DNA from: Paenarthrobacter sp. DKR-5 | Lineage (GTDB): Bacteria; Actinomycetota; Actinomycetes; Actinomycetales; Micrococcaceae | DNA length: 64,000 bases | Direction of reading: 5' to 3' | NCBI RefSeq assembly: GCF_018531425.1 | Contig: NZ_JAHBOI010000004.1 | Location: forward strand, 62,001-126,000 | Shown here: positions 1 to 64,000 of the stretch, piece after piece | Layout of the letters: each line of letters starts with the position of its first letter | How positions within the stretch are numbered: the first letter of the stretch is position 1 | Position numbers and translations under genes: made by a program | The notes under the pieces: generated by a model | Database searches by the model: none | Told to the model about the DNA's origin: nothing | Seen by the model: only the letters and a program-made list of their open reading frames with translations

Positions 1-390
1 CCGGACGCCCTGAGCCGGGCCGTGCTCGAGCGCTGCGGGCTGCAGGACCCCAATGACCTGATCCGGCTGTTCCACGGGGACAAGGGCAGGCACTACTGGG
101 CGTCCCTCGGCTCCGTGGTCTTCGACGCCGCCGCGGCCGGCCACCAAGCCGCCGCGGCCATGATCGAACAGGGCGGCACAGACCTGGCGGCGCTCGCCGC
201 CGAGGTGGCCGGACAGCTGGGCCTGACCGGTCCGGTGATCATCGGCGGCGGCGTGGGCGAGAATCAACCGGCGCTCCAGGACGCCTTCCGGCGGCACCTG
301 GCCGCGGCCGGCTGCACGGACGTGCGTGTGCTGGACGCCGATCCGGTGTTCGGCACGCTTTTCCTCGCCGAGGACCCGGCCTTCGCCTAA
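1..390 (+). CDS. BadF/BadG-type N-acetylglucosamine kinase family protein, C-terminal part
   Basis: The frame is open from base 1, so the N-terminus lies outside the window and only the last 129 residues are seen. They form the end of an ASKHA-fold kinase: a helix-rich stretch with FHGDKGRHYWASLG, a run of Ala/Gly helices, then GPVIIGGGVGEN (about residues 77-88 of the fragment), the adenosine-binding turn of the BadF/BadG/BcrA/BcrD ATPase family that includes GlcNAc kinases. The gene stops with TAA and is convergent with the ABC permease that follows. The exact substrate cannot be decided from this piece; GlcNAc is the commonest assignment in this family in actinobacteria. Confidence 0.75.
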   Translation, partial: PDALSRAVLERCGLQDPNDLIRLFHGDKGRHYWASLGSVVFDAAAAGHQAAAAMIEQGGTDLAALAAEVAGQLGLTGPVIIGGGVGENQPALQDAFRRHLAAAGCTDVRVLDADPVFGTLFLAEDPAFA

Positions 391-430
391 CGACGGAGAC
401 CCGGCCCGGCACGGACCGGCCCGGCACCGG

Positions 431-1717
431 CTATTCGTAGCGCAGCGCGTCGATCGGGTTCTGCCGCGCCGCCCGCCATGCCGGCAGGGTCCCGGCGAGG
501 AAGGCGATCGCCATGACCAGCAGGATCACCGCGGCGACGGACAACGGCGCGAAGGCGAGGATCTGCAGGCCCGCGAGGTCGCTGAGCGGGCCGCGGGCCA
601 GGGCGCCGCTGACGGCGGTTCCCAGGCCGATCGCGGCGGCGGAGCCGATGGCGCTGCCCAGGAAGCCGATGAACGCAGCCTCGGTGCTGAACAGGGCGAA
701 GACGGAGCCGCTGCCCATGCCCATGGCCTTCATCAGGCCGATCTCCCGGGTGCGTTCCTGCACGGACATCAGCAGCGTGTTCACGATGCCGAAGCCTGCA
801 GCGATCAGGGCGATCACGGCGAACGCGTCGAGCACACCGATGATCCCGTTGATGACGGTCCGGACGGTGCCGATCCTGTCATCGAGGGTCTGAGCCGTGT
901 AGCCGGCCGCCGCGAGCTTGGACTTCATGTCCTGGACCTGGCGAGAGGACGACGGCGCGAACGTCGCGGTGGCGGCCGTCCAGGTTGTCTTCGCCGCGGC
1001 CGGCGCCCCGGTGTCCTGGGCGTCGGCGAGGGCGGTGGACAAGGCCTTGTTGATGAACGCGCCGCCGGCGCTGAGCAGGGCGCTCTGCTGGACTCCGGCG
1101 ATCCGGGCCGTGACCGTGTGCGCCTTGCCGGTGGCGTCGGTGATGCCGATGACGGTGTCCTGGCCAACTGCCTGGGCTTCCCCGGCGAAGCCCAGGGGAG
1201 CGACGTAGCTGGAGGGCAGGATGAGCTGCGGCTGGCTGCCGGCCTCGTCGAGTCCGGACCCGGCGTCGAGCTGCGGGGTGGCGCCGGCCAGCGGGCTGAC
1301 CGAGAGCTGGTACTTGTCGTGGCCGGCCCACTGGATGTAGTCCGGGCTGAGCCTGGTCACGGGGCTGACCCCCGTGATGCCGCTGATCCTGCCGATGGCG
1401 TCAAGATCGGACTGGGCGAGCACGAGGGCGGTGCTGCCCGGCCGGCCGCCAGCCGCGACCCGCCTGCTGGCCGGGTCGTACTTCTGCGGGCCGGACCCCG
1501 GTGTCCCGCTGGTGTCGGTCTTGGTCACTGTGAAGGCGTTGCTGGAGCCGACCGCGGCGATCTGGGTGTCGATGTAGTTCGAGATGCCGGTTCCCAGGCC
1601 GTTGGTGATGGTGAGGGTGAATGCGCCGACGAAGATCGCCAGGATGGTCAGCGAGGTGCGCAGCTTGCTGCGGAAGCTGTTCGTGACGGCTGTCTTCAGG
1701 ATGTCCATGGGCTTCAT
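431..1717 (-). CDS. MacB/FtsX-like ABC transporter permease
   Basis: A 428-residue membrane subunit of an ABC exporter of the MacB/LolC class. One N-terminal helix (about residues 18-40) is followed by a large extracytoplasmic domain (about 45-285), then three C-terminal helices with the cytoplasmic loop ERTREIGLMKAMGMG typical of FtsX domains. The ATG lies in an ATGA overlap with the stop of the upstream ATPase gene, so the two are translationally coupled and presumably form one complex. Likely a lipoprotein, peptide or drug exporter or a cell-envelope ABC machine; the substrate cannot be inferred. Confidence 0.88.
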   Translation of the reverse strand: MKPMDILKTAVTNSFRSKLRTSLTILAIFVGAFTLTITNGLGTGISNYIDTQIAAVGSSNAFTVTKTDTSGTPGSGPQKYDPASRRVAAGGRPGSTALVLAQSDLDAIGRISGITGVSPVTRLSPDYIQWAGHDKYQLSVSPLAGATPQLDAGSGLDEAGSQPQLILPSSYVAPLGFAGEAQAVGQDTVIGITDATGKAHTVTARIAGVQQSALLSAGGAFINKALSTALADAQDTGAPAAAKTTWTAATATFAPSSSRQVQDMKSKLAAAGYTAQTLDDRIGTVRTVINGIIGVLDAFAVIALIAAGFGIVNTLLMSVQERTREIGLMKAMGMGSGSVFALFSTEAAFIGFLGSAIGSAAAIGLGTAVSGALARGPLSDLAGLQILAFAPLSVAAVILLVMAIAFLAGTLPAWRAARQNPIDALRYE

Positions 1718-2412
1718 GCCGCGTGCTCCTCGTCGGTGGGGATCAGCACGCCGTCGCGGATGAACAGGCGCCGGGCGAAGCGGGCGGCCAGGTCGTGGTC
1801 GTGGGTGACGGTGATCAGGGTGATGCCGTGGTCCCGGTTCAGTCCGAAGAGGATGTCCTCGACGATGCGCCCGGTGGCGGTGTCCAGATTGCCGGTCGGT
1901 TCGTCGGCGAAAAGCACCTGCGGATTGTTCACCAGCGCCCGGGCGATCACCACGCGCTGCTTTTGGCCGCCCGAGAGGTTCGCCCCTTTGTTCTTGGCTT
2001 TGTCCGCCAGCTCGAGCTGTTCCAGCACAGCCATGCCGCGGGCACGCCGCTCCTTTGCGCCGACCCCCGCGATCTTGAGCGGGAGCACCACGTTCTCCAG
2101 GACGCTGGAGGACGGGTTCAGGAAGAACTGCTGGAACACGAACCCGAACATGGAATTCCGCAGTGCGTTCAGCCGGCGTCCGGCCAGGCTCCGCGCCTCG
2201 GTGCCGTCGACGTCGATCGTTCCGCCGTCGGGGGTGTCCAGCAGCGCGAGCAGGTGCATCAGGGTCGATTTGCCGGAACCGCTCTTGCCGACGATGGCGA
2301 CGGAATCGCCTCGGTCGATGGTCAGGGAGACGCCTTTGAGGGCATCAAAGCGGTCGGGGCCGCGGCCGTACGACTTGGTCAGGTCGCGGGCGGCCAGGAT
2401 CGGCACGGGCAT
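1714..2412 (-). CDS. MacB/LolD-like ABC transporter ATP-binding protein
   Basis: A 232-residue nucleotide-binding subunit partnering the downstream MacB-like permease. It has Walker A GKSGSGKST, the signature LSGGQKQR, Walker B VLFADEPTGNLD and the H-loop THDHD. The start chosen is the ATG at 2410-2412 (MPVPILAARDL), which fits family length; an upstream ATG at 2499 would add 29 residues without family character. The 3' end overlaps the permease start by 4 bp (ATGA). The EPTGNLD form of Walker B is characteristic of the MacB/LolD/FtsE branch. Confidence 0.9.
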   Translation of the reverse strand: MPVPILAARDLTKSYGRGPDRFDALKGVSLTIDRGDSVAIVGKSGSGKSTLMHLLALLDTPDGGTIDVDGTEARSLAGRRLNALRNSMFGFVFQQFFLNPSSSVLENVVLPLKIAGVGAKERRARGMAVLEQLELADKAKNKGANLSGGQKQRVVIARALVNNPQVLFADEPTGNLDTATGRIVEDILFGLNRDHGITLITVTHDHDLAARFARRLFIRDGVLIPTDEEHAA

Positions 2413-2514
2413 CGGGAATCCAATCTCGGAGGGATCCGGCGGGGGAGTGTTCACGGCCAAACCTAGTACCGGTCGCTGGGGATGTGCTGGATGCGGCACC
2501 GGGCGCCGACGGCG

Positions 2515-3282
2515 TCAGGGCCGGGCGGGTGCGATCTGGATTTCGACATTTCCCAACCTGCGGAAGGGTTCCAGCTGGCTCTCCGTCGCCTCGTCGTCCG
2601 TGACCAGGGTCCAGGGCCGTTCCAGCGGCGTCCACCAGTGCGAGCTTTCGAGCCCAAGCTTCGTGTAGTCGGCCAGCACGAAGATCTCGCGCGCGTTCTC
2701 GACCATCTTGCGCTTCAGTGCCGCCTGCTCCGGTGTCCCCTCTGACAGGCCGCGGCCGGCGACTACACCGTCCGCGCCAAGGAAGGCGGCGTCAGCGGTA
2801 ATGGCACTCATCGCTTGCTCGGCCAATGGACCCACCAAGCCCGAGCTGACGTGGCGCAGCGTGCCGCCCAGCACGACCAACTCCACGCCGTCGCTGTGCT
2901 CGAGCAGCCTCGTGGTGGTTAGCCCGTTCGTGATGACGGTGATCCCCTCGTAGTCGACCAGCCTGCTGGCGAGCGCCCCCGTCGTCGTGCCGGCGTCCAG
3001 GATGTTCACCGAGCCGGGGCGGACGAAGGACAAGGCAAGCGCACCGATAGCCGACTTTTGCGCCGTCGCGATTGATTCGCGTTCCTGAAGGCTGCGTTCA
3101 CCGGTGGCCGCGGTGCGTGCCCCGCCGTAGGTCCGGATGATCCGGCCGGTTCCTGCCATGGTCTCGAGGTCGCGCCTGATGGTGGACAGGGAGACGGCGA
3201 AACGGCCCGCCAGCTCTTCGACGCTGACAGGCCGTTCCTGGAGGAGCTCCGCAATCTGGGCTCGTCGTTTCTTTGCGCTCAC
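2515..3282 (-). CDS. DeoR-family transcriptional regulator
   Basis: A 255-residue sugar-responsive repressor: N-terminal DeoR helix-turn-helix (about residues 5-58, with VSLSTIRRDLETM as recognition region) followed by a DeoRC sensor domain with GTT(T)GALA (about 97-105), fitting binding of a phosphorylated sugar metabolite. The GTG start follows immediately after the TAG of the dehydrogenase gene, so it is the last gene of the acid-sugar operon. Likely role: local repressor of that operon and of itself, with a four-carbon sugar-acid phosphate or its product as effector. The effector is inferred from context only. Confidence 0.85.
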   Translation of the reverse strand: MSAKKRRAQIAELLQERPVSVEELAGRFAVSLSTIRRDLETMAGTGRIIRTYGGARTAATGERSLQERESIATAQKSAIGALALSFVRPGSVNILDAGTTTGALASRLVDYEGITVITNGLTTTRLLEHSDGVELVVLGGTLRHVSSGLVGPLAEQAMSAITADAAFLGADGVVAGRGLSEGTPEQAALKRKMVENAREIFVLADYTKLGLESSHWWTPLERPWTLVTDDEATESQLEPFRRLGNVEIQIAPARP

Positions 3283-4287
3283 CTACCGATTCTCGCTGCG
3301 CGCGGGGGCCAGGTCCACTGCCTGGCGGAGGGCCTCCAGGAGCGATTCGTGGTCCGCGAGGTTTTTTCCGGCAATGTCGAAGGCCGTTCCGTGGTCAACC
3401 GAGGTGCGCACCACGGGCAGGCCGACGGTGATGTTGACCCCGTTTTCCAGGCCGAGGACCTTCACGGGTCCGTGGCCCTGGTCGTGGTACTGCGCCACCA
3501 CAAGGTCAAAGTCGCCGCGTCCGGCAAGGAAGAAGAGCGTGTCAGCAGGCAGGGGTCCGATGGCGTCGATTCCTTCGCTTTGGGCCTTCGCTATCCCCGG
3601 CTGGATCTTCTCCTCTTCCTCCCCGTAGCCGAACAGGCCGCCCTCCCCGGCGTGCGGGTTGATCGCGCACACGGCGATGCGCGGATTCTCGATACCGGAC
3701 GTGACCAGCAGCTCGTGCCCGCGCTTGATGGTGCGGTACACCAGGTCGCCGTCGATCTTGGCGATGGCGTCAATCAGCCCGATGTGCGTTGTCACGTGGA
3801 TGACGCGCATTTTCGGTGCCGTGAGCATCATCGAGACCTCCTCGGTTCCCGTCAGGGCGGCGAGCAGTTCGGTGTGGCCCGGATACTTGTGGCCGGCCGC
3901 GTGGAGCGCCGCTTTGTTGAGCGGGCCCGTGCAGATGGCGTCCACTTCCTGGTTCATCGCCAACGCCACCGCTTTCTCAATGAACAGGTACGCTCCGTGG
4001 CCCGCCTGGGCGGAGAGCTCTCCCCAGGCGAGGTCCGGGGGAATGCAGTCGATGTCGAGGACGTCGATGCTGCCTTCCCTGAAGGTTGCCTCGGCCGGGC
4101 CGGCCACGCGGTTGATGCTGAGCGGGCTCGCTACGACGTCGAGCGCCAGCTGCATCCGGCGGAGATCGCCGATCACGAGGATCCTGGCCTTGGTGCGCAG
4201 TTCGGCATCGGCCATTGCCTTGGCAACGATCTCCGGTCCAATTCCTGCAGCATCACCCATGGTGATGGCGACGATGGGGCGTCCCAT
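3283..4287 (-). CDS. pdxA2: PdxA2-type 4-phospho-D-threonate/erythronate dehydrogenase
   Basis: A 334-residue NAD-dependent dehydrogenase of the PdxA family: GDAAGIGPEI near the N-terminus, the metal-ligand motif GHTELLA, and YHDQGHGPVKVLG. True PdxA acts in pyridoxal phosphate synthesis, but the paralogue PdxA2 next to a DUF1537 kinase oxidises 4-phospho-D-threonate or 4-phospho-D-erythronate, which then decarboxylates to dihydroxyacetone phosphate. The gene overlaps the upstream kinase by one base (TAATG) and is followed directly by the DeoR gene. Context strongly favours the catabolic PdxA2 role over vitamin B6 synthesis. Confidence 0.85.
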   Translation of the reverse strand: MGRPIVAITMGDAAGIGPEIVAKAMADAELRTKARILVIGDLRRMQLALDVVASPLSINRVAGPAEATFREGSIDVLDIDCIPPDLAWGELSAQAGHGAYLFIEKAVALAMNQEVDAICTGPLNKAALHAAGHKYPGHTELLAALTGTEEVSMMLTAPKMRVIHVTTHIGLIDAIAKIDGDLVYRTIKRGHELLVTSGIENPRIAVCAINPHAGEGGLFGYGEEEEKIQPGIAKAQSEGIDAIGPLPADTLFFLAGRGDFDLVVAQYHDQGHGPVKVLGLENGVNITVGLPVVRTSVDHGTAFDIAGKNLADHESLLEALRQAVDLAPARSENR

Positions 4288-5480
4288 TAGCTGTTACTCG
4301 TTTCGTTGGTGTTCTTCTTGATGGTTTCTATCGTTCTCGCGAGCGTGCCGGTGTCGCCGAAGGACCCGGCTTTGGTAACCACGAGGGGCAGGTCGCCGGG
4401 AAGTTCGTTCAGCACGACCCCGGGCTCAATCTCGCCGAGCACCGTCATGTGCGTGACGCCCAAGGCATCCAGCACGGCCCGCGCGGTCTCACCCCCGGTG
4501 AGCACCAGCACGTCGCAGTCAGCCGCGACCGCAGCGGCTGCGGCTGCAAGTGCGCCGGCCACCAGCGGTGCTCGCGCCTTGTCCACCACCGCTGCGGGGT
4601 CAGGTGCCAGGACGACGTCCCAGGAGGCGATCGCTTCCGCCAGGTCCGCCTGGACCTGCGCGGCCTCGGGCGCCTCCGGGCGTAACACCACTTGGCGGCT
4701 CCCGGCGTCGACCAGGGCGCGCAGCTGCGTCCGTGCAAGCTCCGAGTAGCTTCCCACGACGGCCAGCACCCTTGAGGGCCGCGGGAAGCGCAGCGGCTGT
4801 GACGTCCGGGGAGACCGTTCGTTGAGGTGGTGCGCCAAGCCGCCGGAGCCTGCCAACAGCACGGGCGCCTGCACCAGCTCGGCCGCGCGGGCGATGAGTT
4901 CCAGCTCTTCGTCCGTTTCCACGTCCACCACGGCTGCGCGCACGCCTTTGCGCAGCAGCGTCTCCAGTTGCTGCGCAAAGGCCTCCGCGCCGCCGGCGAC
5001 GTCGGCGCGCACGAGGACGGCTTCCAGGTCCGCTGCGGCGAGCGCCTGCAGGACGCTTCCTTCGAATCGGCCGGCCGAATGGGCAGTCCCGTGCACGTGG
5101 ACCACGCCGTTCACGGTAGTGCGGCCGGTCGCAGGGAAGGCGGGGGCGACCACGGCCAGTCCCCGGCCTCCCGCGCTGAGTTCGGAGAGCACGGAGGCAA
5201 TCTCGGCGCCCGGGTTTCCCCGCAACAGACTGTCGATCTTCTTGAACGTCCTGCGGTCGAGTTCCTGGGAGCGCCGAGCGGCATGGGCGACGGCGGCCGC
5301 CGCCTCTGAGACGGGTCGGTAGCGGGTCTCCGTGTTGACGGCCAGGACCTCCGCCTCAGGCCACCGGCCGCCAATGTCCAGAACGATCGCGCTGGGGCCC
5401 GCGGAGCCGGCAGCCGCGTCGGCGGCCCCGGTCAGGTCGTCGGCGATGATCGTCCAGGGACGGATACGGGGCTGGTTCAC
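4287..5480 (-). CDS. Four-carbon acid sugar kinase (DUF1537 family)
   Basis: A kinase of about 397 residues that phosphorylates a four-carbon sugar acid (D-threonate, L-threonate or D-erythronate) at O4. The N-terminal substrate domain opens with [13 protein letters not shown], whose DDLTGA motif defines the family, and contains [14 protein letters not shown]; the C-terminal nucleotide-binding domain has [12 protein letters not shown]. The start chosen is the GTG at 5478-5480 (VNQPRIRPW), in a GTGA overlap with the permease stop; a longer frame to 5561 would overlap the permease. The pairing with a PdxA2-type enzyme suggests D-threonate or D-erythronate rather than L-threonate. Confidence 0.87.
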
Positions 5481-6466
5481 TTCGCCGCGACCGCCATCTT
5501 CCGCGACGGTGCTTTCGTCGCGGACAGGCGCTTGGCGTACCAGGCCACCATAAGCGGACATCCAATCGACGTCACGATGACCGCTGCCGACACGAGGACA
5601 GTGGCTGGGCCTGCGGCTTCCTGGTACGCCGGATTGGCGGCCGCCACGAGCATGGGCACCGTTGCGGCGTTTCCGGCCGTCGTTGCGGCGGCCAGTCCAC
5701 CCAGGCCGGAGCCGCCCGTCACCTTGTCGGCGGCGAAGAGCACCGCACCGCCGACGAAGAGGACGAAAAGGCCCAGGGCGATGCCCAGCAGCCCGGCACT
5801 CACCACCTTCTGCAGGTTGAGGCCAAAGCCGAGCGCAAGGGCGAAGAACGGGATCAGTACCGGCGTTGCAGCGGTCAGGAACCTGCGCATGGCGGGATCG
5901 AGGCCGCCGAGCACGGCGCCGAGCACCAGCGGGATGATGGCCCCCACGAGTGCCTGCCAGGGAAACGCGGAGAGCCCGGCCACGCCAAGGGTCACCATCG
6001 TGAGGAACGGGCCGGATTCAAGAGTCATGACGGAGTAGGCTGCAACGTCCTTCGGTTTGCCGTATTGCCCCATCAGGGCCATGTACATGCCGCCGTTGGT
6101 GTCGTTGAGGGCAGCCACGATCGCGAGCACCGACAGTCCCGTCAGCAGGCCGCCGTTGATCGGCAGTTCGCCCATGAAGCGTCCGGCAATGACCCCGACG
6201 AGGACGGCGAAGAGAATCTTGCTTCCGAGCAGCACGCCGCCCTTCTTCAGGATGTAAGGCGTTGCCTTGATGTCGATGCTGGCACCCATGCAGACGTAGA
6301 AGACTGCCAGAATCGTCGTTCCTCCGGTGAAGAGCGCACCCGTAAAGGAGCCGAAGAACGTCGCCGTGGCCGGCGCGACGGTGGCGATCAATGCGCCGAT
6401 GAGCAGCGGGACAAGCATCATGCCGCCGGGAACCTTTTCGATGCCGGCTTTGATCGGAATGGACAT
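5477..6466 (-). CDS. KdgT-family 2-keto-3-deoxygluconate/acid-sugar permease
   Basis: A 329-residue integral membrane transporter with about ten hydrophobic segments, matching KdgT-type permeases in length (E. coli KdgT is about 327) and opening ([20 protein letters not shown]). The start is the ATG at 6464-6466, with GAGG about 7 bases upstream; earlier in-frame ATGs give an Arg-rich leader that looks non-coding. It is the first gene of the operon, and its stop overlaps the kinase start (GTGA). The annotated KdgT substrate is 2-keto-3-deoxygluconate, but with no KDG kinase or aldolase alongside, a four-carbon acid sugar is the likelier cargo. Confidence 0.85.
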
Positions 6467-6563
6467 AGTCAACCTCATTGTTGGAGTCGGGATGTGCCGC
6501 CGCCTGCGGCGCGACAGCATGATGCTACGGAAACCGCGCGATTCGCGCAATCCTTTTGCACTA

Positions 6564-6590
6564 AACACGCGTGTTCTGAGCGTGCAGAAC
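6564..6590. promoter_or_regulatory. Palindromes upstream of the acid-sugar operon (candidate DeoR operator)
   Basis: In the 174-bp gap before the permease gene there is a perfect 12-bp palindrome AACACGCGTGTT (6564-6575), followed by an inverted repeat GTTCTG-N6-CAGAAC (6573-6590). A third element, GATT-N5-AATC, lies at about 6541-6553. They sit 75-125 bp upstream of the permease ATG, where a repressor site is expected. That the DeoR protein encoded in the operon binds here is inference. Confidence 0.4.
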
Positions 6591-6640
6591 TGTGAGCGGC
6601 TCCCTTGCGCGGCTGAATTAAGGGTTGACGATGCCTACGG

Positions 6641-7612
6641 TCAGGTCCGTTTCCGCGGCGTCAGCCGGACCTGCGGCAGCGGGGGAGCCGGGATGCGCCC
6701 GGCCCTGTCGCCGGCGTCGGGCCCGTGTCCGGCCACCTCCCCGAACCGGGCGGCGCCGGCCTCCCACTCGCTGCGGGCCCTGTCGATCTCCTCGTGGCTG
6801 CGGCCGACGAAGTTCCACCACATCACCAGGTCCTCCCGGAAGGGCCGGCCGCCGAGCAGCATGAACCGGGCGCCGTCGTCGGTCGCGGCCCGCAGCGAGG
6901 ACCGTCCCTCACCTAGATAGGCCAGCGGCCCGGGTTCGAGCAGCTGGCCGTCCACTGTGAGCGCGCCGTCGAGCACCAGCAGGCCATGCTCGAATTCCGG
7001 GTCCAGGGGCAGGTCGATGGCGCCGGGGCCGGCCGTGAGCTCGGCGCCCACGAGGTCGGAGTGCACGGTGGCCGGGGAGGCGGTGCCGTCGAAGGTGCCG
7101 ATGATCACGGTTGCGGTGTAACCGTCCCCGGCAACCTGCGGCAGGTCTGTGTGCTGCTCGAACCGCGGCTCCTGGTGCCGTGCTTCCTCCGGCAGCGCGA
7201 TCCAGAACTGCAGACCGCGGAGCAGCTCCGGTGCCGGGCCGTGTTCGGAGAACTCGGAGTGCGAAATTCCGTGCCCGGCGGTCATGATGTTCAGCTCGGC
7301 GGGCCGCACCAGCACGTTGCTGCCCAGGCTGTCGCGGTGCCTGATCGTTCCGGCGAGCGGCCAGGTGACGGTTTGCAGGCCCATGTGCGGGTGCGGCAGG
7401 ACGCGCATCGAGACCTCGTCCGGACCGAAGTGGTCCAGGAAGCACCAGGCGCCGATGGTGGGCAGGCCCCGCTGGGGGAGCGTGCGTTCCACGGTCATCG
7501 CACGTACGCCGCCGAGCGGCACCTTCCGTGCCGGCCAGAGCTGCAGGCCTGCTTCGGCGGCGGGCCCGGCGGGACAGAGGTTTTCGACCGGGTTTGGTTC
7601 CAAATTGGTCAC
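6641..7612 (-). CDS. Pirin family protein
   Basis: A bicupin of about 323 residues. The N-terminal cupin shows PHPHMGLQTVTW and HGISHSE, which carry the metal-binding His and Glu residues of pirins, and the family segment LRGLQFWIALPEE follows. The GTG at 7610-7612 is preferred because the protein then starts at VTNLEPNPVE, the family's usual N-terminus; the frame stays open for another 855 bases through the antisense of the next gene. Bacterial pirins are cytoplasmic and have been reported as quercetinase-like or regulatory; the activity here is unknown. It is divergent from the OpuC-type operon. Confidence 0.9.
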   Translation of the reverse strand: MTNLEPNPVENLCPAGPAAEAGLQLWPARKVPLGGVRAMTVERTLPQRGLPTIGAWCFLDHFGPDEVSMRVLPHPHMGLQTVTWPLAGTIRHRDSLGSNVLVRPAELNIMTAGHGISHSEFSEHGPAPELLRGLQFWIALPEEARHQEPRFEQHTDLPQVAGDGYTATVIIGTFDGTASPATVHSDLVGAELTAGPGAIDLPLDPEFEHGLLVLDGALTVDGQLLEPGPLAYLGEGRSSLRAATDDGARFMLLGGRPFREDLVMWWNFVGRSHEEIDRARSEWEAGAARFGEVAGHGPDAGDRAGRIPAPPLPQVRLTPRKRT

Positions 7613-7672
7613 AACCCACTGTAGGCCCGGCTGGAGCGGCTGCGGCAGGTGATTTTGCGGCACGACGCCAAG

Positions 7673-7687
7673 TATGGTTACTAAATG
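7673..7687 (+). promoter_or_regulatory. Possible leaderless -10 box for the osmoprotectant operon
   Basis: TATGGT (7673-7678) lies 6 bases before the ATG of the first operon gene, and no Shine-Dalgarno sequence is visible. This spacing is typical of leaderless transcripts, which are common in actinobacteria. No convincing -35 box is seen. Confidence 0.35.
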
Positions 7688-8773
7688 GCCGAACCAATGA
7701 TCGTGTTCAGGGGCGTCACGAAGCAGTATCAAAGCGGCCAGCCCGCGGTCGAGAACCTGAACATGGAGATCGACAAGGGTGCCATCACCGTCCTCGTCGG
7801 CCCCTCGGGGTGCGGCAAAACCACCACGCTGCGAATGATCAACCGCATGGTCGAACCGACGTCCGGCACCATCACGGTCGGCGGCCGGGACATCGCCTCC
7901 CAGCCGGCGGCGGCCCTGCGCCGCTCGATGGGATACGTCATGCAGTCCTCCGGGCTGCTGCCGCACCGGACCGTGCTGGACAACATCGCCACCGTCCCGC
8001 GGCTGAACGGCGTCCCCCGCCGGCAGGCGCGCCGCCGCGCCGAGGAACTGCTCGACGTCGTCGGCCTCGCCGCCAACCTCGGCCGTCGCTACCCAAGCCA
8101 GCTCTCCGGGGGCCAGCAGCAGCGCGTCGGCGTGGCGCGCGCGCTCGCCGCGGATCCGCCCGTGCTGCTCATGGACGAGCCGTTCTCGGCCGTGGATCCG
8201 GTAGTCCGGGACGAGCTGCAGAAGGAACTGCTGCGGCTGCAAAAGGACCTGGCCAAGACCATCGTCTTCGTCACCCACGACATTGACGAGGCCACGGTGC
8301 TCGGTGACAAGGTGGCCGTCTTCTCCGTCGGCGGCCGGCTGGCCCAGTACGCCGCGCCGGAAGAGATTCTGCGCGCACCGGTGGATGACTTCGTGGCGGA
8401 GTTCGTTGGCCGCGACAGAGGTTTCCGGCACCTTTCCTTCGCGGACGGCAGCGGCGTGCAGGTGCACGAGGTGCCCACGATCACGATGGACCAGCTGGGC
8501 GCGTCCGCTGACGGGCAGTGGCGGCTGGTGGTCGACGGCGAGCGCAGGCCGCTCGGCTGGGCCTCGCCCGCGCGCGGTGCGGAGCTCGTGCCGGGCGGCT
8601 CGCTGTACGGGGCGGGCCAGACCCTGCGGCGGGCGCTGGACGCGGCCTTGTCTTCGCCCGCTGGTCTCGGGGTCGCCGTGGACGAGGCCGGCCGTGTCAC
8701 CGGCGTCGTCAGGGCCGACGAGGTGCTCGGCCGCATCGAGGCGGACCGCCTCGCCCGCGAGGGCGGCGCCTGA
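7685..8773 (+). CDS. opuCA: Glycine betaine/carnitine/choline ABC transporter ATP-binding protein (OpuCA-like)
   Basis: A 362-residue ATPase energising osmoprotectant import. It has Walker A GPSGCGKTT (about residues 39-47), [15 protein letters not shown], Walker B LLMDEPFSAVD and the H-loop VTHDIDEA. Residues about 240-362 form a C-terminal extension ending in a CBS-like segment (AGRVTGVVRADEVLGRI), the part that senses ionic strength in OpuA/OpuC systems; only one CBS-like unit is evident. The stop overlaps the next start (TGATG), so the four genes to 11146 are one operon. Confidence 0.92.
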   Translation: MAEPMIVFRGVTKQYQSGQPAVENLNMEIDKGAITVLVGPSGCGKTTTLRMINRMVEPTSGTITVGGRDIASQPAAALRRSMGYVMQSSGLLPHRTVLDNIATVPRLNGVPRRQARRRAEELLDVVGLAANLGRRYPSQLSGGQQQRVGVARALAADPPVLLMDEPFSAVDPVVRDELQKELLRLQKDLAKTIVFVTHDIDEATVLGDKVAVFSVGGRLAQYAAPEEILRAPVDDFVAEFVGRDRGFRHLSFADGSGVQVHEVPTITMDQLGASADGQWRLVVDGERRPLGWASPARGAELVPGGSLYGAGQTLRRALDAALSSPAGLGVAVDEAGRVTGVVRADEVLGRIEADRLAREGGA

Positions 8774-9444
8774 TGAACTGGCTGCTGACGAACTTCGACT
8801 ACGTGCTGGGCCTGAGCATCCAGCACCTCTACCTCGCCCTGCTGCCCCTGGTCTTCGGGCTGATCATTGCGATCCCGCTGGGCCAGCTGGCCCGCCAGCA
8901 GCGCGCGGTCCGCGGCGTCATCCTCACAGCGAGCTCGCTGCTCTACACGATCCCCTCACTGGCGCTGTTCATCATCCTGCCGGTGGTTCTGGGGACCCGC
9001 ATCCTGGACCCCGTGAATGTGGTGGTGGCCCTGACGCTGTACGCGGTGGCGCTGCTGGTCCGCTCCACCATCGACGCCTTCGACTCCGTGGACGGCGACA
9101 CGCGCCAGGCCGCCGTGGCGATGGGCTACAAGCCGTTGGCCCGGTTCCTCACCGTGGACCTGCCCCTGTCCCTGCCGGTCCTGATCGCCGGCCTGCGCGT
9201 GGTGTCGGTGAGCAACATTTCCCTGGTCAGCGTCGCGGCGCTGCTCGGCGTGGGCAACCTCGGCATCCTCTTCACCGACGGCCTGCAGCGGAACTTCGTC
9301 ACTGAGATCATCGTGGGCATCGGCGCGATCCTGTTCCTGGCCGTCGTCATGGACACCCTGTTGGTGCTGCTGGAACGGGTGCTGACGCCGTGGACGCGGG
9401 CGGGAGCGCCCCGAGCGGGCATCCCGGCGGGAGGTGCCGCATGA
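8773..9444 (+). CDS. opuCB: Osmoprotectant ABC transporter permease (OpuCB-like)
   Basis: A 223-residue inner-membrane permease with about six helices and the permease loop around DTRQAAVAMGYKP. It starts at an ATG overlapping the ATPase stop and ends in an ATGA overlap with the second permease gene. Such paired permeases are typical of OpuC/OusV-like osmolyte importers. The start is set by the overlap; a longer open frame runs back through the ATPase gene. Confidence 0.9.
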   Translation: MNWLLTNFDYVLGLSIQHLYLALLPLVFGLIIAIPLGQLARQQRAVRGVILTASSLLYTIPSLALFIILPVVLGTRILDPVNVVVALTLYAVALLVRSTIDAFDSVDGDTRQAAVAMGYKPLARFLTVDLPLSLPVLIAGLRVVSVSNISLVSVAALLGVGNLGILFTDGLQRNFVTEIIVGIGAILFLAVVMDTLLVLLERVLTPWTRAGAPRAGIPAGGAA

Positions 9445-10190
9445 GCGACTCCAGCGGCAACATCCTCGTCCAGACGGCGGCATGGTTCACTGACCCGGAG
9501 CACTGGTCCGGTTCCGAAGGCATCCCGGCCCGGCTGGGGGAGCACCTGCTGTACACCGGGCTCACGGTGCTGATCGCCGCGGCCATAGCGGTCCCCGTCG
9601 GGCTCTACGTCGGCCACACCGGACGGGGGCGGGTGCTCGCCGTCGCCGTCGCGGGTGCCCTGCGCGCCATCCCGACGCTGGGCCTGCTCACGCTCTTCGT
9701 GCTGCTGGCCGGGATCGGCCTGATGCCGCCCATCTGGGCGCTCGTGATCCTGACGGTCCCGCCCCTGCTGGCCGGCACCTACTCCGGCATCGCCGCCGTG
9801 GACCGGAATGTCGTGGACGCAGCCCGGAGCATGGGCATGAACGAGCTGCAGGTGCTGTTCAAGGTCGAGGCACCAAATGCGCTGCCCGTGTTCTTCGGCG
9901 GGTTCCGGACCGCCGTGCTTCAGGTGATCGCGACGGTCACCGTCGTGGCGTTCACCAATCTGGGCGGCTTCGGCCGGTACCTGCTGGACGGACTGGACCT
10001 GCAGGACTTCCCGCGCATGCTCGGCGGTGCGGTGCTGGTAGCCGCGCTCGCACTGCTCATGGATGGAATACTGGCTTTCATCCAGAAGATGTTGGTTTCA
10101 CCAGGACTGCGAAGCGGACGCCGCCCGGCGGACGCCGCAATTGTAGAAAGCGGACCGCTCCCGGCGGGCGCCCAAGGAGGCACGGAATGA
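9441..10190 (+). CDS. opuCD: Osmoprotectant ABC transporter permease (OpuCD-like)
   Basis: A 249-residue second permease of the same importer. The ATG at 9441 is preceded by GGGAGG 6 bases upstream. The N-terminal 40 residues are soluble, then five or six helices follow, including the conserved segment VDRNVVDAARSMGMNELQVLFKVE, the EAA-like ATPase contact loop. Its stop overlaps the start of the binding-protein gene (ATGA). Confidence 0.9.
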   Translation: MSDSSGNILVQTAAWFTDPEHWSGSEGIPARLGEHLLYTGLTVLIAAAIAVPVGLYVGHTGRGRVLAVAVAGALRAIPTLGLLTLFVLLAGIGLMPPIWALVILTVPPLLAGTYSGIAAVDRNVVDAARSMGMNELQVLFKVEAPNALPVFFGGFRTAVLQVIATVTVVAFTNLGGFGRYLLDGLDLQDFPRMLGGAVLVAALALLMDGILAFIQKMLVSPGLRSGRRPADAAIVESGPLPAGAQGGTE

Positions 10191-11146
10191 AACACACAAC
10201 TCTGACAACCACCCGGCGGGGATTCGCCGGCCTGGCCGCCGGCGTCGGCCTCGCCCTGGTGCTCAGCGCCTGCGGGAGCAACTCCAACCCGCTGAGCAAC
10301 GCGCCGGCCAGCAGCGGCTCCGGCGGCGGGGCAAGCGGCACGCTGACCATCGGCTCGGCGGACTTCACCGAAAGCCAGATCATCGCGGAGCTGTACGCGG
10401 GAGCGTTGAACGCCGCCGGCGTCAAGGCTGTGACCAAGCCGAACATCGGCTCCCGCGAGGTCTACTACAAGGCCGTCCAGGACGGCTCGATCGACGTCGT
10501 CCCGGACTACAGCGGCAACCTGCTGCTGTACATCGACAAGAACGCCACCCAGGTCTCCGCCGACGACATCGTCAAGGCGCTGCCGGGGAAGCTCCCGTCC
10601 GACCTCGCCGTCCTCGATGCCTCCAAGGCCGAGGACAAGGACGCGATGGTGGTCACCAAGGCCACCGCGCAGAAGTACAACCTGAAGTCCATCGCGGACA
10701 TGGCCAAGGTCTGCGGCGAACTCACCATCGGCGCTCCGGCCACCTTCGCCGAGCGGGCCTACGGGCTGCCGGGCCTGAAGAAGAACTACGACTGCGTGCC
10801 CAAGAAGCTGGAGCCGTTCAAGGACGGCGGCGGCCCGGTGACCCTGCAGGCGCTGCTCTCGGACAACGTGCAGGTGGCGGACATCTACACCACCACGCCG
10901 TCGATCGCGGACAACGACCTGGTGGTGCTCGATGACCCGAAGAACAACTTCATCGCCCAGCAGGTGCTGCCGCTGGTGAAGAAGGACAAGATCGACGACA
11001 AGGCCAAGGAAGCCCTGAACAAGGTCTCCCAGGCCCTGACCACCGATGACCTGATCAATCTCAACCGCGCCGTGAGCGGCAGCCAGAAGCAGGACCCGAA
11101 GGCCGCGGCCGCCGCCTGGCTGAAGGACAAGGGCATCGTCAAGTAA
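10187..11146 (+). CDS. opuCC: Osmoprotectant-binding lipoprotein (OpuCC/ProX-like)
   Basis: A 319-residue extracellular binding protein. It has an N-terminal signal with a possible twin-Arg (TRRGFAG) and the lipobox LVLSAC, so it should be a lipoprotein anchored by Cys28 or close by. The mature part begins with a Gly/Ser linker, then GSADFTESQIIAELYAGAL and KPNIGSREVYYKAVQDGSIDVVPDYSG, hallmarks of the glycine-betaine/choline/carnitine OpuAC domain. Last gene of the operon, followed by a strong hairpin. Confidence 0.92.
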   Translation: MKHTTLTTTRRGFAGLAAGVGLALVLSACGSNSNPLSNAPASSGSGGGASGTLTIGSADFTESQIIAELYAGALNAAGVKAVTKPNIGSREVYYKAVQDGSIDVVPDYSGNLLLYIDKNATQVSADDIVKALPGKLPSDLAVLDASKAEDKDAMVVTKATAQKYNLKSIADMAKVCGELTIGAPATFAERAYGLPGLKKNYDCVPKKLEPFKDGGGPVTLQALLSDNVQVADIYTTTPSIADNDLVVLDDPKNNFIAQQVLPLVKKDKIDDKAKEALNKVSQALTTDDLINLNRAVSGSQKQDPKAAAAAWLKDKGIVK

Positions 11147-11166
11147 GGCATTCCCTGCAGCACCAG

Positions 11167-11203
11167 AAGGGTCCCCGGCAGCCGTCAGCTGCCGGGGACC
11201 CTT
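11167..11203 (+). terminator. Hairpin terminator of the osmoprotectant operon
   Basis: A perfect 16-bp inverted repeat (AAGGGTCCCCGGCAGC, 11167-11182, against 11188-11203) with a 5-base loop begins about 20 bases after the binding-protein stop. There is no long U-tract, which is common for actinobacterial terminators. Confidence 0.8.
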
Positions 11204-11342
11204 CGCTGTGGGTGGCCGCGGCGTACTGGGCGCGGCCCGCTCTGCGCGGCCATGGCGTAACAGTCCAGTTTTTAGCGATTGGTATTGCGGGCACGGCAGC
11301 CGCCCGCCGGGCAGTGAGCCGCGGCTGTGCCATTCTTAACAA

Positions 11343-12557
11343 ATGGCAGAAATCAAGCAGTCCTCGAAGCTGGCCAACGTCCTGTATGACATCCGCGGGC
11401 CGGTACTCGAGCACGCGCAGCGCATGGAGGCCGAAGGCCACCGGATCCTCAAGCTGAACATCGGCAACCCGGCGCCCTTCGGGTTCGAGGCGCCGGACGC
11501 GATCCTCGTGGACATGATCCGCAACCTGCCCACTGCCCAGGGCTACAGCGACTCGCGCGGCATCTTCTCCGCCCGGACCGCGGTGTCCCAGTACTACCAG
11601 AGCCGCGGAATCCAGGACATCGGCGTCGACGACGTGTACCTGGGCAACGGGGTGAGCGAGCTGATCACGCTCACGCTGCAGGCGCTGCTCGACAACGGCG
11701 ACGAGGTGCTCGTTCCTTCCCCGGACTACCCGCTGTGGACCGCGTCGGTCGGGCTGGCCGGCGGCAAACCGGTGCACTACCTCTGCGATGAGCAGGCCGG
11801 CTGGTGGCCCGACCTGGAGGACATCGAGGCGAAGATCACGCCCAACACCAAGGGCCTGGTGCTGATCAACCCGAACAATCCGACCGGTGCCGTTTACCCG
11901 CGCTCCATCATCGAGGGCATGGCGGACCTGGCCCGCAAGCACGACCTGGTGCTGTTCTCCGACGAGATCTACGAAAAGATCCTCTACGACGACGCCGTCC
12001 ACATCAACACGGCATCCGTCGCCAAGGGCGTGCTCTGCCTGACCTTCAGCGGCCTGTCCAAGGCCTACCGCGTCGCCGGTTTCCGCAGCGGCTGGGTAGC
12101 GATCTCCGGGCCGAAGAAGCGCGCCGCGAGCTTCATCGAGGGCATCAACCTGCTGGCCAACATGCGCATGTGCGCCAACGTCCCGGCCCAGCACGCGATC
12201 CAGACCGCGCTGGGGGGCTACCAGAGCATCAATGACCTGATCCTGCCCGGCGGCCGGCTGCGTGCCCAGCGGGACAAGGCGTACGAACTGCTCAACCGGA
12301 TTCCGGGGGTGAGCTGCCAGCAGGCCATGGGCGCGCTGTACCTTTTCCCGCGCCTGGATCCGGAGGTTTACCCGATCCAGGATGACGAGAAATTTGCGCT
12401 GGACCTGCTCAAGGAGCAGAAGATCCTGATTTCGCACGGCACCGCGTTCAACTTCCCGACGCCGGACCACTTCCGGCTCGTGACCCTGCCCGACGTCCCG
12501 GACATCGAGGACGCCGTCGGCCGGATTGCGGAGTTCCTCAGCCATTACAAGCCCTAG
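11343..12557 (+). CDS. alaA: Alanine-type aminotransferase (AlaA-like, PLP-dependent class I/II)
   Basis: A 404-residue fold-type I aminotransferase, close to AlaA in length and opening (LDIRGPV-type N-terminus, LNIGNPAPFGFEAP). It has VLINPNNPTGAVYP, LFSDEIYEKI, and the PLP-lysine region FSGLSKAYRVAGFRSGW (Lys at about residue 240). The likely reaction is glutamate + pyruvate to alanine + 2-oxoglutarate. No clear Shine-Dalgarno sequence precedes the ATG. It stands alone between the terminator and the PPK2 gene. Confidence 0.87.
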   Translation: MAEIKQSSKLANVLYDIRGPVLEHAQRMEAEGHRILKLNIGNPAPFGFEAPDAILVDMIRNLPTAQGYSDSRGIFSARTAVSQYYQSRGIQDIGVDDVYLGNGVSELITLTLQALLDNGDEVLVPSPDYPLWTASVGLAGGKPVHYLCDEQAGWWPDLEDIEAKITPNTKGLVLINPNNPTGAVYPRSIIEGMADLARKHDLVLFSDEIYEKILYDDAVHINTASVAKGVLCLTFSGLSKAYRVAGFRSGWVAISGPKKRAASFIEGINLLANMRMCANVPAQHAIQTALGGYQSINDLILPGGRLRAQRDKAYELLNRIPGVSCQQAMGALYLFPRLDPEVYPIQDDEKFALDLLKEQKILISHGTAFNFPTPDHFRLVTLPDVPDIEDAVGRIAEFLSHYKP

Positions 12558-12647
12558 GCTTCTGGGGCCCGCCCCGCCGGTGGGGTACCGTGGGAGCACA
12601 TTTCAGACCCGCCCGCGGCGCGTCCGCGACGGACGAAAGGGTGCGCC

Positions 12648-13502
12648 GTGGCCAAGTTGGTGGACTTCAGGAAGAATCCCGCGGACCTGCTGAAGGCGCG
12701 GTCCGGCTTCAGGCTGGCCGACGTCGACCCCGCCGCTGCGCCCGGCTACAGCGGTGGCAAGAAGGACGGTGCCGCGCTGCTCGCGGCCCAGGACGACCTG
12801 CTGGCCGGACACCAGGAGCAGCTCTTCGCCAGCGGCCGGTTCGGCGGCAAACAGTCCGTGCTGCTCGTGCTGCAGGCCATGGATACCGCGGGCAAGGGCG
12901 GCATCGTCAGCCACGTTGTCGGCGCGGTGGACCCGCACGGCATCCAGCACCACGCCTTCAAGGCGCCGACGCCGGCGGAGAAGCGGCACGATTTCCTCTG
13001 GCGGATCCGCCGCCAGCTCCCGGAACCGGGCATGCTTGGCGTGTTTGACCGGTCCCACTACGAGGACGTGCTGATTCACCGGGCGCGCGGGCTCTCGCCG
13101 CTGGACGTCATCGAGCAGCGCTACGAGGCCATCCGGGCCTTCGAGGAGGAACTGGTCGCGGGCGGGACCCGGGTGGTGAAGGTGATGCTCCACATCAGCC
13201 CGGAGGAGCAGAAGCGGCGCCTGCTCAAGCGGCTCGAGCGCACCGACAAGCTGTGGAAGTACAGCCCGCAGGACATCAAGGAGCGGGCGTTCTGGGCCCA
13301 GTACATGGAGGCCTACCAGATCGCCATCGAGCGCACGAGCACGGAGACAGCGCCGTGGTACGTGGTGCCGGCGGACCGGAAATGGTACGCCCGGGTGGCG
13401 GTGCAGGAGATCCTGCTCGGGACGCTGAAGGCAATGGACCTGAAGTGGCCGCGGCCGGACTTCGACGTCGCGGAAGAGCGCCGCAAGATTTCCCTCGCCT
13501 GA
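12648..13502 (+). CDS. PPK2-family polyphosphate kinase / polyphosphate:nucleotide phosphotransferase
   Basis: A 284-residue single-domain PPK2. Walker A lies in MDTAGKGGIVSHV and Walker B in VFDRSHYEDVL, followed by the lid-region Arg/Lys cluster EEQKRRLLKRLE and WKYSPQDIKER. It uses polyphosphate to phosphorylate nucleotides (NMP or NDP); the class cannot be set by eye. The GTG start has GAAAGG about 8 bases upstream. It is convergent with xseB, with 15 bp between the stops. Confidence 0.9.
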   Translation: MAKLVDFRKNPADLLKARSGFRLADVDPAAAPGYSGGKKDGAALLAAQDDLLAGHQEQLFASGRFGGKQSVLLVLQAMDTAGKGGIVSHVVGAVDPHGIQHHAFKAPTPAEKRHDFLWRIRRQLPEPGMLGVFDRSHYEDVLIHRARGLSPLDVIEQRYEAIRAFEEELVAGGTRVVKVMLHISPEEQKRRLLKRLERTDKLWKYSPQDIKERAFWAQYMEAYQIAIERTSTETAPWYVVPADRKWYARVAVQEILLGTLKAMDLKWPRPDFDVAEERRKISLA

Positions 13503-13517
13503 CGGCCCGGCGGAGGT

Positions 13518-13730
13518 CTACTCTTCCGGGCGCGCTTCGGCCAGGCGCCGGCGGGCGCCTTCGAGCCACTCCTCGCAACGCTTGGCCAGGGCCTCGCCGC
13601 GCTCCCACAGTGCGAGCGACTCCTCAAGGCTCGCCCCGCCCGCCTCAAGCTTGCTGACCACGGCGACAAGCTCCTCACGGGCCTGCTCGTAGCTCAGCGC
13701 GGACAGGTCCGGTGATGCCTCGGTGCTCAT
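13518..13730 (-). CDS. xseB: Exodeoxyribonuclease VII small subunit
   Basis: A 70-residue coiled-coil protein with the XseB pattern [45 protein letters not shown] (read at 13540-13700). It binds the large subunit for degradation of single-stranded DNA. The ATG overlaps the xseA stop (ATGA), so the two subunits are translationally coupled. Confidence 0.93.
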
Positions 13731-15016
13731 GATTTCGCGTTCTCCTTCATGCTGTTCTCCTGCGGCCGGTTCCGGCGCGCTTCTGCGTGCAGTTCGCCCG
13801 CTGCCACCCGGATCCGCAGATCCGTCCCGTCGGGGGCCTGGTCCGGGTCGCGCACGACCGATCCGTCGTCGAGCTGGACCACTGCGTAGCCGCGGTCCAG
13901 GGTCTTCTGCGGGGACAGGGCGCGGACCTGGGCGCGCAGGTGCGCAAGGGTGTCCTCGGCACGCGCCACGGACGTGGCCGCGGCGGTGCGGGCGCGGCTG
14001 CGCAGCCGCGTGACGTCGTCGGCCCGGAGCGTGACCATGCCCTCGGGATTGACCAGCACCGGCCGGGACCGCAGCGAGGCGAGCCGGTCCTGCTCGGTGT
14101 GCACCAGGTGCGTGACCCTGCGCCGGAGGCCGTCCCGGGCCTGGCGGACCCTGGCCAGCTCCTCGGCGACGTCGGGCACGATCCGTTTGGCGGCGTCGGT
14201 CGGCGTGGACGCGCGCAGGTCGGCGACCTCGTCCAGCAGCGGCCGGTCCGCCTCGTGGCCGATCGCGCTGACCACCGGGGTCTCCGCGGCGGCCACGGCG
14301 CGGATCAGGTCTTCGTGGCTGAAGGGGAGCAGATCCTCCAGCGAACCGCCGCCGCGCGCGATCACGATCACGTCGACGGCGGGATCGGCGTCGAGCTCGC
14401 GCAGCGCCGCGGTCACCTGGGCGACGGCAGTGGCCCCCTGGACCGCGACTTCACGGATCTCGAACTCGACGGCGGGCCAGCGCAGCGCCGCATTGCGCAG
14501 CACATCCTTCTTCGCATCCGAGTCCCGGCCCGTGACGAGTCCGATGCGGTGGGGGAGCAGCGGCAGCCGCCGCTTGCGTTCCGCGGCGAACAGCCCTTCC
14601 GCGGCCAGCGCCTGGCGCAGGATCTCGATGCGCGCCAGCAGGTCGCCGAGGCCGACGGGCCGGATATCGCGCGACTGCATGGAGAGCCGGCCGGTCTTCA
14701 TCCAGAAATCCGGTTTGAGCTGTGCCACGACGCGGGAACCGCGCTGCAGCGGGGCCGCAAGCTGGTCCAGCACGCTGCCCCAGATGGTCACTGAGAGCGA
14801 GATTTCCGCGTCGGTGTCCCGCAGCGTGAGGTAGCAGGCGTTGCCGCGGCGGTTCAGCTCGATGATCTGGGCTTCCACCCAGGCTGCAGGGGCGCGCTCA
14901 ATGTGCATCTTCAGCTTCTGCGAGAGCACGTGCAACGGCCACGGATTGTCAGCCGATGTCTCGGCGGCGGTGGCGGGCGCGGTCACCGGCATTGAGGGCA
15001 GCATCTGCTCGCTCAA
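13727..15016 (-). CDS. xseA: Exodeoxyribonuclease VII large subunit
   Basis: About 429 residues: N-terminal OB fold ([18 protein letters not shown] to about residue 110), then the nuclease core with [32 protein letters not shown] and [32 protein letters not shown], and a C-terminal helical tail. The start is uncertain: TTG at 15014-15016 (LSEQMLPS) is preferred because AGGTGG stands just upstream; ATGs at 15004 or 14992 are alternatives, and a longer frame runs to 15070. Confidence 0.92.
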
Positions 15017-15209
15017 GGGGCCACCTGACGCATCCTGGTTTCCGTAAGCACTCCACCACTGTAGCCACACCCGCCGACACTGCCGGCCGCTGTCCCCACG
15101 CTTCCCGCCCCCGGGGTGGGTCGGAGCCGGCGGGAGCCCGCGCCGTTGGAGGCAGGCTCCCGGTTCCCGGTTAGCAGTGCGGACCCGGGATAGCAGAATT
15201 TCCCTATCT

Positions 15210-15261
15210 CCGGTCCGGGTTGCTAACGCGCCGGTCCGGGTTGCTAACGCGCCGGTCCGGG
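15210..15261. repeat. Short tandem repeat, 21-bp unit
   Basis: Two perfect 21-bp copies (15210-15230 and 15231-15251) with core CCGGTCCGGGTTGCTAAC, followed by a partial third copy (15252-15261). Just upstream the motif occurs inverted (GGTTAGCA at about 15168, GATAGCAG at about 15190). It fills the gap between xseA and the membrane-protein gene. Confidence 0.85.
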
Positions 15262-15356
15262 CCCGGTGTCGCCCCGGCGCGCCCTCGGGCTGGTACGGTG
15301 CCTGTCGGTAGCGCGCCTAGGATGAGGGTGCCGTCCTTGAGATTCTGAGAGGTCCC

Positions 15357-16193
15357 ATGCGCAGCTTCTTTTCCGCCCTCGCCGCCCTGTTGAGCCTGCT
15401 CCTGGCGCTGGTCGCCGTGCCTGCCGTCTGGGTGGACCGGAACATCGTGCAGGAGGACGGGTTCGCTGCCATCGCTGGCCCGCTCGGTTCGGATAAGCAG
15501 TTCCAGTCCGCCCTGTCTTCGGCCCTCGCCCGGGCGTCGCTCTCCGGCAGCCAGCTCAGCGGGCCGCTGCAGGCCGCGACGCAGCCGGTGGTGGAATCCC
15601 TGGCCAAGTCCGCAACGACGCTGCCGGGCTACGATGCGGCCTGGACCGAAACGCTGCGCCGCAGTCACCGGCTCACCTTCGCGGACCCGTCCACGCTCCC
15701 GCCGGAAGCTGATGGCGCCAATTCCCTGACGCTGGATGTGGCGCCCTTGGTGGACCTGGTGCTGAAGAAGGTCTCCTCCTCGGTCGGTGTGCCCATTGCC
15801 GCTCCGAAGCAGGCGCTGGTCAGCGTCGGCCAGTCCAGCCAGCGGCAGCTGATCGACCGGCTCAAGACCTACGCACCCCTGGGCTACTGGCTGGCGGCGG
15901 GAGCCCTGATCGCGTTCCTGCTGGGCCTAGTGCTCGCGCGCCGGCGGGGGACCATGCTGCTGCTCACCGGCGTCGGCCTGGCCCTGGTGGCATGGCTTTG
16001 GAAGATCGGCGAGGGACTGGGCGTGCAGTTCGCCCAGGGAACGTCCAGCGGCAGCCAGGTCGCGGACCTGTTCAAACGCCAGTTCGCCGCGGCGGCAGCG
16101 CAGAGCTTCGACGGCTGGATCATCACGGCGCTCATCGTGGCGGCGGCGATGGCGGTCCTCGGCCTGGTACTGCGGGTCTTCGCCCGTCGCTGA
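15357..16193 (+). CDS. Conserved actinobacterial integral membrane protein
   Basis: A 278-residue protein of unknown function. One N-terminal helix (about residues 5-25) is followed by an extracytoplasmic domain (about 26-175, beginning VDRNIVQEDGFAA) and three C-terminal helices (about 178-198, 202-220 and 250-272). The C-terminus ends RVFARR, placing positive charges in the cytoplasm. It lies between divergent xseA and co-directional ispH, an arrangement plausible for an envelope protein, but no enzymatic motif is visible. Confidence 0.75.
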   Translation: MRSFFSALAALLSLLLALVAVPAVWVDRNIVQEDGFAAIAGPLGSDKQFQSALSSALARASLSGSQLSGPLQAATQPVVESLAKSATTLPGYDAAWTETLRRSHRLTFADPSTLPPEADGANSLTLDVAPLVDLVLKKVSSSVGVPIAAPKQALVSVGQSSQRQLIDRLKTYAPLGYWLAAGALIAFLLGLVLARRRGTMLLLTGVGLALVAWLWKIGEGLGVQFAQGTSSGSQVADLFKRQFAAAAAQSFDGWIITALIVAAAMAVLGLVLRVFARR

Positions 16194-16244
16194 ACCGGAC
16201 GGTTCCCCGAAGAGTGGCCGGGGCCCGACCGGTAGCATGGAGGC

Positions 16245-17330
16245 ATGACCACAGCAGCAGTTTCCGTGCCGATGCCCTCTGTGCCGCGCAAGCGCCGCAG
16301 CCCGGAAGAAATCGCCGCCGCCGGGGAGGTGGCAGGCCCGAAGAAGGTCCTGCTCGCGGCGCCGCGCGGCTACTGCGCCGGCGTGGACCGCGCGGTGATC
16401 GCCGTCGAGAAGGCCCTGGAACACTACGGGCCGCCCGTCTACGTCCGCAAGCAGATCGTGCACAACGTCCACGTGGTCAGCTCGCTCGAGGCCAAGGGCG
16501 CGATCTTCGTGGACGAAACCGACGAGGTGCCCGAGGGCGCGCTGGTGATTTTCTCCGCCCACGGGGTCTCCCCGGCCGTCGTGCAGTCCGCCGAAAACCG
16601 GGGGCTGCGAACGATTGACGCGACCTGCCCGCTGGTGACGAAGGTGCACCGCGAGGCCGTCCGCTTCGCCAAGGACGACTACGACATCCTGCTGATCGGA
16701 CACGACGGCCACGAGGAGGTCGAAGGCACCTCCGGCGAGGCGCCCGAGCACATCCAGGTGGTCAACGGCCCCCACGAGGTGGACAAGGTCCAGGTCCGCG
16801 ATCCGGAGAAGGTCATCTGGCTCTCGCAGACCACGCTGTCCGTGGATGAAACCATGGAGACCGTGCGCCTGCTCAAGGACCGGTTCCCGACGCTGCAGGA
16901 TCCGCCCAGTGACGACATCTGCTATGCGACCTCCAACCGCCAGGCAGCGATCAAGAAGATCGCCCCGCAGGCGGACCTGGTGATCGTGGTCGGCTCCGCC
17001 AACTCATCGAACTCGGTGCGCCTGGTCGAGGTCGCGCTCGAATACGGCGCCAAGGCCTCGCACCGGGTGGACTTCGCCAACCAGGTGGACGAGAGCTGGT
17101 TCGCGGGAGTCGGCACTATCGGCGTGACCTCCGGCGCGTCGGTGCCCGAAGTCCTCGTGCAGGATGTGCTCCGCCTGCTCGCAGAGTACGGCTACGGCGA
17201 CGTCGAGGAAGTGGTCACTGCCGAGGAAGACCTGCTCTTCTCGCTGCCCAAGGAACTGCGCGCCACCCTGAAGGAGGCCGGGGACTCAAGCCGCAGCCTC
17301 GGCGGCCGCGGCTCCCGCCCGGCCAGCTAA
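16245..17330 (+). CDS. ispH: 4-hydroxy-3-methylbut-2-enyl diphosphate reductase
   Basis: A 361-residue [4Fe-4S] enzyme catalysing the last step of the MEP isoprenoid pathway (HMBPP to IPP/DMAPP). Three cluster cysteines are visible in [23 protein letters not shown] and CYATSNRQ; other family motifs are [16 protein letters not shown] and GSANSSNS. About 30 residues precede the family core. The TAA overlaps the convergent rmuC stop by 3-4 bases. Confidence 0.96.
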
Positions 17331-18541
17331 GCGACGTCCTGCTCCTCGTCCTGTTCCTTGCTGCCCGGCAGCAGTTCCGGCGCTGACAGGGACCTGGGCG
17401 AGGGCTCCACGAACGGCGGGGTCGCCAGGCCCTCCTTGTTGAGCGCGTTGAGCTTCCTGGCAGTCGGCAGCACCCGGCCTTCGAGCGTTCCGACCATCGC
17501 GTTGTACCTGTCCACTGACGTCTTCAGCGACGCCCCCAGCTTGCCGGCGGCTTCGCCGAGCGTGCCCATCCGCGTGTACAGCTGCTGGGCGAGTTCGAAC
17601 ACTTCCTTGGCGTTGTCCGTCAGCACATCCTGGCGCCAGGTGAATGCGACGGACTTGAGCGTTGCCAGCAGGGACACCGGTGACGCCAGCGCGACGTTGC
17701 GGGCCAGGGCATGGTCCAGCAGCCCCGGGTCCGCCGAAAGCGCCGCGGCGAGGATCGATTCCGCGGGCACGAAACAGATCACCAGCTCCGGTGTGTTTGC
17801 GGCCGCTTCCCAGTACTTCTTGCCCGCCAGCGCATCCACGTGCGCCTTCAGGGCCTTGGCATGCGCTGCGAGCAGGTCCTTCCGCTGCGCTTCGGATACC
17901 CCTTCGGCCGGCAGGTCCTGGGCCTGCAGGTACGAGGCGAGCGGCACCTTCGCGTCCACCACAAGCTGCTTGCGGCCGGGCAGCTGCACGACCATGTCCG
18001 GCCGGAGCGCGCCTTCGGAGCCGGCCGTGTGCACCTGCTCGAGGAAGTCCACATGCGGCAGCATCCCGGCGGCCTCCACCACGCGGCGCAACTGGACTTC
18101 TCCCCACTGGCCGCGGGCGCTGTTGGACTGCAGTGCGGCCGAGAGGCTCTGCGTGGAGCGCAGCAGCTGCTCGTCGTTCAGCCGGGCCTGGCGCAGCTGC
18201 TGGGAGAGCTGGCCGAACTGTTCCACCCTGTCCCGCTCCAGCAGGGCCACCTGGGTCTGCACCAGGCTCAGTTTCTCCGCCACCGGCCCGAGGGCACGCA
18301 GGACGGTGTTCTCCTGCTCATCCATGCTGGCCAGCTGGGCATTCTGGGTCGCGAGCAACCGGCGCTCCGCGTCCGCGGCCGCCAGCTCGGCGCCCGCGGA
18401 GGAGAGCCGGGCATTGAGCTCCGCCAGTTGCGCCGCGCTCGCGGCCTCCCGGCGGCGGCCGGCGAAGACCGTCACGGCCGCCCCCAGACCAACGCCTAGG
18501 AGCAACATCAACACTGCAAGTACCGCCACAAAGCCGTTCAT
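17327..18541 (-). CDS. rmuC: DNA recombination protein RmuC
   Basis: About 404 residues: an N-terminal membrane helix ([20 protein letters not shown]), a long coiled coil (about 30-170), then the RmuC nuclease-like domain with [17 protein letters not shown] and LVVDAKVPL. The start is the ATG at 18539-18541 with GAAGG 7 bases upstream; a longer frame would add 22 residues before the helix. RmuC proteins limit inversions at short inverted repeats. It is divergent from ychF and convergent with ispH. Confidence 0.92.
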
Positions 18542-18642
18542 GCTTTTACCTTCGCACGCAGCTCCGACAAACCCGCGGAGCGTCGCCCGCATGGCCGGCT
18601 CGGGCACCGCCGGAGGAGGAGGTGCCGGTACAATCGACTACC

Positions 18643-19728
18643 GTGGCTCTTACTATCGGCATCGTCGGACTGCCCAACGTCGGCAAATCAACGCTCTTCA
18701 ACGCACTGACCCGCAACCAGGTCCTCGCGGCGAACTATCCCTTTGCGACCATCGAACCCAACGTGGGCGTTGTCAGCCTGCCCGACCCGCGGCTGGAGAA
18801 GCTGGCGGAGATCTTCGGGTCCCAGCGGATCCTGCCGGCCACGGTGTCGTTCGTAGACATCGCCGGCATCGTCAAGGGCGCATCCGAAGGCGAAGGCCTG
18901 GGCAACCAGTTCCTGGCCAACATCCGCGAGGCGCAGGCCATCGCCCAGGTCATCCGCGTCTTCGATGATCCCGACGTCGTCCACGTCGACGGCAAGGTGG
19001 ACCCGCGCTCCGACATGGAGACCATCAACACCGAGCTGATCCTGGCCGACCTGCAGACGATCGAGAAGGCCGTCCCGCGGATCGAGAAGGAAGTGAAGCT
19101 CAAGAAGCGCGACGCTGCCGAGCTCAACGCGATCCTCAAGGCCAAGGAGGTGCTCGAACGGGGGGACACCATCTTCTCCTCAATCGCGAGCGACAAGCTG
19201 GAAATGGAGCACCTGCGCGAACTGAGCCTGCTCACCGCCAAGCCCTTCATCTACGTCTTCAATGCGGACGAGGAGATCCTCGGCAGTGCCGAAAAGCAGC
19301 AGGAGCTGCGCGACCTCGTCGCTCCCGCGGACTGCATCTTCCTCGACGCCAAGCTGGAGTCCGACCTGGTCGAACTCGAGCCGGAGGAAGCGCGCGAGAT
19401 GCTGGAGATGAACGGCCAGGAGGAATCCGGCCTGGACCAGCTCGCCCGCGTCGGTTTCCACACGCTGGGCCTGCAGACCTACCTCACGGCCGGCCCGAAG
19501 GAGACGCGTGCCTGGACGATCAACCAGGGGGACACGGCTCCGCAGGCGGCCGGCGTCATCCACTCCGACTTCCAGCGCGGCTTCATCAAGGCCGAGGTGG
19601 TCTCCTTCGACGACCTGGTTGCTGCCGGGTCCATGGCGGAGGCCAAGAGCCGTGGCAAGGTCCGCATCGAAGGCAAGGACTACGTCATGGCCGACGGCGA
19701 CGTGGTGGAGTTCCGCTTCAACGTCTAG
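18643..19728 (+). CDS. ychF: Redox-regulated ATPase YchF (Obg family)
   Basis: A 361-residue P-loop NTPase that binds the ribosome and prefers ATP to GTP. G1 GLPNVGKST is near the N-terminus, followed by FATIEPNVGVV and the switch II region VDIAGIVKGASEGEGLGNQFL; the C-terminal TGS domain ends GDVVEFRFNV. The GTG at 18643 gives the canonical VALTIGIVGLPN start. The accessory block begins 5 bp after the stop, and the last 36 bases have a diverged echo at 36619-36653. Confidence 0.96.
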   Translation: MALTIGIVGLPNVGKSTLFNALTRNQVLAANYPFATIEPNVGVVSLPDPRLEKLAEIFGSQRILPATVSFVDIAGIVKGASEGEGLGNQFLANIREAQAIAQVIRVFDDPDVVHVDGKVDPRSDMETINTELILADLQTIEKAVPRIEKEVKLKKRDAAELNAILKAKEVLERGDTIFSSIASDKLEMEHLRELSLLTAKPFIYVFNADEEILGSAEKQQELRDLVAPADCIFLDAKLESDLVELEPEEAREMLEMNGQEESGLDQLARVGFHTLGLQTYLTAGPKETRAWTINQGDTAPQAAGVIHSDFQRGFIKAEVVSFDDLVAAGSMAEAKSRGKVRIEGKDYVMADGDVVEFRFNV

Positions 19729-19733
19729 CACGT

Positions 19734-20157
19734 GGGCACAGCGGACGCCCGGCGGCCACGATCTCCCGGGTGCGCTTGGCGAATGCGCGGGCGGTGTCGA
19801 CCGGCATTCGTACCAGCAACATTTCGAGCTCACCCGCCGCGTCCGCATCCAGCGGTTCGTCGTCGTCATCAGCATCGACTTCGGTGTACGGGTGGGCCTC
19901 AAGGACAACCCGGGACGTGGTCGGGTCCCGCCCCAAGCTCATGGCGCCGGTGCGAAACAGTTCCTGGACGGACTCGAGCTGGTCGTTGTCGACAAGTTCA
20001 ACGGGGGTGGTTGTGGGAACGCTGAACGGGTTGCCCTCGACGGTGAGAAGCTCGTCGAGAATTTCGTCGATTTTCTCCGCGAGCAGAGCCGCCTGCTGTT
20101 TCGCCAGGGCAACGCTCACCACCTGCTTACCTGCGCGCACCTGCAAATAGAACGTGC
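19734..20157 (-). pseudogene. DUF3090 gene fragment, left copy of a 424-bp direct repeat
   Basis: This stretch aligns without gaps to 37718-38141, part of the intact DUF3090 gene. The encoded 141 residues (from TFYLQVRAGKQVVSV to GRPLCP) differ from the right copy at about 8 positions, including the radical changes Glu to Ala, Trp to Arg and Gly to Asp. The first about 25 residues and the last about 18 (with the CGYPMD zinc-like motif) are missing, so it cannot make a normal protein. It starts 5 bp after the ychF stop. Confidence 0.9.
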
Positions 20158-20189
20158 AACGGCAGCGTGGTCGCGAACGTGCCCGGCCG

Positions 20190-20600
20190 CACCAGCCTGG
20201 CCTTCGATCACATACGCTCGGCTCAAAGGTCATGGCCGAAGACAGCACGGGTACGGACCAGGCAGACGGCCAGGTGATCATCACCGACAACCAGGTCACC
20301 CAGGCTGTGAAACCAGGAGCGCCGAGCGGCAAATACACACTTCCGTCTGGCGCATCGTCTCTTCGGACTCGCACCCGATCGAAGGAACGTTCACTCTCAC
20401 CGCGGAGAAGCCGCCCCCGGCTCGCCGGCGGCCGCTGGAACCCACCCCCGGCTGCGGCCGCTCAGCAGCCCGGCGCCGGTCTTCCCTGGGGCGTGATTGC
20501 CGGGGCTCTGATCGTCCTTGTTCTCGTAGCCGTCCTGATTGTCGTCGCCAAACGCCAGCTCGGCCGCCCCGACCGCGAACCCTGGGGCGAACCCAGTCCC
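20190..20600 (+). pseudogene. CopC-domain copper-resistance protein relic, frameshifted and 5'-truncated
   Basis: Pieces of a CopC-like protein can be read across frames: LAFDHIRSAQ, then KVMAEDSTGTDQADG and VTQAVKPGAPSGKYT in one frame, SVWRIVSSDSHPIEGTFTL in another, then a Pro/Ala linker and the C-terminal helix GVIAGALIVLVLVAVLIVV back in the first. The order matches secreted CopC proteins with a C-terminal anchor (PGxPxGxYTV..RVVSxDSHPxxGxFxF). At least two or three frameshifts and loss of the signal peptide and the N-terminal His make it non-functional. Confidence 0.75.
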
Positions 20601-20935
20601 CGTCCGGTTCGCGTTGCACTGCCGCCCAAGGCCGCCGGCTGCTGTGGGCCGGAGCCCGACCTTGCCGCGTAAGCAAGACCACCCGGCAGTTGTCGCCTCC
20701 GGGCCGAAGGGCCGACAACCTGTATCACCTTTTTGCTCAGCAATGTCCGGACAGGGGAGGCGCAGCTCAGAACGACTGAGCCAGAGGCTTATGTGTGTAT
20801 TTGAGTTCGCTCTCGCCCGGCTCGGTTGCTTTGGCCCCGGACCGGCCGCGCGCCGGGGCGAGTCACCCAGTCGCCCTGCGCCGCCAGCCCGGTGTGGTGA
20901 TCCACTGAGGCGTCCGCGCCGTGGTTAGGTGAGGC
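20601..20935. other. Non-coding gap
   Basis: About 335 bp between the CopC relic and the DUF1003 gene. No frame here resembles a known family. The last bases hold the ribosome-binding region of the next gene. Confidence 0.5.
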
Positions 20936-21409
20936 GTGACTGAAGAACAGATGAACTGGCATACCCGGCATAAGAGTTCCTTGAGCTCCGGGCAGCGGGC
21001 CGCGGATGTGATGCGCAACGGCATGGGGAGCTGGCCCTTCGTGGGCGGCTTCATTCTCTTCATGGTCCTGTGGGCTGTGGTGAACTCCATCATCCTGGGC
21101 TCACACGGCTGGGATGCGTATCCCTACATCCTGCTGAACCTATTCCTGTCCATGCTGGCGGGCCTTCAGGGCGCGATCCTGCTGATCGCGGCCAAGCGTC
21201 AGGATGCCATCGCCGCGGCCATGGCCCAGCATGATTTCGACACGAACGTGCGGGCCAAGCAGGAGATTGAGCAGCTAATGGCCATCAACAGGCAACAGCT
21301 GGAGATCCTGCACGAGTTGAGCAGCGTCACCCCCGCCTCCGGCCGCAGGAAGGACATGCATCACCCTGACGGGGACTCACCGGGCACGGAGAAGGGCCCC
21401 GGGTGCTGA
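20936..21409 (+). CDS. DUF1003 membrane protein
   Basis: A 157-residue protein of the DUF1003 family. A short soluble N-terminus is followed by two helices (GSWPFVGGFILFMVLWAVVN and YPYILLNLFLSMLAGLQGAI, about residues 32-50 and 60-85) separated by WDAYPY, then AAKRQD and a cytoplasmic helix with DFDTNVRAKQEIEQL, a strong family signature. The GTG start has AGGTGAGG just upstream. Function unknown; often found with stress or envelope genes. Intact within a block rich in broken genes. Confidence 0.88.
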   Translation: MTEEQMNWHTRHKSSLSSGQRAADVMRNGMGSWPFVGGFILFMVLWAVVNSIILGSHGWDAYPYILLNLFLSMLAGLQGAILLIAAKRQDAIAAAMAQHDFDTNVRAKQEIEQLMAINRQQLEILHELSSVTPASGRRKDMHHPDGDSPGTEKGPGC

Positions 21410-21504
21410 ACGGCGCGGTGCCCTCCCTGTTCCGGAAAAACCAGTGAAATCCGATGATCCGCGGGACCCGGTTCTTGATGCTCCGGCGTCCGGGAGAACG
21501 AGGA

Positions 21505-21800
21505 TGGCCTTGACGGTGTCCGGAAAGAAACAGCGCCATCTCTACAATGCCTCCGACGCAGCCACCCCGCAGCGAGACTCCTCACCCGTGAACTGAATGC
21601 CACAGTTGCGGTCACCGGCGTTTTGGTAGTCGTTGCCCCGAAGAGCATGACCGTCAGGCAGAACCCCTACGAAGGCGCAATGGTCTGAGACCGGCAGCTC
21701 CTGCGGTGGCTCAGCGACCGTCCGAACTTACCTGCGGCCGGGCAGATAGCGGCACACGGCCCGGCACGTGGCACCGAAATCCGCCGGCCGTGGTGGACCC
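21505..21800 (+). pseudogene. NERD-domain (nuclease-related) protein relic with in-frame stop
   Basis: The frame KKQRHLYNASDAA (from 21525) is lost at about 21570 and continues in another frame as AARLLTRELNATVAVTG, then VLVVVAPKSMTVRQNPYEGAMV, a TGA at 21686-21688, and then DRQLLRWLSDRPNLPAAGQI. Read together this matches the end of actinobacterial NERD proteins, in which the TGA would be a Trp or sense codon. One frameshift, one nonsense codon and loss of the 5' portion make this a relic. Family assignment is by remembered pattern. Confidence 0.6.
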
Positions 21801-22021
21801 CGTGTCCTGTCCCCGCAGCACGAATTCGCCACCGGTGCGCAGCAGCGGACACCGGGATTACTCCGCGCCGGCAGAGGGGATCGTCTCTGACCCGCCGGCG
21901 CGCCGCGCGGTGGTCGCAGCAGAGGTCCCTTTACCCCCCTGCTCCCGGCCGATAGCCTGACAGGGGTCCGCGGTGGTGTCATGGCGGCTCGTTCGTTGGC
22001 CCGAGAGGTTGGCTTTCTGCG

Positions 22022-22516
22022 ATGGGATTTGAGGATTCAGAAGAACCGGGTGCGCCGAAGAGGAGTGCTTCGAATGGCGGCGAAACTCCGGGAAGCGATC
22101 AGCGTCAGTCGCTGCAGTTGGCCTCGGCCGTGATGTTCGTGGCTGAACTCGACCGTTCCGTCGCCTTTTACCGGGAGTTCCTGCGATGGGACGTGACCAT
22201 CCACGACGAGTCTGCGGCATTGCTGGTCGGCCCGGACGGATACCAGCTGTACCTGCGCAGCATGGGAGAACGTGCGGAACACCCCTTGGGCAACATTGGC
22301 ATCCAATACCTCATCTGGACCGCCCGGGACGAAGCGGAACTGGACCGCTGCGAGCATGCGTTGCGGAAGCACTCTTCCCGGGTCAGCCGGCGGACAGTAG
22401 AGGGTTTCACCCTGGTCGAGGGGCACGGCCCTGACGATGTGCCGGTGATCGTGACCTATCCGGGACCGGCACAGGCACCCCGGCACGAGATCCTGCAGAG
22501 AATATACCAATGGTAA
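22022..22516 (+). CDS. VOC (glyoxalase/bleomycin-resistance) superfamily protein
   Basis: A 164-residue protein with a single vicinal-oxygen-chelate domain: ASAVMFVAELDRSVAFYREFLRW (read at 22120-22190) is the classic first beta-alpha unit, followed by ALLVGPDGYQLYLR and QYLIWTARDEAELDRCEHAL. The first about 35 residues are polar and probably disordered; a downstream start is possible. Half of the metal ligands of a true glyoxalase are not evident, so it may be a binding or resistance protein. It is intact and orphan. Confidence 0.8.
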   Translation: MGFEDSEEPGAPKRSASNGGETPGSDQRQSLQLASAVMFVAELDRSVAFYREFLRWDVTIHDESAALLVGPDGYQLYLRSMGERAEHPLGNIGIQYLIWTARDEAELDRCEHALRKHSSRVSRRTVEGFTLVEGHGPDDVPVIVTYPGPAQAPRHEILQRIYQW

Positions 22517-22583
22517 AAGGCCAACAGACAGGCCGCTGATCCCCTGCCCATCGGCTTGTAGCCGCCCACCCTGGAAATAGTGG

Positions 22584-23198
22584 CTATCCGGACACGACCT
22601 GCCGCGCAGCGCCGGGCCGCAGTCGGCGCCCGGCCATGATCGTGGGGGCAATATTGCCCTTTTTCACCTCTTGGGCCATGTGTTGTGCGCCGTGTACCAA
22701 ATCCGTACCTCCCGTCTTCAGGAATTGTCCCAGTTGCCCGAACTTCAGCACCGGGGCATCGAGCCGATAGACTCCGCCCGCCGGTCCAACGCCGACGCCG
22801 GTATCGTAGACGAGCTTGCCACCTAGGTAGCTGGTGTACGCCAGGACGCCGGTCCCGATCATCCCCGTGGCGATATAGGCAACGGTCGGCTTCCGGTGGG
22901 TGGTTCGCCATATCGCCATGCCCGCCGCGACGGTGGCGGTGAGGAAATTCAGGTTGCGGTGGGTCATCAGCATGTCCATCGAAGCACCCTGGACGTTGAC
23001 CTCCTCACCTGCGATCAGCCCGGTGACGGCGGAGGCCACGGCGGACGCCGCCGCAATACATACCGCCTGCCTCCCAAACGACAGGAGCGGCTCGTTGTTG
23101 GTCATGCCGGCGATGAGGTCCGCGCCGACCGATACCGGCAAGAATGCGACCGGCACATGGACGAAAGCGGGATGCATCTGTTCCAGGCGTATGGACAC
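22584..23198 (-). CDS. DUF2231 integral membrane protein
   Basis: About 204 residues with four helices. The opening MHPAFVHVPVAFLPVSVGADLIAG (read at 23100-23180) has the HP-x-x-V-H-x-P pattern typical of DUF2231, whose histidines have been suggested as haem ligands; a later helix contains THRNLN. The GTG at 23196-23198 is chosen because GAGGAG lies 8 bases upstream; a GTG 9 bases earlier is too close to it. Function unknown; in other genomes the family occurs near redox or copper proteins. Confidence 0.82.
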   Translation of the reverse strand: MSIRLEQMHPAFVHVPVAFLPVSVGADLIAGMTNNEPLLSFGRQAVCIAAASAVASAVTGLIAGEEVNVQGASMDMLMTHRNLNFLTATVAAGMAIWRTTHRKPTVAYIATGMIGTGVLAYTSYLGGKLVYDTGVGVGPAGGVYRLDAPVLKFGQLGQFLKTGGTDLVHGAQHMAQEVKKGNIAPTIMAGRRLRPGAARQVVSG

Positions 23199-23923
23199 GG
23201 CGTCCACTCCTCAAGAGATTCGAAAAAGGCTAACGGTATTGCGGACCGAAATTACTTGATCCGCATAAATCCGGCCTGCCAGGGACCGGTCATCCAAACA
23301 TACGCCGTCACGGCCTCCCCCGGGCGGCTTCCCACAGTCCCGGCCCTCCTGCCCCACGCGGTAGGCGACCGTGATCATCCCGCAGCCCGTGTCGTCCGCC
23401 GTCCTCGCGCTGCTCGTCGCGGGAGAGACCTTCCGTCGTGGCGCCTGCCGCCTGGCGTGTTCGGCAAGGGCGCGCCGAACGCTCCGACTCCGTCGACCGA
23501 CGGAGGGTCTCTTTGAGGTCCTTGACCGGCTCGGCTTCGACCTGTCGCCGGGCGGCGATGTCGTCCAGCTGAGGGGTGCACGTTCCCCGATGCTGCAAGG
23601 CGGCACCCGCAGGTTGTCTGCTCTGTCCACCTCGGACGCGTGCAACACTTACTCGACGGCGGCGGCCCGCCGGGCATGCGTCTGCTCCCTTTCGTCCAAA
23701 CAAGTCCGTGCGTCATCACCCGGCCCTGAACCATTCCGCCGGCACCGAACCGGCGCCGGTTGGGCGCCGGCTCGAGTCTGATAGCGATCCAGTGCACCCT
23801 CTCGGGATCGGGAGAGCATAATGTCACCGAGGACGAACTCCCACAGGGGTTTCGCCGCTTCGGGCGTCATGGTTCCAAGGAAGGTATCTGCGCCTAGCCG
23901 TAAGTCAGCGAGGAGGACAGGGA
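23199..23923. other. Gap without a recognisable gene
   Basis: About 725 bp. Several frames are open on both strands, but none shows a family motif. A minus-strand stretch at about 23785-23920 reading FLGTMTPEAAKPLWEFVLGD has protein-like composition and may be a remnant; I cannot name it. Bases 23905-23923 hold the GAGGAGG ribosome site of the next gene. Confidence 0.4.
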
Positions 23924-24286
23924 ATGTCGACTGCAACGGATGTTCAGGTGCGCCGGGTCTACGATGCGACCAGGGACGACGACGGCATACGGGTTCTGGT
24001 AGACCACACCTGGCCCCGCGGTATGACCAAGACCAAGGCGGCACTTGACGAGTGGTGCAAGAACGTCTCCCCGTCAACGGAGCTGCGCAAATGGTATGGC
24101 CACGATCCTGCCAAATTCGACGAATTTGCCAAGCGCTACAAGGCTGAGCTTAGAGATCCGGTCAGGGCGCAGGCGCTTGAGCATCTGCGCGAACTCGCCA
24201 TGGGCCAACGACTGACGTTGCTTACGGCAACCAAAGCCGCCGACATCAGTGAGGCCTATGTCCTGGCCGATCTGATCGGACGGTAG
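23924..24286 (+). CDS. DUF488 family protein (YeaO-like)
   Basis: A 120-residue protein of the DUF488/YeaO family: VRRVYDATRDDDGIRVLVDHTWPRGMTK (about residues 9-36) with the DHTWPRG variant of the usual DRLWPRG motif, then WCKNVSPSTELRKWYGHDP and RYKAEL. The C-terminal LTLLTATKAADISEA matches the family's usual end. A strong GAGGAGG precedes the ATG. It is a small cytoplasmic protein of unknown function, intact. Confidence 0.9.
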   Translation: MSTATDVQVRRVYDATRDDDGIRVLVDHTWPRGMTKTKAALDEWCKNVSPSTELRKWYGHDPAKFDEFAKRYKAELRDPVRAQALEHLRELAMGQRLTLLTATKAADISEAYVLADLIGR

Positions 24287-24929
24287 TCACCTTAGGTCGG
24301 GCGCACCCCAAGAGAGGGACTCCCGGAAGGAACCGATCAGTGGCTGAGAGCGGGACAAACGCCGGCGCGGCCGGAGCTGATCCCGCCAGGCGGCGAGCAA
24401 TGCGCATGGCGCGAGGATCGTGGTCCGGATGGACCGATCGGACGAATCCCCGGCCGCTTTGCACTCGGCCGTTCCAGAAGCGCGGATCCACGGCGTCGGT
24501 CTCCATCCGCCGATCAGCAAGACAAGGATACTCATGGGAATGTTCGCGATTGCCGCCGGTTTCTTTGCTCGCGGCTAAGAATCCAGCGCACACCCCCGTA
24601 CGGACGGGCAGGGGTCCCGCGTCCCCCAGGTGCCGCCCAACCAGGCGCGCAGCTCAGACAGCGCCCAAACGATACGTGGTGCCCGGCCGCGCCGCACGAA
24701 GGACAAGCGCGCGGATCAGTGAGTTGGCGCCCTCACCAATAACATCATCAAACGCCGGGTTCGCCAGACAACCACAAATAAATGTTTCCGCAGGTCGATC
24801 GACGGTATGCCGGCTCCGGTACAGTCCGCAGGATGCCGGTGCCAGGTGCGCCACCGCGTTTCTTACCTCGCGCCCGCTCCTCGTGGAAGGTTCCGGGATT
24901 CCGTCGGACATACCGGTGCGGGCATGATG
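24287..24929. other. Gap without a recognisable gene
   Basis: About 640 bp between the DUF488 stop and the oxidoreductase stop. Open frames exist on both strands but have low-complexity Arg/Pro/Ser composition and no motif, and I see no convincing ribosome site. Confidence 0.45.
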
Positions 24930-26726
24930 CTAGATGGATTGGCGGTAGCCGAAGAATTCGTGGTCGTTGTTGTACCCGCCTTCGCCGCCTCCGATTTGGG
25001 AAAAGTCTTTGACGAATTCGATGCCTTTGATCCATTTAACGAGTTTGAAGCCGAGTTGGACTTCGTTGCGCAGACGCAGTGGAGCGCCGTGTCCGTAGGA
25101 CAGCGGCGCATTGTTCATGTCGTACGCGAGCATGGTGAGGTGGTAGCTCATCTGTTCGATCGGTTGCGCGTCATAGTAGATGCCGCCGTCGGATCCTTCG
25201 GCGAAGGAGTAGAAGATCACCCAGTTCGCCTCCGGGTCTGGCTGCACCAGGTCGATGATGGTCTGCATGGAGACGCCCCCCCATTTGGCCACGCCGGACC
25301 AGCCCTGGATGCAGAAGTGCTGGGTGATCTGCTCATGGTGGGCCAGATCGTGAAGCTGGGCCAAGTCTAGTTCCACCGGGTTCTTTACGAGGCCGGAGAC
25401 CTGGAGACGGTAGTCGGCGAAGCCTGTGGCCAGAAGCGTTTTGTATTCAGTGGATTCGGGATACTTGCCGTTGTGCCACATATACGGGGAAATGTCTTTT
25501 TCGGTGTACCGACCCGGTTTTGAATCGAGGTGCTCGAACAGCCGTTGCGCCGGGCCGATGAGCGCAAACCCGATCCGCTGGACCATCCGCGGATGCCGGT
25601 AGGTGAGCGGGGTGACGCCCACCCAGATCACGATCATTATGGCCAGGGATGCGGCGAAGACCCAGAACCCGTACCAGTCGCCGGAGTTGCGGTCCGCGTA
25701 CATGTAGTTGAAGTTCCGCAGCGCCTCTGTCGCGACGACGAGGGAGACGTGCATCACGATGAACAGCACGAACCAGACCAGGACCAGGAAGTGCAGCGAC
25801 CGGGCGACCTGGATGCTGAAGACCCTGCTGATCCACCTGAATTTTGTGGACAATGCCGGCGACATGCCCAGCCCTGTGATGAACGCCAGCGGCGCGGCGA
25901 TAAAGACCGTGATGAAGTAGGCCATGACCTGGAGACTGTTGTAGGCCACCCAGCTGTCGTCGGTTGGCCAGTTCAGGGAGGCATACTGGATGGACATCGA
26001 GAGAGCATTGGGGATGACGTCCCAATCGGTGGGCACCAGGCGGAGCCACTGACCCGTGGTGAAGATGAGAATGTAGAAGATCAGGCCGTTGAGCAGCCAC
26101 AGCGTGTCCATACCCAGGTGCCACCAGCGTGCCAGCCCGATCGAGTGCCGCCGGCCCGGCAGGCCCACGCCATCGGGGAGGGTGATGGAGTCCTGCTTTG
26201 CCGTGTACAGCGGGTCCGCGGGTACCGGCGTCTGCATCCGGAACCATTCCTTGCCCGGGGTTGAGTGACGGGTCCAGTACAGCCGGGGATGATCGGCAAG
26301 GACGGCTAACCCTGCCCGGATGATGGGGATCAGGAGCAACATGTTGAAGAAATGCTGCCACCCGATCCAGACAGGGAACCCGGCGCGGCCTTCGGCCCCG
26401 GGCGGAACAACCCGGCCTGGATACTGTCTGATGAACTCCGCCACGGTGGGGACACTACGCAGTCCCTTGGCGACGGCCACGGCCGTGATCAGCAGAACGA
26501 AGCCGATCGGCAGTAACCACAGCAGGTTAAACCATTTGCTTTTCCCTATGCGCACCCGCGGCGCCACCCCGAATTGCGCAGGGGCAGACCCGGCCCAGGA
26601 GTCATCGACGATGGTGTTCGCTTCCGTTGAGAGCTCCTCCCGGAAGCTGGCCGGCCTCCGCGCGCCCGTGGCGGAGACAGCAGACCGGGAACCGTCCGGG
26701 TTGTCCTGATTATCGTCACGTGCCAC
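24930..26726 (-). CDS. Cytochrome b561-like / molybdopterin (sulfite oxidase-type) oxidoreductase fusion
   Basis: A 598-residue fusion. After a soluble about 65-residue N-terminus come six or so helices of a di-haem cytochrome b-like domain (about 68-390), with His residues in GWQHFFNML, ARWWHLGMD, ARSLHFLVL and VMHVSL as haem-ligand candidates. The C-terminal part (about 400-598) is an oxidoreductase molybdopterin-binding domain: HFCIQGWSGVAKWGG holds the Mo-ligand Cys, and NNAPLSYGHGAPLRLRNEVQLGFKLVKW is the family's substrate-pocket segment. The GTG start has GGAGG 6 bases upstream. It probably links electron transfer in the membrane to a YedY-like Mo centre; substrate unknown. Confidence 0.88.
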   Translation of the reverse strand: MARDDNQDNPDGSRSAVSATGARRPASFREELSTEANTIVDDSWAGSAPAQFGVAPRVRIGKSKWFNLLWLLPIGFVLLITAVAVAKGLRSVPTVAEFIRQYPGRVVPPGAEGRAGFPVWIGWQHFFNMLLLIPIIRAGLAVLADHPRLYWTRHSTPGKEWFRMQTPVPADPLYTAKQDSITLPDGVGLPGRRHSIGLARWWHLGMDTLWLLNGLIFYILIFTTGQWLRLVPTDWDVIPNALSMSIQYASLNWPTDDSWVAYNSLQVMAYFITVFIAAPLAFITGLGMSPALSTKFRWISRVFSIQVARSLHFLVLVWFVLFIVMHVSLVVATEALRNFNYMYADRNSGDWYGFWVFAASLAIMIVIWVGVTPLTYRHPRMVQRIGFALIGPAQRLFEHLDSKPGRYTEKDISPYMWHNGKYPESTEYKTLLATGFADYRLQVSGLVKNPVELDLAQLHDLAHHEQITQHFCIQGWSGVAKWGGVSMQTIIDLVQPDPEANWVIFYSFAEGSDGGIYYDAQPIEQMSYHLTMLAYDMNNAPLSYGHGAPLRLRNEVQLGFKLVKWIKGIEFVKDFSQIGGGEGGYNNDHEFFGYRQSI

Positions 26727-26888
26727 GGTGTGCCTCCGGTCGTTGATGCCCGTGCGGCTTCCGGGGATGCCTGGTGCCTGATGCTCAGATTACGCTTCAC
26801 CCGTGGACAGGCAACGAAAGATCCGGGATGACGGGCGCAAAGTCCCTCAGCGCGGGTCGAGAGGCTGCTGACTAGGTACGCGGCGGTA

Positions 26889-27246
26889 ATGGCGGGCTGG
26901 GGCCAGCGGGTTGACCTTTTCCCACGCGGTCGTACACTCACAGGTGGGGCCGCCGTCAGACCACGTACGGAGTGCATTCTGTGTGCCGCCTGCACGGGCG
27001 CCTGCCCCGTCTTCTGGACCGACGGACAATACTTCGGTCCAGCGGCGATCGTGAACGCCCACCGCTCGCTTCATCTTCGACTCCCGCGACGACGCCGGCG
27101 ACTTGCGCCTTCAGGTCCTTAACGACAAGGAAGGTGTCTGGCGGTGCCGCACCGTTTTCAATTGCACGGAGGCTTGCCCGCGTGGCATAAAGGTCACTCA
27201 GGCCATCGCCGAGGTCAAACAGGCGATCCTCTCCCGGCGGATATGA
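26889..27246 (+). pseudogene. Succinate dehydrogenase/fumarate reductase iron-sulfur subunit (SdhB) relic
   Basis: The C-terminal half of SdhB is readable in two frames: ECILCAACTGACPVFW and YFGPAAIVNAHR from 26970, then, after an apparent 4-base insertion at about 27066, RFIFDSRDDAGDLRLQVLND, VWRCRTVFNCTEACPRGI and VTQAIAEVKQAIL, ending at TGA 27244-27246. These are the [4Fe-4S] and [3Fe-4S] cluster cysteines of actinobacterial SdhB. The N-terminal 2Fe-2S ferredoxin domain is absent. It is convergent with the aconitase gene, another TCA-cycle enzyme. Confidence 0.9.
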
Positions 27247-27298
27247 CGCTCCGGCGCCGGCGGGCACCCGGCTTGGCGGGGGCCGCCGGCGGACCGCG

Positions 27299-30828
<3,530 letters not shown>

Positions 30829-31044
30829 ATGGTGAGTAAGCCGCGGTTCGTCGACAAATTCATGCACGCGACGAACCATTTCAGGGCCGTGTTCGGGCCG
30901 GCCGACAGGAGCGACGCAAGCACGCCGGTCCTTCATAAGCACGACAATGCCGAAATGGCGTCGGAGGATCAACTCGCTGACATAGAGGTGGAACGGGACC
31001 CGCAGGGCCATGTTTGGGCGGAAGACAAGAAGCACGAAGGCTAG
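30829..31044 (+). CDS. Small hypothetical protein
   Basis: A 71-residue hydrophilic protein, KPRFVDKFMHATNHFRAVFG near the N-terminus and an acidic/basic C-terminus (ADIEVERDPQGHVWAEDKK). No domain is recognised. The ATG is preceded by GGAGG 9 bases upstream, which is the main reason to call it. The antisense frame here is the out-of-frame tail of the truncated transporter and is not credible. Confidence 0.5.
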   Translation: MVSKPRFVDKFMHATNHFRAVFGPADRSDASTPVLHKHDNAEMASEDQLADIEVERDPQGHVWAEDKKHEG

Positions 31045-31129
31045 AAACTGGCCTCCACCGTCTTCCGGGGCGGGATCATCGTTTGGGTATCGCGGAGCCT
31101 CTTGGCTGACCGACGCAGGGCCCTTTGTC

Positions 31130-31611
31130 CCGAGCAGGATCAGGATCGTGACCAGGTGCCGGTCGCTGATCTGCACATCCTGGGCCGAGACGGCGGCTAC
31201 CGTGACGAACGCTGCCACACCGGTTACGCACAGGGCGACGGAAGTGATGACCCGCGGTCCGGGGGACGTGCGGGTCGCCCATACTGTCGCGAGCGTGGTC
31301 ACGACCAGCGCCACCGCACCGATGGGTTGCACCACGATCAGCGGTGAGAATCGCAGGCTGGTGAGCTGCAGCAGGATCGCGGCGCCCAGCATCACGGTTC
31401 CGGCCAGCCAGACGGGTTTGCGCAGGAGCGCCTGCAGGCGTCCGCCTCCCATGCTCCCGGGGCCCCGTCCCTGTGCCGGGCCCTCGTTCTCGACTCCGCG
31501 GTGCTGGAACATCGTGCCCAGCGCCAGCAGCACAGCCCCGGCCACGGCAATCGGAATGCCCAGCCAGTGGTACGACGTCAGGGCCCGCTCTGCGGCAGCG
31601 ACCATCATCAC
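31130..31611 (-). pseudogene. Truncated DMT transporter, left copy of a 527-bp direct repeat
   Basis: The first about 160 residues are the same as those of the complete transporter at 33700-34632 (SYHWLGIPIAVAGAVLLALG through DRHLVTILILLG), after which homology stops abruptly at 31130 and the frame runs into unrelated sequence. The duplicated DNA spans 31130-31656, matching 34151-34677 with one mismatch noticed (31646). Loss of half of the helices should abolish function. Confidence 0.9.
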
Positions 31612-31679
31612 ACCACCCTACCCACCAACTCCCGTTGGGCCCGACCGGGCGGCAACGTCCTCAGCCACGAACGCAGCCG

Positions 31680-32003
31680 CTAGCCTTCGGCTCGGTGGTT
31701 TCCCGCTGTGATCGAAGCGAGGTCCCGCCGGAACGATTCGGGTTCATCGGTCACCGGTAGGTCGACAGTGTCCTTAGCCGCGTCGAGTGATTCGGTTGAG
31801 TCCGGCATGAGTGAGGTGAAGAGGGTGCTGAGGTCTTTTGGTTCGGGTCCGTGGTCGGCGATGAGTTCGAAGGTTTTGTGGTCGGCGGCGTCGATGTGGA
31901 GGCTGTCGATGGTGACGCGCGCGATCTGGTGGCGCCATCTGAGTTTACCCGCACGAACCGGGCCGGGCCGTCCCGCGGGCCCGGGCCGGGCGGACATGGG
32001 CAA
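31680..32003 (-). CDS. Hypothetical protein fragment
   Basis: Up to 107 residues; the last 82 (from QIARVTIDSLHIDAADHKTF through EPESFRRDLASITAGN) show strong coding bias and an acidic, helical composition, while the N-terminal 25 residues are Pro/Gly/Arg-rich and probably not native. I do not recognise the family. It begins just after the truncated transporter copy and may itself be the 3' end of a lost gene. No good ribosome site is seen. Confidence 0.4.
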   Translation of the reverse strand: MPMSARPGPAGRPGPVRAGKLRWRHQIARVTIDSLHIDAADHKTFELIADHGPEPKDLSTLFTSLMPDSTESLDAAKDTVDLPVTDEPESFRRDLASITAGNHRAEG

Positions 32004-32560
32004 CGGGGAAGGACCGGGATGCTCTTCCTCGTTGACCGGATTCTCAGGCGCAAGTCCTTGGCCGGCCCGACCTCAGGCCCGTGTCCCGCCGCTTCGGTGG
32101 GCGCCTCCCGCTCCGCCGCGCAGCAGGGTCACCACATGTGCGTCCAGCTACCGCTGCAGGTGACGAGCAGCCGGAACGGCGTCTGGTCCACCGTGTAACC
32201 TTCCAGCGCATACACGGTGCCGGGACGGTCCGCCAGTCCTGTTCAGGAGGTCAGGATCCGGTGTTCACGCCTACGGGCATCGAGCAGCCGATTGTAGCTG
32301 CAGAAATAGCGCCGTTCCAGGAGTTAGCAGCGTCACGTTGGGGTGCCCTTGATATTGGCCCTGAAGGTTTCGGGCGCAATGTCCCTCGGTTCCGGTTCAT
32401 GCTCTGACTTGTTGGGGAAAATTCGCCGGGGCAGTTCCCGTTTCGGCACTCCTTTCGGGCGTAATCTGAGGGGAGGGAAGCATTTTTCCTTACGTTTCTT
32501 CCGCCCCGCATGACGTGCCTGCGCAGCGGTCATTTGACCAACGACGCCGGAGAGGCAGCA
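32004..32560. other. Gap without a recognisable gene
   Basis: About 560 bp. A minus-strand stretch (about 32150-32215: YALEGYTVDQTPFRLLVTCS) and a plus-strand stretch (about 32270-32400: LDIGPEGFGRNVPRFRF) look protein-like but are short and interrupted, so both may be relics. Bases 32550-32556 (GGAGAGG) serve the next gene. Confidence 0.35.
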
Positions 32561-32842
32561 GTGATTACCATGCACATCAAGGAACAATGGAGCCGGCTGG
32601 ACGCCGCAACGCAGCAGTGGCTGATGGACAACCCGGGCAGCCAGGTGCTGCCGCGAACAGTGACGGCGACCATCAATAAGGAAACCGGCGAGAACGCCGA
32701 CGTTGACCTCCACGGCGGAACGCTGCTTACCGAGGAGGACAGGGAGTTCATCCAGGCCAAGGCGCGCGCGGCGAAGAGTGCCCGGGAAGCGAGCAGGACC
32801 TGGTCCTCGGCGCACCGCTTCTTCGACGCCGTCGGCCACTAG
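32561..32842 (+). CDS. Small hypothetical protein
   Basis: A 93-residue hydrophilic protein (MHIKEQWSRLDAATQQWLMD, then a central strand-rich VLPRTVTATINKETGENADVD and a C-terminal helix with ARAAKSAREASRTWSSAHRF). The GTG at 32561 follows GGAGAGG by 5 bases; the ATG at 32570 is the alternative. No family recognised. Codon use is like that of real genes. Confidence 0.6.
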   Translation: MITMHIKEQWSRLDAATQQWLMDNPGSQVLPRTVTATINKETGENADVDLHGGTLLTEEDREFIQAKARAAKSAREASRTWSSAHRFFDAVGH

Positions 32843-32873
32843 CCCACCGTCCACTGAGCCGTCGGGCCCGGAG

Positions 32874-33281
32874 TCATCCTCTCTTCTGCGCGGTCCGTTG
32901 CCTGCGGGCCTGCGACCTCAGCTGGATGATCCTGGCGGCGCCCGAGGCGGCGACCAGCACGCCTCCGGCGACGGCTGCGATGAGCATGGCCATGCCCAGG
33001 GGGAGGGTGCCGTCGAGCCCGAGGAAGAGGATCCGGGCCTGCTGTTGATTCTGCAGGATGAAGATGATCAGCAGGATCAGCGCCACGAGGGCCACGACGA
33101 CGGCGACCCACACCACGCCGGCACGCGTCGGCCGCGGCTTCGCCGACTCAGGCGGTGGGAGGGCCGGACCCTGAGCCGGTGCAGCGGCCGGCACTGCGGC
33201 CGAGGGCGCTGGAGCAACAGGTGCCGCAGCGCCCGTGGGCTCCGCGGGCGGATGGTCGGGAATGGATGGGGTGGACGTCAT
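32874..33281 (-). CDS. LapA-domain (DUF1049) membrane protein
   Basis: A 135-residue protein: a Pro/Ala-rich cytoplasmic N-terminus (1-50), a first helix (about 54-76, GVVWVAVVVALVALILLIIF) followed immediately by ILQNQQQARILFLG, the hallmark of LapA domains, then a second helix (about 92-114) and a basic C-terminus. Proteins with this domain are associated with envelope assembly in Gram-negatives; in actinobacteria the role is unknown. Intact, with AAAGG before the ATG. Confidence 0.87.
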   Translation of the reverse strand: MTSTPSIPDHPPAEPTGAAAPVAPAPSAAVPAAAPAQGPALPPPESAKPRPTRAGVVWVAVVVALVALILLIIFILQNQQQARILFLGLDGTLPLGMAMLIAAVAGGVLVAASGAARIIQLRSQARRQRTAQKRG

Positions 33282-33308
33282 GGTGGTTGCCTTTCTGCTT
33301 GGCAGGTC

Positions 33309-33560
33309 TCAGCGGGGCCGGTACTGGTCAGCCACCGGACATTCGAAGGGTCCGCCGGCGGAGAGGCCTACCTCGTTGAGGTACCGGACCAGGATGGCGT
33401 AGGACGCGAGCAGGCTGGTCTCGGTGTAGGGGATGCCCTGCTCCCGGCAGCAGGCCCGCACCGCCGCGGCGGCCCGGTGCAGGTAGGGCCGCGGCATGGC
33501 GAAGACTCGCTGCCGGTGCCCAGCCCGAAGGTGATGGTCCACCGCGGCCGAACCGTCGGT
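33309..33560 (-). pseudogene. Fatty acid desaturase relic (C-terminal end)
   Basis: The readable part runs from VDHHL through FAMPRPYLHRAAAAVRACCR, EQGIPYTETSLLASYAILVR, YLNEVGLSAGGPFECPVA to the stop. This matches the end of acyl-lipid desaturases, where QIEHHLFPSMPRPNL is followed by a helix with YTETSL. Between the His pair and MPRP the sequence is scrambled, and the catalytic upstream His boxes and membrane helices are absent. Family assignment is by pattern. Confidence 0.65.
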
Positions 33561-33699
33561 ATGTGGTCTTCCCGGGATCACTACGGCCACCGCCGCAGTG
33601 GCCCCTATTGGGGGCACGACCAGCGGCGGCGCCCAGAGCGTGTCTGTCCCGGTCCAGCGTCCGCAATAATGATGGCGGTGCGTGGCCGGCGGGTGGTGC

Positions 33700-34632
33700 T
33701 CACCTCCGACGCGGCTCGGCTTCTACTTCGGAAGCGGGTTTGGTTTTGGCGGTGGAGAGCACGATGACGCCGGTGACGGCGATGGCACCGGCGAGGGCGA
33801 AGCCGATGAAGGCTTGCGGCGGTGCGGCGTCTGCTTCGCCGAGGACGGTGATGCCGATCGTGACAGCAACGAGGGGGTCGATCACGGTCAGGCCCGCGAC
33901 GACCAGTTCCGGTGTGCCGCGGGCATGCGCGTTCTGCACCATGAAGGTGCCGAAGAGGGCCGCGGCGGCCAGACCGGCGAGGCAGGTCAGGGAGAGCCAT
34001 TCGAAGTTGCCTTGGAAGAGTCTGGCAATCACGGTCTTGGCCAGCGCAGCGACGAACCCGAACAGGGTTCCGGCCGCGCCGGTGAAGACGACGGCGTTCC
34101 ACCGGCGGCGATATAGACCGTACCCGGTCCCAAGCACGGTGAGAACGACTCCGAGCAGGATCAGGATCGTGACCAGGTGCCGGTCGCTGATCTGCACATC
34201 CTGGGCCGAGACGGCGGCTACCGTGACGAACGCTGCCACACCGGTTACGCACAGGGCGACGGAAGTGATGACCCGCGGTCCGGGGGACGTGCGGGTCGCC
34301 CATACTGTCGCGAGCGTGGTCACGACCAGCGCCACCGCACCGATGGGTTGCACCACGATCAGCGGTGAGAATCGCAGGCTGGTGAGCTGCAGCAGGATCG
34401 CGGCGCCCAGCATCACGGTTCCGGCCAGCCAGACGGGTTTGCGCAGGAGCGCCTGCAGGCGTCCGCCTCCCATGCTCCCGGGGCCCCGTCCCTGTGCCGG
34501 GCCCTCGTTCTCGACTCCGCGGTGCTGGAACATCGTGCCCAGCGCCAGCAGCACAGCCCCGGCCACGGCAATCGGAATGCCCAGCCAGTGGTACGACGTC
34601 AGGGCCCGCTCTGCGGCAGCGACCATCATCAC
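33700..34632 (-). CDS. DMT-family (EamA-like) transporter
   Basis: A 310-residue protein with about ten helices arranged as two repeats. The N-terminal half is identical to the truncated copy at 31130-31611. It ends in a charged tail (KTKPASEVEAEPRRR). It starts as GTG-ATG-ATG (34632, 34629 or 34626), so the exact first codon is open. Such transporters export or import small metabolites or drugs; the substrate is unknown. It is intact and is likely the source of the partial duplicate. Confidence 0.85.
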   Translation of the reverse strand: MMMVAAAERALTSYHWLGIPIAVAGAVLLALGTMFQHRGVENEGPAQGRGPGSMGGGRLQALLRKPVWLAGTVMLGAAILLQLTSLRFSPLIVVQPIGAVALVVTTLATVWATRTSPGPRVITSVALCVTGVAAFVTVAAVSAQDVQISDRHLVTILILLGVVLTVLGTGYGLYRRRWNAVVFTGAAGTLFGFVAALAKTVIARLFQGNFEWLSLTCLAGLAAAALFGTFMVQNAHARGTPELVVAGLTVIDPLVAVTIGITVLGEADAAPPQAFIGFALAGAIAVTGVIVLSTAKTKPASEVEAEPRRR

Positions 34633-34677
34633 ACCACCCTACCCACCAACTCCCGTTGGGCCCGACGGGGCGGCAAC
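34151..34677. repeat. Direct repeat, right copy (matches 31130-31656)
   Basis: About 527 bp near-identical to 31130-31656 at a constant offset of 3021 with one mismatch noticed (34667). It covers the 5' half of the DMT transporter gene plus about 45 bp upstream. The flanks do not match, so this is a segmental duplication in direct orientation. Confidence 0.92.
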
Positions 34678-34869
34678 ACCGGCGAGCACGCCCTGCAGAA
34701 GGAATTGAGCAGGCTTTCCGGGTCGCCGTGAAAGGGGTTGGTGAACCGGCGCACGAGTGAGCGGGCCAAAGGAATCCCGGGCGGCGAGTTGCGCATCGAC
34801 TCCGAGGCGGCGCCGGCTGCTCGTCACCTGCAACTAACGCCAGGCTCGCCCCCGGCCACGCAGCCGGGG

Positions 34870-35087
34870 CTAGTTCCCGGAGGCCGGCTCCATGTCAGCG
34901 TCGCGCACCCGGAGGACTGCCAAAGGGAAGCTGCTTCCAGGCAGAACGAAGGCGACGTGTACGTCGTCTCTCCGTATATCGTCGAATCAACGTGTGCGAT
35001 GGTGCCCTTGGTAGCCGCCGGGATCTTTACCTGCCGATATGGCCTGAGCTCACGGCGCGCGGTGACCCGGTCATTGAGGTTGAACAT
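34870..35087 (-). pseudogene. Small SH3-like protein with a one-base frameshift
   Basis: The first 44 residues (MFNLNDRVTARRELRPYRQV, then ATKGTIAHVDSTIYGETTY) resemble small actinobacterial proteins with an SH3-like fold. After ETTY the frame breaks; inserting one base at about 34955 restores VAFVLPGSSFPLAVLRVRDA and a stop at 34870-34872, giving about 72 residues. GGAG lies 5 bases before the ATG. Either a recent inactivation or a sequencing error. Confidence 0.5.
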
Positions 35088-35430
35088 CCAAACTCCGATC
35101 CCAGCTGATGATCAGCCACCGGTCGTGCACATCCCGATTTTAGGACGGAGGTGCCCCGGCACACCACACCTGCCCTGCCCATTCGTCCCGCGATTCCTCG
35201 ACGCAACACCCCACGCGGGAGCGGATGTGAAAAAAACTTGAACGCGAAGGCGACCCTGTCCTCCGCGCTTTGGTGAACTCCCGGCCGGCTGAGTGCCGCG
35301 CCGGGGGTTCTGGCCACCGGCCCCCAAGTGCTTTTCCTGCTTTTGGTGGGACAATAGAACAAGGACATACGCCACGGCGCCGACCCGGTGCCGGCTCGTC
35401 CCGCTTGATAAGACCAAGGAGGGGATCCTG
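35088..35430. other. Intergenic gap upstream of the slipin gene
   Basis: About 340 bp. No gene is recognised. The 3' end carries AAGGAGGGG (from about 35415), the ribosome site of the slipin gene. The promoter could not be located with confidence. Confidence 0.5.
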
Positions 35431-36246
35431 ATGGACCCCACCATTATTGTCATCGTCATCGTCATCGTGGTCCTGCTGCTCATGGTCGCGAAAATGTCGG
35501 TCCGGATCGTGCGCCAATACGAAAAAGGTGTCCTCTTCCGGCTCGGCCGGGTCGTAGGTGTCAGGGAACCCGGTCTGCGCCTTATCATCCCGCTCATCGA
35601 CCGGCTGCCTCTGGTGAGCCTTCGGATCGTCACGATGCCCATCCAGTCCCAGGGAATTATCACCCAGGACAACGTGAGCGTCGATGTCTCCGCCGTGGCG
35701 TACTACCGGGTGGTCGACGCCGTGAAATCTGTCGTCGCAATTGAAAACGTCGCCGCCGCCATCAACCAGATAGCCCAGACCACCCTGCGGAAAGTCGTCG
35801 GCCGCCACACCCTGGACCAGACCCTCTCCGAAACCGAGCGGATCAACAGCGACATCCGGGAAATTCTCGACGTCCTTACCGTCGAATGGGGCGTCGTCGT
35901 GACGCTCGTGGAACTCAAAGACATCCAACTACCCGAAACCATGAAACGCGCCATGGCCCGCCAGGCCGAAGCCGAACGGGAGAAGAGGGCCAAGATCATC
36001 GCGGCAGAAGGCGAAGCAATCGCCGCCACAGCCCTCGGAGACGCATCCGACACCATGATGGCCCACCCGCTGGCCCTGCAACTAAGGAACCTGCAGTCTC
36101 TGGTCGAGATCGGCGTCGACAAGAACACCACCGTCGTCTTCCCCGCCCCGCTCATGAGCACCATCGGGGAACTCTCCGCATTCTTGGCCCGGGAAAATCA
36201 AGCAGCCGCATCCCCCAACGGCAGGACACCCGTCAAAGCCGCGTAG
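35431..36246 (+). CDS. SPFH/band 7 family protein (slipin)
   Basis: A 271-residue membrane-associated scaffold protein. One N-terminal helix (about residues 4-22, rich in Ile/Val) is followed by the SPFH domain: [30 protein letters not shown] and [18 protein letters not shown], then a coiled-coil [20 protein letters not shown]. This is the slipin/stomatin pattern. The ATG at 35431 has AAGGAGGGG upstream; an earlier frame start at 35293 lacks such a site. Slipins often pair with an NfeD protein; none is seen next to it. Confidence 0.92.
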
Positions 36247-36384
36247 TACTCCGTGCCGCCGCTGTGCCGCGCAATCCCAGCGCCTCCAGCGCCGGCACAG
36301 CAATGGCAATCGGTGCCCGGTTCCTCGTTACCTTTTTCGTGGCCCGGTCTTGTGGGCAGAATGCGGGTGTGTTGGTCAGTCAGT

Positions 36385-36552
36385 ACCGCTCAGCTCGGCG
36401 TCCTGTGCCATTTCGATCACGGCGTCGCCGCCCGGATTATCGCGACCTCCAACCGGGTCCGTGCGCGACTGACCCAGATCCACACGGCACTGGAACGGGT
36501 CCCCTGAGTGCGCATCTGGATCACCGCGCCGTGGCCGTTCTACAGCCTTTCG
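36385..36552 (+). pseudogene. IS110-family transposase relic
   Basis: A short fragment reads AQLGVLCHFDHGVAARIIAT, SNRVRARLTQIHTALERV, then after a frameshift at about 36505 continues SAHLDHRAVAVL. This matches the middle of IS110-type transposases (the region with IRGLLTQIHPALERVLGPRLDHPAV). Both ends are missing, including the RuvC-like DEDD and the C-terminal Ser domain. It is the only mobile-element trace seen in the accessory block. Confidence 0.6.
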
Positions 36553-36618
36553 TTTATCTCGGGGTGTACCCGCCGTTGCCACCGTGGACCGGACGGGTCG
36601 AACCAGAGGTTATTCCGC

Positions 36619-36653
36619 GACGGAACGTGGTGAAATTTAGATTCAATGTCTAG
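36619..36653 (+). repeat. Diverged copy of the ychF 3' end
   Basis: This 35-base stretch aligns to the last 36 bases of ychF (19693-19728) with 28 identical positions and one missing base. It encodes NVVKFRFNV plus stop where ychF has DVVEFRFNV plus stop; most differences after the gap are synonymous and AT-richer (TTT, AGA, AAT). Possible left-over of an attachment site or of a second ychF. Confidence 0.55.
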
Positions 36654-37090
36654 GTCCTGACCTCCCTGAAACCTCTTCCGCATGACCGCTAGGAACACGT
36701 GTTCTTGCCGGCCATGCGCTTCTGCGACTCCTTGCCAACTGAAAATGATGCCGTCAGCATTTTCCGTATAGCGGATGACGGTCCGGTGTTTGAGTGACAG
36801 AACCAATCAACCGGACCGCGCCCTCTGCCGCCCAGGACCCCAAACCCAGGAAAGTTCCTCTCGCCGCCAACGGTGAATGTCGCCGCGTTGCGGTTAGGCA
36901 TCTTGTTTGGGTGTGGTTCATCGGCTCCGTTGCGGTGAGCCACGGACGGGCAGCCGAGCGGGATCGGCGCGATGGGTTCCCTGCGGTGCCCGGGCCAGCC
37001 GGGCCCTTCTCCTCTGGAACCGGTCATGCCACCTGCCTAGCGTCGGAGTACGAAGACGGGAGACCGTCCATATTGAGGGAGTTAATAGCA
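36654..37090. other. Gap between the ychF echo and the SRPBCC gene
   Basis: About 440 bp. An upstream in-frame extension of the SRPBCC gene is open from 36794 but has no family character and no ribosome site, so it is treated as non-coding. GAGGGAG at about 37075 serves the SRPBCC gene. Confidence 0.45.
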
Positions 37091-37534
37091 GTGGCCACAC
37101 TGACACGCAGCATCACGATCGACGCGCCGGTTGACACAGTATTCGACGTCGCGTTGGACATCAGCCAATTGTGGAAGATGAAGGACGTCGAGGTGACGGA
37201 TGTCGACATCAAGTCCGAAGGTGTCGGCACTTCGGCCCGCCTGAACACGCATCTCTTGGGCTTCCGTCTGGCGGGCGGTGTCGAGTACACCGAAGTCGTC
37301 CCCGGCCAGCGCATCGTCGCGCAGGTTCACTTCTTTGCGGAGAAGCCGACCTGGAGGTTCACGTTCGAACCCGCCGACGGCGGCACCCAGGTGACCGTAG
37401 AGGCCGAGTGGGACGTGGACGTCCCGGTCGTGGGCAAGCCCATCGAGAGAATGATGGTGAAGGAACACGAGCCCTATGTTGAGGCCATGCTCGCCGAGCT
37501 CAAGACACAGGTGGAGGCCAAGACCGCAGCCTGA
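37091..37534 (+). CDS. SRPBCC (START-like) family protein
   Basis: A 147-residue protein with the helix-grip fold of the polyketide cyclase/START superfamily: TRSITIDAPVDTVFDVALDI at the N-terminus, LWKMKDVEVTDVDI, a central strand run ending RIVAQVHFFAEKPTWRFTFE, and a long C-terminal helix with ERMMVKEHEPYVEAMLAELK. The GTG at 37091 gives the normal N-terminus. It likely binds a small hydrophobic ligand; function unknown. Intact, between the ychF echo and the DUF3090 gene. Confidence 0.85.
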   Translation: MATLTRSITIDAPVDTVFDVALDISQLWKMKDVEVTDVDIKSEGVGTSARLNTHLLGFRLAGGVEYTEVVPGQRIVAQVHFFAEKPTWRFTFEPADGGTQVTVEAEWDVDVPVVGKPIERMMVKEHEPYVEAMLAELKTQVEAKTAA

Positions 37535-37659
37535 TGCGGCGAAGCGGCATCAGCGTCCCGACCACAGCCCTAGCACGTGACCCCAACCTAGGGCGGGGGA
37601 TTGAGGCCGTCGCGGGGCCTGTGAGAGTCAGCTCGGCGGTCACAAGGTCCGGCGCCGGA

Positions 37660-38214
37660 TCAGACTTCGGGAAGGGTGCAGGTATGCCCGCCGGCGTCCA
37701 TGGGGTAACCGCAGAGCGGGCACAGCGGACGTCCGGCGGCCACGATCTCCCGGGTGCGCTTGGCGAATGCGCGGGCGGTGCCGACCGGCATTCGTACCAG
37801 CAACATTTCGAGCTCACCCGCCGCGTCCGCATCCAGCGGTTCGTCGTCGTCATCAGCATCGACTTCGGTGTACGGGTGGGCCTCAAGGACGACCTGGGCC
37901 GTCGTCGGGTCCCACCCCAAGCTCATGGCCCCGGTGCGAAACAGTTCCTGGACGGAGTCGAGCTGGTCGTTGTCGACGAGCTCAACGGGAGTAGCCGTGG
38001 GAACGCTGAACGGGTTGCCCTCGACGGTGAAAAGCTCGTCGAGAATTTCGTCGATTTTCTCCGCGAGCAGAGCCGCCTGCTGTTTCTCCAGGGCAACACT
38101 CACGACCTGCTTCCCTGCGCGCACCTGCAAATAGAACGTGCGCGCCCCCGGGAGGCCAATGGTGCCAACGACGACCCGATCGGGCCAGGCAAACTCGTGA
38201 ACACGTGGAGGCAT
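37660..38214 (-). CDS. DUF3090 family protein
   Basis: A 184-residue actinobacterial protein: MPPRVHEFAWPDRVVVGTIG, then GARTFYLQVRAGKQVVSVAL, a central acidic stretch (TEVDADDDDEPLDADAAGE) and the C-terminal ending LCPLCGYPMDAGGHTC, which resembles a small zinc knuckle. In most actinobacteria this gene stands next to an SCO1664-type and an MSMEG_4193-type phosphomutase gene; neither is here, so this is an orphan copy. Its middle 424 bp (37718-38141) are repeated at 19734-20157. Confidence 0.9.
   Translation of the reverse strand: MPPRVHEFAWPDRVVVGTIGLPGARTFYLQVRAGKQVVSVALEKQQAALLAEKIDEILDELFTVEGNPFSVPTATPVELVDNDQLDSVQELFRTGAMSLGWDPTTAQVVLEAHPYTEVDADDDDEPLDADAAGELEMLLVRMPVGTARAFAKRTREIVAAGRPLCPLCGYPMDAGGHTCTLPEV
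37718..38141. repeat. Direct repeat, right copy (matches 19734-20157)
   Basis: Gap-free match to 19734-20157 at a constant offset of 17984, in the same orientation. It brackets the accessory block on the right, as the left copy does on the left. Protein-level identity over the repeat is about 94%, so the copies are not recent. Confidence 0.9.
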
Positions 38215-38593
38215 GTCAGTATTTTAGGTGCATACCGTCGTCCCGCAGCGCACGGCTCTTGTTGAAGCCAGGTCGTGGGCCGCTGTCAGCGGAGAGCCGG
38301 GGAGCCCCGCTTTAACGTCCGAGCGTGGTTTCGGTTATTGAGAACAAACTGAAATCGGCGCTGCACCTCCGGTGCGGGGCCGGTTTTGGCATTGGGAATG
38401 CATCTTCAGGGTTTTCAAAGGTTGCATCTCGGTAACAACCGCCGCGGCGGCGCGGTTCTGATACCTGCCGGTAACAATTCGGGTTTAGGCTACTGCCCAT
38501 GTGAGACGCGTCACGGGGCCTTCCGGCCCTTGCGTCCGTCCGCCGTGACAGCACGGCGGATCGCACCACACCCAATGGAAAATAGGAGGCGGA
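38215..38593. promoter_or_regulatory. Leader region of the oligopeptide transporter operon
   Basis: 379 bp with no gene. It contains two direct copies of CGGTAACAA 39 bases apart (38430-38438 and 38469-38477), a possible -10 TAGGCT (38486-38491), and a 9-bp hairpin with a 4-base loop (TCCGCCGTG, 38539-38547, against 38552-38560) just upstream of the ribosome site GGAGGCGG. Regulatory function is inferred. Confidence 0.4.
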
Positions 38594-40363
38594 ATGCGTT
38601 TGGGACGTATTTCCAAGGCTCTCGGTGTCGCGGCAGTCGCCGCGCTCGCCCTGAGCGCCTGCGCTGGCAACTCGGGCGGAACTTCTTCGTCCAGCGCCGC
38701 TGCGGCAAAGTCCGGCGGAACCGCAACGGTCGTCGAGGTGAACGCGTTCAACACGTTCAACTCGAACACCGCTGACGGCAACACGGACATCAACTCGAAG
38801 GTGGCCTACCCCACCCACTCGAGCTTCTACTACATCGACAACAAGCTGAACGTCGTCCACAACGACAAGTTCGGCAAGTTCGAGAAGATCTCTGACAACC
38901 CGCTGACCGTCAAGTACACGATCAACGATGGCGTCAAGTGGTCCGACGGCGCACCCGTTGACGCTTCCGACATGATCCTGCAGTGGGCAGTCGCTTCGGG
39001 CTACTACAACGACGCCGACGCGACGGGCAAGAAGGGCACCTCCTACTTCTCCTACGCGGGCGACACCACCGGCCTGGGCCTGACCAGCTTCCCGGAGATC
39101 GGTGACAACAACCGCTCCATCACGATCAAGTACTCCAAGCCGTTCGCCGACTGGGAAATCGCCCTCGACATGAGCGCCGCGATTCCGGCCCACGTGCTGG
39201 CCCAGAAGGCCGGCCTGAAGGACAGCCAGGCGTTCATCGACCTGCTCAAGGGCCTGCCGAAGGGTGACCCGAAGGCTCCGAAGCCCGCAAACGCGCAGCT
39301 GAAGAAGATGGCTGATTTCTTCAACACCGGCTTTGACACGAAGACGCTGCCCAGCGACCCGTCGCTGTACCTCTCCGACGGCCCGTACATCGTCAAGAGC
39401 ATGACGCCGGACCAGTCGCTGACCATGGTTCGCAACAAGGACTACAACTGGGGCCCGACGCCGAGCTTGGACGAAATCACCGTCCGCTACATCGGTGACT
39501 CGGCCGCCCAGGTCCAGGCGCTGAAGAACGGCGAGGCGGACATTGTCTCCCCGCAGGCTTCCTCCGACACCGTCGAGCAGCTCAAGGCCATCCAGGGCGT
39601 CACGGTGGATCAGGGCAACCAGCTTGCCTACGACCACCTGGACCTGAACTTCTCCGGCCCGCTGAAGGACCTCAACGTCCGCCAGGCGTTCATGAAGACC
39701 GTTCCGCGCCAGGACATCGTCGACAAGATCATCAAGAAGCTGGACCCGAACGCCAAGCCGCTCGACTCCCAGATCTTCGTCCCGCAGCAGGCTTCCTACG
39801 CTGACTCGGTCAAGAGCAACGGCTCGGCTGACTACCAGTCCGTGGACATCGATGGAGCCAAGAAGCTCCTCAACGGTGCCACGCCGACGATCAAGATCAT
39901 GTACAACAAGGACAACCCCAACCGTGTTGACGCGTTCTCGTTGATCCGCGAGTCGGCCACGAAGGCCGGCTTCAAGATCGTCGACGGCGGCCTGGGCAAG
40001 TCCGACTGGGGCAAGGCCCTGGGCGACGGCAGCTACGACGCCACCATCTTCGGCTGGATCAACCCGGGCGTCGGTGTCTCCGGCATCCCGCAGATCTTCA
40101 AGACCGGCAACGGCTCGAACTTCAACAAGTTCTCCGACCCGGCTGCCGACCAGCTGATGGACAAGCTGATCCAGACCACGGACAAGACCCAGCAGAATGA
40201 CCTGGAGAAGCAGATCGACCAGAAGATCTGGGCTTCGGGCTACGGCCTGCCGCTGTTCCAGTCCGTGAACGTGGACGCTTACAGCGACCGCATCACCGGC
40301 GTGAAGCTCATGCCGAACCAGACCGGCGTGTGGTGGAACTTCTGGGAGTGGGCTGCCAAGTAG
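38594..40363 (+). CDS. oppA: Oligopeptide ABC transporter substrate-binding lipoprotein
   Basis: A 589-residue SBP_bac_5 family protein. Signal peptide with lipobox (VAALALSAC, Cys at about residue 23), then a Ser/Gly linker and the binding domain: VKYTINDGVKWSDGAPVDAS, LSDGPYIVKSMTPDQSLTMV, NVRQAFMKTVPRQDIVDKII and a C-terminal WNFWEWAAK. The ATG has GGAGGCGG upstream. It captures peptides for the permeases encoded next. A strong hairpin follows the stop, so oppA is probably more abundant than the downstream genes. Confidence 0.93.
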   Translation: MRLGRISKALGVAAVAALALSACAGNSGGTSSSSAAAAKSGGTATVVEVNAFNTFNSNTADGNTDINSKVAYPTHSSFYYIDNKLNVVHNDKFGKFEKISDNPLTVKYTINDGVKWSDGAPVDASDMILQWAVASGYYNDADATGKKGTSYFSYAGDTTGLGLTSFPEIGDNNRSITIKYSKPFADWEIALDMSAAIPAHVLAQKAGLKDSQAFIDLLKGLPKGDPKAPKPANAQLKKMADFFNTGFDTKTLPSDPSLYLSDGPYIVKSMTPDQSLTMVRNKDYNWGPTPSLDEITVRYIGDSAAQVQALKNGEADIVSPQASSDTVEQLKAIQGVTVDQGNQLAYDHLDLNFSGPLKDLNVRQAFMKTVPRQDIVDKIIKKLDPNAKPLDSQIFVPQQASYADSVKSNGSADYQSVDIDGAKKLLNGATPTIKIMYNKDNPNRVDAFSLIRESATKAGFKIVDGGLGKSDWGKALGDGSYDATIFGWINPGVGVSGIPQIFKTGNGSNFNKFSDPAADQLMDKLIQTTDKTQQNDLEKQIDQKIWASGYGLPLFQSVNVDAYSDRITGVKLMPNQTGVWWNFWEWAAK

Positions 40364-40383
40364 CACCTGCAAGAGTTCTGTTG

Positions 40384-40436
40384 CGCTAGCACAAGGCGCT
40401 GGGACCGTGGTTTTTGGTCCCAGCGCCTTCCTAGCG
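40384..40436 (+). terminator. Hairpin between oppA and oppB
   Basis: Perfect 14-bp stem AAGGCGCTGGGACC (40393-40406) paired with 40416-40429 around a 9-base loop, extended by an outer 6-bp stem CGCTAG/CTAGCG (40384-40389, 40431-40436). Could be a (partial) terminator that reduces downstream expression. Confidence 0.8.
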
Positions 40437-40562
40437 TCCACACGCATAACGGTGCACCGGCACGGCTCCGCGACCCACCGGACGGGCGCCGGCCCGGTGC
40501 ACTAAGCTATCTGCGATATTCCGGGAAGAACCCCGGGACCTTTCTAACGAGGTTTTATAACT

Positions 40563-42104
40563 ATGGTGACCTACATCGTTCGGCGGCTTATCACCGCCGT
40601 CCTGATCCTGCTCGGCGCATCGTTCGTCGTGTATATCCTCACTGCGGCCTCGGGGGATCCGCTGCAGGAGTACCGGGGGAGCAACCTGCCCAACGTGGCC
40701 GACCTGATCAAGGCGCGGACCCAGTTGCTGGACCTGGACACTCCCGCGCCTCTGCGCTACTTCAAATGGCTCGCCGGTGCCGGCGGCTGCCTCATTCCAT
40801 TCGCCGGAAGCTGCGATCTCGGCAAGAACCTCGCCGGCCAGCCCGTGACGGCGGCCCTGGGCCAGGCGATGACCCAAACTCTTGGCCTGGTGACGGCCGC
40901 GATCATCCTGGCGGTTCTGGTCGGTGTGTTCCTCGGCATCATCACAGCCCTGCGCCAGTACAGCGCGCTCGACTACGGCGTGACGTTCATGGCCTTCCTG
41001 TTCTTCTCCCTGCCGATCTTCTGGGTCGCCGTGTTGCTGAAGGAATACGGCGCCATTGACTTCAACAACTTCCTGCGGGACCCGCAAATACCGCTGCTGA
41101 CAGCCTTGACCATCGGCCTGGTGGTCGCCGTCCTTGCGTGGATCATTTCCGGCGGCGCAGTGAAGCGCCGCGCGGTCAGCGCCGCCGCGGCTTTCGTCGT
41201 CGTCACGGCCGTCCTGCTCTACCTCTCGGTCACCAACTGGTTCCGTTCGCCCGGCCTCGGACCGGTGGTCATCCTGATCGCCGGCGCCGCGATTGCCTTC
41301 GGCGTCACGCTGCTCTCGGCTGGCCTGAAGAACCGCAAGGCGCTGTACTCCGCGCTGATCACCGTGGGCCTTGGCATCATCGCCTACTACAGCGTGCAGG
41401 GACTGCTGGACCAGGCCACCCCGCTGATGATCGTGCTGCTGGCCATCGCCACCGTCCTCGTCGGTGCCGCGGTGGGATACTTCATGGGCGGTTACGACCG
41501 CGGGCAGAACATGCGCGCCGGCGGCATTACCGCTTTCCTCATCGGTGTCCTGATCGTCGCGGACAAGTACATGCAGAACTGGCCGGACTACTTCAACAAC
41601 GGCCGCGTCCGGGGCCGGCCGATCGCCACGATCGGTGCGGCCACCCCGAACCTCAACGGTGATTACTGGGTCAGCGGGCTGGACGCATTCACGCACCTGA
41701 TTCTTCCGACCGTTGCGCTGGTGCTCATCTCGCTCGCCAGCTACACGCGGTTCACCCGGTCCTCGATGCTCGAGATCATGAACATGGACTACATCCGCAC
41801 CGCCAGGGCGAAGGGCCTGAGCGAGCGCACCGTCGTGATGCGCCACGCCTTCCGCAACGCCCTGATCCCGATCGCCACCGTCGTCGCTTTCGACATCGGC
41901 GGGCTGATCGGCGGCGCCGTGATCACGGAAACGGTGTTCGCCATCCCGGGTATGGGCGTGCTGTTCTTCGACGGCATTTCGCACGTCGACCCCAATCCGG
42001 TGATGGGTGTCTTCATTGTCACCGCCATCACCGCGATGGTTTTCAATCTCATTGCGGACCTCGTGTACTCCGCACTCGACCCGCGCGTAAGGGTGAAGTC
42101 ATGA
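40563..42104 (+). CDS. oppB: Oligopeptide ABC transporter permease with extra membrane insertion (OppB-like)
   Basis: A 513-residue permease, about 180 longer than typical OppB/DppB. It has the usual N-terminal helix (YIVRRLITAVLILLGASFVV) and ends with the BPD_transp_1 core (HLILPTVALVLISLASYTRF, EIMNMDYIRTARAKGLSERT, ETVFAIPGMGVLFFDGI). Between residues about 175 and 345 six further hydrophobic helices are visible, with no counterpart in canonical OppB. The ATG has GAGG about 10 bases upstream, and the stop overlaps oppC (ATGA). Confidence 0.93.
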   Translation: MVTYIVRRLITAVLILLGASFVVYILTAASGDPLQEYRGSNLPNVADLIKARTQLLDLDTPAPLRYFKWLAGAGGCLIPFAGSCDLGKNLAGQPVTAALGQAMTQTLGLVTAAIILAVLVGVFLGIITALRQYSALDYGVTFMAFLFFSLPIFWVAVLLKEYGAIDFNNFLRDPQIPLLTALTIGLVVAVLAWIISGGAVKRRAVSAAAAFVVVTAVLLYLSVTNWFRSPGLGPVVILIAGAAIAFGVTLLSAGLKNRKALYSALITVGLGIIAYYSVQGLLDQATPLMIVLLAIATVLVGAAVGYFMGGYDRGQNMRAGGITAFLIGVLIVADKYMQNWPDYFNNGRVRGRPIATIGAATPNLNGDYWVSGLDAFTHLILPTVALVLISLASYTRFTRSSMLEIMNMDYIRTARAKGLSERTVVMRHAFRNALIPIATVVAFDIGGLIGGAVITETVFAIPGMGVLFFDGISHVDPNPVMGVFIVTAITAMVFNLIADLVYSALDPRVRVKS

Positions 42105-43189
42105 CGCAACCGACACAGGACATTGAACTGGCCGCCGAGGAAGCGGAGCGCGCAAGCGCTCCGGCCGCGGGCATCGAGCCGGTCCTCGAGGCGAAGGGCC
42201 TCAGCCAGGGCCAGATTGTGCGCAAGCGCTTCTTCGGCCACACCGGCGCGATGGTCGGGCTCGTTGCCTTCGTGCTGATCTTCCTGCTGGCCTTCTCGGC
42301 ATCGGGTATCGGCCCGATTCCGGGCTGGTGGAAGTACAGCTTCACCGACGTCTCTTCGCTGGTCAACGACGGCGCCCCCACCGTCACCGGCCCCTTCAGC
42401 TGGGGCGAGCACCCCTTCGGTCAGGACCGCATCGGCCGCGACTTGTTCGCGATGACAATGCGCGGCACCGAGCAGTCGATCATGATCATGTTCATCATCG
42501 GTCTGCTCGCCGGGCTCATCGGCGTCGTCATCGGCTCCCTGTCCGGTTACTTCCGGGGCTGGGTCGAAGCGGTGCTGATGCGCCTGACCGACGTCATCAT
42601 CATCGTTCCGCTGCTGCTGCTGGCGGCCGTCCTGGGCCAGATCGCGGCGAACAAGGGCGCGGGCACGTTCCTCGGCTACATCGCCAACAACTTCGGCGTC
42701 GCGCTGCTGGGCATCCTGATCGGCTGCGCGGCCTGGCCCAGCCTGGCCCGCGTGGTCCGCGGCGAGTTCCTGTCCCTGCGCGAGCGTGAGTTCGTGGATG
42801 CGGCCCGCATCTCCGGGGCCTCCAACACCCGCATCATCTTCAAGCACATCCTTCCGAACGCCGTCGGCGTCGTGATCGTCAACGTCACGCTGCTGATGTC
42901 CTCGGCCATCCTGCTGGAGACGGCGCTGAGCTACCTCGGCGTCGGTGTGCACCCGCCGGACACGTCCCTGGGTCTGCTCATTTCGCAGAACCAGCAGGCA
43001 TTCTCGACGCGGCCGTGGCTGTTCTGGTTCCCGGGTCTGTTCATCATCCTGATCTGCCTGAGCATCAACTTCATCGGCGATGGCCTGCGCGACGCGTTCG
43101 ACCCGCGCCAGAAGAAGTTCAACTCCAAGAAAGCCAAGGACTCACGGGCGACGGCGGCGAAGCCGGCCGCGGAGACCGCAGGCGCCTGA
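42101..43189 (+). CDS. oppC: Oligopeptide ABC transporter permease (OppC-like)
   Basis: A 362-residue second permease. A polar N-terminus (about 1-45) precedes the first helix (MVGLVAFVLIFLLAFSASGI); then comes the conserved HPFGQDRIGRDLFAMTMRGT typical of OppC and a BPD_transp_1 core with EREFVDAARISGASNTRIIF and LLMSSAILLETALSYLGVGV. Overlaps oppB by 4 bp. The next plus-strand gene encodes the fused ATPases, after an antisense gene. Confidence 0.93.
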   Translation: MTQPTQDIELAAEEAERASAPAAGIEPVLEAKGLSQGQIVRKRFFGHTGAMVGLVAFVLIFLLAFSASGIGPIPGWWKYSFTDVSSLVNDGAPTVTGPFSWGEHPFGQDRIGRDLFAMTMRGTEQSIMIMFIIGLLAGLIGVVIGSLSGYFRGWVEAVLMRLTDVIIIVPLLLLAAVLGQIAANKGAGTFLGYIANNFGVALLGILIGCAAWPSLARVVRGEFLSLREREFVDAARISGASNTRIIFKHILPNAVGVVIVNVTLLMSSAILLETALSYLGVGVHPPDTSLGLLISQNQQAFSTRPWLFWFPGLFIILICLSINFIGDGLRDAFDPRQKKFNSKKAKDSRATAAKPAAETAGA

Positions 43190-43224
43190 TGGCTTCGGTC
43201 GCCGCTGTGCCGGCGGGCGGTCGT

Positions 43225-43851
43225 CTAAAGGTAAACGACCGCCGCGCTGGCCGCTGCCAGTACGACGCCGGCCGCGATCTGCAGCCAGTTCCAGCGCACG
43301 TGCACCGGGGTGGTTTCGGCCTCGCCGGCGAGCAGGGACCCGTCTGCGCTCTTGCGCTCCCAGCGGTCCCTCACCAGCCGGGCTGCCTGGCCGGAGTCCG
43401 TGTGGGAGAGATCCCCGGGGCGCACGGACCGGGCGGGACCGTAGGTGGTCTCGGGAAGGTTGCGCAGGTTCTCGCGGCGGGCGCTCATGGTGCCCAGAAT
43501 GCCCGGTGCCGGCGCGGCCCAGGCCACGTAGCGGCGGCCCGGGGTCACCAGGGTCAGCGCGTGCTTGGTGTCCACTGTCACCAGGGCGGCCCACGGCACG
43601 CTGATGGTCCGCAGCGGGTTGCGCAGGACGACGTCCTGCTCGGCCACAATGACGGCCGGGTGCCAGAAGAGCGCCCAGCCTGCGTAGGCCAGCAGGAGCA
43701 GCGGCCACACGCTCCAGAGCCCGGCGACGCCGTGGCTGGCCAGCGTGAGCACCAGCCCCGCGGCGGCGATCAGCCAGCAGAGGCCGGCGAGCCAACGGCT
43801 CGACCGCGCTGTGAAAATACTTACCCCGGCGTCATGCTGCTTCGCGCTCAT
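43225..43851 (-). CDS. PH-domain-like membrane protein
   Basis: A 208-residue protein antisense between oppC and the fused ATPase gene. Two N-terminal helices (about 18-60) lead into a stretch resembling bacterial PH (YdbT/YdbS-like) domains: VIVAEQDVVLRNPLRTISVP, then LTLVTPGRRYVAWAAPAPG, and a C-terminal helix (about 187-208). Probably membrane-anchored at both ends. No link to peptide transport is known; conservation in this position would be needed to claim one. Confidence 0.75.
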   Translation of the reverse strand: MSAKQHDAGVSIFTARSSRWLAGLCWLIAAAGLVLTLASHGVAGLWSVWPLLLLAYAGWALFWHPAVIVAEQDVVLRNPLRTISVPWAALVTVDTKHALTLVTPGRRYVAWAAPAPGILGTMSARRENLRNLPETTYGPARSVRPGDLSHTDSGQAARLVRDRWERKSADGSLLAGEAETTPVHVRWNWLQIAAGVVLAAASAAVVYL

Positions 43852-43930
43852 GACCCCAATATTTCAGGATCCCGCGCGACTTCACTAATCATCGAAGCGC
43901 GCCGGGACCGGGTGGAAGGAACCAAGAACA

Positions 43931-45757
43931 ATGACTGAGAACCTCAGCGCGGAGCGCGCAGGCGGACGCCGGGCAGCCGGCACCCCGGTGCTCGAGGTCC
44001 GTGACCTCAGCGTCGACTTCGGCGTGGACAAAAAGTGGGTCCCGGCGGCAATGAACCTCAACTACGAGGTGCGCGCCGGCGAGGTGCTTGCCATCGTGGG
44101 CGAATCCGGCTCCGGCAAGAGCGCCAGCTCCATGGCGCTGCTGGGCCTGCTTCCCTCGAACAGCCGCGTGACCGGCAGCGTGAAGCTGGGCGGCAAGGAA
44201 CTGCTGGGCGCCTCGGGCTCGGCGATCCGGCAGGTCCGCGGCAAGGACGTCGCGGTGATCTTCCAGGAGCCGATGACGGCGCTGAACCCGGTGTACACCG
44301 TCGGCTTCCAGATCGTGGAGACCCTGCGCCTGCACAACGCGATCTCGCCGGATGAGGCCAAGGACCGCGCGATGCGGATGCTGGAGCTGGTGGAGCTGCC
44401 GGACCCGGAGAAGGCCTTCCGGTCCTACCCGCACCAGCTCTCCGGCGGCCAGCGCCAGCGCGCCATGATCGCGCAGTCGCTCTCCTGCGACCCGAAGCTG
44501 CTGATCGCCGATGAGCCGACGACGGCGCTGGATGTCACCGTGCAGGCGGAAATCCTGGACCTGATGCGCAACCTGCGGAACAAGCTCGACAGCGCCATCG
44601 TGCTCATCACGCATGACATGGGCGTCGTCGCGGACCTCGCTGACCGTATCGCCGTCATGCGCCGCGGCGTCATTGTGGAGACGGGCACCGCCCATGAAAT
44701 CTTCAACAACCCGCAGCACGAGTACACGCAGGCCCTGCTCGCAGCGGTGCCGCACCTCGGCCAGGGCGCCGGCGAGGACGAAGTGGATGTGACGGCGGCG
44801 CTGGCCGCCGCCACCCACGCCGACCTCACCGGCGTCGACCATGAGGAGCTGCTCCGACGCGAGCGGGACAATGAGGAGGCGCTGCGCCACACTGCCGAGG
44901 AAGCCGCGCGGGCCAAGGGTACCCCGGTGCTGGAGCTGGTCGACGTCGCCATCGAGTACCCGAAGCAGGGCCGGGTCCCTGCCTTCCGTGCGGTGGAGGG
45001 CGCGAACCTGGCCATCTACCCGGGCGAGGTCGTCGGCCTCGTGGGTGAATCCGGCTCCGGCAAGACCACCATCGGCCGGGCCGCCGTCGGTCTGCTCCCG
45101 GTGGCCGACGGCAGCCTCAAGGTGGTCGGGCAGGACATCGGCAGCCTGAAGACCAACTCGAAGGAACTGCACGCCCTGCGCCGCCAGGTGGGCATGGTCT
45201 TCCAGGACCCGTCGTCGTCGCTGAACCCTCGGCTGCCGATCGGCGAGAGCATCGGGGAACCGATGTTCCTGGCCGGCGTGGCCAAGGGGGCCGCCCTGCA
45301 GCAGCGGATCGAGGGTCTGCTGGACCAGGTGGAGCTGCCGCGCAGCTACCGCAACCGGTACCCCCACGAGCTCTCCGGCGGCCAGAAGCAACGGGTGGGC
45401 ATCGCCCGCGCGTTGTCGCTGAAGCCGAAGCTGATGGTGGCGGACGAGCCGACGTCGGCGCTGGATGTCTCGGTGCAGGCCAAGGTCCTGGAGCTGTTCC
45501 AGGCGCTGCAGCGCGAACTGGGCTTCGCCTGCCTGTTCGTCACGCACGACCTCGCCGTCATCGACGTGCTTTCGGACCGGATCTGCGTGATGCAGCGCGG
45601 CCGGATCGTGGAGCAGGGCACCCGGGACCAGATCCTGCGCCAGCCGAAGGAAGCGTACACGCAGCGCCTGCTGGCGGCCGTGCCGCTGCCGGACCCGGAG
45701 AAGCAGCGCGAACGCCGCGAGCTGCGCGCCCAGCTGCTGGCGACCGCCGCCGAATAG
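43931..45757 (+). CDS. oppD: Oligopeptide ABC transporter, fused ATP-binding protein (OppD-OppF)
   Basis: A 608-residue protein with two complete ABC ATPase domains joined in tandem. Domain 1 (about 15-265): Walker A GESGSGKSAS, signature LSGGQRQR, Walker B LLIADEPTTALD. Domain 2 (about 325-585): [29 protein letters not shown]. Each is followed by an OppD/F-type C-terminal helix region. It supplies both ATPases for the oppBC pore. It is followed by a long hairpin shared with the convergent hydrolase gene. Confidence 0.94.
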   Translation: MTENLSAERAGGRRAAGTPVLEVRDLSVDFGVDKKWVPAAMNLNYEVRAGEVLAIVGESGSGKSASSMALLGLLPSNSRVTGSVKLGGKELLGASGSAIRQVRGKDVAVIFQEPMTALNPVYTVGFQIVETLRLHNAISPDEAKDRAMRMLELVELPDPEKAFRSYPHQLSGGQRQRAMIAQSLSCDPKLLIADEPTTALDVTVQAEILDLMRNLRNKLDSAIVLITHDMGVVADLADRIAVMRRGVIVETGTAHEIFNNPQHEYTQALLAAVPHLGQGAGEDEVDVTAALAAATHADLTGVDHEELLRRERDNEEALRHTAEEAARAKGTPVLELVDVAIEYPKQGRVPAFRAVEGANLAIYPGEVVGLVGESGSGKTTIGRAAVGLLPVADGSLKVVGQDIGSLKTNSKELHALRRQVGMVFQDPSSSLNPRLPIGESIGEPMFLAGVAKGAALQQRIEGLLDQVELPRSYRNRYPHELSGGQKQRVGIARALSLKPKLMVADEPTSALDVSVQAKVLELFQALQRELGFACLFVTHDLAVIDVLSDRICVMQRGRIVEQGTRDQILRQPKEAYTQRLLAAVPLPDPEKQRERRELRAQLLATAAE

Positions 45758-45809
45758 GGCCCCGCGGCCCGGCTGGCCGGGGTCTGCGGCAACGCGCTCA
45801 GCTGCCGTT

Positions 45810-45849
45810 CCGGACATCCGCCGGTGACTATCCACCGGCGGATGTCCGG
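45810..45849. terminator. Bidirectional hairpin terminator
   Basis: Perfect 17-bp stem (from 45810, CCGGACATCCGCCGGTG, against 45833-45849) with a 6-base loop, lying between two convergent genes. No U-tract. Confidence 0.85.
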
Positions 45850-45905
45850 GCAAGCGGCAATTCTGCGCCGGGGCCTGCGCACCGTGCCGCGGCGCTGCGG
45901 CCAGC

Positions 45906-46772
45906 TCACTTGGAGGCCGGAGCCGCCTTGAGGTCCGCGGCGGTGAGGCCAAGGCCGGCGAGCCGGGAGGCGAGCACGCCGGCGAGCTTTTCGTGGCCGG
46001 AAAGTTTCAGGTGCACACCGTCCGCCAAGTCGTTCACGGCATCGTAGCGGGTCAGCCAGTCGCCGGCGCTGACGAACGGAATGTGGCGGGCCTGCGCGTA
46101 GGACTGCAGCAACGCGTCCACCTCGCTGCGACGGCCCCCGCCGGCATAGGAACCCCTGGCCAGCGTGCCCACCATCGCGAACCGCGCCTTGGGATAGCTC
46201 TGCCGCAGGTCGCGCAGGAGGCGGTCCGCGTTCGCGACGATCTGCGCGTCGGTGGCCCCGCGTGCGGCGTCGTTCCCGCCGCCTTCGATCACCACCAGCG
46301 GGGGATTGCCGAAAGGAACCATCCAGTTCCCGCGCTCAAGCGCGTCGGCGTAGTTGCCCACGGTGCCGTTGGCCGCGACGTACCCGGTGCCGCCGCGGCC
46401 CGCGAAGACCACCTTGTACCCGACCTGGCGCAGCGCGGTGCGCGGCCAGGTGGAGGTGCCGGGGACACCTGCAGCCCCTTCGGACTGGGAATCGCCGATC
46501 AGCACCGCTGTGGACCTGATGTCCGGCTCGACGAGTTCCAGCCGTCCGGTGGCCGGGTCACGGAACGTCTGCCGGTCCACCGCCGAACTCACGCGCAGCG
46601 AACGGTTGCTGCCCGCCATGCCGGCCGCTTGGGGCTGGCCGGGAACAGCGGCCGCGACCGGCTGCACGGGCGGGGAGCCAGCCTCGGCGCCGGCCCGGGA
46701 GCACCCGGTCGCGAGGAGGGTGAGCACCAAAGCCGGGGCTGCCAGGCGGGCCAGGGCCGCGGCTTTGTGCAT
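45906..46772 (-). CDS. SGNH/GDSL-hydrolase lipoprotein
   Basis: A 288-residue secreted esterase-like protein. A signal peptide ends in the lipobox LLATGC (Cys at about residue 24). Catalytic blocks: AVLIGDSQSEGAAG (Ser nucleophile in GDSQ), RGGTGY, VVIEGGGNDAARG (oxyanion Asn), and DGVHLKLSGHEKL with the catalytic Asp and His. SGNH proteins act on acyl esters of envelope polymers or lipids; the substrate is not known. It is convergent with the oppDF gene. Confidence 0.88.
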   Translation of the reverse strand: MHKAAALARLAAPALVLTLLATGCSRAGAEAGSPPVQPVAAAVPGQPQAAGMAGSNRSLRVSSAVDRQTFRDPATGRLELVEPDIRSTAVLIGDSQSEGAAGVPGTSTWPRTALRQVGYKVVFAGRGGTGYVAANGTVGNYADALERGNWMVPFGNPPLVVIEGGGNDAARGATDAQIVANADRLLRDLRQSYPKARFAMVGTLARGSYAGGGRRSEVDALLQSYAQARHIPFVSAGDWLTRYDAVNDLADGVHLKLSGHEKLAGVLASRLAGLGLTAADLKAAPASK

Positions 46773-47018
46773 GTGTTTCTCCTGTTGCCTTCCGGTGTGT
46801 CACAAGAACTATGCGGCATGCACCCCTGAAACGCCAGAGCCGACGGGGTGCGGCGCTGGTCACAATCCGGTCTCGCGGCGCCGGGGTATCGACGGCTCAT
46901 TTAGGCCATTTTTTGGGCACGCCGTAGAATAGAGGTATACGCCTGCGCCCGGGCCCTCTTTCATGAGCCCTCCATTTGAGCTTCACCACCGAATCCACAC
47001 CGAATTGAGTCATTACGC

Positions 47019-48947
47019 ATGTCTGAAACAACTGTCAGCACTGGTGCCAACACCGCGGTACGCAGCGACCTCCGCAACGTAGCCATTGTGGCCCACGTCG
47101 ACCACGGCAAGACCACCCTGGTCGACGCCATGTTGAAGCAGACCCACTCCTTCGCTGAACACGGCGAGGTTGCGGACCGCGTCATGGACTCCGGCGACCT
47201 GGAGCGGGAGAAGGGCATCACCATCCTCGCCAAGAACACGACCGTTGCCTACAACGGACCGTCGTCGAACGGCGAGACCATCACGATCAACGTCATCGAC
47301 ACCCCGGGCCACGCCGACTTCGGCGGTGAGGTCGAGCGCGGCCTGTCCATGGTCGACGGCGTCGTCCTGCTCGTGGACGCCTCGGAGGGCCCGCTGCCGC
47401 AGACCCGCTTCGTGCTCCGCAAGGCACTCGCGGCGAAGCTTCCGGTGGTGCTGCTCGTGAACAAGACGGACCGCCCGGACTCCCGCATCGAGGAAGTCGT
47501 CTCCGAATCCATGGACCTGCTCCTGGGCTTGGCCAGCGACCTCGCCGACGAGGTGCCGGACCTGGACCTGGACTCCGTGCTCAACGTGCCGGTCGTCTAC
47601 GCCGCCGCCAAGGTCGGCGCCGCCTCGCTGGAGCAGCCCGCAGACGGCACCGCCCCCGCCAACGACAACCTCGAACCGCTGTTCAAGACGATCATCGAGC
47701 ACATCCCCGCCCCGACCTACAACCCGGACGGCGTGCTGCAGGCCCACGTGACCAACCTGGACGCCTCGCCGTTCCTGGGCCGCCTGGCGCTGCTGCGCAT
47801 CTTCAACGGCACCCTGCGCAAGGGCCAGACCGTGGCCTGGGCCCGGCACGACGGCGAGCTGAAGACCGTCAAGATCACCGAACTGCTCGCCACCAAGGCA
47901 CTGGAACGCGTTCCCGCTGAATCGGCTGGCCCGGGCGAGATCGTTGCCGTTGCCGGCATCGAAGACATCACCATCGGCGAGACGCTGACCGACGTCGACA
48001 ACCCGCAGCCGTTGCCCCTGATCAAGGTGGACGACCCGGCGATCTCGATGACCATCGGTATCAACACCTCGCCGCTGGCCGGCAAGGTCAAGGGCGCCAA
48101 GGTGACCGCCCGCCAGGTGAAGGACCGGCTGGACAAGGAGCTCATCGGCAACGTCTCGCTCCGCGTGCTGCCCACCGAGCGTCCGGATGCCTGGGAAGTC
48201 CAGGGCCGCGGCGAGCTCGCCCTGGCGATCCTCGTCGAGCAGATGCGCCGCGAGGGCTTCGAGCTGACCGTGGGCAAGCCGCAGGTGGTGACCAAGACCA
48301 TCGACGGCAAGATCCACGAGCCGATGGAGCACATGACCATCGACGTGCCCGAGGAGTTCCTCGGCGCCGTGACCCAGCTGATGGCCGCCCGCAAGGGCCG
48401 CATGACCAACATGGCCAACCACGGCACCGGCTGGGTGCGGATGGAATTCATCGTCCCCGCCCGCGGCCTGATCGGTTTCCGGACCAAGTTCCTCACCGAC
48501 ACCCGCGGCGCCGGCATCGCCTCCTCGATCGCCGAGGGATATGAGCCGTGGGCCGGGCCGATCGAGTACCGCACCAACGGCTCGATGGTCGCCGACCGCG
48601 CCGGTGTGGTCACCCCGTTCGCGATGATCAACCTGCAGGAGCGCGGCTCGTTCTTCGTGAAGCCCACCTCCGAGGTCTACGAAGGCATGATCGTGGGCGA
48701 GAACTCCCGCGCCGACGACATGGACGTGAACATCACGAAGGAAAAGAAGCTCACCAACATGCGTGCGGCTTCCTCCGACTCCTTCGAGAACCTGACCCCG
48801 CCGCGCGACCTGACCCTGGAAGAGTCGCTCGAATTCGCCCGCGAGGACGAGTGCGTGGAGGTCACGCCCGAGGCCATCCGTATCCGCAAGGTGATCCTCG
48901 ACGCCAACGAGCGCAACAAGGCCAACCGCGCCCGCGCGAAGGCCTGA
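47019..48947 (+). CDS. typA: Translational GTPase TypA/BipA
   Basis: A 642-residue ribosome-associated GTPase. G1 AHVDHGKTTLVD, G2 REKGITI, G3 DTPGHADFGGEVER and G4 NKTDRPD are all intact, followed by the EF-Tu-like domain 2 (GRLALLRIFNGTLRKGQTV) and a C-terminal BipA-specific domain ending in a basic tail. Length is close to the usual about 610-640. It acts in ribosome assembly and stress response. Confidence 0.97.
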   Translation: MSETTVSTGANTAVRSDLRNVAIVAHVDHGKTTLVDAMLKQTHSFAEHGEVADRVMDSGDLEREKGITILAKNTTVAYNGPSSNGETITINVIDTPGHADFGGEVERGLSMVDGVVLLVDASEGPLPQTRFVLRKALAAKLPVVLLVNKTDRPDSRIEEVVSESMDLLLGLASDLADEVPDLDLDSVLNVPVVYAAAKVGAASLEQPADGTAPANDNLEPLFKTIIEHIPAPTYNPDGVLQAHVTNLDASPFLGRLALLRIFNGTLRKGQTVAWARHDGELKTVKITELLATKALERVPAESAGPGEIVAVAGIEDITIGETLTDVDNPQPLPLIKVDDPAISMTIGINTSPLAGKVKGAKVTARQVKDRLDKELIGNVSLRVLPTERPDAWEVQGRGELALAILVEQMRREGFELTVGKPQVVTKTIDGKIHEPMEHMTIDVPEEFLGAVTQLMAARKGRMTNMANHGTGWVRMEFIVPARGLIGFRTKFLTDTRGAGIASSIAEGYEPWAGPIEYRTNGSMVADRAGVVTPFAMINLQERGSFFVKPTSEVYEGMIVGENSRADDMDVNITKEKKLTNMRAASSDSFENLTPPRDLTLEESLEFAREDECVEVTPEAIRIRKVILDANERNKANRARAKA

Positions 48948-49358
48948 TTGGCACAGCTCCCTGGGCACCGCCCGGACCGACGGCGCCGCCTCGCGGCGGC
49001 CGTGCGGTCCGGGGCGGTGCCCGCTGTGTTTGGGGCGCTGGTCTCGGCGCTGGCCGGCACGATGCTGCACCAGCAGACCCTGGAGGCCGGCACGGTAGCC
49101 CTGCCGTGGGGTGCTGTGGCAGCCCTGCTGCTCGCCGGATCGGTGCAACTCTGGGCCGGCCTGTACCGGCGCAGGCCGGCCGTGGCCGCGGCGACAGGGC
49201 TGCTGACCTACCTGCTGCTGGGCGTGCTGGCGGCTCCGCACGGCGGTTCCGTGCTCATCCCCGGCAACCTGGCAGGGGCGCTCTGGCTGTACGGACTCAC
49301 GGTCGTGACCTTCGCCGTGGCCCTGCTGTGCCGCCGGATCCTGCGCCGCTCCGGCTAG
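48948..49358 (+). CDS. DUF6113-like small membrane protein
   Basis: Up to 136 residues with four hydrophobic segments (about 22-42, 50-68, 78-95, 108-125). The frame opens with TTG directly after the typA stop; GTG at 49002 (VRSGAVPAVF) is an alternative start that would drop an Arg-rich leader. Likely co-transcribed with typA. Its stop overlaps the convergent ArsR-like gene by 3 bases. Function unknown; family name given as best guess. Confidence 0.65.
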   Translation: MAQLPGHRPDRRRRLAAAVRSGAVPAVFGALVSALAGTMLHQQTLEAGTVALPWGAVAALLLAGSVQLWAGLYRRRPAVAAATGLLTYLLLGVLAAPHGGSVLIPGNLAGALWLYGLTVVTFAVALLCRRILRRSG

Positions 49359-49879
49359 CTTTCCTTTACCGGAGTTCCTGCCGGGTCGCGGTGGTAGGCG
49401 AACATGACCGAGATCGGGAACCCCTCAGGGTCCGGCGGCAGCCGTGCGTACTCGTCAAAGACAGCGCGCACCTTGGCGATCATCTCGTCCCGGCGCTCGG
49501 GCGTGAACTTGAAGCCCAGCCGCCACACCGACAGCTCCGAGGCCGGCACCTCGGCGATTTCCTGCAGGAAGGTCTCCACCAGCACGGGGGCGACATCCTT
49601 GACCGGGGTATTCCAGGAAATCTTGGTGGAACGGTAGGGCACTTCCCGCGCACCGCGGTTGCCGCGCCGCGGCTCCTCGGCCGCCAGGAACCCGGCCCGC
49701 AGCAGGGTGCGGACGTGGTGCAGGGTCGACGCCGGGTTCATCCCCAGGGCGTCGGCGATCTCCTTGTTGGTCCGCGCCTGGTGCAGGCACAGACGCATGA
49801 TCCGCAGCCGCAGGGGCGAACTCAGCGCCCTGCTGCGGGCGATGACCTCATCCTCGGCCAGGTTGGGCGCGCCGCTCAT
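49355..49879 (-). CDS. ArsR-like winged-helix transcriptional regulator
   Basis: A 174-residue regulator. The winged helix (about 12-75) reads SRALSSPLRLRIMRLCLHQA, RTNKEIADALGMNPASTLHH with a recognition helix and the wing AAEEPRRGNRG; the C-terminal about 90 residues are a helical ligand-binding part. The ATG at 49877-49879 is chosen because the longer frame overlaps the divergent exporter gene. The start is only 22 bases from a palindrome at 49901-49914, so it is the likely repressor of the neighbouring MFS exporter. Confidence 0.85.
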   Translation of the reverse strand: MSGAPNLAEDEVIARSRALSSPLRLRIMRLCLHQARTNKEIADALGMNPASTLHHVRTLLRAGFLAAEEPRRGNRGAREVPYRSTKISWNTPVKDVAPVLVETFLQEIAEVPASELSVWRLGFKFTPERRDEMIAKVRAVFDEYARLPPDPEGFPISVMFAYHRDPAGTPVKES

Positions 49880-49900
49880 GCGCAGATTGTAGCCAAGTGA

Positions 49901-49914
49901 TTGACATGTGCCAA
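49901..49914. promoter_or_regulatory. Palindromic operator between regulator and exporter genes
   Basis: TTGACATGTGCCAA forms a dyad (TTGnCA-TG-TGnCAA) centred between the divergent ArsR-like and MFS genes; TTGACA may also serve as a -35 box for the exporter. Binding by the adjacent regulator is inferred. Confidence 0.45.
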
Positions 49915-49930
49915 TGAGTACCGCGAGACT

Positions 49931-51280
49931 GTGGCTGTGATTGGGGACCAGGACGGGGCGGCTTCGGCTGCCCGCAAGCCGCTGTGGCGGGACCCCAGCT
50001 TCCTCACCTTCTGGGCCGGGCAGGCAATCAGCCAGCTGGGCACGCGCACCGGCGGCCTGGCGCTGTCCGTGCTGGCCGTGTCCGTGCTGCGGGCCACCGA
50101 GGCCGACGTCGGGATCCTCAACGCGGCGTCCATGGCTGCCTTCCTGCTGGTCGGTCTGCCCGCGGGAGCCTGGGTCGACCGCTGGCTCAAGCGCCGGGTC
50201 ATGATCATTTCGGACGTCGTGCGGGCTGCGGCGATGCTCGTGGTGCCGGTGCTGTGGGCGCTGGGGCTGCTGCAGCTCTGGCACCTGTTCATCGTGGCGG
50301 CCTTCGTGGGCCTTGCCACGGTGTTCTTCGACGTCGCCTACCAGAGCTTCGTGCCCTTCCTTGTCAGCAGCAGAGAGGTGGCGGACGCGAACGCCAAGCT
50401 CGAAACGACGGCACAGGTGGCCCAGATCGGCGGCCCTGCGCTCGGCGGCGGCTTGCTGAGCGTCATCAGCGCCCCGGTGCTGTTCCTGGCCCAGTCGGTG
50501 GGCTACGCGGCGTCGGCGATCTTCCTCTCGCTTACCCGCGACCACGAGCCTGCTGCCGACCGGGCGGAGCGGCAGCCGCTGGTGACGGAGATCAAGGAAG
50601 GTCTTTCGTTCGTGCTGCGGCACCGGCTGCTCCGGCGCATCGTGGCCTGCACGGCGGGTATCAACCTGTTCACCTGGATCGCCTATACGCTGTTCCCGAT
50701 CCTCGTGCTGCGCCAGCTCGATCTCGGGCCGGCCGGGCTGGGCGTGATCTTCTCCGTCGGCTCCGTGGGCGGCCTGCTGGGCGCGATGATGGTGCCCCGG
50801 ATGGCTCGCCGGGTGGGGGAGGGGACGCTGATTCCGCTCTCGGCGGCCATCTCTGCGCTGTTCGTCTTCCTCATCCCCGTCAGTGCCCTCGTGCCGGACA
50901 AGTGGCTCTCGCTTGCCCTACTGATCGTCTCCGAGGCCGGCTCCTCGTTCTTCGTGCTGGCCTACAACATCATGCAGGTGAGCATGCGCCAGCGGATCTG
51001 CCCGCCCCGGCTGCTGGGGCGGATGAACGCCTCGGTCCGCTTCGTGGTGTACGGGGTGATGCCGCTCTCGGCGCTGGTGGCCGGCGGCCTTGGCGAATGG
51101 CTTGGCGTGGTCCCGTCGATGTGGATCAGCGCCGTCGGTTCGCTGCTGGCCGTGGCGCCCGTCCTCTTCTCACCGCTGCGCTCGCTCAAGACTTTGCCGG
51201 ACACGCCCGACGGCGGCAGCGATGCCGACGTCGCCGGGGAACTGCGCGAACAGGACTCGGCGCTCCCGCACGGCGACTGA
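49931..51280 (+). CDS. MFS transporter (multidrug exporter-like)
   Basis: About 449 residues, 12 helices, of the macrolide-efflux/MFS_3 type: KPLWRDPSFLTFWAGQAISQ at the start, LPAGAWVDRWLKRRVMIISD with the loop 2-3 motif, and a central cytoplasmic loop around residue 200. GTG at 49931 is the favoured start (GTG at 49937 the alternative), as the frame upstream to 49901 overlaps the operator. Divergent from its likely repressor, so probably induced by its substrate. Confidence 0.88.
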   Translation: MAVIGDQDGAASAARKPLWRDPSFLTFWAGQAISQLGTRTGGLALSVLAVSVLRATEADVGILNAASMAAFLLVGLPAGAWVDRWLKRRVMIISDVVRAAAMLVVPVLWALGLLQLWHLFIVAAFVGLATVFFDVAYQSFVPFLVSSREVADANAKLETTAQVAQIGGPALGGGLLSVISAPVLFLAQSVGYAASAIFLSLTRDHEPAADRAERQPLVTEIKEGLSFVLRHRLLRRIVACTAGINLFTWIAYTLFPILVLRQLDLGPAGLGVIFSVGSVGGLLGAMMVPRMARRVGEGTLIPLSAAISALFVFLIPVSALVPDKWLSLALLIVSEAGSSFFVLAYNIMQVSMRQRICPPRLLGRMNASVRFVVYGVMPLSALVAGGLGEWLGVVPSMWISAVGSLLAVAPVLFSPLRSLKTLPDTPDGGSDADVAGELREQDSALPHGD

Positions 51281-51306
51281 TCGGCGGCGACTGAGCGCGG
51301 CATGGC

Positions 51307-51534
51307 TCAGCCGCTGCGGGGGCGGCGCTCCGGCGGGGGCGGCACTTCCTTGGCCGCACGGACATCCGCCAGCGCCACCCTCACCGTGCCGGTGCGGGTC
51401 TGCACCTGGACTGAGGAATCGTCGAGGCCGAGCAGGTACCCCAGGGCGTCGGTGAGGCCGCCGTCGATGCGGTAGCGGACCACGACACGGCTGCCGGAGG
51501 GCAGCCGGCGCAGGCGGTCGGCGCGGGTGTCCAT
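51307..51534 (-). CDS. Small SH3-like conserved protein
   Basis: A 75-residue protein: SGSRVVVRYRIDGGLTDALG, LDDSSVQVQTRTGTVRVALA, DVRAAKEVPPPP. This resembles the N-terminal SH3-like domain found before acetyltransferase domains in several actinobacterial proteins, but no acetyltransferase follows here. Function unknown. Convergent with the MFS gene and divergent from fdxA. Confidence 0.7.
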   Translation of the reverse strand: MDTRADRLRRLPSGSRVVVRYRIDGGLTDALGYLLGLDDSSVQVQTRTGTVRVALADVRAAKEVPPPPERRPRSG

Positions 51535-51650
51535 GGGTTCATACTAGGACTTCGAATCCGCGGCCCTCCGGGCGTTGGTGGATAATGGAGGACGGAGACT
51601 TCAGGCAACTGCCTGGGGCAGCCGCCGTTTGCCGCAAAGAAAGGTCGGTT

Positions 51651-51974
51651 GTGACGTACGTAATTGCGCAGCCCTGCGTGGATGTCAAGGACAAGGCATG
51701 TATCGAAGAATGCCCGGTGGACTGCATCTACGAAGGTGAACGCTCGCTTTACATCCACCCGGACGAATGCGTGGACTGCGGCGCCTGCGAACCTGTCTGC
51801 CCCGTCGAAGCCATCTACTACGAGGACGACGTGCCCGAAGAGTGGGCGGACTACTACAAGGCCAACGTGGAGTTCTTTGAGGAACTCGGCTCGCCCGGCG
51901 GAGCCGCGAAGATCGGCAACACGCACACGGACCACGCCCTGATTTCCGCGCTGCCGCCGCAGAACCAAGACTGA
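51651..51974 (+). CDS. fdxA: Ferredoxin FdxA (7Fe, [3Fe-4S][4Fe-4S])
   Basis: A 107-residue ferredoxin: VTYVIAQPCVDVKDKACIEE, CPVDCIYEG, HPDECVDCGACEPVCPVEAI. The cysteine spacing, with CVDVKDKACIEECP for the first cluster, is that of the actinobacterial 7Fe ferredoxins used by cytochromes P450 and other oxidoreductases. The GTG start has AAAGG upstream. It is followed 4 bp later by dapC, a pairing typical of actinobacteria. Confidence 0.95.
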   Translation: MTYVIAQPCVDVKDKACIEECPVDCIYEGERSLYIHPDECVDCGACEPVCPVEAIYYEDDVPEEWADYYKANVEFFEELGSPGGAAKIGNTHTDHALISALPPQNQD

Positions 51975-51978
51975 CCCG

Positions 51979-53124
51979 ATGCCGGAAGCCAGCACGGACC
52001 GCTCCTTCGGCCTGACCCTGCCCGAGTACCCGTGGGAGGCCATGGCCCCCTATGTGGCCAAGGCCGGCCAGCACCCCGGCGGCGCCGTCAATCTTTCCAT
52101 CGGCACGCCCGTGGACCCCACGCCGGCGGTGATCCGCGACGCACTGCAGGCCGCCTCCAACGCGCCCGGCTACCCGACCGTGCACGGCACGCCGGAGGTC
52201 CGGCAGGCCGTGGTCGACTGGTTCGCCCGCCGCCGCGGCGTGCCGGGGCTGGACCCGCAGGCGGTCATGCCGACCATTGGGTCCAAGGAAATGGTCGCGT
52301 GGCTGCCGTTCCTGCTGGGACTGCGGGCGGGCGACGTCGTCGTGCGGCCCACGGTCGCGTACCCCACCTATGACATTGGAGCCACCCTGGCGGGCGCCAC
52401 CTCCGTGGCGGCCGATGACCTGGACGACCTGGACCCGGACATCCGTGCCCGGGTGCGGCTGGTCTGGATCAATTCACCGGGCAACCCGACGGGCAGCGTC
52501 CGCGGGGTGGCGCAGCTGGCCTCGATCGTGGAGCAGGCGAGGGCAGCCGGCGCCGTGGTTGCCTCGGACGAGTGCTACGCGGAACTGGGCTGGGGCCCGT
52601 GGGACGCGCAGCGCGGCGGCCAGGCGGTGCCCAGCGTGCTCGACCCCCGCGTCACCGGCGGCTCGGTGGAGCGCCTCCTGGCGGTGTATTCGCTGAGCAA
52701 GCAGTCGAACCTCGCCGGCTACCGCGCCGCCTTCGTGGCGGGTGACGGGGAGCTGGTGGCCAACCTGGTCAACAGCCGCAAGCATGCCGGCATGATCCTG
52801 CCCTACCCGGTGCAGGAGGCGATGCGGGTGGCCCTCGGGGACGACGCGCATGTGCAGGCCCAGAAGGACCTCTACCGCGGCCGCCGCGAACGGCTGCTGC
52901 CCGCGCTCGAGCGCTTGGGACTGAGCGTGCATTCCTCCGAAGCCGGCCTGTATGTGTGGGCCACCGCCGGCGAGGACACCTGGACCACGGTGGACCGGCT
53001 GGCCGAGCGGGGCATCGTGGTCGGCCCCGGCGTCTTCTACGGCGACGCCGGACGAGGATTCGTGCGGGTGGCCCTGACCGGCTCGGATGAACGGATCGAC
53101 GCCGCCGTCGAACGCCTGGCCTGA
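51979..53124 (+). CDS. dapC: Succinyldiaminopimelate transaminase
   Basis: A 381-residue PLP enzyme of the actinobacterial DapC family: LPEYPWEAMAPYVAKAGQHP at the start, GYPTVHGTPEVRQAVVDWF, WINSPGNPTGS, ASDECYAELGW, and the PLP-lysine segment YSLSKQSNLAGYRAAF. It makes N-succinyl-LL-2-amino-6-oxopimelate from the succinylated diamine or the reverse, in lysine and peptidoglycan precursor synthesis. ATG starts 4 bp after the fdxA stop. Confidence 0.92.
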   Translation: MPEASTDRSFGLTLPEYPWEAMAPYVAKAGQHPGGAVNLSIGTPVDPTPAVIRDALQAASNAPGYPTVHGTPEVRQAVVDWFARRRGVPGLDPQAVMPTIGSKEMVAWLPFLLGLRAGDVVVRPTVAYPTYDIGATLAGATSVAADDLDDLDPDIRARVRLVWINSPGNPTGSVRGVAQLASIVEQARAAGAVVASDECYAELGWGPWDAQRGGQAVPSVLDPRVTGGSVERLLAVYSLSKQSNLAGYRAAFVAGDGELVANLVNSRKHAGMILPYPVQEAMRVALGDDAHVQAQKDLYRGRRERLLPALERLGLSVHSSEAGLYVWATAGEDTWTTVDRLAERGIVVGPGVFYGDAGRGFVRVALTGSDERIDAAVERLA

Positions 53125-53354
53125 CGAGGTGCCCTGCCTCGCCTGGCGGAGCACGGGCGGGCACCAACGGTGTCTTTGTGAAGAAGCTCACAATCGCGGC
53201 TTTTCGGGCGCCCGCGGGGCGGTCAGGATTAGTCGCCAGCGGCACACTGCGGGTACTTTCTTAACTGACCGGCTATGGCGGCTTCCTACAAGAAGCGGGC
53301 CGTGGCCTTGGATAGAGCTTGACAGGGGCCAACGAACCTCACGAAGGGGACTCC

Positions 53355-54638
53355 ATGACGGAATCGAACAGCGCATCGCTGCGCTTCGACGGCGGACAGC
53401 TTGAACTGCCCCGCATTAAGGCAGCCGAAGGCAACGACGGCTACGACGTATCCAAGCTGCTGAAGGAGACCGGAGCGGTCACCTTCGACCCCGGTTTCAT
53501 GAACACCGCCGCGACGACGTCGGCGATCACCTACATCGACGGCGATGAGGGAATCCTGCGGTACCGCGGGTACCCGATCGAGCAGCTGGCCGAGCACTCC
53601 AACTTCCTGGAAGTCTCCTACCTGCTCATCTACGGGAACCTCCCGACCCCCGCGGAGCTGACGGCGTTCGACGAGCGCATCCGGCGGCACACCCTGCTGC
53701 ACGAGGACCTGAAGGGCTTCTTCGGCGGCTTCCCGCGGGACGCGCACCCGATGCCGGTGCTCTCCTCGGCCGTGTCGGCGCTGTCCACCTTCTACCAGGA
53801 CTCGCTGGACCCGTTCAATGAGGAGCAGGTGGAACTGTCCACCTTCCGCCTGCTGGCCAAGCTGCCGGTGATCGCGGCCTACGCCCACAAGAAGTCCATC
53901 GGCCAGCCGATGCTCTACCCGGACAACTCGATGAACCTGGTGGAGAACTTCCTGCGGCTCAGCTTCGGCCTGCCCGCCGAGCCGTACGACCTGGACCCCA
54001 CCGTCGTCAAGGCGCTGGACCTGCTGCTGATCCTGCACGCGGACCACGAGCAGAACTGCTCCACCTCGACGGTCCGCCTGGTCGGCAGCGCGAATGCGAA
54101 CATGTTCGCCTCCGTCTCGGCCGGCATCAACGCGCTGTTCGGCCCGCTGCACGGCGGCGCGAACGAAGCGGTACTGAACATGCTCCGCCAGATCCAGGCG
54201 TCCGGGGACCCGGTGGAGACCTTCGTGGAGCGGGTGAAGAAGAAGGAAGCCGGCGTCAAGCTCATGGGCTTCGGCCACCGCGTCTACAAGAACTATGACC
54301 CGCGCGCCAAGATCGTCAAGGCGACGGCGCACGAGATCCTGACCAAGCTCGGCGGCAACGACGAGCTGCTCGACATCGCCATGAAGCTCGAAGAGACCGC
54401 GCTGACGGACGACTACTTCATCCAGCGCAAGCTCTACCCGAACGTCGACTTCTACACCGGCCTGATCTACAAGGCGATGGGTTTCCCGGAGAAGATGTTC
54501 ACCGTGCTCTTCGCCATCGGCCGCCTGCCGGGCTGGATCGCGCAGTGGCGCGAGATGATCAACGATCCGCAGACCAAGATCGGCCGCCCGCGCCAGCTCT
54601 ACACGGGCGAGCAGGAACGCAGCTACCCGGCGCGCTAA
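53355..54638 (+). CDS. gltA: Citrate synthase
   Basis: A 427-residue type II citrate synthase: MTESNSASLRFDGGQLELPR at the start (ATG 53355, GAAGGGG upstream), ITYIDGDEGILRYRGYPIEQ, HADHEQNCSTSTVRLVGSAN, HGGANEAVLNML, and GFGHRVYKNYDPRAKI with catalytic His. The Asp is in the terminal PNVDFYTGLIYKAMGFP. Length matches the NADH-sensitive hexameric type. It is followed by a hairpin. Confidence 0.96.
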   Translation: MTESNSASLRFDGGQLELPRIKAAEGNDGYDVSKLLKETGAVTFDPGFMNTAATTSAITYIDGDEGILRYRGYPIEQLAEHSNFLEVSYLLIYGNLPTPAELTAFDERIRRHTLLHEDLKGFFGGFPRDAHPMPVLSSAVSALSTFYQDSLDPFNEEQVELSTFRLLAKLPVIAAYAHKKSIGQPMLYPDNSMNLVENFLRLSFGLPAEPYDLDPTVVKALDLLLILHADHEQNCSTSTVRLVGSANANMFASVSAGINALFGPLHGGANEAVLNMLRQIQASGDPVETFVERVKKKEAGVKLMGFGHRVYKNYDPRAKIVKATAHEILTKLGGNDELLDIAMKLEETALTDDYFIQRKLYPNVDFYTGLIYKAMGFPEKMFTVLFAIGRLPGWIAQWREMINDPQTKIGRPRQLYTGEQERSYPAR

Positions 54639-54660
54639 GGCTCACAGCGCAGTGTTTTCC

Positions 54661-54692
54661 AGCGGCGTCCCCGTTCCGGCGGGGGCGCCGCT
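54661..54692 (+). terminator. Hairpin terminator after gltA
   Basis: AGCGGCGTCCCCG (54661-54673) pairs with CGGGGGCGCCGCT (54680-54692), 13 bp with one G-U pair and a 6-base loop, 23 bases after the gltA stop. Confidence 0.75.
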
Positions 54693-54750
54693 GCCGTCTG
54701 CGCTTGCGCTACTCTTAGGTCAGAATTGAAGCTCCCACGGAGGCGGACGC

Positions 54751-55362
54751 ATGCATCACACGGGCGGTCCCGGCTGGCGGATCACAATGGACTGCTACGG
54801 GCCGCTGCTGATCGCCCTGTACATCCGGGATGTCTCCGGGCTCGGCGCCTCCGGAGAGCCGGCGGTCTCGTCGGCCGTGCCCGAGGTGCATGCCGCCAGC
54901 CACCACCACCTGACCGCTGAGGTCGGCGGGGAGCCTGCGCTGCGGACCGAGTGGGAGGCCTGGTGGCACCAGCTGCTGCGGCAGTACCCCGCGCAGACCA
55001 CCGAACTGCAGCCGCCCGGGTTCCCGGCGTTCCAGAATTCTCCGGCGCTCCGGCGCGTCATGCAGGCGCACTTCGGGGCCGCGCTGGCCTGGGGCAGGGA
55101 CCGGCTGGGGGAGTATGTGCGCCTTGAGGCCGAACGGGATCTCTCGGGCGCCAACCGCATCCTGGCGGACCTGGTGCAGGACCGTGAACTGGAACTGGGC
55201 CGCAGCGCGCGCGACTTCAGCTTCTCCATCATCGAGCTGCCGCTGAGCGAGCCGCGCGCCTGGTTCCTTGAGCCGGACCGGATGGTCATGAGCATGAGCC
55301 TGATGGAGGACCCGGAGGCGTTCCGCAGCTTCGTCCAGCCCGTCGTGGAGATGCTCGTCTGA
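54751..55362 (+). CDS. Hypothetical conserved protein
   Basis: A 203-residue soluble protein with no recognised domain. It begins GGPGWRITMDCYGPLLIALY, and its C-terminal part (from about residue 110) is helical with SFSIIELPLSEPRAWFLEPD followed by MVMSMSLMEDPEAFRSF. GGAGGCGG stands 10 bases before the ATG. It is probably a Micrococcaceae-specific gene. Convergent with the following gene, 6 bp apart. Confidence 0.65.
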   Translation: MHHTGGPGWRITMDCYGPLLIALYIRDVSGLGASGEPAVSSAVPEVHAASHHHLTAEVGGEPALRTEWEAWWHQLLRQYPAQTTELQPPGFPAFQNSPALRRVMQAHFGAALAWGRDRLGEYVRLEAERDLSGANRILADLVQDRELELGRSARDFSFSIIELPLSEPRAWFLEPDRMVMSMSLMEDPEAFRSFVQPVVEMLV

Positions 55363-55368
55363 GCCCGG

Positions 55369-56202
55369 TCAGCCGGCGACGGTGATCAGCACCCGGTCCG
55401 CGGCGGCGGAAGCCTTCTGCCAGCCCTTGTGATCGGCGCGGGACCAGTTCTGCCCGTCGAAGGAGACGGCGGTGATGTTCAGTTCCTTGGCGTTGGCCAC
55501 AGCCCATTGCGCGACAGCCCAGCCCAGCGCATCCGAGGCCGTGACGGTCAGTCCTGACCCGGAGGCGGAGGCCGTCAACGGCCCGAAGGCGCGGTCCAAG
55601 GACGCTGCCACCGCCTTGGGGCTGCCCGTGCCGGTGGCCTTGCGCAACGCGCAACTCAGGGCGGCCGGGGACTGCCCGGTCAGCGCCGACGCGTAGGCGC
55701 GGCCCTCGGGCTCATGGTCCGCGTAGGCCTGCGGGTACCCCGAGCGCTGCACTTCCTGAGCCGCCGCGGTGATCGGCAGGTCGTGGTAGCCCTGGATCTT
55801 GACCAGCACGTCGTAGAAGGCGTTCGTCGCGTACACCGGGTCCTTGATCTGCGCCGCCGTGCCCCAGCCCTGCGACGGCCGCTGCTGGAACAGGCCCAGC
55901 GAGTCCCTGTCGCCGTAGGTGATGTTGCGCAGCTTGGACTCCTGGATGGCCGTGGCAAGGGCGATCGACGCGGCCCGGGCAGGAAGCCCCCTTTTGACCG
56001 ACACCGCGGAAATCAACGCCGCGTTGGCGGCCTGGTCCGGGTCGAGGTCATAGGAGTCCGAGCCGACCGTGGCCGTGCACGTCTCGTTCACCACTCCGCC
56101 GGTGCGTTGCAGCAACGAGGAGATGCCGAGGGCACCGGCGGCCAGGAGGGCAATGGTCAGGACGAGTACGACGGCGCCCCGGACCCGTCTTCTTCGGGAC
56201 AC
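55369..56202 (-). CDS. Secreted lysozyme-like protein
   Basis: A 277-residue exported protein: N-terminal basic residues and a helix (about 10-32), then a mature domain with RGLPARAASIALATAIQESK carrying a candidate catalytic Glu (AIQESKLRN), followed by GDRDSLGLFQQRPSQGWGTA and AFYDVLVKIQGY, a pattern shared with actinobacterial transglycosylase/lysozyme-fold proteins. The C-terminal about 80 residues are Ala/Ser-rich. Divergence of the catalytic site cannot be excluded. It is 9 bp from dapD, same strand. Confidence 0.75.
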   Translation of the reverse strand: MSRRRRVRGAVVLVLTIALLAAGALGISSLLQRTGGVVNETCTATVGSDSYDLDPDQAANAALISAVSVKRGLPARAASIALATAIQESKLRNITYGDRDSLGLFQQRPSQGWGTAAQIKDPVYATNAFYDVLVKIQGYHDLPITAAAQEVQRSGYPQAYADHEPEGRAYASALTGQSPAALSCALRKATGTGSPKAVAASLDRAFGPLTASASGSGLTVTASDALGWAVAQWAVANAKELNITAVSFDGQNWSRADHKGWQKASAAADRVLITVAG

Positions 56203-56211
56203 AGCAGGTTC

Positions 56212-57210
56212 CTAGTTGGCGTGCAGGGCCTCGTTGAGCGCCACCGCGCGTCCGTCACGCGGCAGCACCTCGACTTCGCCGGTGGTGGAGTTGCGCCGGA
56301 ACAGCAGGTTCGGCTGGCCGGAGAGTTCGACAGCCTTGACGATGGTGGTCGCGTCCTCGCCGTAGGCATCCTTCTGGCCTACGATGCGCACCCTGGTCCC
56401 GGCAGTGACGTAGAGCCCTGCCTCGACGATGCTGTCGTCGCCGATGCTGATCCCGACGCCGGAGTTGGCGCCGAGCAGCACGCGCTGGCCGAGGGCGATC
56501 TTCTCCCGGCCGCCGCCGGAGAGCGTGCCCATGATCGAGGCTCCGCCGCCGACATCGGTGCCGTCCCCGACGACGACGCCCGCCGAGATCCGGCCCTCGA
56601 CCATCGAGGTGCCCAGCGTGCCGGCGTTGAAGTTGACGAACCCTTCGTGCATCACGGTGGTGCCGGGGGCCAGATGGGCACCCAGCCGGACGCGGTCGGC
56701 GTCGGCAATGCGCACGCCCGATGGGACGACGTAGTCCACCATGCGCGGGAATTTGTCGACGCCGTAGACCGTCACCTGGCCGCGGCGGCGCAGCCGGGCC
56801 CGGACCAGTTCGAAGCCTTCGGCCGCCGCCGGGCCGAAGTTGGTCCAGACAACGTTCGGGAGCTTGCCGAAAATGCCGTCGAGGTTGATCGAGTTGGGTG
56901 CCGCCAGCCGGTGTGAAAGCAGGTGCAGGCGCAGATAGGCATCGGCAGTGTCCGCCGGCGCCTCGTCGAGCCCGATCTGCACCCTGACCACCCGCTGTTC
57001 GGTGCCGCGGTCCGGGTCCGCTCCCGCCTCCGCGAGGGCGGCCAGTTCGGCCTCCTGAGGGCCGTCTCCGGAGGCTTCTCCGAGGGCGGGGGCCGGGAAC
57101 CAGACGTCGAGAACCGTCCCGTCCGCGGCGGCGACGGTGGCCAGGCCCAGGCCATGGGCAGACCGGCTGGCCGGCGGCGCGGTGGGAGCAGTGGAGGCGG
57201 TTTCAGTCAT
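56212..57210 (-). CDS. dapD: 2,3,4,5-tetrahydropyridine-2,6-dicarboxylate N-succinyltransferase
   Basis: A 332-residue trimeric acyltransferase of the actinobacterial DapD type. A C-terminal left-handed beta-helix is visible as hexapeptide repeats ([60 protein letters not shown]). The N-terminal 30 residues are Ala/Pro/Thr-rich. It transfers succinyl from succinyl-CoA to tetrahydrodipicolinate. Divergent from dapE. Confidence 0.93.
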
Positions 57211-57277
57211 GCCTGCAGTCTATCGTCGGGGCCGTGCCGGGGCCGAACCATGAAGGCCCCGGCGGTAGGCTGGGGCG

Positions 57278-58354
57278 GTGACGACATTGGATCTTTCGCA
57301 GGACGTTTCGCTGCTCACGGCGGCCCTGATCGACATCGAGAGTGTCTCGGGCAACGAGAAGGCTGTCGCCGACGCTGTGGAGGCGGCGCTGCGCGGCCTG
57401 GCTCATCTCGAGGTGCTCCGCGACGGCGACGCCATCGTGGCCCGCACCGACCTGGGCCGGCCGGAACGGGTGATCCTCGCCGGGCACCTCGACACGGTTC
57501 CGCTGCCGCGCACGCCCGGGTCGAAGGGCACCGTGCCGTCCCGCTGGGAAGGGGAGCTGCTGTACGGCCGGGGCGCCACCGACATGAAGGGCGGCGTGGC
57601 GGTGCAGCTGGCGCTGGCCGCGGCGGCGGAACGGCCGAGCCGGGACCTGACCTTCGTCTTCTACGATCACGAAGAGGTCGAGGCGGCCAAGAGCGGGCTC
57701 GGCAGGCTGGTCCGCAACCACCCCGAGCTGCTCGAGGGGGATTTTGCCGTCCTGCTCGAGCCGACGGACGGAACCGTTGAGGGCGGCTGCAACGGCACGA
57801 TGCGCTTCGAGGCCACGACCACGGGCCGGGCAGCGCATTCGGCGCGTGCGTGGATGGGCGAGAATGCCATCCATGCGGTCTCGGAGCTGCTCGGCCGGCT
57901 GGCCGCCTACGAGCCGGCGACCGTGAGAGTGGACGGCCTCGACTACCGGGAGAGCCTGAACGCGGTCAAGATCTCCGGCGGCACCGCGGGCAACGTGATC
58001 CCGGACCGGACCGTTGTGGAAATCAACTACCGGTTCGCCCCGGACAAGACACCGGACGAGGCGGAGGCCCACGTGCGGGAGCTGCTCGCCGGGTATGAGC
58101 TGGTGCGCACCGACGCCGCCGCCGGCGCCCGGCCGGGGCTGAACCACCCTGCCGCCGCGAGCTTCGTCGCGGCCGTGGGAGCGGAACCGAAACCCAAGTA
58201 CGGCTGGACTGACGTTGCCCGCTTCAGCGAACTGGGCATCCCGGCCGTGAACTTCGGCCCCGGGGACGCGCTGCTGGCCCACAGCGACGACGAGCATGTC
58301 TCCGCGGCGGCGGTCCGTGCCTGCCTGAAGGCCTTCCTGGCCTGGCTCGCCTAG
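57278..58354 (+). CDS. dapE: Succinyl-diaminopimelate desuccinylase
   Basis: A 358-residue M20-family dinuclear zinc hydrolase: LAGHLDTVPLPR, GRGATDMKGGVAVQLALA, FYDHEEVEAAKSGLG (the general-base Glu region), EPTDGTVEGGCNGTMRFEAT and FGPGDALLAHSDDEHVSA (last metal ligand). It removes succinate from N-succinyl-LL-DAP. The actinobacterial 358-residue form is matched in length. Followed by a 21-bp hairpin. Confidence 0.94.
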   Translation: MTTLDLSQDVSLLTAALIDIESVSGNEKAVADAVEAALRGLAHLEVLRDGDAIVARTDLGRPERVILAGHLDTVPLPRTPGSKGTVPSRWEGELLYGRGATDMKGGVAVQLALAAAAERPSRDLTFVFYDHEEVEAAKSGLGRLVRNHPELLEGDFAVLLEPTDGTVEGGCNGTMRFEATTTGRAAHSARAWMGENAIHAVSELLGRLAAYEPATVRVDGLDYRESLNAVKISGGTAGNVIPDRTVVEINYRFAPDKTPDEAEAHVRELLAGYELVRTDAAAGARPGLNHPAAASFVAAVGAEPKPKYGWTDVARFSELGIPAVNFGPGDALLAHSDDEHVSAAAVRACLKAFLAWLA

Positions 58355-58385
58355 GGCGGACGGCGCAACGGCGCCTGCCGCGCAG

Positions 58386-58431
58386 TACGACGGAGGGCTC
58401 CGGACCGTGCGGTCCGGAGCCCTCCGTCGTA
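58386..58431. terminator. Long bidirectional hairpin terminator
   Basis: Perfect 21-bp inverted repeat (58386-58406 against 58411-58431) with a 4-base GTGC loop between convergent dapE and gluD. The core reads GGAGGGCTCCGGACC. Confidence 0.9.
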
Positions 58432-58460
58432 TTGCGGTGAATCTGTATTGTGGTGAATCC
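58429..58460. repeat. Tandem 16-bp repeat
   Basis: Two adjacent 16-mers, GTATTGCGGTGAATCT and GTATTGTGGTGAATCC, differ at two positions and lie between the hairpin and the gluD stop. Confidence 0.8.
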
Positions 58461-58462
58461 GA

Positions 58463-59326
58463 TCAGTCGCCGGCGGCGCTGCCGGCTGCCACCGGAGCCC
58501 TGGTGCCCTTGGCGATGCGCTGGTTGCGGCGCATCCGGCTTTCCAGGAACTTCGCGACGCCGGCCAGCAGCAGGCACAGGCCCACATAGATCACGCCGGC
58601 AATGATCGCTGCCGGGATGATCGGGGAGCCGTACTGGGCCTGCGAGCCGAAGTACTTGGCCTGGAACAGGATTTCGTTGTAGGTCACGATGAACCCGAGG
58701 GCTGTGTCCTTCAGGATCACCACCAGCTGGGCAATGATCACGGGGAGCATGGCCCGCACGGCCTGCGGCAGCAGGATGCTGGTCATCACGGTGGACTTGC
58801 GCAGCCCGATCGCGAAACCTGCCTCCTTCTGGCCGCGGGGCAGCGACTCGATGCCCGCCCGGAACACCTCGGCCAGCACCGAGCCGTTGTACAGGGTTAG
58901 CCCGACGACGACGGCGATGAACGGGGAGATGCCCTGCACACCGAGCGTGGGCAGGCCGTAGTACATGATCATCATCAGGATCAGCAGCGGCACGGCCCGG
59001 AAGAGTTCGGTGAAGGCCAGGCACGGGACGCTGATCCAGCGCCGGTCCGAGAGCCGGCCGAATGCCAGCACAATGCCAAGGACCAGGCTGAACACAGCGG
59101 CGGTGGCGAAGGCAGAAAGCGTGGCCCCGATAGCCTGCAGCAGGGTCTGCTGCACCAGCGGGAAGCTGAACAGCTGCCACTTGCGGGCCTGGAACTGGCC
59201 GCTCTCCGCAAAGCGGTAGATGACGAACCCGATGATGGCCACGACCACGAGGAGCGTCACCACACTCAGCACCCGGTTGCGGGCGACAGCCTTGGGCCCG
59301 GGGGTGTCGAACAGGACGGAGCTCAT
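58463..59326 (-). CDS. gluD: Glutamate ABC transporter permease (GluD-like)
   Basis: A 287-residue polar amino acid permease (HisM/GlnP type). The start ATG (59324-59326, MSSVLFDTPG) overlaps the upstream permease stop and has AAGGTGG just before. The permease loop PRGQKEAGFAIGLRKSTVMT is present. C-terminal tail basic. Its partner is the adjacent gluC product. Confidence 0.93.
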   Translation of the reverse strand: MSSVLFDTPGPKAVARNRVLSVVTLLVVVAIIGFVIYRFAESGQFQARKWQLFSFPLVQQTLLQAIGATLSAFATAAVFSLVLGIVLAFGRLSDRRWISVPCLAFTELFRAVPLLILMMIMYYGLPTLGVQGISPFIAVVVGLTLYNGSVLAEVFRAGIESLPRGQKEAGFAIGLRKSTVMTSILLPQAVRAMLPVIIAQLVVILKDTALGFIVTYNEILFQAKYFGSQAQYGSPIIPAAIIAGVIYVGLCLLLAGVAKFLESRMRRNQRIAKGTRAPVAAGSAAGD

Positions 59327-59970
59327 CGCGCCACCTTCCACTTGTTTTCGAAGTAGCGCTGCAGCAGGGAGAGCAGGAAGACCAGCACCACGAAGACCAG
59401 CGCCACCCACAGCAGCCCGGCCATGGCCGGTTCGCCGCGTTCGGAGAGGTTGGCACGGATGGCCCCCGCCTCGGCGACGGAGAAGCCGGCGGCCACCGTG
59501 GTGTTCTTCAGCAGCGCGATGAACACGCTGAACATCGGCGGAATGACCGCACGGAACGCCTGCGGGAGCACGATGAGCCGGAGGGACTGGCTGAACGGCA
59601 GGCCGATGGCACGCGCAGCTTCAGCCTGGCCGACCGGCACGGTGTTGATGCCGGAGCGGATCGCCTCGGCGACGTAGGTGGCCGTGTACAGGCTCAAGCC
59701 GACGATTGCCGCGGTCATGAAGGAGATCTCCGGCAGGCCCAGCTTCGGGTAGCCGAGGGCGAAGAAGAAGAGTACGAGCGTCAGCGGGGTGTTGCGGACG
59801 GTGTTCACGTAGAACGTGCCGGCCGCGCGCATGGCGGGCACCGGCGAGACGCGCATGGCGGCCACGATCGTTCCCAGGATGAGGGCGAAGATGGCCGAGA
59901 AGAAGAACAGGATCAGGGTGTTTTGGAACCCGGTGGTGAAGAGATCCAGATTGTTCAGCAGTGTGTTCAC
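59323..59970 (-). CDS. gluC: Glutamate ABC transporter permease (GluC-like)
   Basis: A 215-residue permease with about five helices: FQNTLILFFFSAIFALILGT, FYVNTVRNTPLTLVLFFFAL and VPVGQAEAARAIGLPFSQSL with the EAA-type loop. Overlaps gluD by 4 bp (ATGA). A hairpin precedes it, downstream of gluB. Confidence 0.93.
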   Translation of the reverse strand: MNTLLNNLDLFTTGFQNTLILFFFSAIFALILGTIVAAMRVSPVPAMRAAGTFYVNTVRNTPLTLVLFFFALGYPKLGLPEISFMTAAIVGLSLYTATYVAEAIRSGINTVPVGQAEAARAIGLPFSQSLRLIVLPQAFRAVIPPMFSVFIALLKNTTVAAGFSVAEAGAIRANLSERGEPAMAGLLWVALVFVVLVFLLSLLQRYFENKWKVAR

Positions 59971-59992
59971 GCAGAACCGCTTTCAATCAAGG

Positions 59993-60029
59993 ATGCGGGG
60001 ATGCCCGGACAGGCCGGACATCCCCGCAT
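59993..60029 (-). other. mRNA hairpin between gluB and gluC
   Basis: ATGCGGGGATG (59993-60003) pairs with CATCCCCGCAT (60019-60029), 11 bp, with an inner CCGG/CCGG pairing. On the minus-strand transcript it follows the gluB stop and has no U-tract, so it is more likely an mRNA-protecting or attenuating element than a full terminator. Confidence 0.6.
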
Positions 60030-60036
60030 GAGTTTT

Positions 60037-60945
60037 TTAGTAGTTTTCTACGGCCGGCTGTTCCACCTTGGTTCCGGTGGTGCCCAGCGTGCTGTCGTAG
60101 ATCTTCTTCCAGGTGTCCTTGCCGTCGGTGAACAGCTTGTTGATGAAGGTGCGCAGCGCGGTGTCGCCCTTCTTCAGGCCCACACCGTACTTCTCGACGG
60201 TGAAGGGCTGGCCGACGACCTTCAGGGCGTCAGGCTCCTGGGAGGCGTAGCCCAGCAGGATGGCCTGGTCGGTGGTGACAGCGTCCACCTGGCCGCTCTT
60301 GAGCGCCTCGACACACTGCGAGTAGGTGTCGAACTCCGTGGTCTTGGTGTCCTTGAAGTTGGCCTTGATGTTCTGGATCGGGGTGGAGCCGGTGGCCGAG
60401 CAGACATTCTTGCCCGCCAGGTCCTTCTCGCTGTTGATCGACGTGTTGTCCTTCTTCACCAGCAGGCCCTGGCCGGTCACGAAGTACGGGCCGGCGAAGT
60501 CGACGAGCTTCTTACGCTTGTCGGTGATGGAGTAGGTGCCGACGTAGTAGTCGATGTCGCCGTTGGCGATGGCGGACTCGCGGTTGGCCGACGGGATCGG
60601 CTTGAACTCGATCTTGTCCTTGCTGTAGCCCAGCGACGCGGCGATCCACTTGGCGATCTCGATGTCGAAACCGCTGTATTCGCCGGTTGCCGCGTCCTTG
60701 AAGCCGAGGCCGGGCTGGTCCTGCTTGACGCCGATGCGGACCTTGCCGGCCGACTTGATGGCGTCGAACGTCGGGCTGCCGGTCAGCGACACATTCTGCG
60801 CCACCGTGTAGGACGGCGCAGGGGAGCCGCCAGCGTTCGGCGCGGTGGAGGATCCGCCGCCGCCGCCACAGGCGCTCAGCGCCAAGGCTGCAACAGCGGT
60901 CAGCGCCGCTGCGAAACCGGCTTTCCTTCGAGTGGAGGACTTCAT
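60037..60945 (-). CDS. gluB: Glutamate-binding lipoprotein (GluB)
   Basis: A 302-residue family 3 solute-binding protein. The signal peptide ends with lipobox ALALSAC (Cys at about residue 26) followed by a Gly/Ser linker. Binding-domain motifs: VRIGVKQDQPGLGFKDAATG, EYSGFDIEIAKWIAASLGY, IDYYVGTYSITDKRKKLVDF and the terminal GVGLKKGDTALRTFINKLF. Located between gluA and gluC on the minus strand. The following hairpin probably boosts its mRNA relative to gluCD. Confidence 0.93.
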   Translation of the reverse strand: MKSSTRRKAGFAAALTAVAALALSACGGGGGSSTAPNAGGSPAPSYTVAQNVSLTGSPTFDAIKSAGKVRIGVKQDQPGLGFKDAATGEYSGFDIEIAKWIAASLGYSKDKIEFKPIPSANRESAIANGDIDYYVGTYSITDKRKKLVDFAGPYFVTGQGLLVKKDNTSINSEKDLAGKNVCSATGSTPIQNIKANFKDTKTTEFDTYSQCVEALKSGQVDAVTTDQAILLGYASQEPDALKVVGQPFTVEKYGVGLKKGDTALRTFINKLFTDGKDTWKKIYDSTLGTTGTKVEQPAVENY

Positions 60946-61016
60946 TGTTTCCCTTTCATTGGTCGGCCGTTCGTGACGGCCAATGGGTGCGTTACTCCGT
61001 GAGTGGCGGAGGGGTG

Positions 61017-61772
61017 TCAGTGCGTGAGGATCTTGGACAGGAAGTCCTTCGCCCGGTCGCTCTTCGGGTTGGTGAAGAACTCCTCCGGCTGCGCGTCTTC
61101 GACGATCTGGCCGTCAGCCATGAAGACCACGCGGTCGGCGGCTTTGCGGGCGAAGCCCATCTCGTGCGTGACGACGATCATCGTCATGCCTTCCTTGGCC
61201 AGCTGCACCATCACGTCGAGAACCTCGTTGATCATCTCCGGGTCCAGCGCCGAGGTGGGCTCATCGAAGAGCATCACCTTCGGCTTCATTGCCAGCGCAC
61301 GGGCGATTGCCACGCGCTGCTGCTGGCCTCCGGAGAGCTGGGCCGGAAGTTTCCCGGCCTGGGAGGCGACGCCGACGCGTTCGAGCAGCATCATCGCCTG
61401 CTTTTCCGCCTCGTCCTTCTTCATCCCCTTCACCTTGATCGGGCCCAGCGTGACGTTCTCGAGGATCGTCTTGTGGGCGAACAAGTTGAAGGACTGGAAG
61501 ACCATGCCGACGTCGGCCCGCAGCCGGGCCAAATCCCGGCCTTCGGCCGGCAGCAGCTTGCCGTCGATCTTGATGGTGCCGCCGTCGATGGTCTCCAGCC
61601 GGTTGATGGCACGGCAGAGCGTCGACTTGCCGGACCCGGAGGGCCCGATGACCACCACCACCTCACCCTTACTGACTTTGAGGTTGATGTCCTGTAGCAC
61701 GTGGAGCTGACCGAAGTGCTTGTTCACCCGGTCTACATCAACCAGTGCCGTTGCTTGGGCGTCTGTCGTCAT
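61017..61772 (-). CDS. gluA: Glutamate ABC transporter ATP-binding protein (GluA)
   Basis: A 251-residue ATPase: Walker [30 protein letters not shown], signature [15 protein letters not shown], Walker [15 protein letters not shown], and H-loop [18 protein letters not shown]. First gene of the gluABCD operon. Divergent from the LOG-family gene. Confidence 0.95.
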
Positions 61773-61911
61773 AGGAAGAATCTAGCGAAGTTTGAGCCCT
61801 GTTAGCTCCACGGGCCGGACATTCGGTCCGATCGTGATTGAACGGATACCTATGCGGGACTGAACCGGGCCCGCGGCGGCGCCGGAACCGGGCTGGGTTA
61901 ACCTAAGGGGC

Positions 61912-62757
61912 ATGAGCACCGACGCCGACCCGAACAGCATGCCGCCAGGCCGCACCCCGCCCCGGCGTTCCGCCGAAGCCTCGGCCGGAGGCGCCGCGGG
62001 AGCCGGCCGGCACGTGCCCTCGCGCCGGAAAGGGCCGCTGGAGCTGCGCCGCGGCCAGGCGAAGCAGGAGACGGCAGACCAGCACCTGCTCGATACGCGC
62101 AACCCGTCAGGCTTCACCCACACGGACCCTTGGCGGGTGCTGCGGATCCAAAGCGAATTCGTCGAAGGCTTCGGCGCCCTCGCGGACCTGGGGCCGGCCG
62201 TGAGCGTCTTCGGCTCCGCGCGCACGCGCCCGGGATCGGCGTTCTACGACATCGGCGTAGAGGTCGGCCGCAAACTCGCCGAGGCGGGCCTTGCCGTCAT
62301 CACCGGCGGGGGACCCGGCGCCATGGAGGCCGTGAACAAAGGCGCAGTGCTGGGCGGCGGGGCGTCCGTTGGCCTGGGCATCGAGCTTCCGTTCGAGCAG
62401 GCCATGAACGAGTGGGTGGACCTGGGCGTGAACTTCCGCTACTTCTTCGCCCGAAAGACCATGTTCGTCAAGTACGCGCAGGGCTTCGTTGTGCTGCCCG
62501 GCGGCCTGGGGACGCTCGATGAACTGTTCGAGGCGATGGTGCTCGTACAGACCGGCAAAGTCACCTCCTTCCCGATCGTGCTGGTCGGCACCCAGTTCTG
62601 GGGTCCGATGGTGGACTGGATCCGGAGCACGCTCGTGGCGGAGGGCATGATCGCCGCCGAGGACGTGGGACTGATCCAGGTGGTCGACGATCCGGCGGAA
62701 GCGGTGCACCTGGTGCTTGGTGGCGGCAAGCGTCCCCCCGTGGCCAGCCAGGACTGA
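61912..62757 (+). CDS. LOG-family (TIGR00730) nucleoside 5'-monophosphate phosphoribohydrolase
   Basis: A 281-residue protein. After a polar, Pro/Arg-rich N-terminus (about 1-70) the Rossmann-like core shows VSVFGSARTRPGSAFYDIGV, ITGGGPGAMEAVNKGA and VLPGGLGTLDELFEAMVLVQ, the motifs of cytokinin-activating LOG enzymes and relatives. In bacteria it probably hydrolyses nucleotides to free bases; the substrate is not known. AGGGGC precedes the ATG. Confidence 0.9.
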   Translation: MSTDADPNSMPPGRTPPRRSAEASAGGAAGAGRHVPSRRKGPLELRRGQAKQETADQHLLDTRNPSGFTHTDPWRVLRIQSEFVEGFGALADLGPAVSVFGSARTRPGSAFYDIGVEVGRKLAEAGLAVITGGGPGAMEAVNKGAVLGGGASVGLGIELPFEQAMNEWVDLGVNFRYFFARKTMFVKYAQGFVVLPGGLGTLDELFEAMVLVQTGKVTSFPIVLVGTQFWGPMVDWIRSTLVAEGMIAAEDVGLIQVVDDPAEAVHLVLGGGKRPPVASQD

Positions 62758-62797
62758 AACCGGCAGTGCCCGCGGCCGCTCGTGGCACCATGGTGCT

Positions 62798-63142
62798 GTG
62801 AGCTTTTTCCTCGTCTTCCTCGCTGTCGCCCTCGCCGGCCTCACGGCATTCGTCGCAGCCGGCATCCCGCGCCGCGCTGCCCGGAATGCCGCCGGTGATT
62901 CGACGCTCGACGGGATGAGCGAGCCGGTTCCCAGTCTGCCGCCGGTGCTGCTCCCGGAGCATGCGGCGCCGCAGGATGTGGACCGGCTGCGGTTCGCCCT
63001 GGGCCTGCGCGGCTACCGGATGGACCAGGTCGATGAAGTCCTGGACCGGCTCCGGGACGAGCTGGCCGCCAAGGACACCCGGATCCGCAGGCTGGAAGAA
63101 GAGCTGGCCGGGCGCACCGCTCCGGCCGGGGACGCGCCGTGA
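62798..63142 (+). CDS. DivIVA-domain membrane protein
   Basis: A 114-residue protein: an N-terminal helix (FLVFLAVALAGLTAFVAAG), a short linker, then a DivIVA-like pole motif RFALGLRGYRMDQVDEVLDR followed by a coiled coil (RDELAAKDTRIRRLEEEL). Small proteins of this type in actinobacteria localise to membrane curvature or septum. GTG start at 62798. Its stop overlaps tag (GTGA). Confidence 0.85.
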   Translation: MSFFLVFLAVALAGLTAFVAAGIPRRAARNAAGDSTLDGMSEPVPSLPPVLLPEHAAPQDVDRLRFALGLRGYRMDQVDEVLDRLRDELAAKDTRIRRLEEELAGRTAPAGDAP

Positions 63143-63723
63143 CCGGACTGGTAGCCGGATCCGACGGAAGGCTGCGCTGCGGCTGGACGCAGATGTCGGG
63201 CAGCCCCGACTACGAGCGGTACCACGACGAGGAGTGGGGCCGGCCGGTGACCGGGGAACACGCGCTCTTTGAGCGGATCAGCCTGGAGGCTTTCCAATCC
63301 GGGCTGAGCTGGATCACCATCCTGCGCAAGCGTGAAGCCTTCCGCGCCGCCTTCGACGGCTTCGATCCGGCAAAGGTAGCGGCCTACGGCGAGGACGACG
63401 TCGCCCGGCTGATGACGGACGCCGGAATCGTGCGCAACCTCGCCAAGATCAAGGCCACGATCGCCAACGCGCGGGCCGTGCTGGAGTTGCCTGAGGGCGA
63501 AACGCTTGTCTCCCTGCTCGCCGCGCACGCCCCGGCCGAGCCCCGCGTCCCCGCAGGCCTTCACGACGTGCCCGCCACGACCGCGGAGTCGGCAGCGCTG
63601 GCGAAGGCGCTGAAGGCCCGCGGCTTCCGCTTCGTTGGACCGACCACCGCCTACGCGATGATGCAGGCCGTCGGAGTGGTCAACGACCATGTGGCGGGCT
63701 GCTGGATCCGCGGCGATGGCTGA
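63139..63723 (+). CDS. tag: 3-methyladenine DNA glycosylase I
   Basis: A 194-residue enzyme that removes 3-methyladenine from DNA. The zinc-snap residues are seen: RCGWTQ (Cys) and YHDEEWG (His) at the N-terminus, and NDHVAGCW (His, Cys) at the C-terminus. The family core ERISLEAFQSGLSWITILRK is intact. The GTG start overlaps the DivIVA-domain gene by 4 bp. Confidence 0.95.
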   Translation: MTGLVAGSDGRLRCGWTQMSGSPDYERYHDEEWGRPVTGEHALFERISLEAFQSGLSWITILRKREAFRAAFDGFDPAKVAAYGEDDVARLMTDAGIVRNLAKIKATIANARAVLELPEGETLVSLLAAHAPAEPRVPAGLHDVPATTAESAALAKALKARGFRFVGPTTAYAMMQAVGVVNDHVAGCWIRGDG

Positions 63724-64000
63724 GCCCCGGCAGCAGGCGCCGACCGCTCCCGCCCCGGCGCGCGGCGGCACGCTGAACGAAAAGCTCTGGGCCGCCGCTG
63801 CTTCCGCGGCGGCCGCCGCACGCCGCTGGCCATGGTGGCTGCAGGTGAGCGTGCTGTACTTCGGGACGCGGATTTACGGTTTCGGCGTCTTTGCCGTGGC
63901 CGCCCTGCACCAGGGGGCAAGCCCGTGGGGAGCCGGGAAGCCGGACTACTGGCACTTCCTGCAGATCTGGGACAGCGAGTGGTACTCGAAGATCTACCAG
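63716..64000 (+). CDS. Membrane mannosyltransferase-like protein, N-terminal part
   Basis: The frame begins at an ATG overlapping the end of tag by 8 bp and runs off the window, so only 95 residues are visible. A Pro/Ala-rich cytoplasmic start is followed by a helix (VSVLYFGTRIYGFGVFAVAA) and WHFLQIWDSEWYSKIYQ, whose W-D-x-x-W-Y pattern resembles PIG-V-type mannosyltransferases. The assignment rests on this motif and is provisional. Confidence 0.55.
   Translation, partial: MAEPRQQAPTAPAPARGGTLNEKLWAAAASAAAAARRWPWWLQVSVLYFGTRIYGFGVFAVAALHQGASPWGAGKPDYWHFLQIWDSEWYSKIYQ

Follow-up and report, generated by a model that had tools for sequence, protein, structure and literature searches.

Why should the end of ychF, the gene of a conserved GTPase, be repeated far downstream of the gene itself, and what does the repeat represent? 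In the stretch of 64,000 nucleotides from Paenarthrobacter sp. DKR-5 analyzed here (the window), ychF occupies positions 18622–19728 of the forward strand, encodes an intact C-terminus (GDVVEFRFNV followed by a stop codon) and is the only ychF of the genome at E≤1e-100. An initial annotation reported a repeat of the ychF tail 16.9 kb downstream, identical at 28 of 35 positions, with mostly synonymous changes and the same stop, and proposed integration of an element at the ychF 3' terminus, with paired gene ends as its trace. The repeat (hereafter, the echo) was confirmed as described, the synonymous character of the changes holding over the last eight codons. The integration reading is supported by related genomes; the window keeps attR only.

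The ychF echo in the window

Alignment of positions 36619–36653 with the final 36 bases of ychF gives 28 identities at 35 aligned positions, with one gap and the same TAG. The end of the echo (36653) lies 16,925 bp from the end of ychF (19728). The last eight codons read VKFRFNV-stop in the echo and VEFRFNV-stop in ychF, with one amino-acid change and the others synonymous, and a one-base gap in the echo breaks the frame further upstream. Taken on its own, the tail match exceeds chance and is moderately, not overwhelmingly, significant: its local score is 19, compared to 14 for the next best place in the window and a maximum of 16 in 40 simulated first-order Markov windows. An equally good match to the tail elsewhere, which would have refuted the proposal, was not found in the window.

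The echo is considered real because a foreign arm, just outside the coordinates first reported, matches a sequence that recurs in several genomes. Positions 36605–36630 correspond to AGAGGTTATTCCGTGACGGAACGTGG with one mismatch (0 in 100 shuffles); other genomes have AGAGGTTATTCCGTGACGGAACGTGG ahead of their echoes, and it is not found in ychF. The site's diagnostic portion reaches 14 bp further left than reported. The echo is read as an attR on the forward strand (36605–36653), consisting of a 22-bp P arm to the left of the echoed tail (36605–36626; not present in ychF, one mismatch to the multi-genome site), an 8-bp centre (36627–36634) with a GT at 36630–36631, and the ychF-like tail up to the TAG at 36653. 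The corresponding predicted attB core is contained in the tail of ychF (19699–19728, forward strand), with a predicted crossover dinucleotide GT at 19705–19706 that is inferred from the attP symmetry in two related genomes (G093 and G193, see below).

Downstream of the echo, the sequence from 36654 to about 36720 includes a terminator-like palindrome around GAACACGTGTTC (36679–36718) and is of the type located directly 3' of ychF in G099, G043 and G048, so that relatives with ychF followed directly by such a palindrome do exist. The palindrome was considered as proof of a displaced native flank and dropped, since similar palindromes follow internal array sites in L063 and L099. Further downstream is an intact DUF3090 gene (37660–38214, reverse strand), a gene that neighbours ychF or the distal echo in many relatives.

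The left end of the region is different. A truncated copy of the DUF3090 gene (19734–20157, reverse strand), about 95% identical to positions 37718–38141 of the intact gene, is found directly after the ychF stop, with no attL or element end; DUF3090 copies thus flank both ends of the accessory block. This block (20158–36604) encodes a DUF1003 protein, a molybdopterin oxidoreductase, a Band_7 protein and others, has no relatives among the fetched loci besides short matches, and contains no recombinase that could be seen. No large serine recombinase (LSR), attL or P' half was detected in the window. A search of the window's own genome for an LSR was also negative at E≤1e-30, a cut at which the same search missed a clade member in G049. 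The strict site count in this genome is one. The window is likely a relic with attR only: it has lost the LSR and kept an intact ychF, and the left end shows rearrangement. Movement of the 17-kb block as one element is not shown, as its left end bears the truncated DUF3090 copy in place of attL.

Two other features of the region were noted. A direct repeat, at least 300 bp long and 100% identical, is found at positions 31130–31429 and 34151–34450 (3,021 bp apart) and corresponds to two NIPA/DMT-like transporter gene copies, one of them truncated. The fragment at 36393–36535 (forward strand), which is called IS110-like after the name given in the initial annotation, was described as lying just upstream of the echo. 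It does adjoin the echo and has no visible part in the insertion: support for a role in the mechanism is lacking, and its only match is one of 143 bp in L146 (74% DNA identity).

Sites, recombinases and cassettes in related genomes

A DNA search with positions 36560–36720 gave matches in 46 of 197 family genomes, some of them representing ychF itself with its downstream region (G099 and G048). In 20 stretches around the matches, additional ychF tails come after ychF, in some genomes as a row of several, and each tail has on its 5' side a conserved arm near AGAGGTTATTCNGNNACGGA that is missing from ychF. A 46-bp site (up to 3 mismatches) was located at 61 places in 44 of the 197 family genomes. 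Among 394 class genomes it is present in 3, one of which is that of the window; the reversed-pattern control gave no hits in either set. Two or more strict sites are present in 8 of the 44 genomes, with eight in G164, and a looser tail search reveals longer rows. An exact-pattern scan of 84,980 species genomes returned 26 stretches, from Arthrobacter, Pseudarthrobacter, Kocuria, Nesterenkonia, Brevibacterium, Demequina, Acidipropionibacterium and one further member of the Micrococcaceae.

Islands adjacent to the ychF stop in other genomes, which the integration proposal calls for, were found. All 48 sites that share a contig with ychF (of the 61) are downstream of it on the ychF strand, at 0.9–41 kb (median 6.6 kb); six others are on different contigs and seven have no listed ychF position. 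Plasmids and phages were not identified as carriers: a blastn search with a 49-base site gave tail matches only, in three plasmid and four phage records, none covering 80% of the site, and among viral contigs the strict site was found in no stretch and the tail alone in five. The DUF3090 neighbourhood is often located between two sites, like an old cassette (L058:16336–19107, L057, L060, L063 and L068).

A linked integrase was found in relatives as an LSR and is connected to the window, where it is absent, by inference. In viral contigs L104 and L106, an echo-type site is located within about 70 bp of a gene for an LSR with PF00239 and PF07508 domains, and the L106 protein as a query detected relatives in 52 of 197 family genomes. 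LSR genes adjoin sites in L104, L106, L102, L150 and L151; the gene start in Brevibacterium casei (L102) and a strict site are about 20 bp apart. An LSR is present downstream of ychF within 70 bp in G015, and at 4.4 kb in G122, 5.0 kb in G054 (a fragment), 6.6 kb in G193, 8.0 kb in G198, 10.1 kb in G140, 10.6 kb in G164, 10.7 kb in G045, 11.9 kb in G148, 14.4 kb in G093, 18.8 kb in G111 and 36.3 kb in G210. G187 has its LSR on a 9.6-kb contig terminating in an echo, and an altered ychF on another contig. The G049 LSR is near ychF, downstream of it, and beside a site, yet was missed at the E≤1e-30 cut. G054 additionally contains, besides a full ychF, a second partial ychF (residues 220–368) directly before the LSR fragment (L154:9404–9850 and 14357–15451).

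These LSRs form a clade. In a 36-row tree, the 16 linked LSRs fall on one side of a branch with support of 100/100, and none of 500 shuffles was as low (an earlier 35-row tree contained 15 linked LSRs). Linkage was established for 13 through ychF (for G187, through the altered ychF on another contig) and for three (L102, L104 and L106) through an adjacent site only. The 20 comparison LSRs are those with fetched loci rather than every listed match. The position of ychF is listed for 17 of them, none within 150 kb on the same contig; it is unlisted for G059, G064 and G040. In draft assemblies, a location on different contigs does not rule out closeness. A clade LSR was detected in at least 4 of the 44 strict-site genomes (G164, G111, G093 and G049) and not in the remainder, by a single-query search able to miss divergent members. 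Two 328-residue frames in Acidipropionibacterium (L095:3172–4158 and L096:5954–6940) start 2 bp from a site and are weakly LSR-like (E about 1e-14, no Pfam model). They were not counted as LSRs; in a quick tree they split the linked group (long branch), and they were left out of the 36-row tree.

The attachment sites can be deduced from altered YchF ends. In seven genomes (G164, G111, G093, G210, G045, G199 and G141), YchF ends in EFRHGITSAxQGKK instead of EFRFNV, and this extension is encoded by GTTCCGTCACGGAATAACCTCT or a near variant, the reverse complement of the arm AGAGGTTATTCCGTGACGGAAC. Therefore, the arm, the 8-bp centre GTGGTGGA and the complementary arm together constitute a palindromic attP. 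The ychF ends of other carriers include EFRSGLTSGGKK, EFRTGLTSGSKK, EFRFNATGSGNK and EFRHNTTSGGKAK. Both element ends could be reconstructed in two genomes only. In G093, joining the flanks yields DGDVVEFRFNV-stop, an intact ychF tail, and attP is symmetric at 22 of 27 positions; the symmetry in G193 is weaker (15 of 30 positions). The two attP sites are centred on the same GT, which is the putative crossover dinucleotide, inferred from sequence alone. The rewriting to EFRHGITSAxQGKK in LSR-type insertions is seen at L140:537–600, L163–L166, L175 and L176. Insertion thus rewrites the C-terminus of a universally conserved GTPase.

The tails at the sites are preserved as coding sequence. Among sites defined by the arm only (up to 5 mismatches), 55 of 69 encode VEFRFNV-stop, and codon differences among arm-defined sites comprise 213 synonymous and 46 nonsynonymous changes, compared to an expected ratio of 15:57 for random single changes. 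Many of these 69 loci were fetched by tail-containing queries; outside the ascertained anchors, VEFRFNV-stop is encoded at 12 of 20 sites. We infer that the tails have served as the real end of ychF, consistent with elements that supply a new tail on insertion into ychF.

Successive sites delimit 76 intervals in 62 stretches, with a median length of 2.0 kb (range 0.5–17.9 kb). L079, L080, L087, L097 and L101 were omitted because they overlap included stretches. As the window block, the DUF3090 neighbourhood and at least one LSR element are counted among the intervals, the set is not cleanly LSR-less. One interval of 1,166 bp, core to core, is common to L072, L082 and L098 (99.9% and 95.6% identity). 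A 1.21-kb HigBA interval is 97.0% identical between G195 and G128, from different genera, versus 81.7% for their ychF DNA. Of the 17 HigBA-type left ends, 15 have TTTAACGT (TTTAACGTnTAG or similar) before the stop; the cassette follows an intact ychF in L019, L023, L040 and L053, of which L023 represents another family, and follows arms elsewhere. Among the proteins chosen for analysis, cassette genes encode HigB, HEPN, HepT, nucleotidyltransferase, YjdM, GNAT, ThsB-like TIR and PDC-S56 proteins, and cassettes of toxin-antitoxin or anti-phage type (HigBA, MNT/HepT and ThsB-like TIR) are bounded by tandem sites without an LSR. The chosen proteins of LSR-bearing regions include EcoRI-type and D12 methylases, McrBC, Fic, a TnpB-like protein, GmrSD, a GajA match at 2e-176 and a Type IIG enzyme. 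At L058:3391, 9920 and 15060, the ATG of a YjdM gene overlaps the tail (TTCAATGTCTGAC), such that the start codon is inside the site.

Proposed mechanism and rival explanations

The echo is likely the attR scar of an LSR-mediated, site-specific insertion into the 3' end of ychF. In the proposed mechanism, the LSR would cut at the central GT of GTGGTGGA, and recombination of attB (in ychF) with attP would generate attL, a ychF with an altered C-terminus, and attR, an arm followed by the ychF tail, as in the echo. In many LSR-less elements, the left end is itself a ychF tail; their insertion would restore both YchF and the target, so that further elements could stack. Rows of sites would require such target-restoring elements, moved either in trans as hybrid-site cassettes or by hitch-hiking with an LSR element. 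The movement of cassettes is inferred from sequence alone, no excision or integration having been observed. Several observations count against the attR reading: the window lacks an LSR, attL and a P' half, and its block starts with a DUF3090 fragment; a clade LSR is known in only 4 of 44 strict-site genomes; VEFRFNV-stop is encoded at only 12 of the 20 unascertained sites; and attP symmetry in G193, one of the only two genomes with both ends reconstructed, reaches no more than 15 of 30 positions.

Two explanations for the rows remain in contention, and the data do not decide between them. In the first, which stands at just under even odds, cassettes move singly in trans: a circle with a hybrid site (arm plus ychF tail) would recombine with ychF and restore both, in an integron-like manner. 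This is favored by the LSR-less cassettes with sharp core-to-core borders in differing contexts, such as the 1,166-bp cassette, and by the occurrence of the HigBA cassette after intact ychF as well as after arms. However, a reaction between attB and a hybrid site is not the classical serine-integrase reaction (PMC3783163), and no circle was seen. In the second, on which the balance tips to the negative side, a ychF LSR element excised from attL to a more distal attR would carry the intervening cassettes and re-integrate elsewhere. All reactions would then be classical (attP with attB, attL with attR), attL and an LSR element in G164 are followed by a row of attR sites, and multiple attR sites are also known in ECC (PMC6222049). 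Hitch-hiking alone, however, does not account for a small cassette acquiring an arm of its own.

It is unlikely that the sites are old attR scars whose cassettes now owe any shuffling solely to homologous recombination, across the repeats of roughly 50 bp or via flanking conserved genes. Most strict-site genomes have no detected clade LSR, and the left end in the window resembles an ordinary rearrangement involving the DUF3090 copies. On the other hand, the repeats are short, borders are at the core, and the cassette identity is 97% against 82% for ychF.

Insertion by a tyrosine integrase is very unlikely. A precedent is the Streptomyces satellite phage MulchRoom (L103:7339–7379), in which the ychF tail MQDGDVVEFRFNV and its stop are next to a tyrosine integrase and likely represent an attP for ychF; viral contigs L107 and L108 are similar. 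However, those sites keep a ychF-type left side rather than the foreign arm, and none of the PF00589 matches examined in 17 genomes is near the arrays, so that, by those matches, these are not tyrosine-integrase islands. G208 and G159 have only two PF00589 matches each, which we take to be XerC and XerD. That the echo arose by chance, or by partial duplication of ychF followed by decay, is suggested by the modest tail match alone (19 against a simulated maximum of 16) and is all but excluded by the arm left of the tail, which is foreign to ychF and found repeatedly in other genomes.

A bolder reading, offered tentatively and with more doubt than belief, is that ychF in Actinomycetota anchors a serine-integrase counterpart of the integron, with a ychF-specific LSR acting in trans on hybrid-site cassettes. 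If true, each insertion would rebuild YchF and its own target, and defence and toxin-antitoxin cassettes would accumulate with no upper limit and pass from one genus or family to another. A 35-base oddity has led to an insertion locus that recurs in Actinomycetota, for which the recombinase clade can be identified and the att sites are exact. The locus provides a list of cassettes to mine, including McrBC, GmrSD, a GajA homologue, a Type IIG enzyme, a ThsB-like TIR protein, MNT/HepT and HigBA. The clade would offer new serine integrases with a conserved target for the engineering of actinobacteria, and movement in trans of small recombinase-less cassettes becomes testable at ychF.

Comparison with known systems

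Other elements are associated with ychF. MulchRoom shares the ychF integration locus and an attP-like ychF tail and differs in its tyrosine integrase; ychF is not mentioned in the relevant passages of the MulchRoom paper (PMC10690885). Pneumococcal prophages are located upstream of ychF (PMC6375853, PMC8637289), at the other end of the gene. No paper linking a serine integrase to the ychF 3' end was found in the open-access literature searched.

The ychF system resembles phiC31/Bxb1-type serine-integrase elements in having an LSR beside a palindromic attP; in two viral contigs (L104 and L106), a clade LSR is present at the site. An LSR with resolvase and recombinase domains next to an att site is present in related loci, not in the window; attL and attR that rejoin to an intact target, with a palindromic attP, are present in G093 and, more weakly, in G193. 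In contrast to these elements, the ychF system has tandem LSR-less cassettes and gene-restoring hybrid sites. Integron arrays also consist of rows of small, promoter-poor-looking cassettes in one orientation, with toxin-antitoxin genes and accretion at a fixed site. The ychF site, however, is a gene end plus an arm, its target is a housekeeping gene, and no tyrosine integrase is near the arrays among the PF00589 matches examined.

A close parallel is to SCCmec of staphylococci and ECC, the Enterococcus Cassette Chromosome. They, too, have an LSR and variable cargo, with attB lying in a conserved gene's 3' end, att repeats of roughly 50 bp, several attR sites, and an inverted repeat in attR and the circular form (PMC6222049). 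Recombinase-less cassettes have been reported in the SCC field (PMC3637587), and the combination of several attR sites with such cassettes is also found in the ychF system. The recombinases are distinct: the best scores of Ccr models against five clade LSRs are 60–82 bits, compared to a CcrB cut-off of 900, and these five do not qualify as Ccr. The ychF system also differs in its target (the 3' end of ychF rather than rlmH), its hosts (Actinomycetota rather than Firmicutes), its single LSR gene of another clade, its rows of small cassettes, and one attP form that lengthens YchF. By analogy, the ychF system likely follows an SCC-like plan without being a member of SCC, and would represent an SCC-like lifestyle outside Firmicutes.
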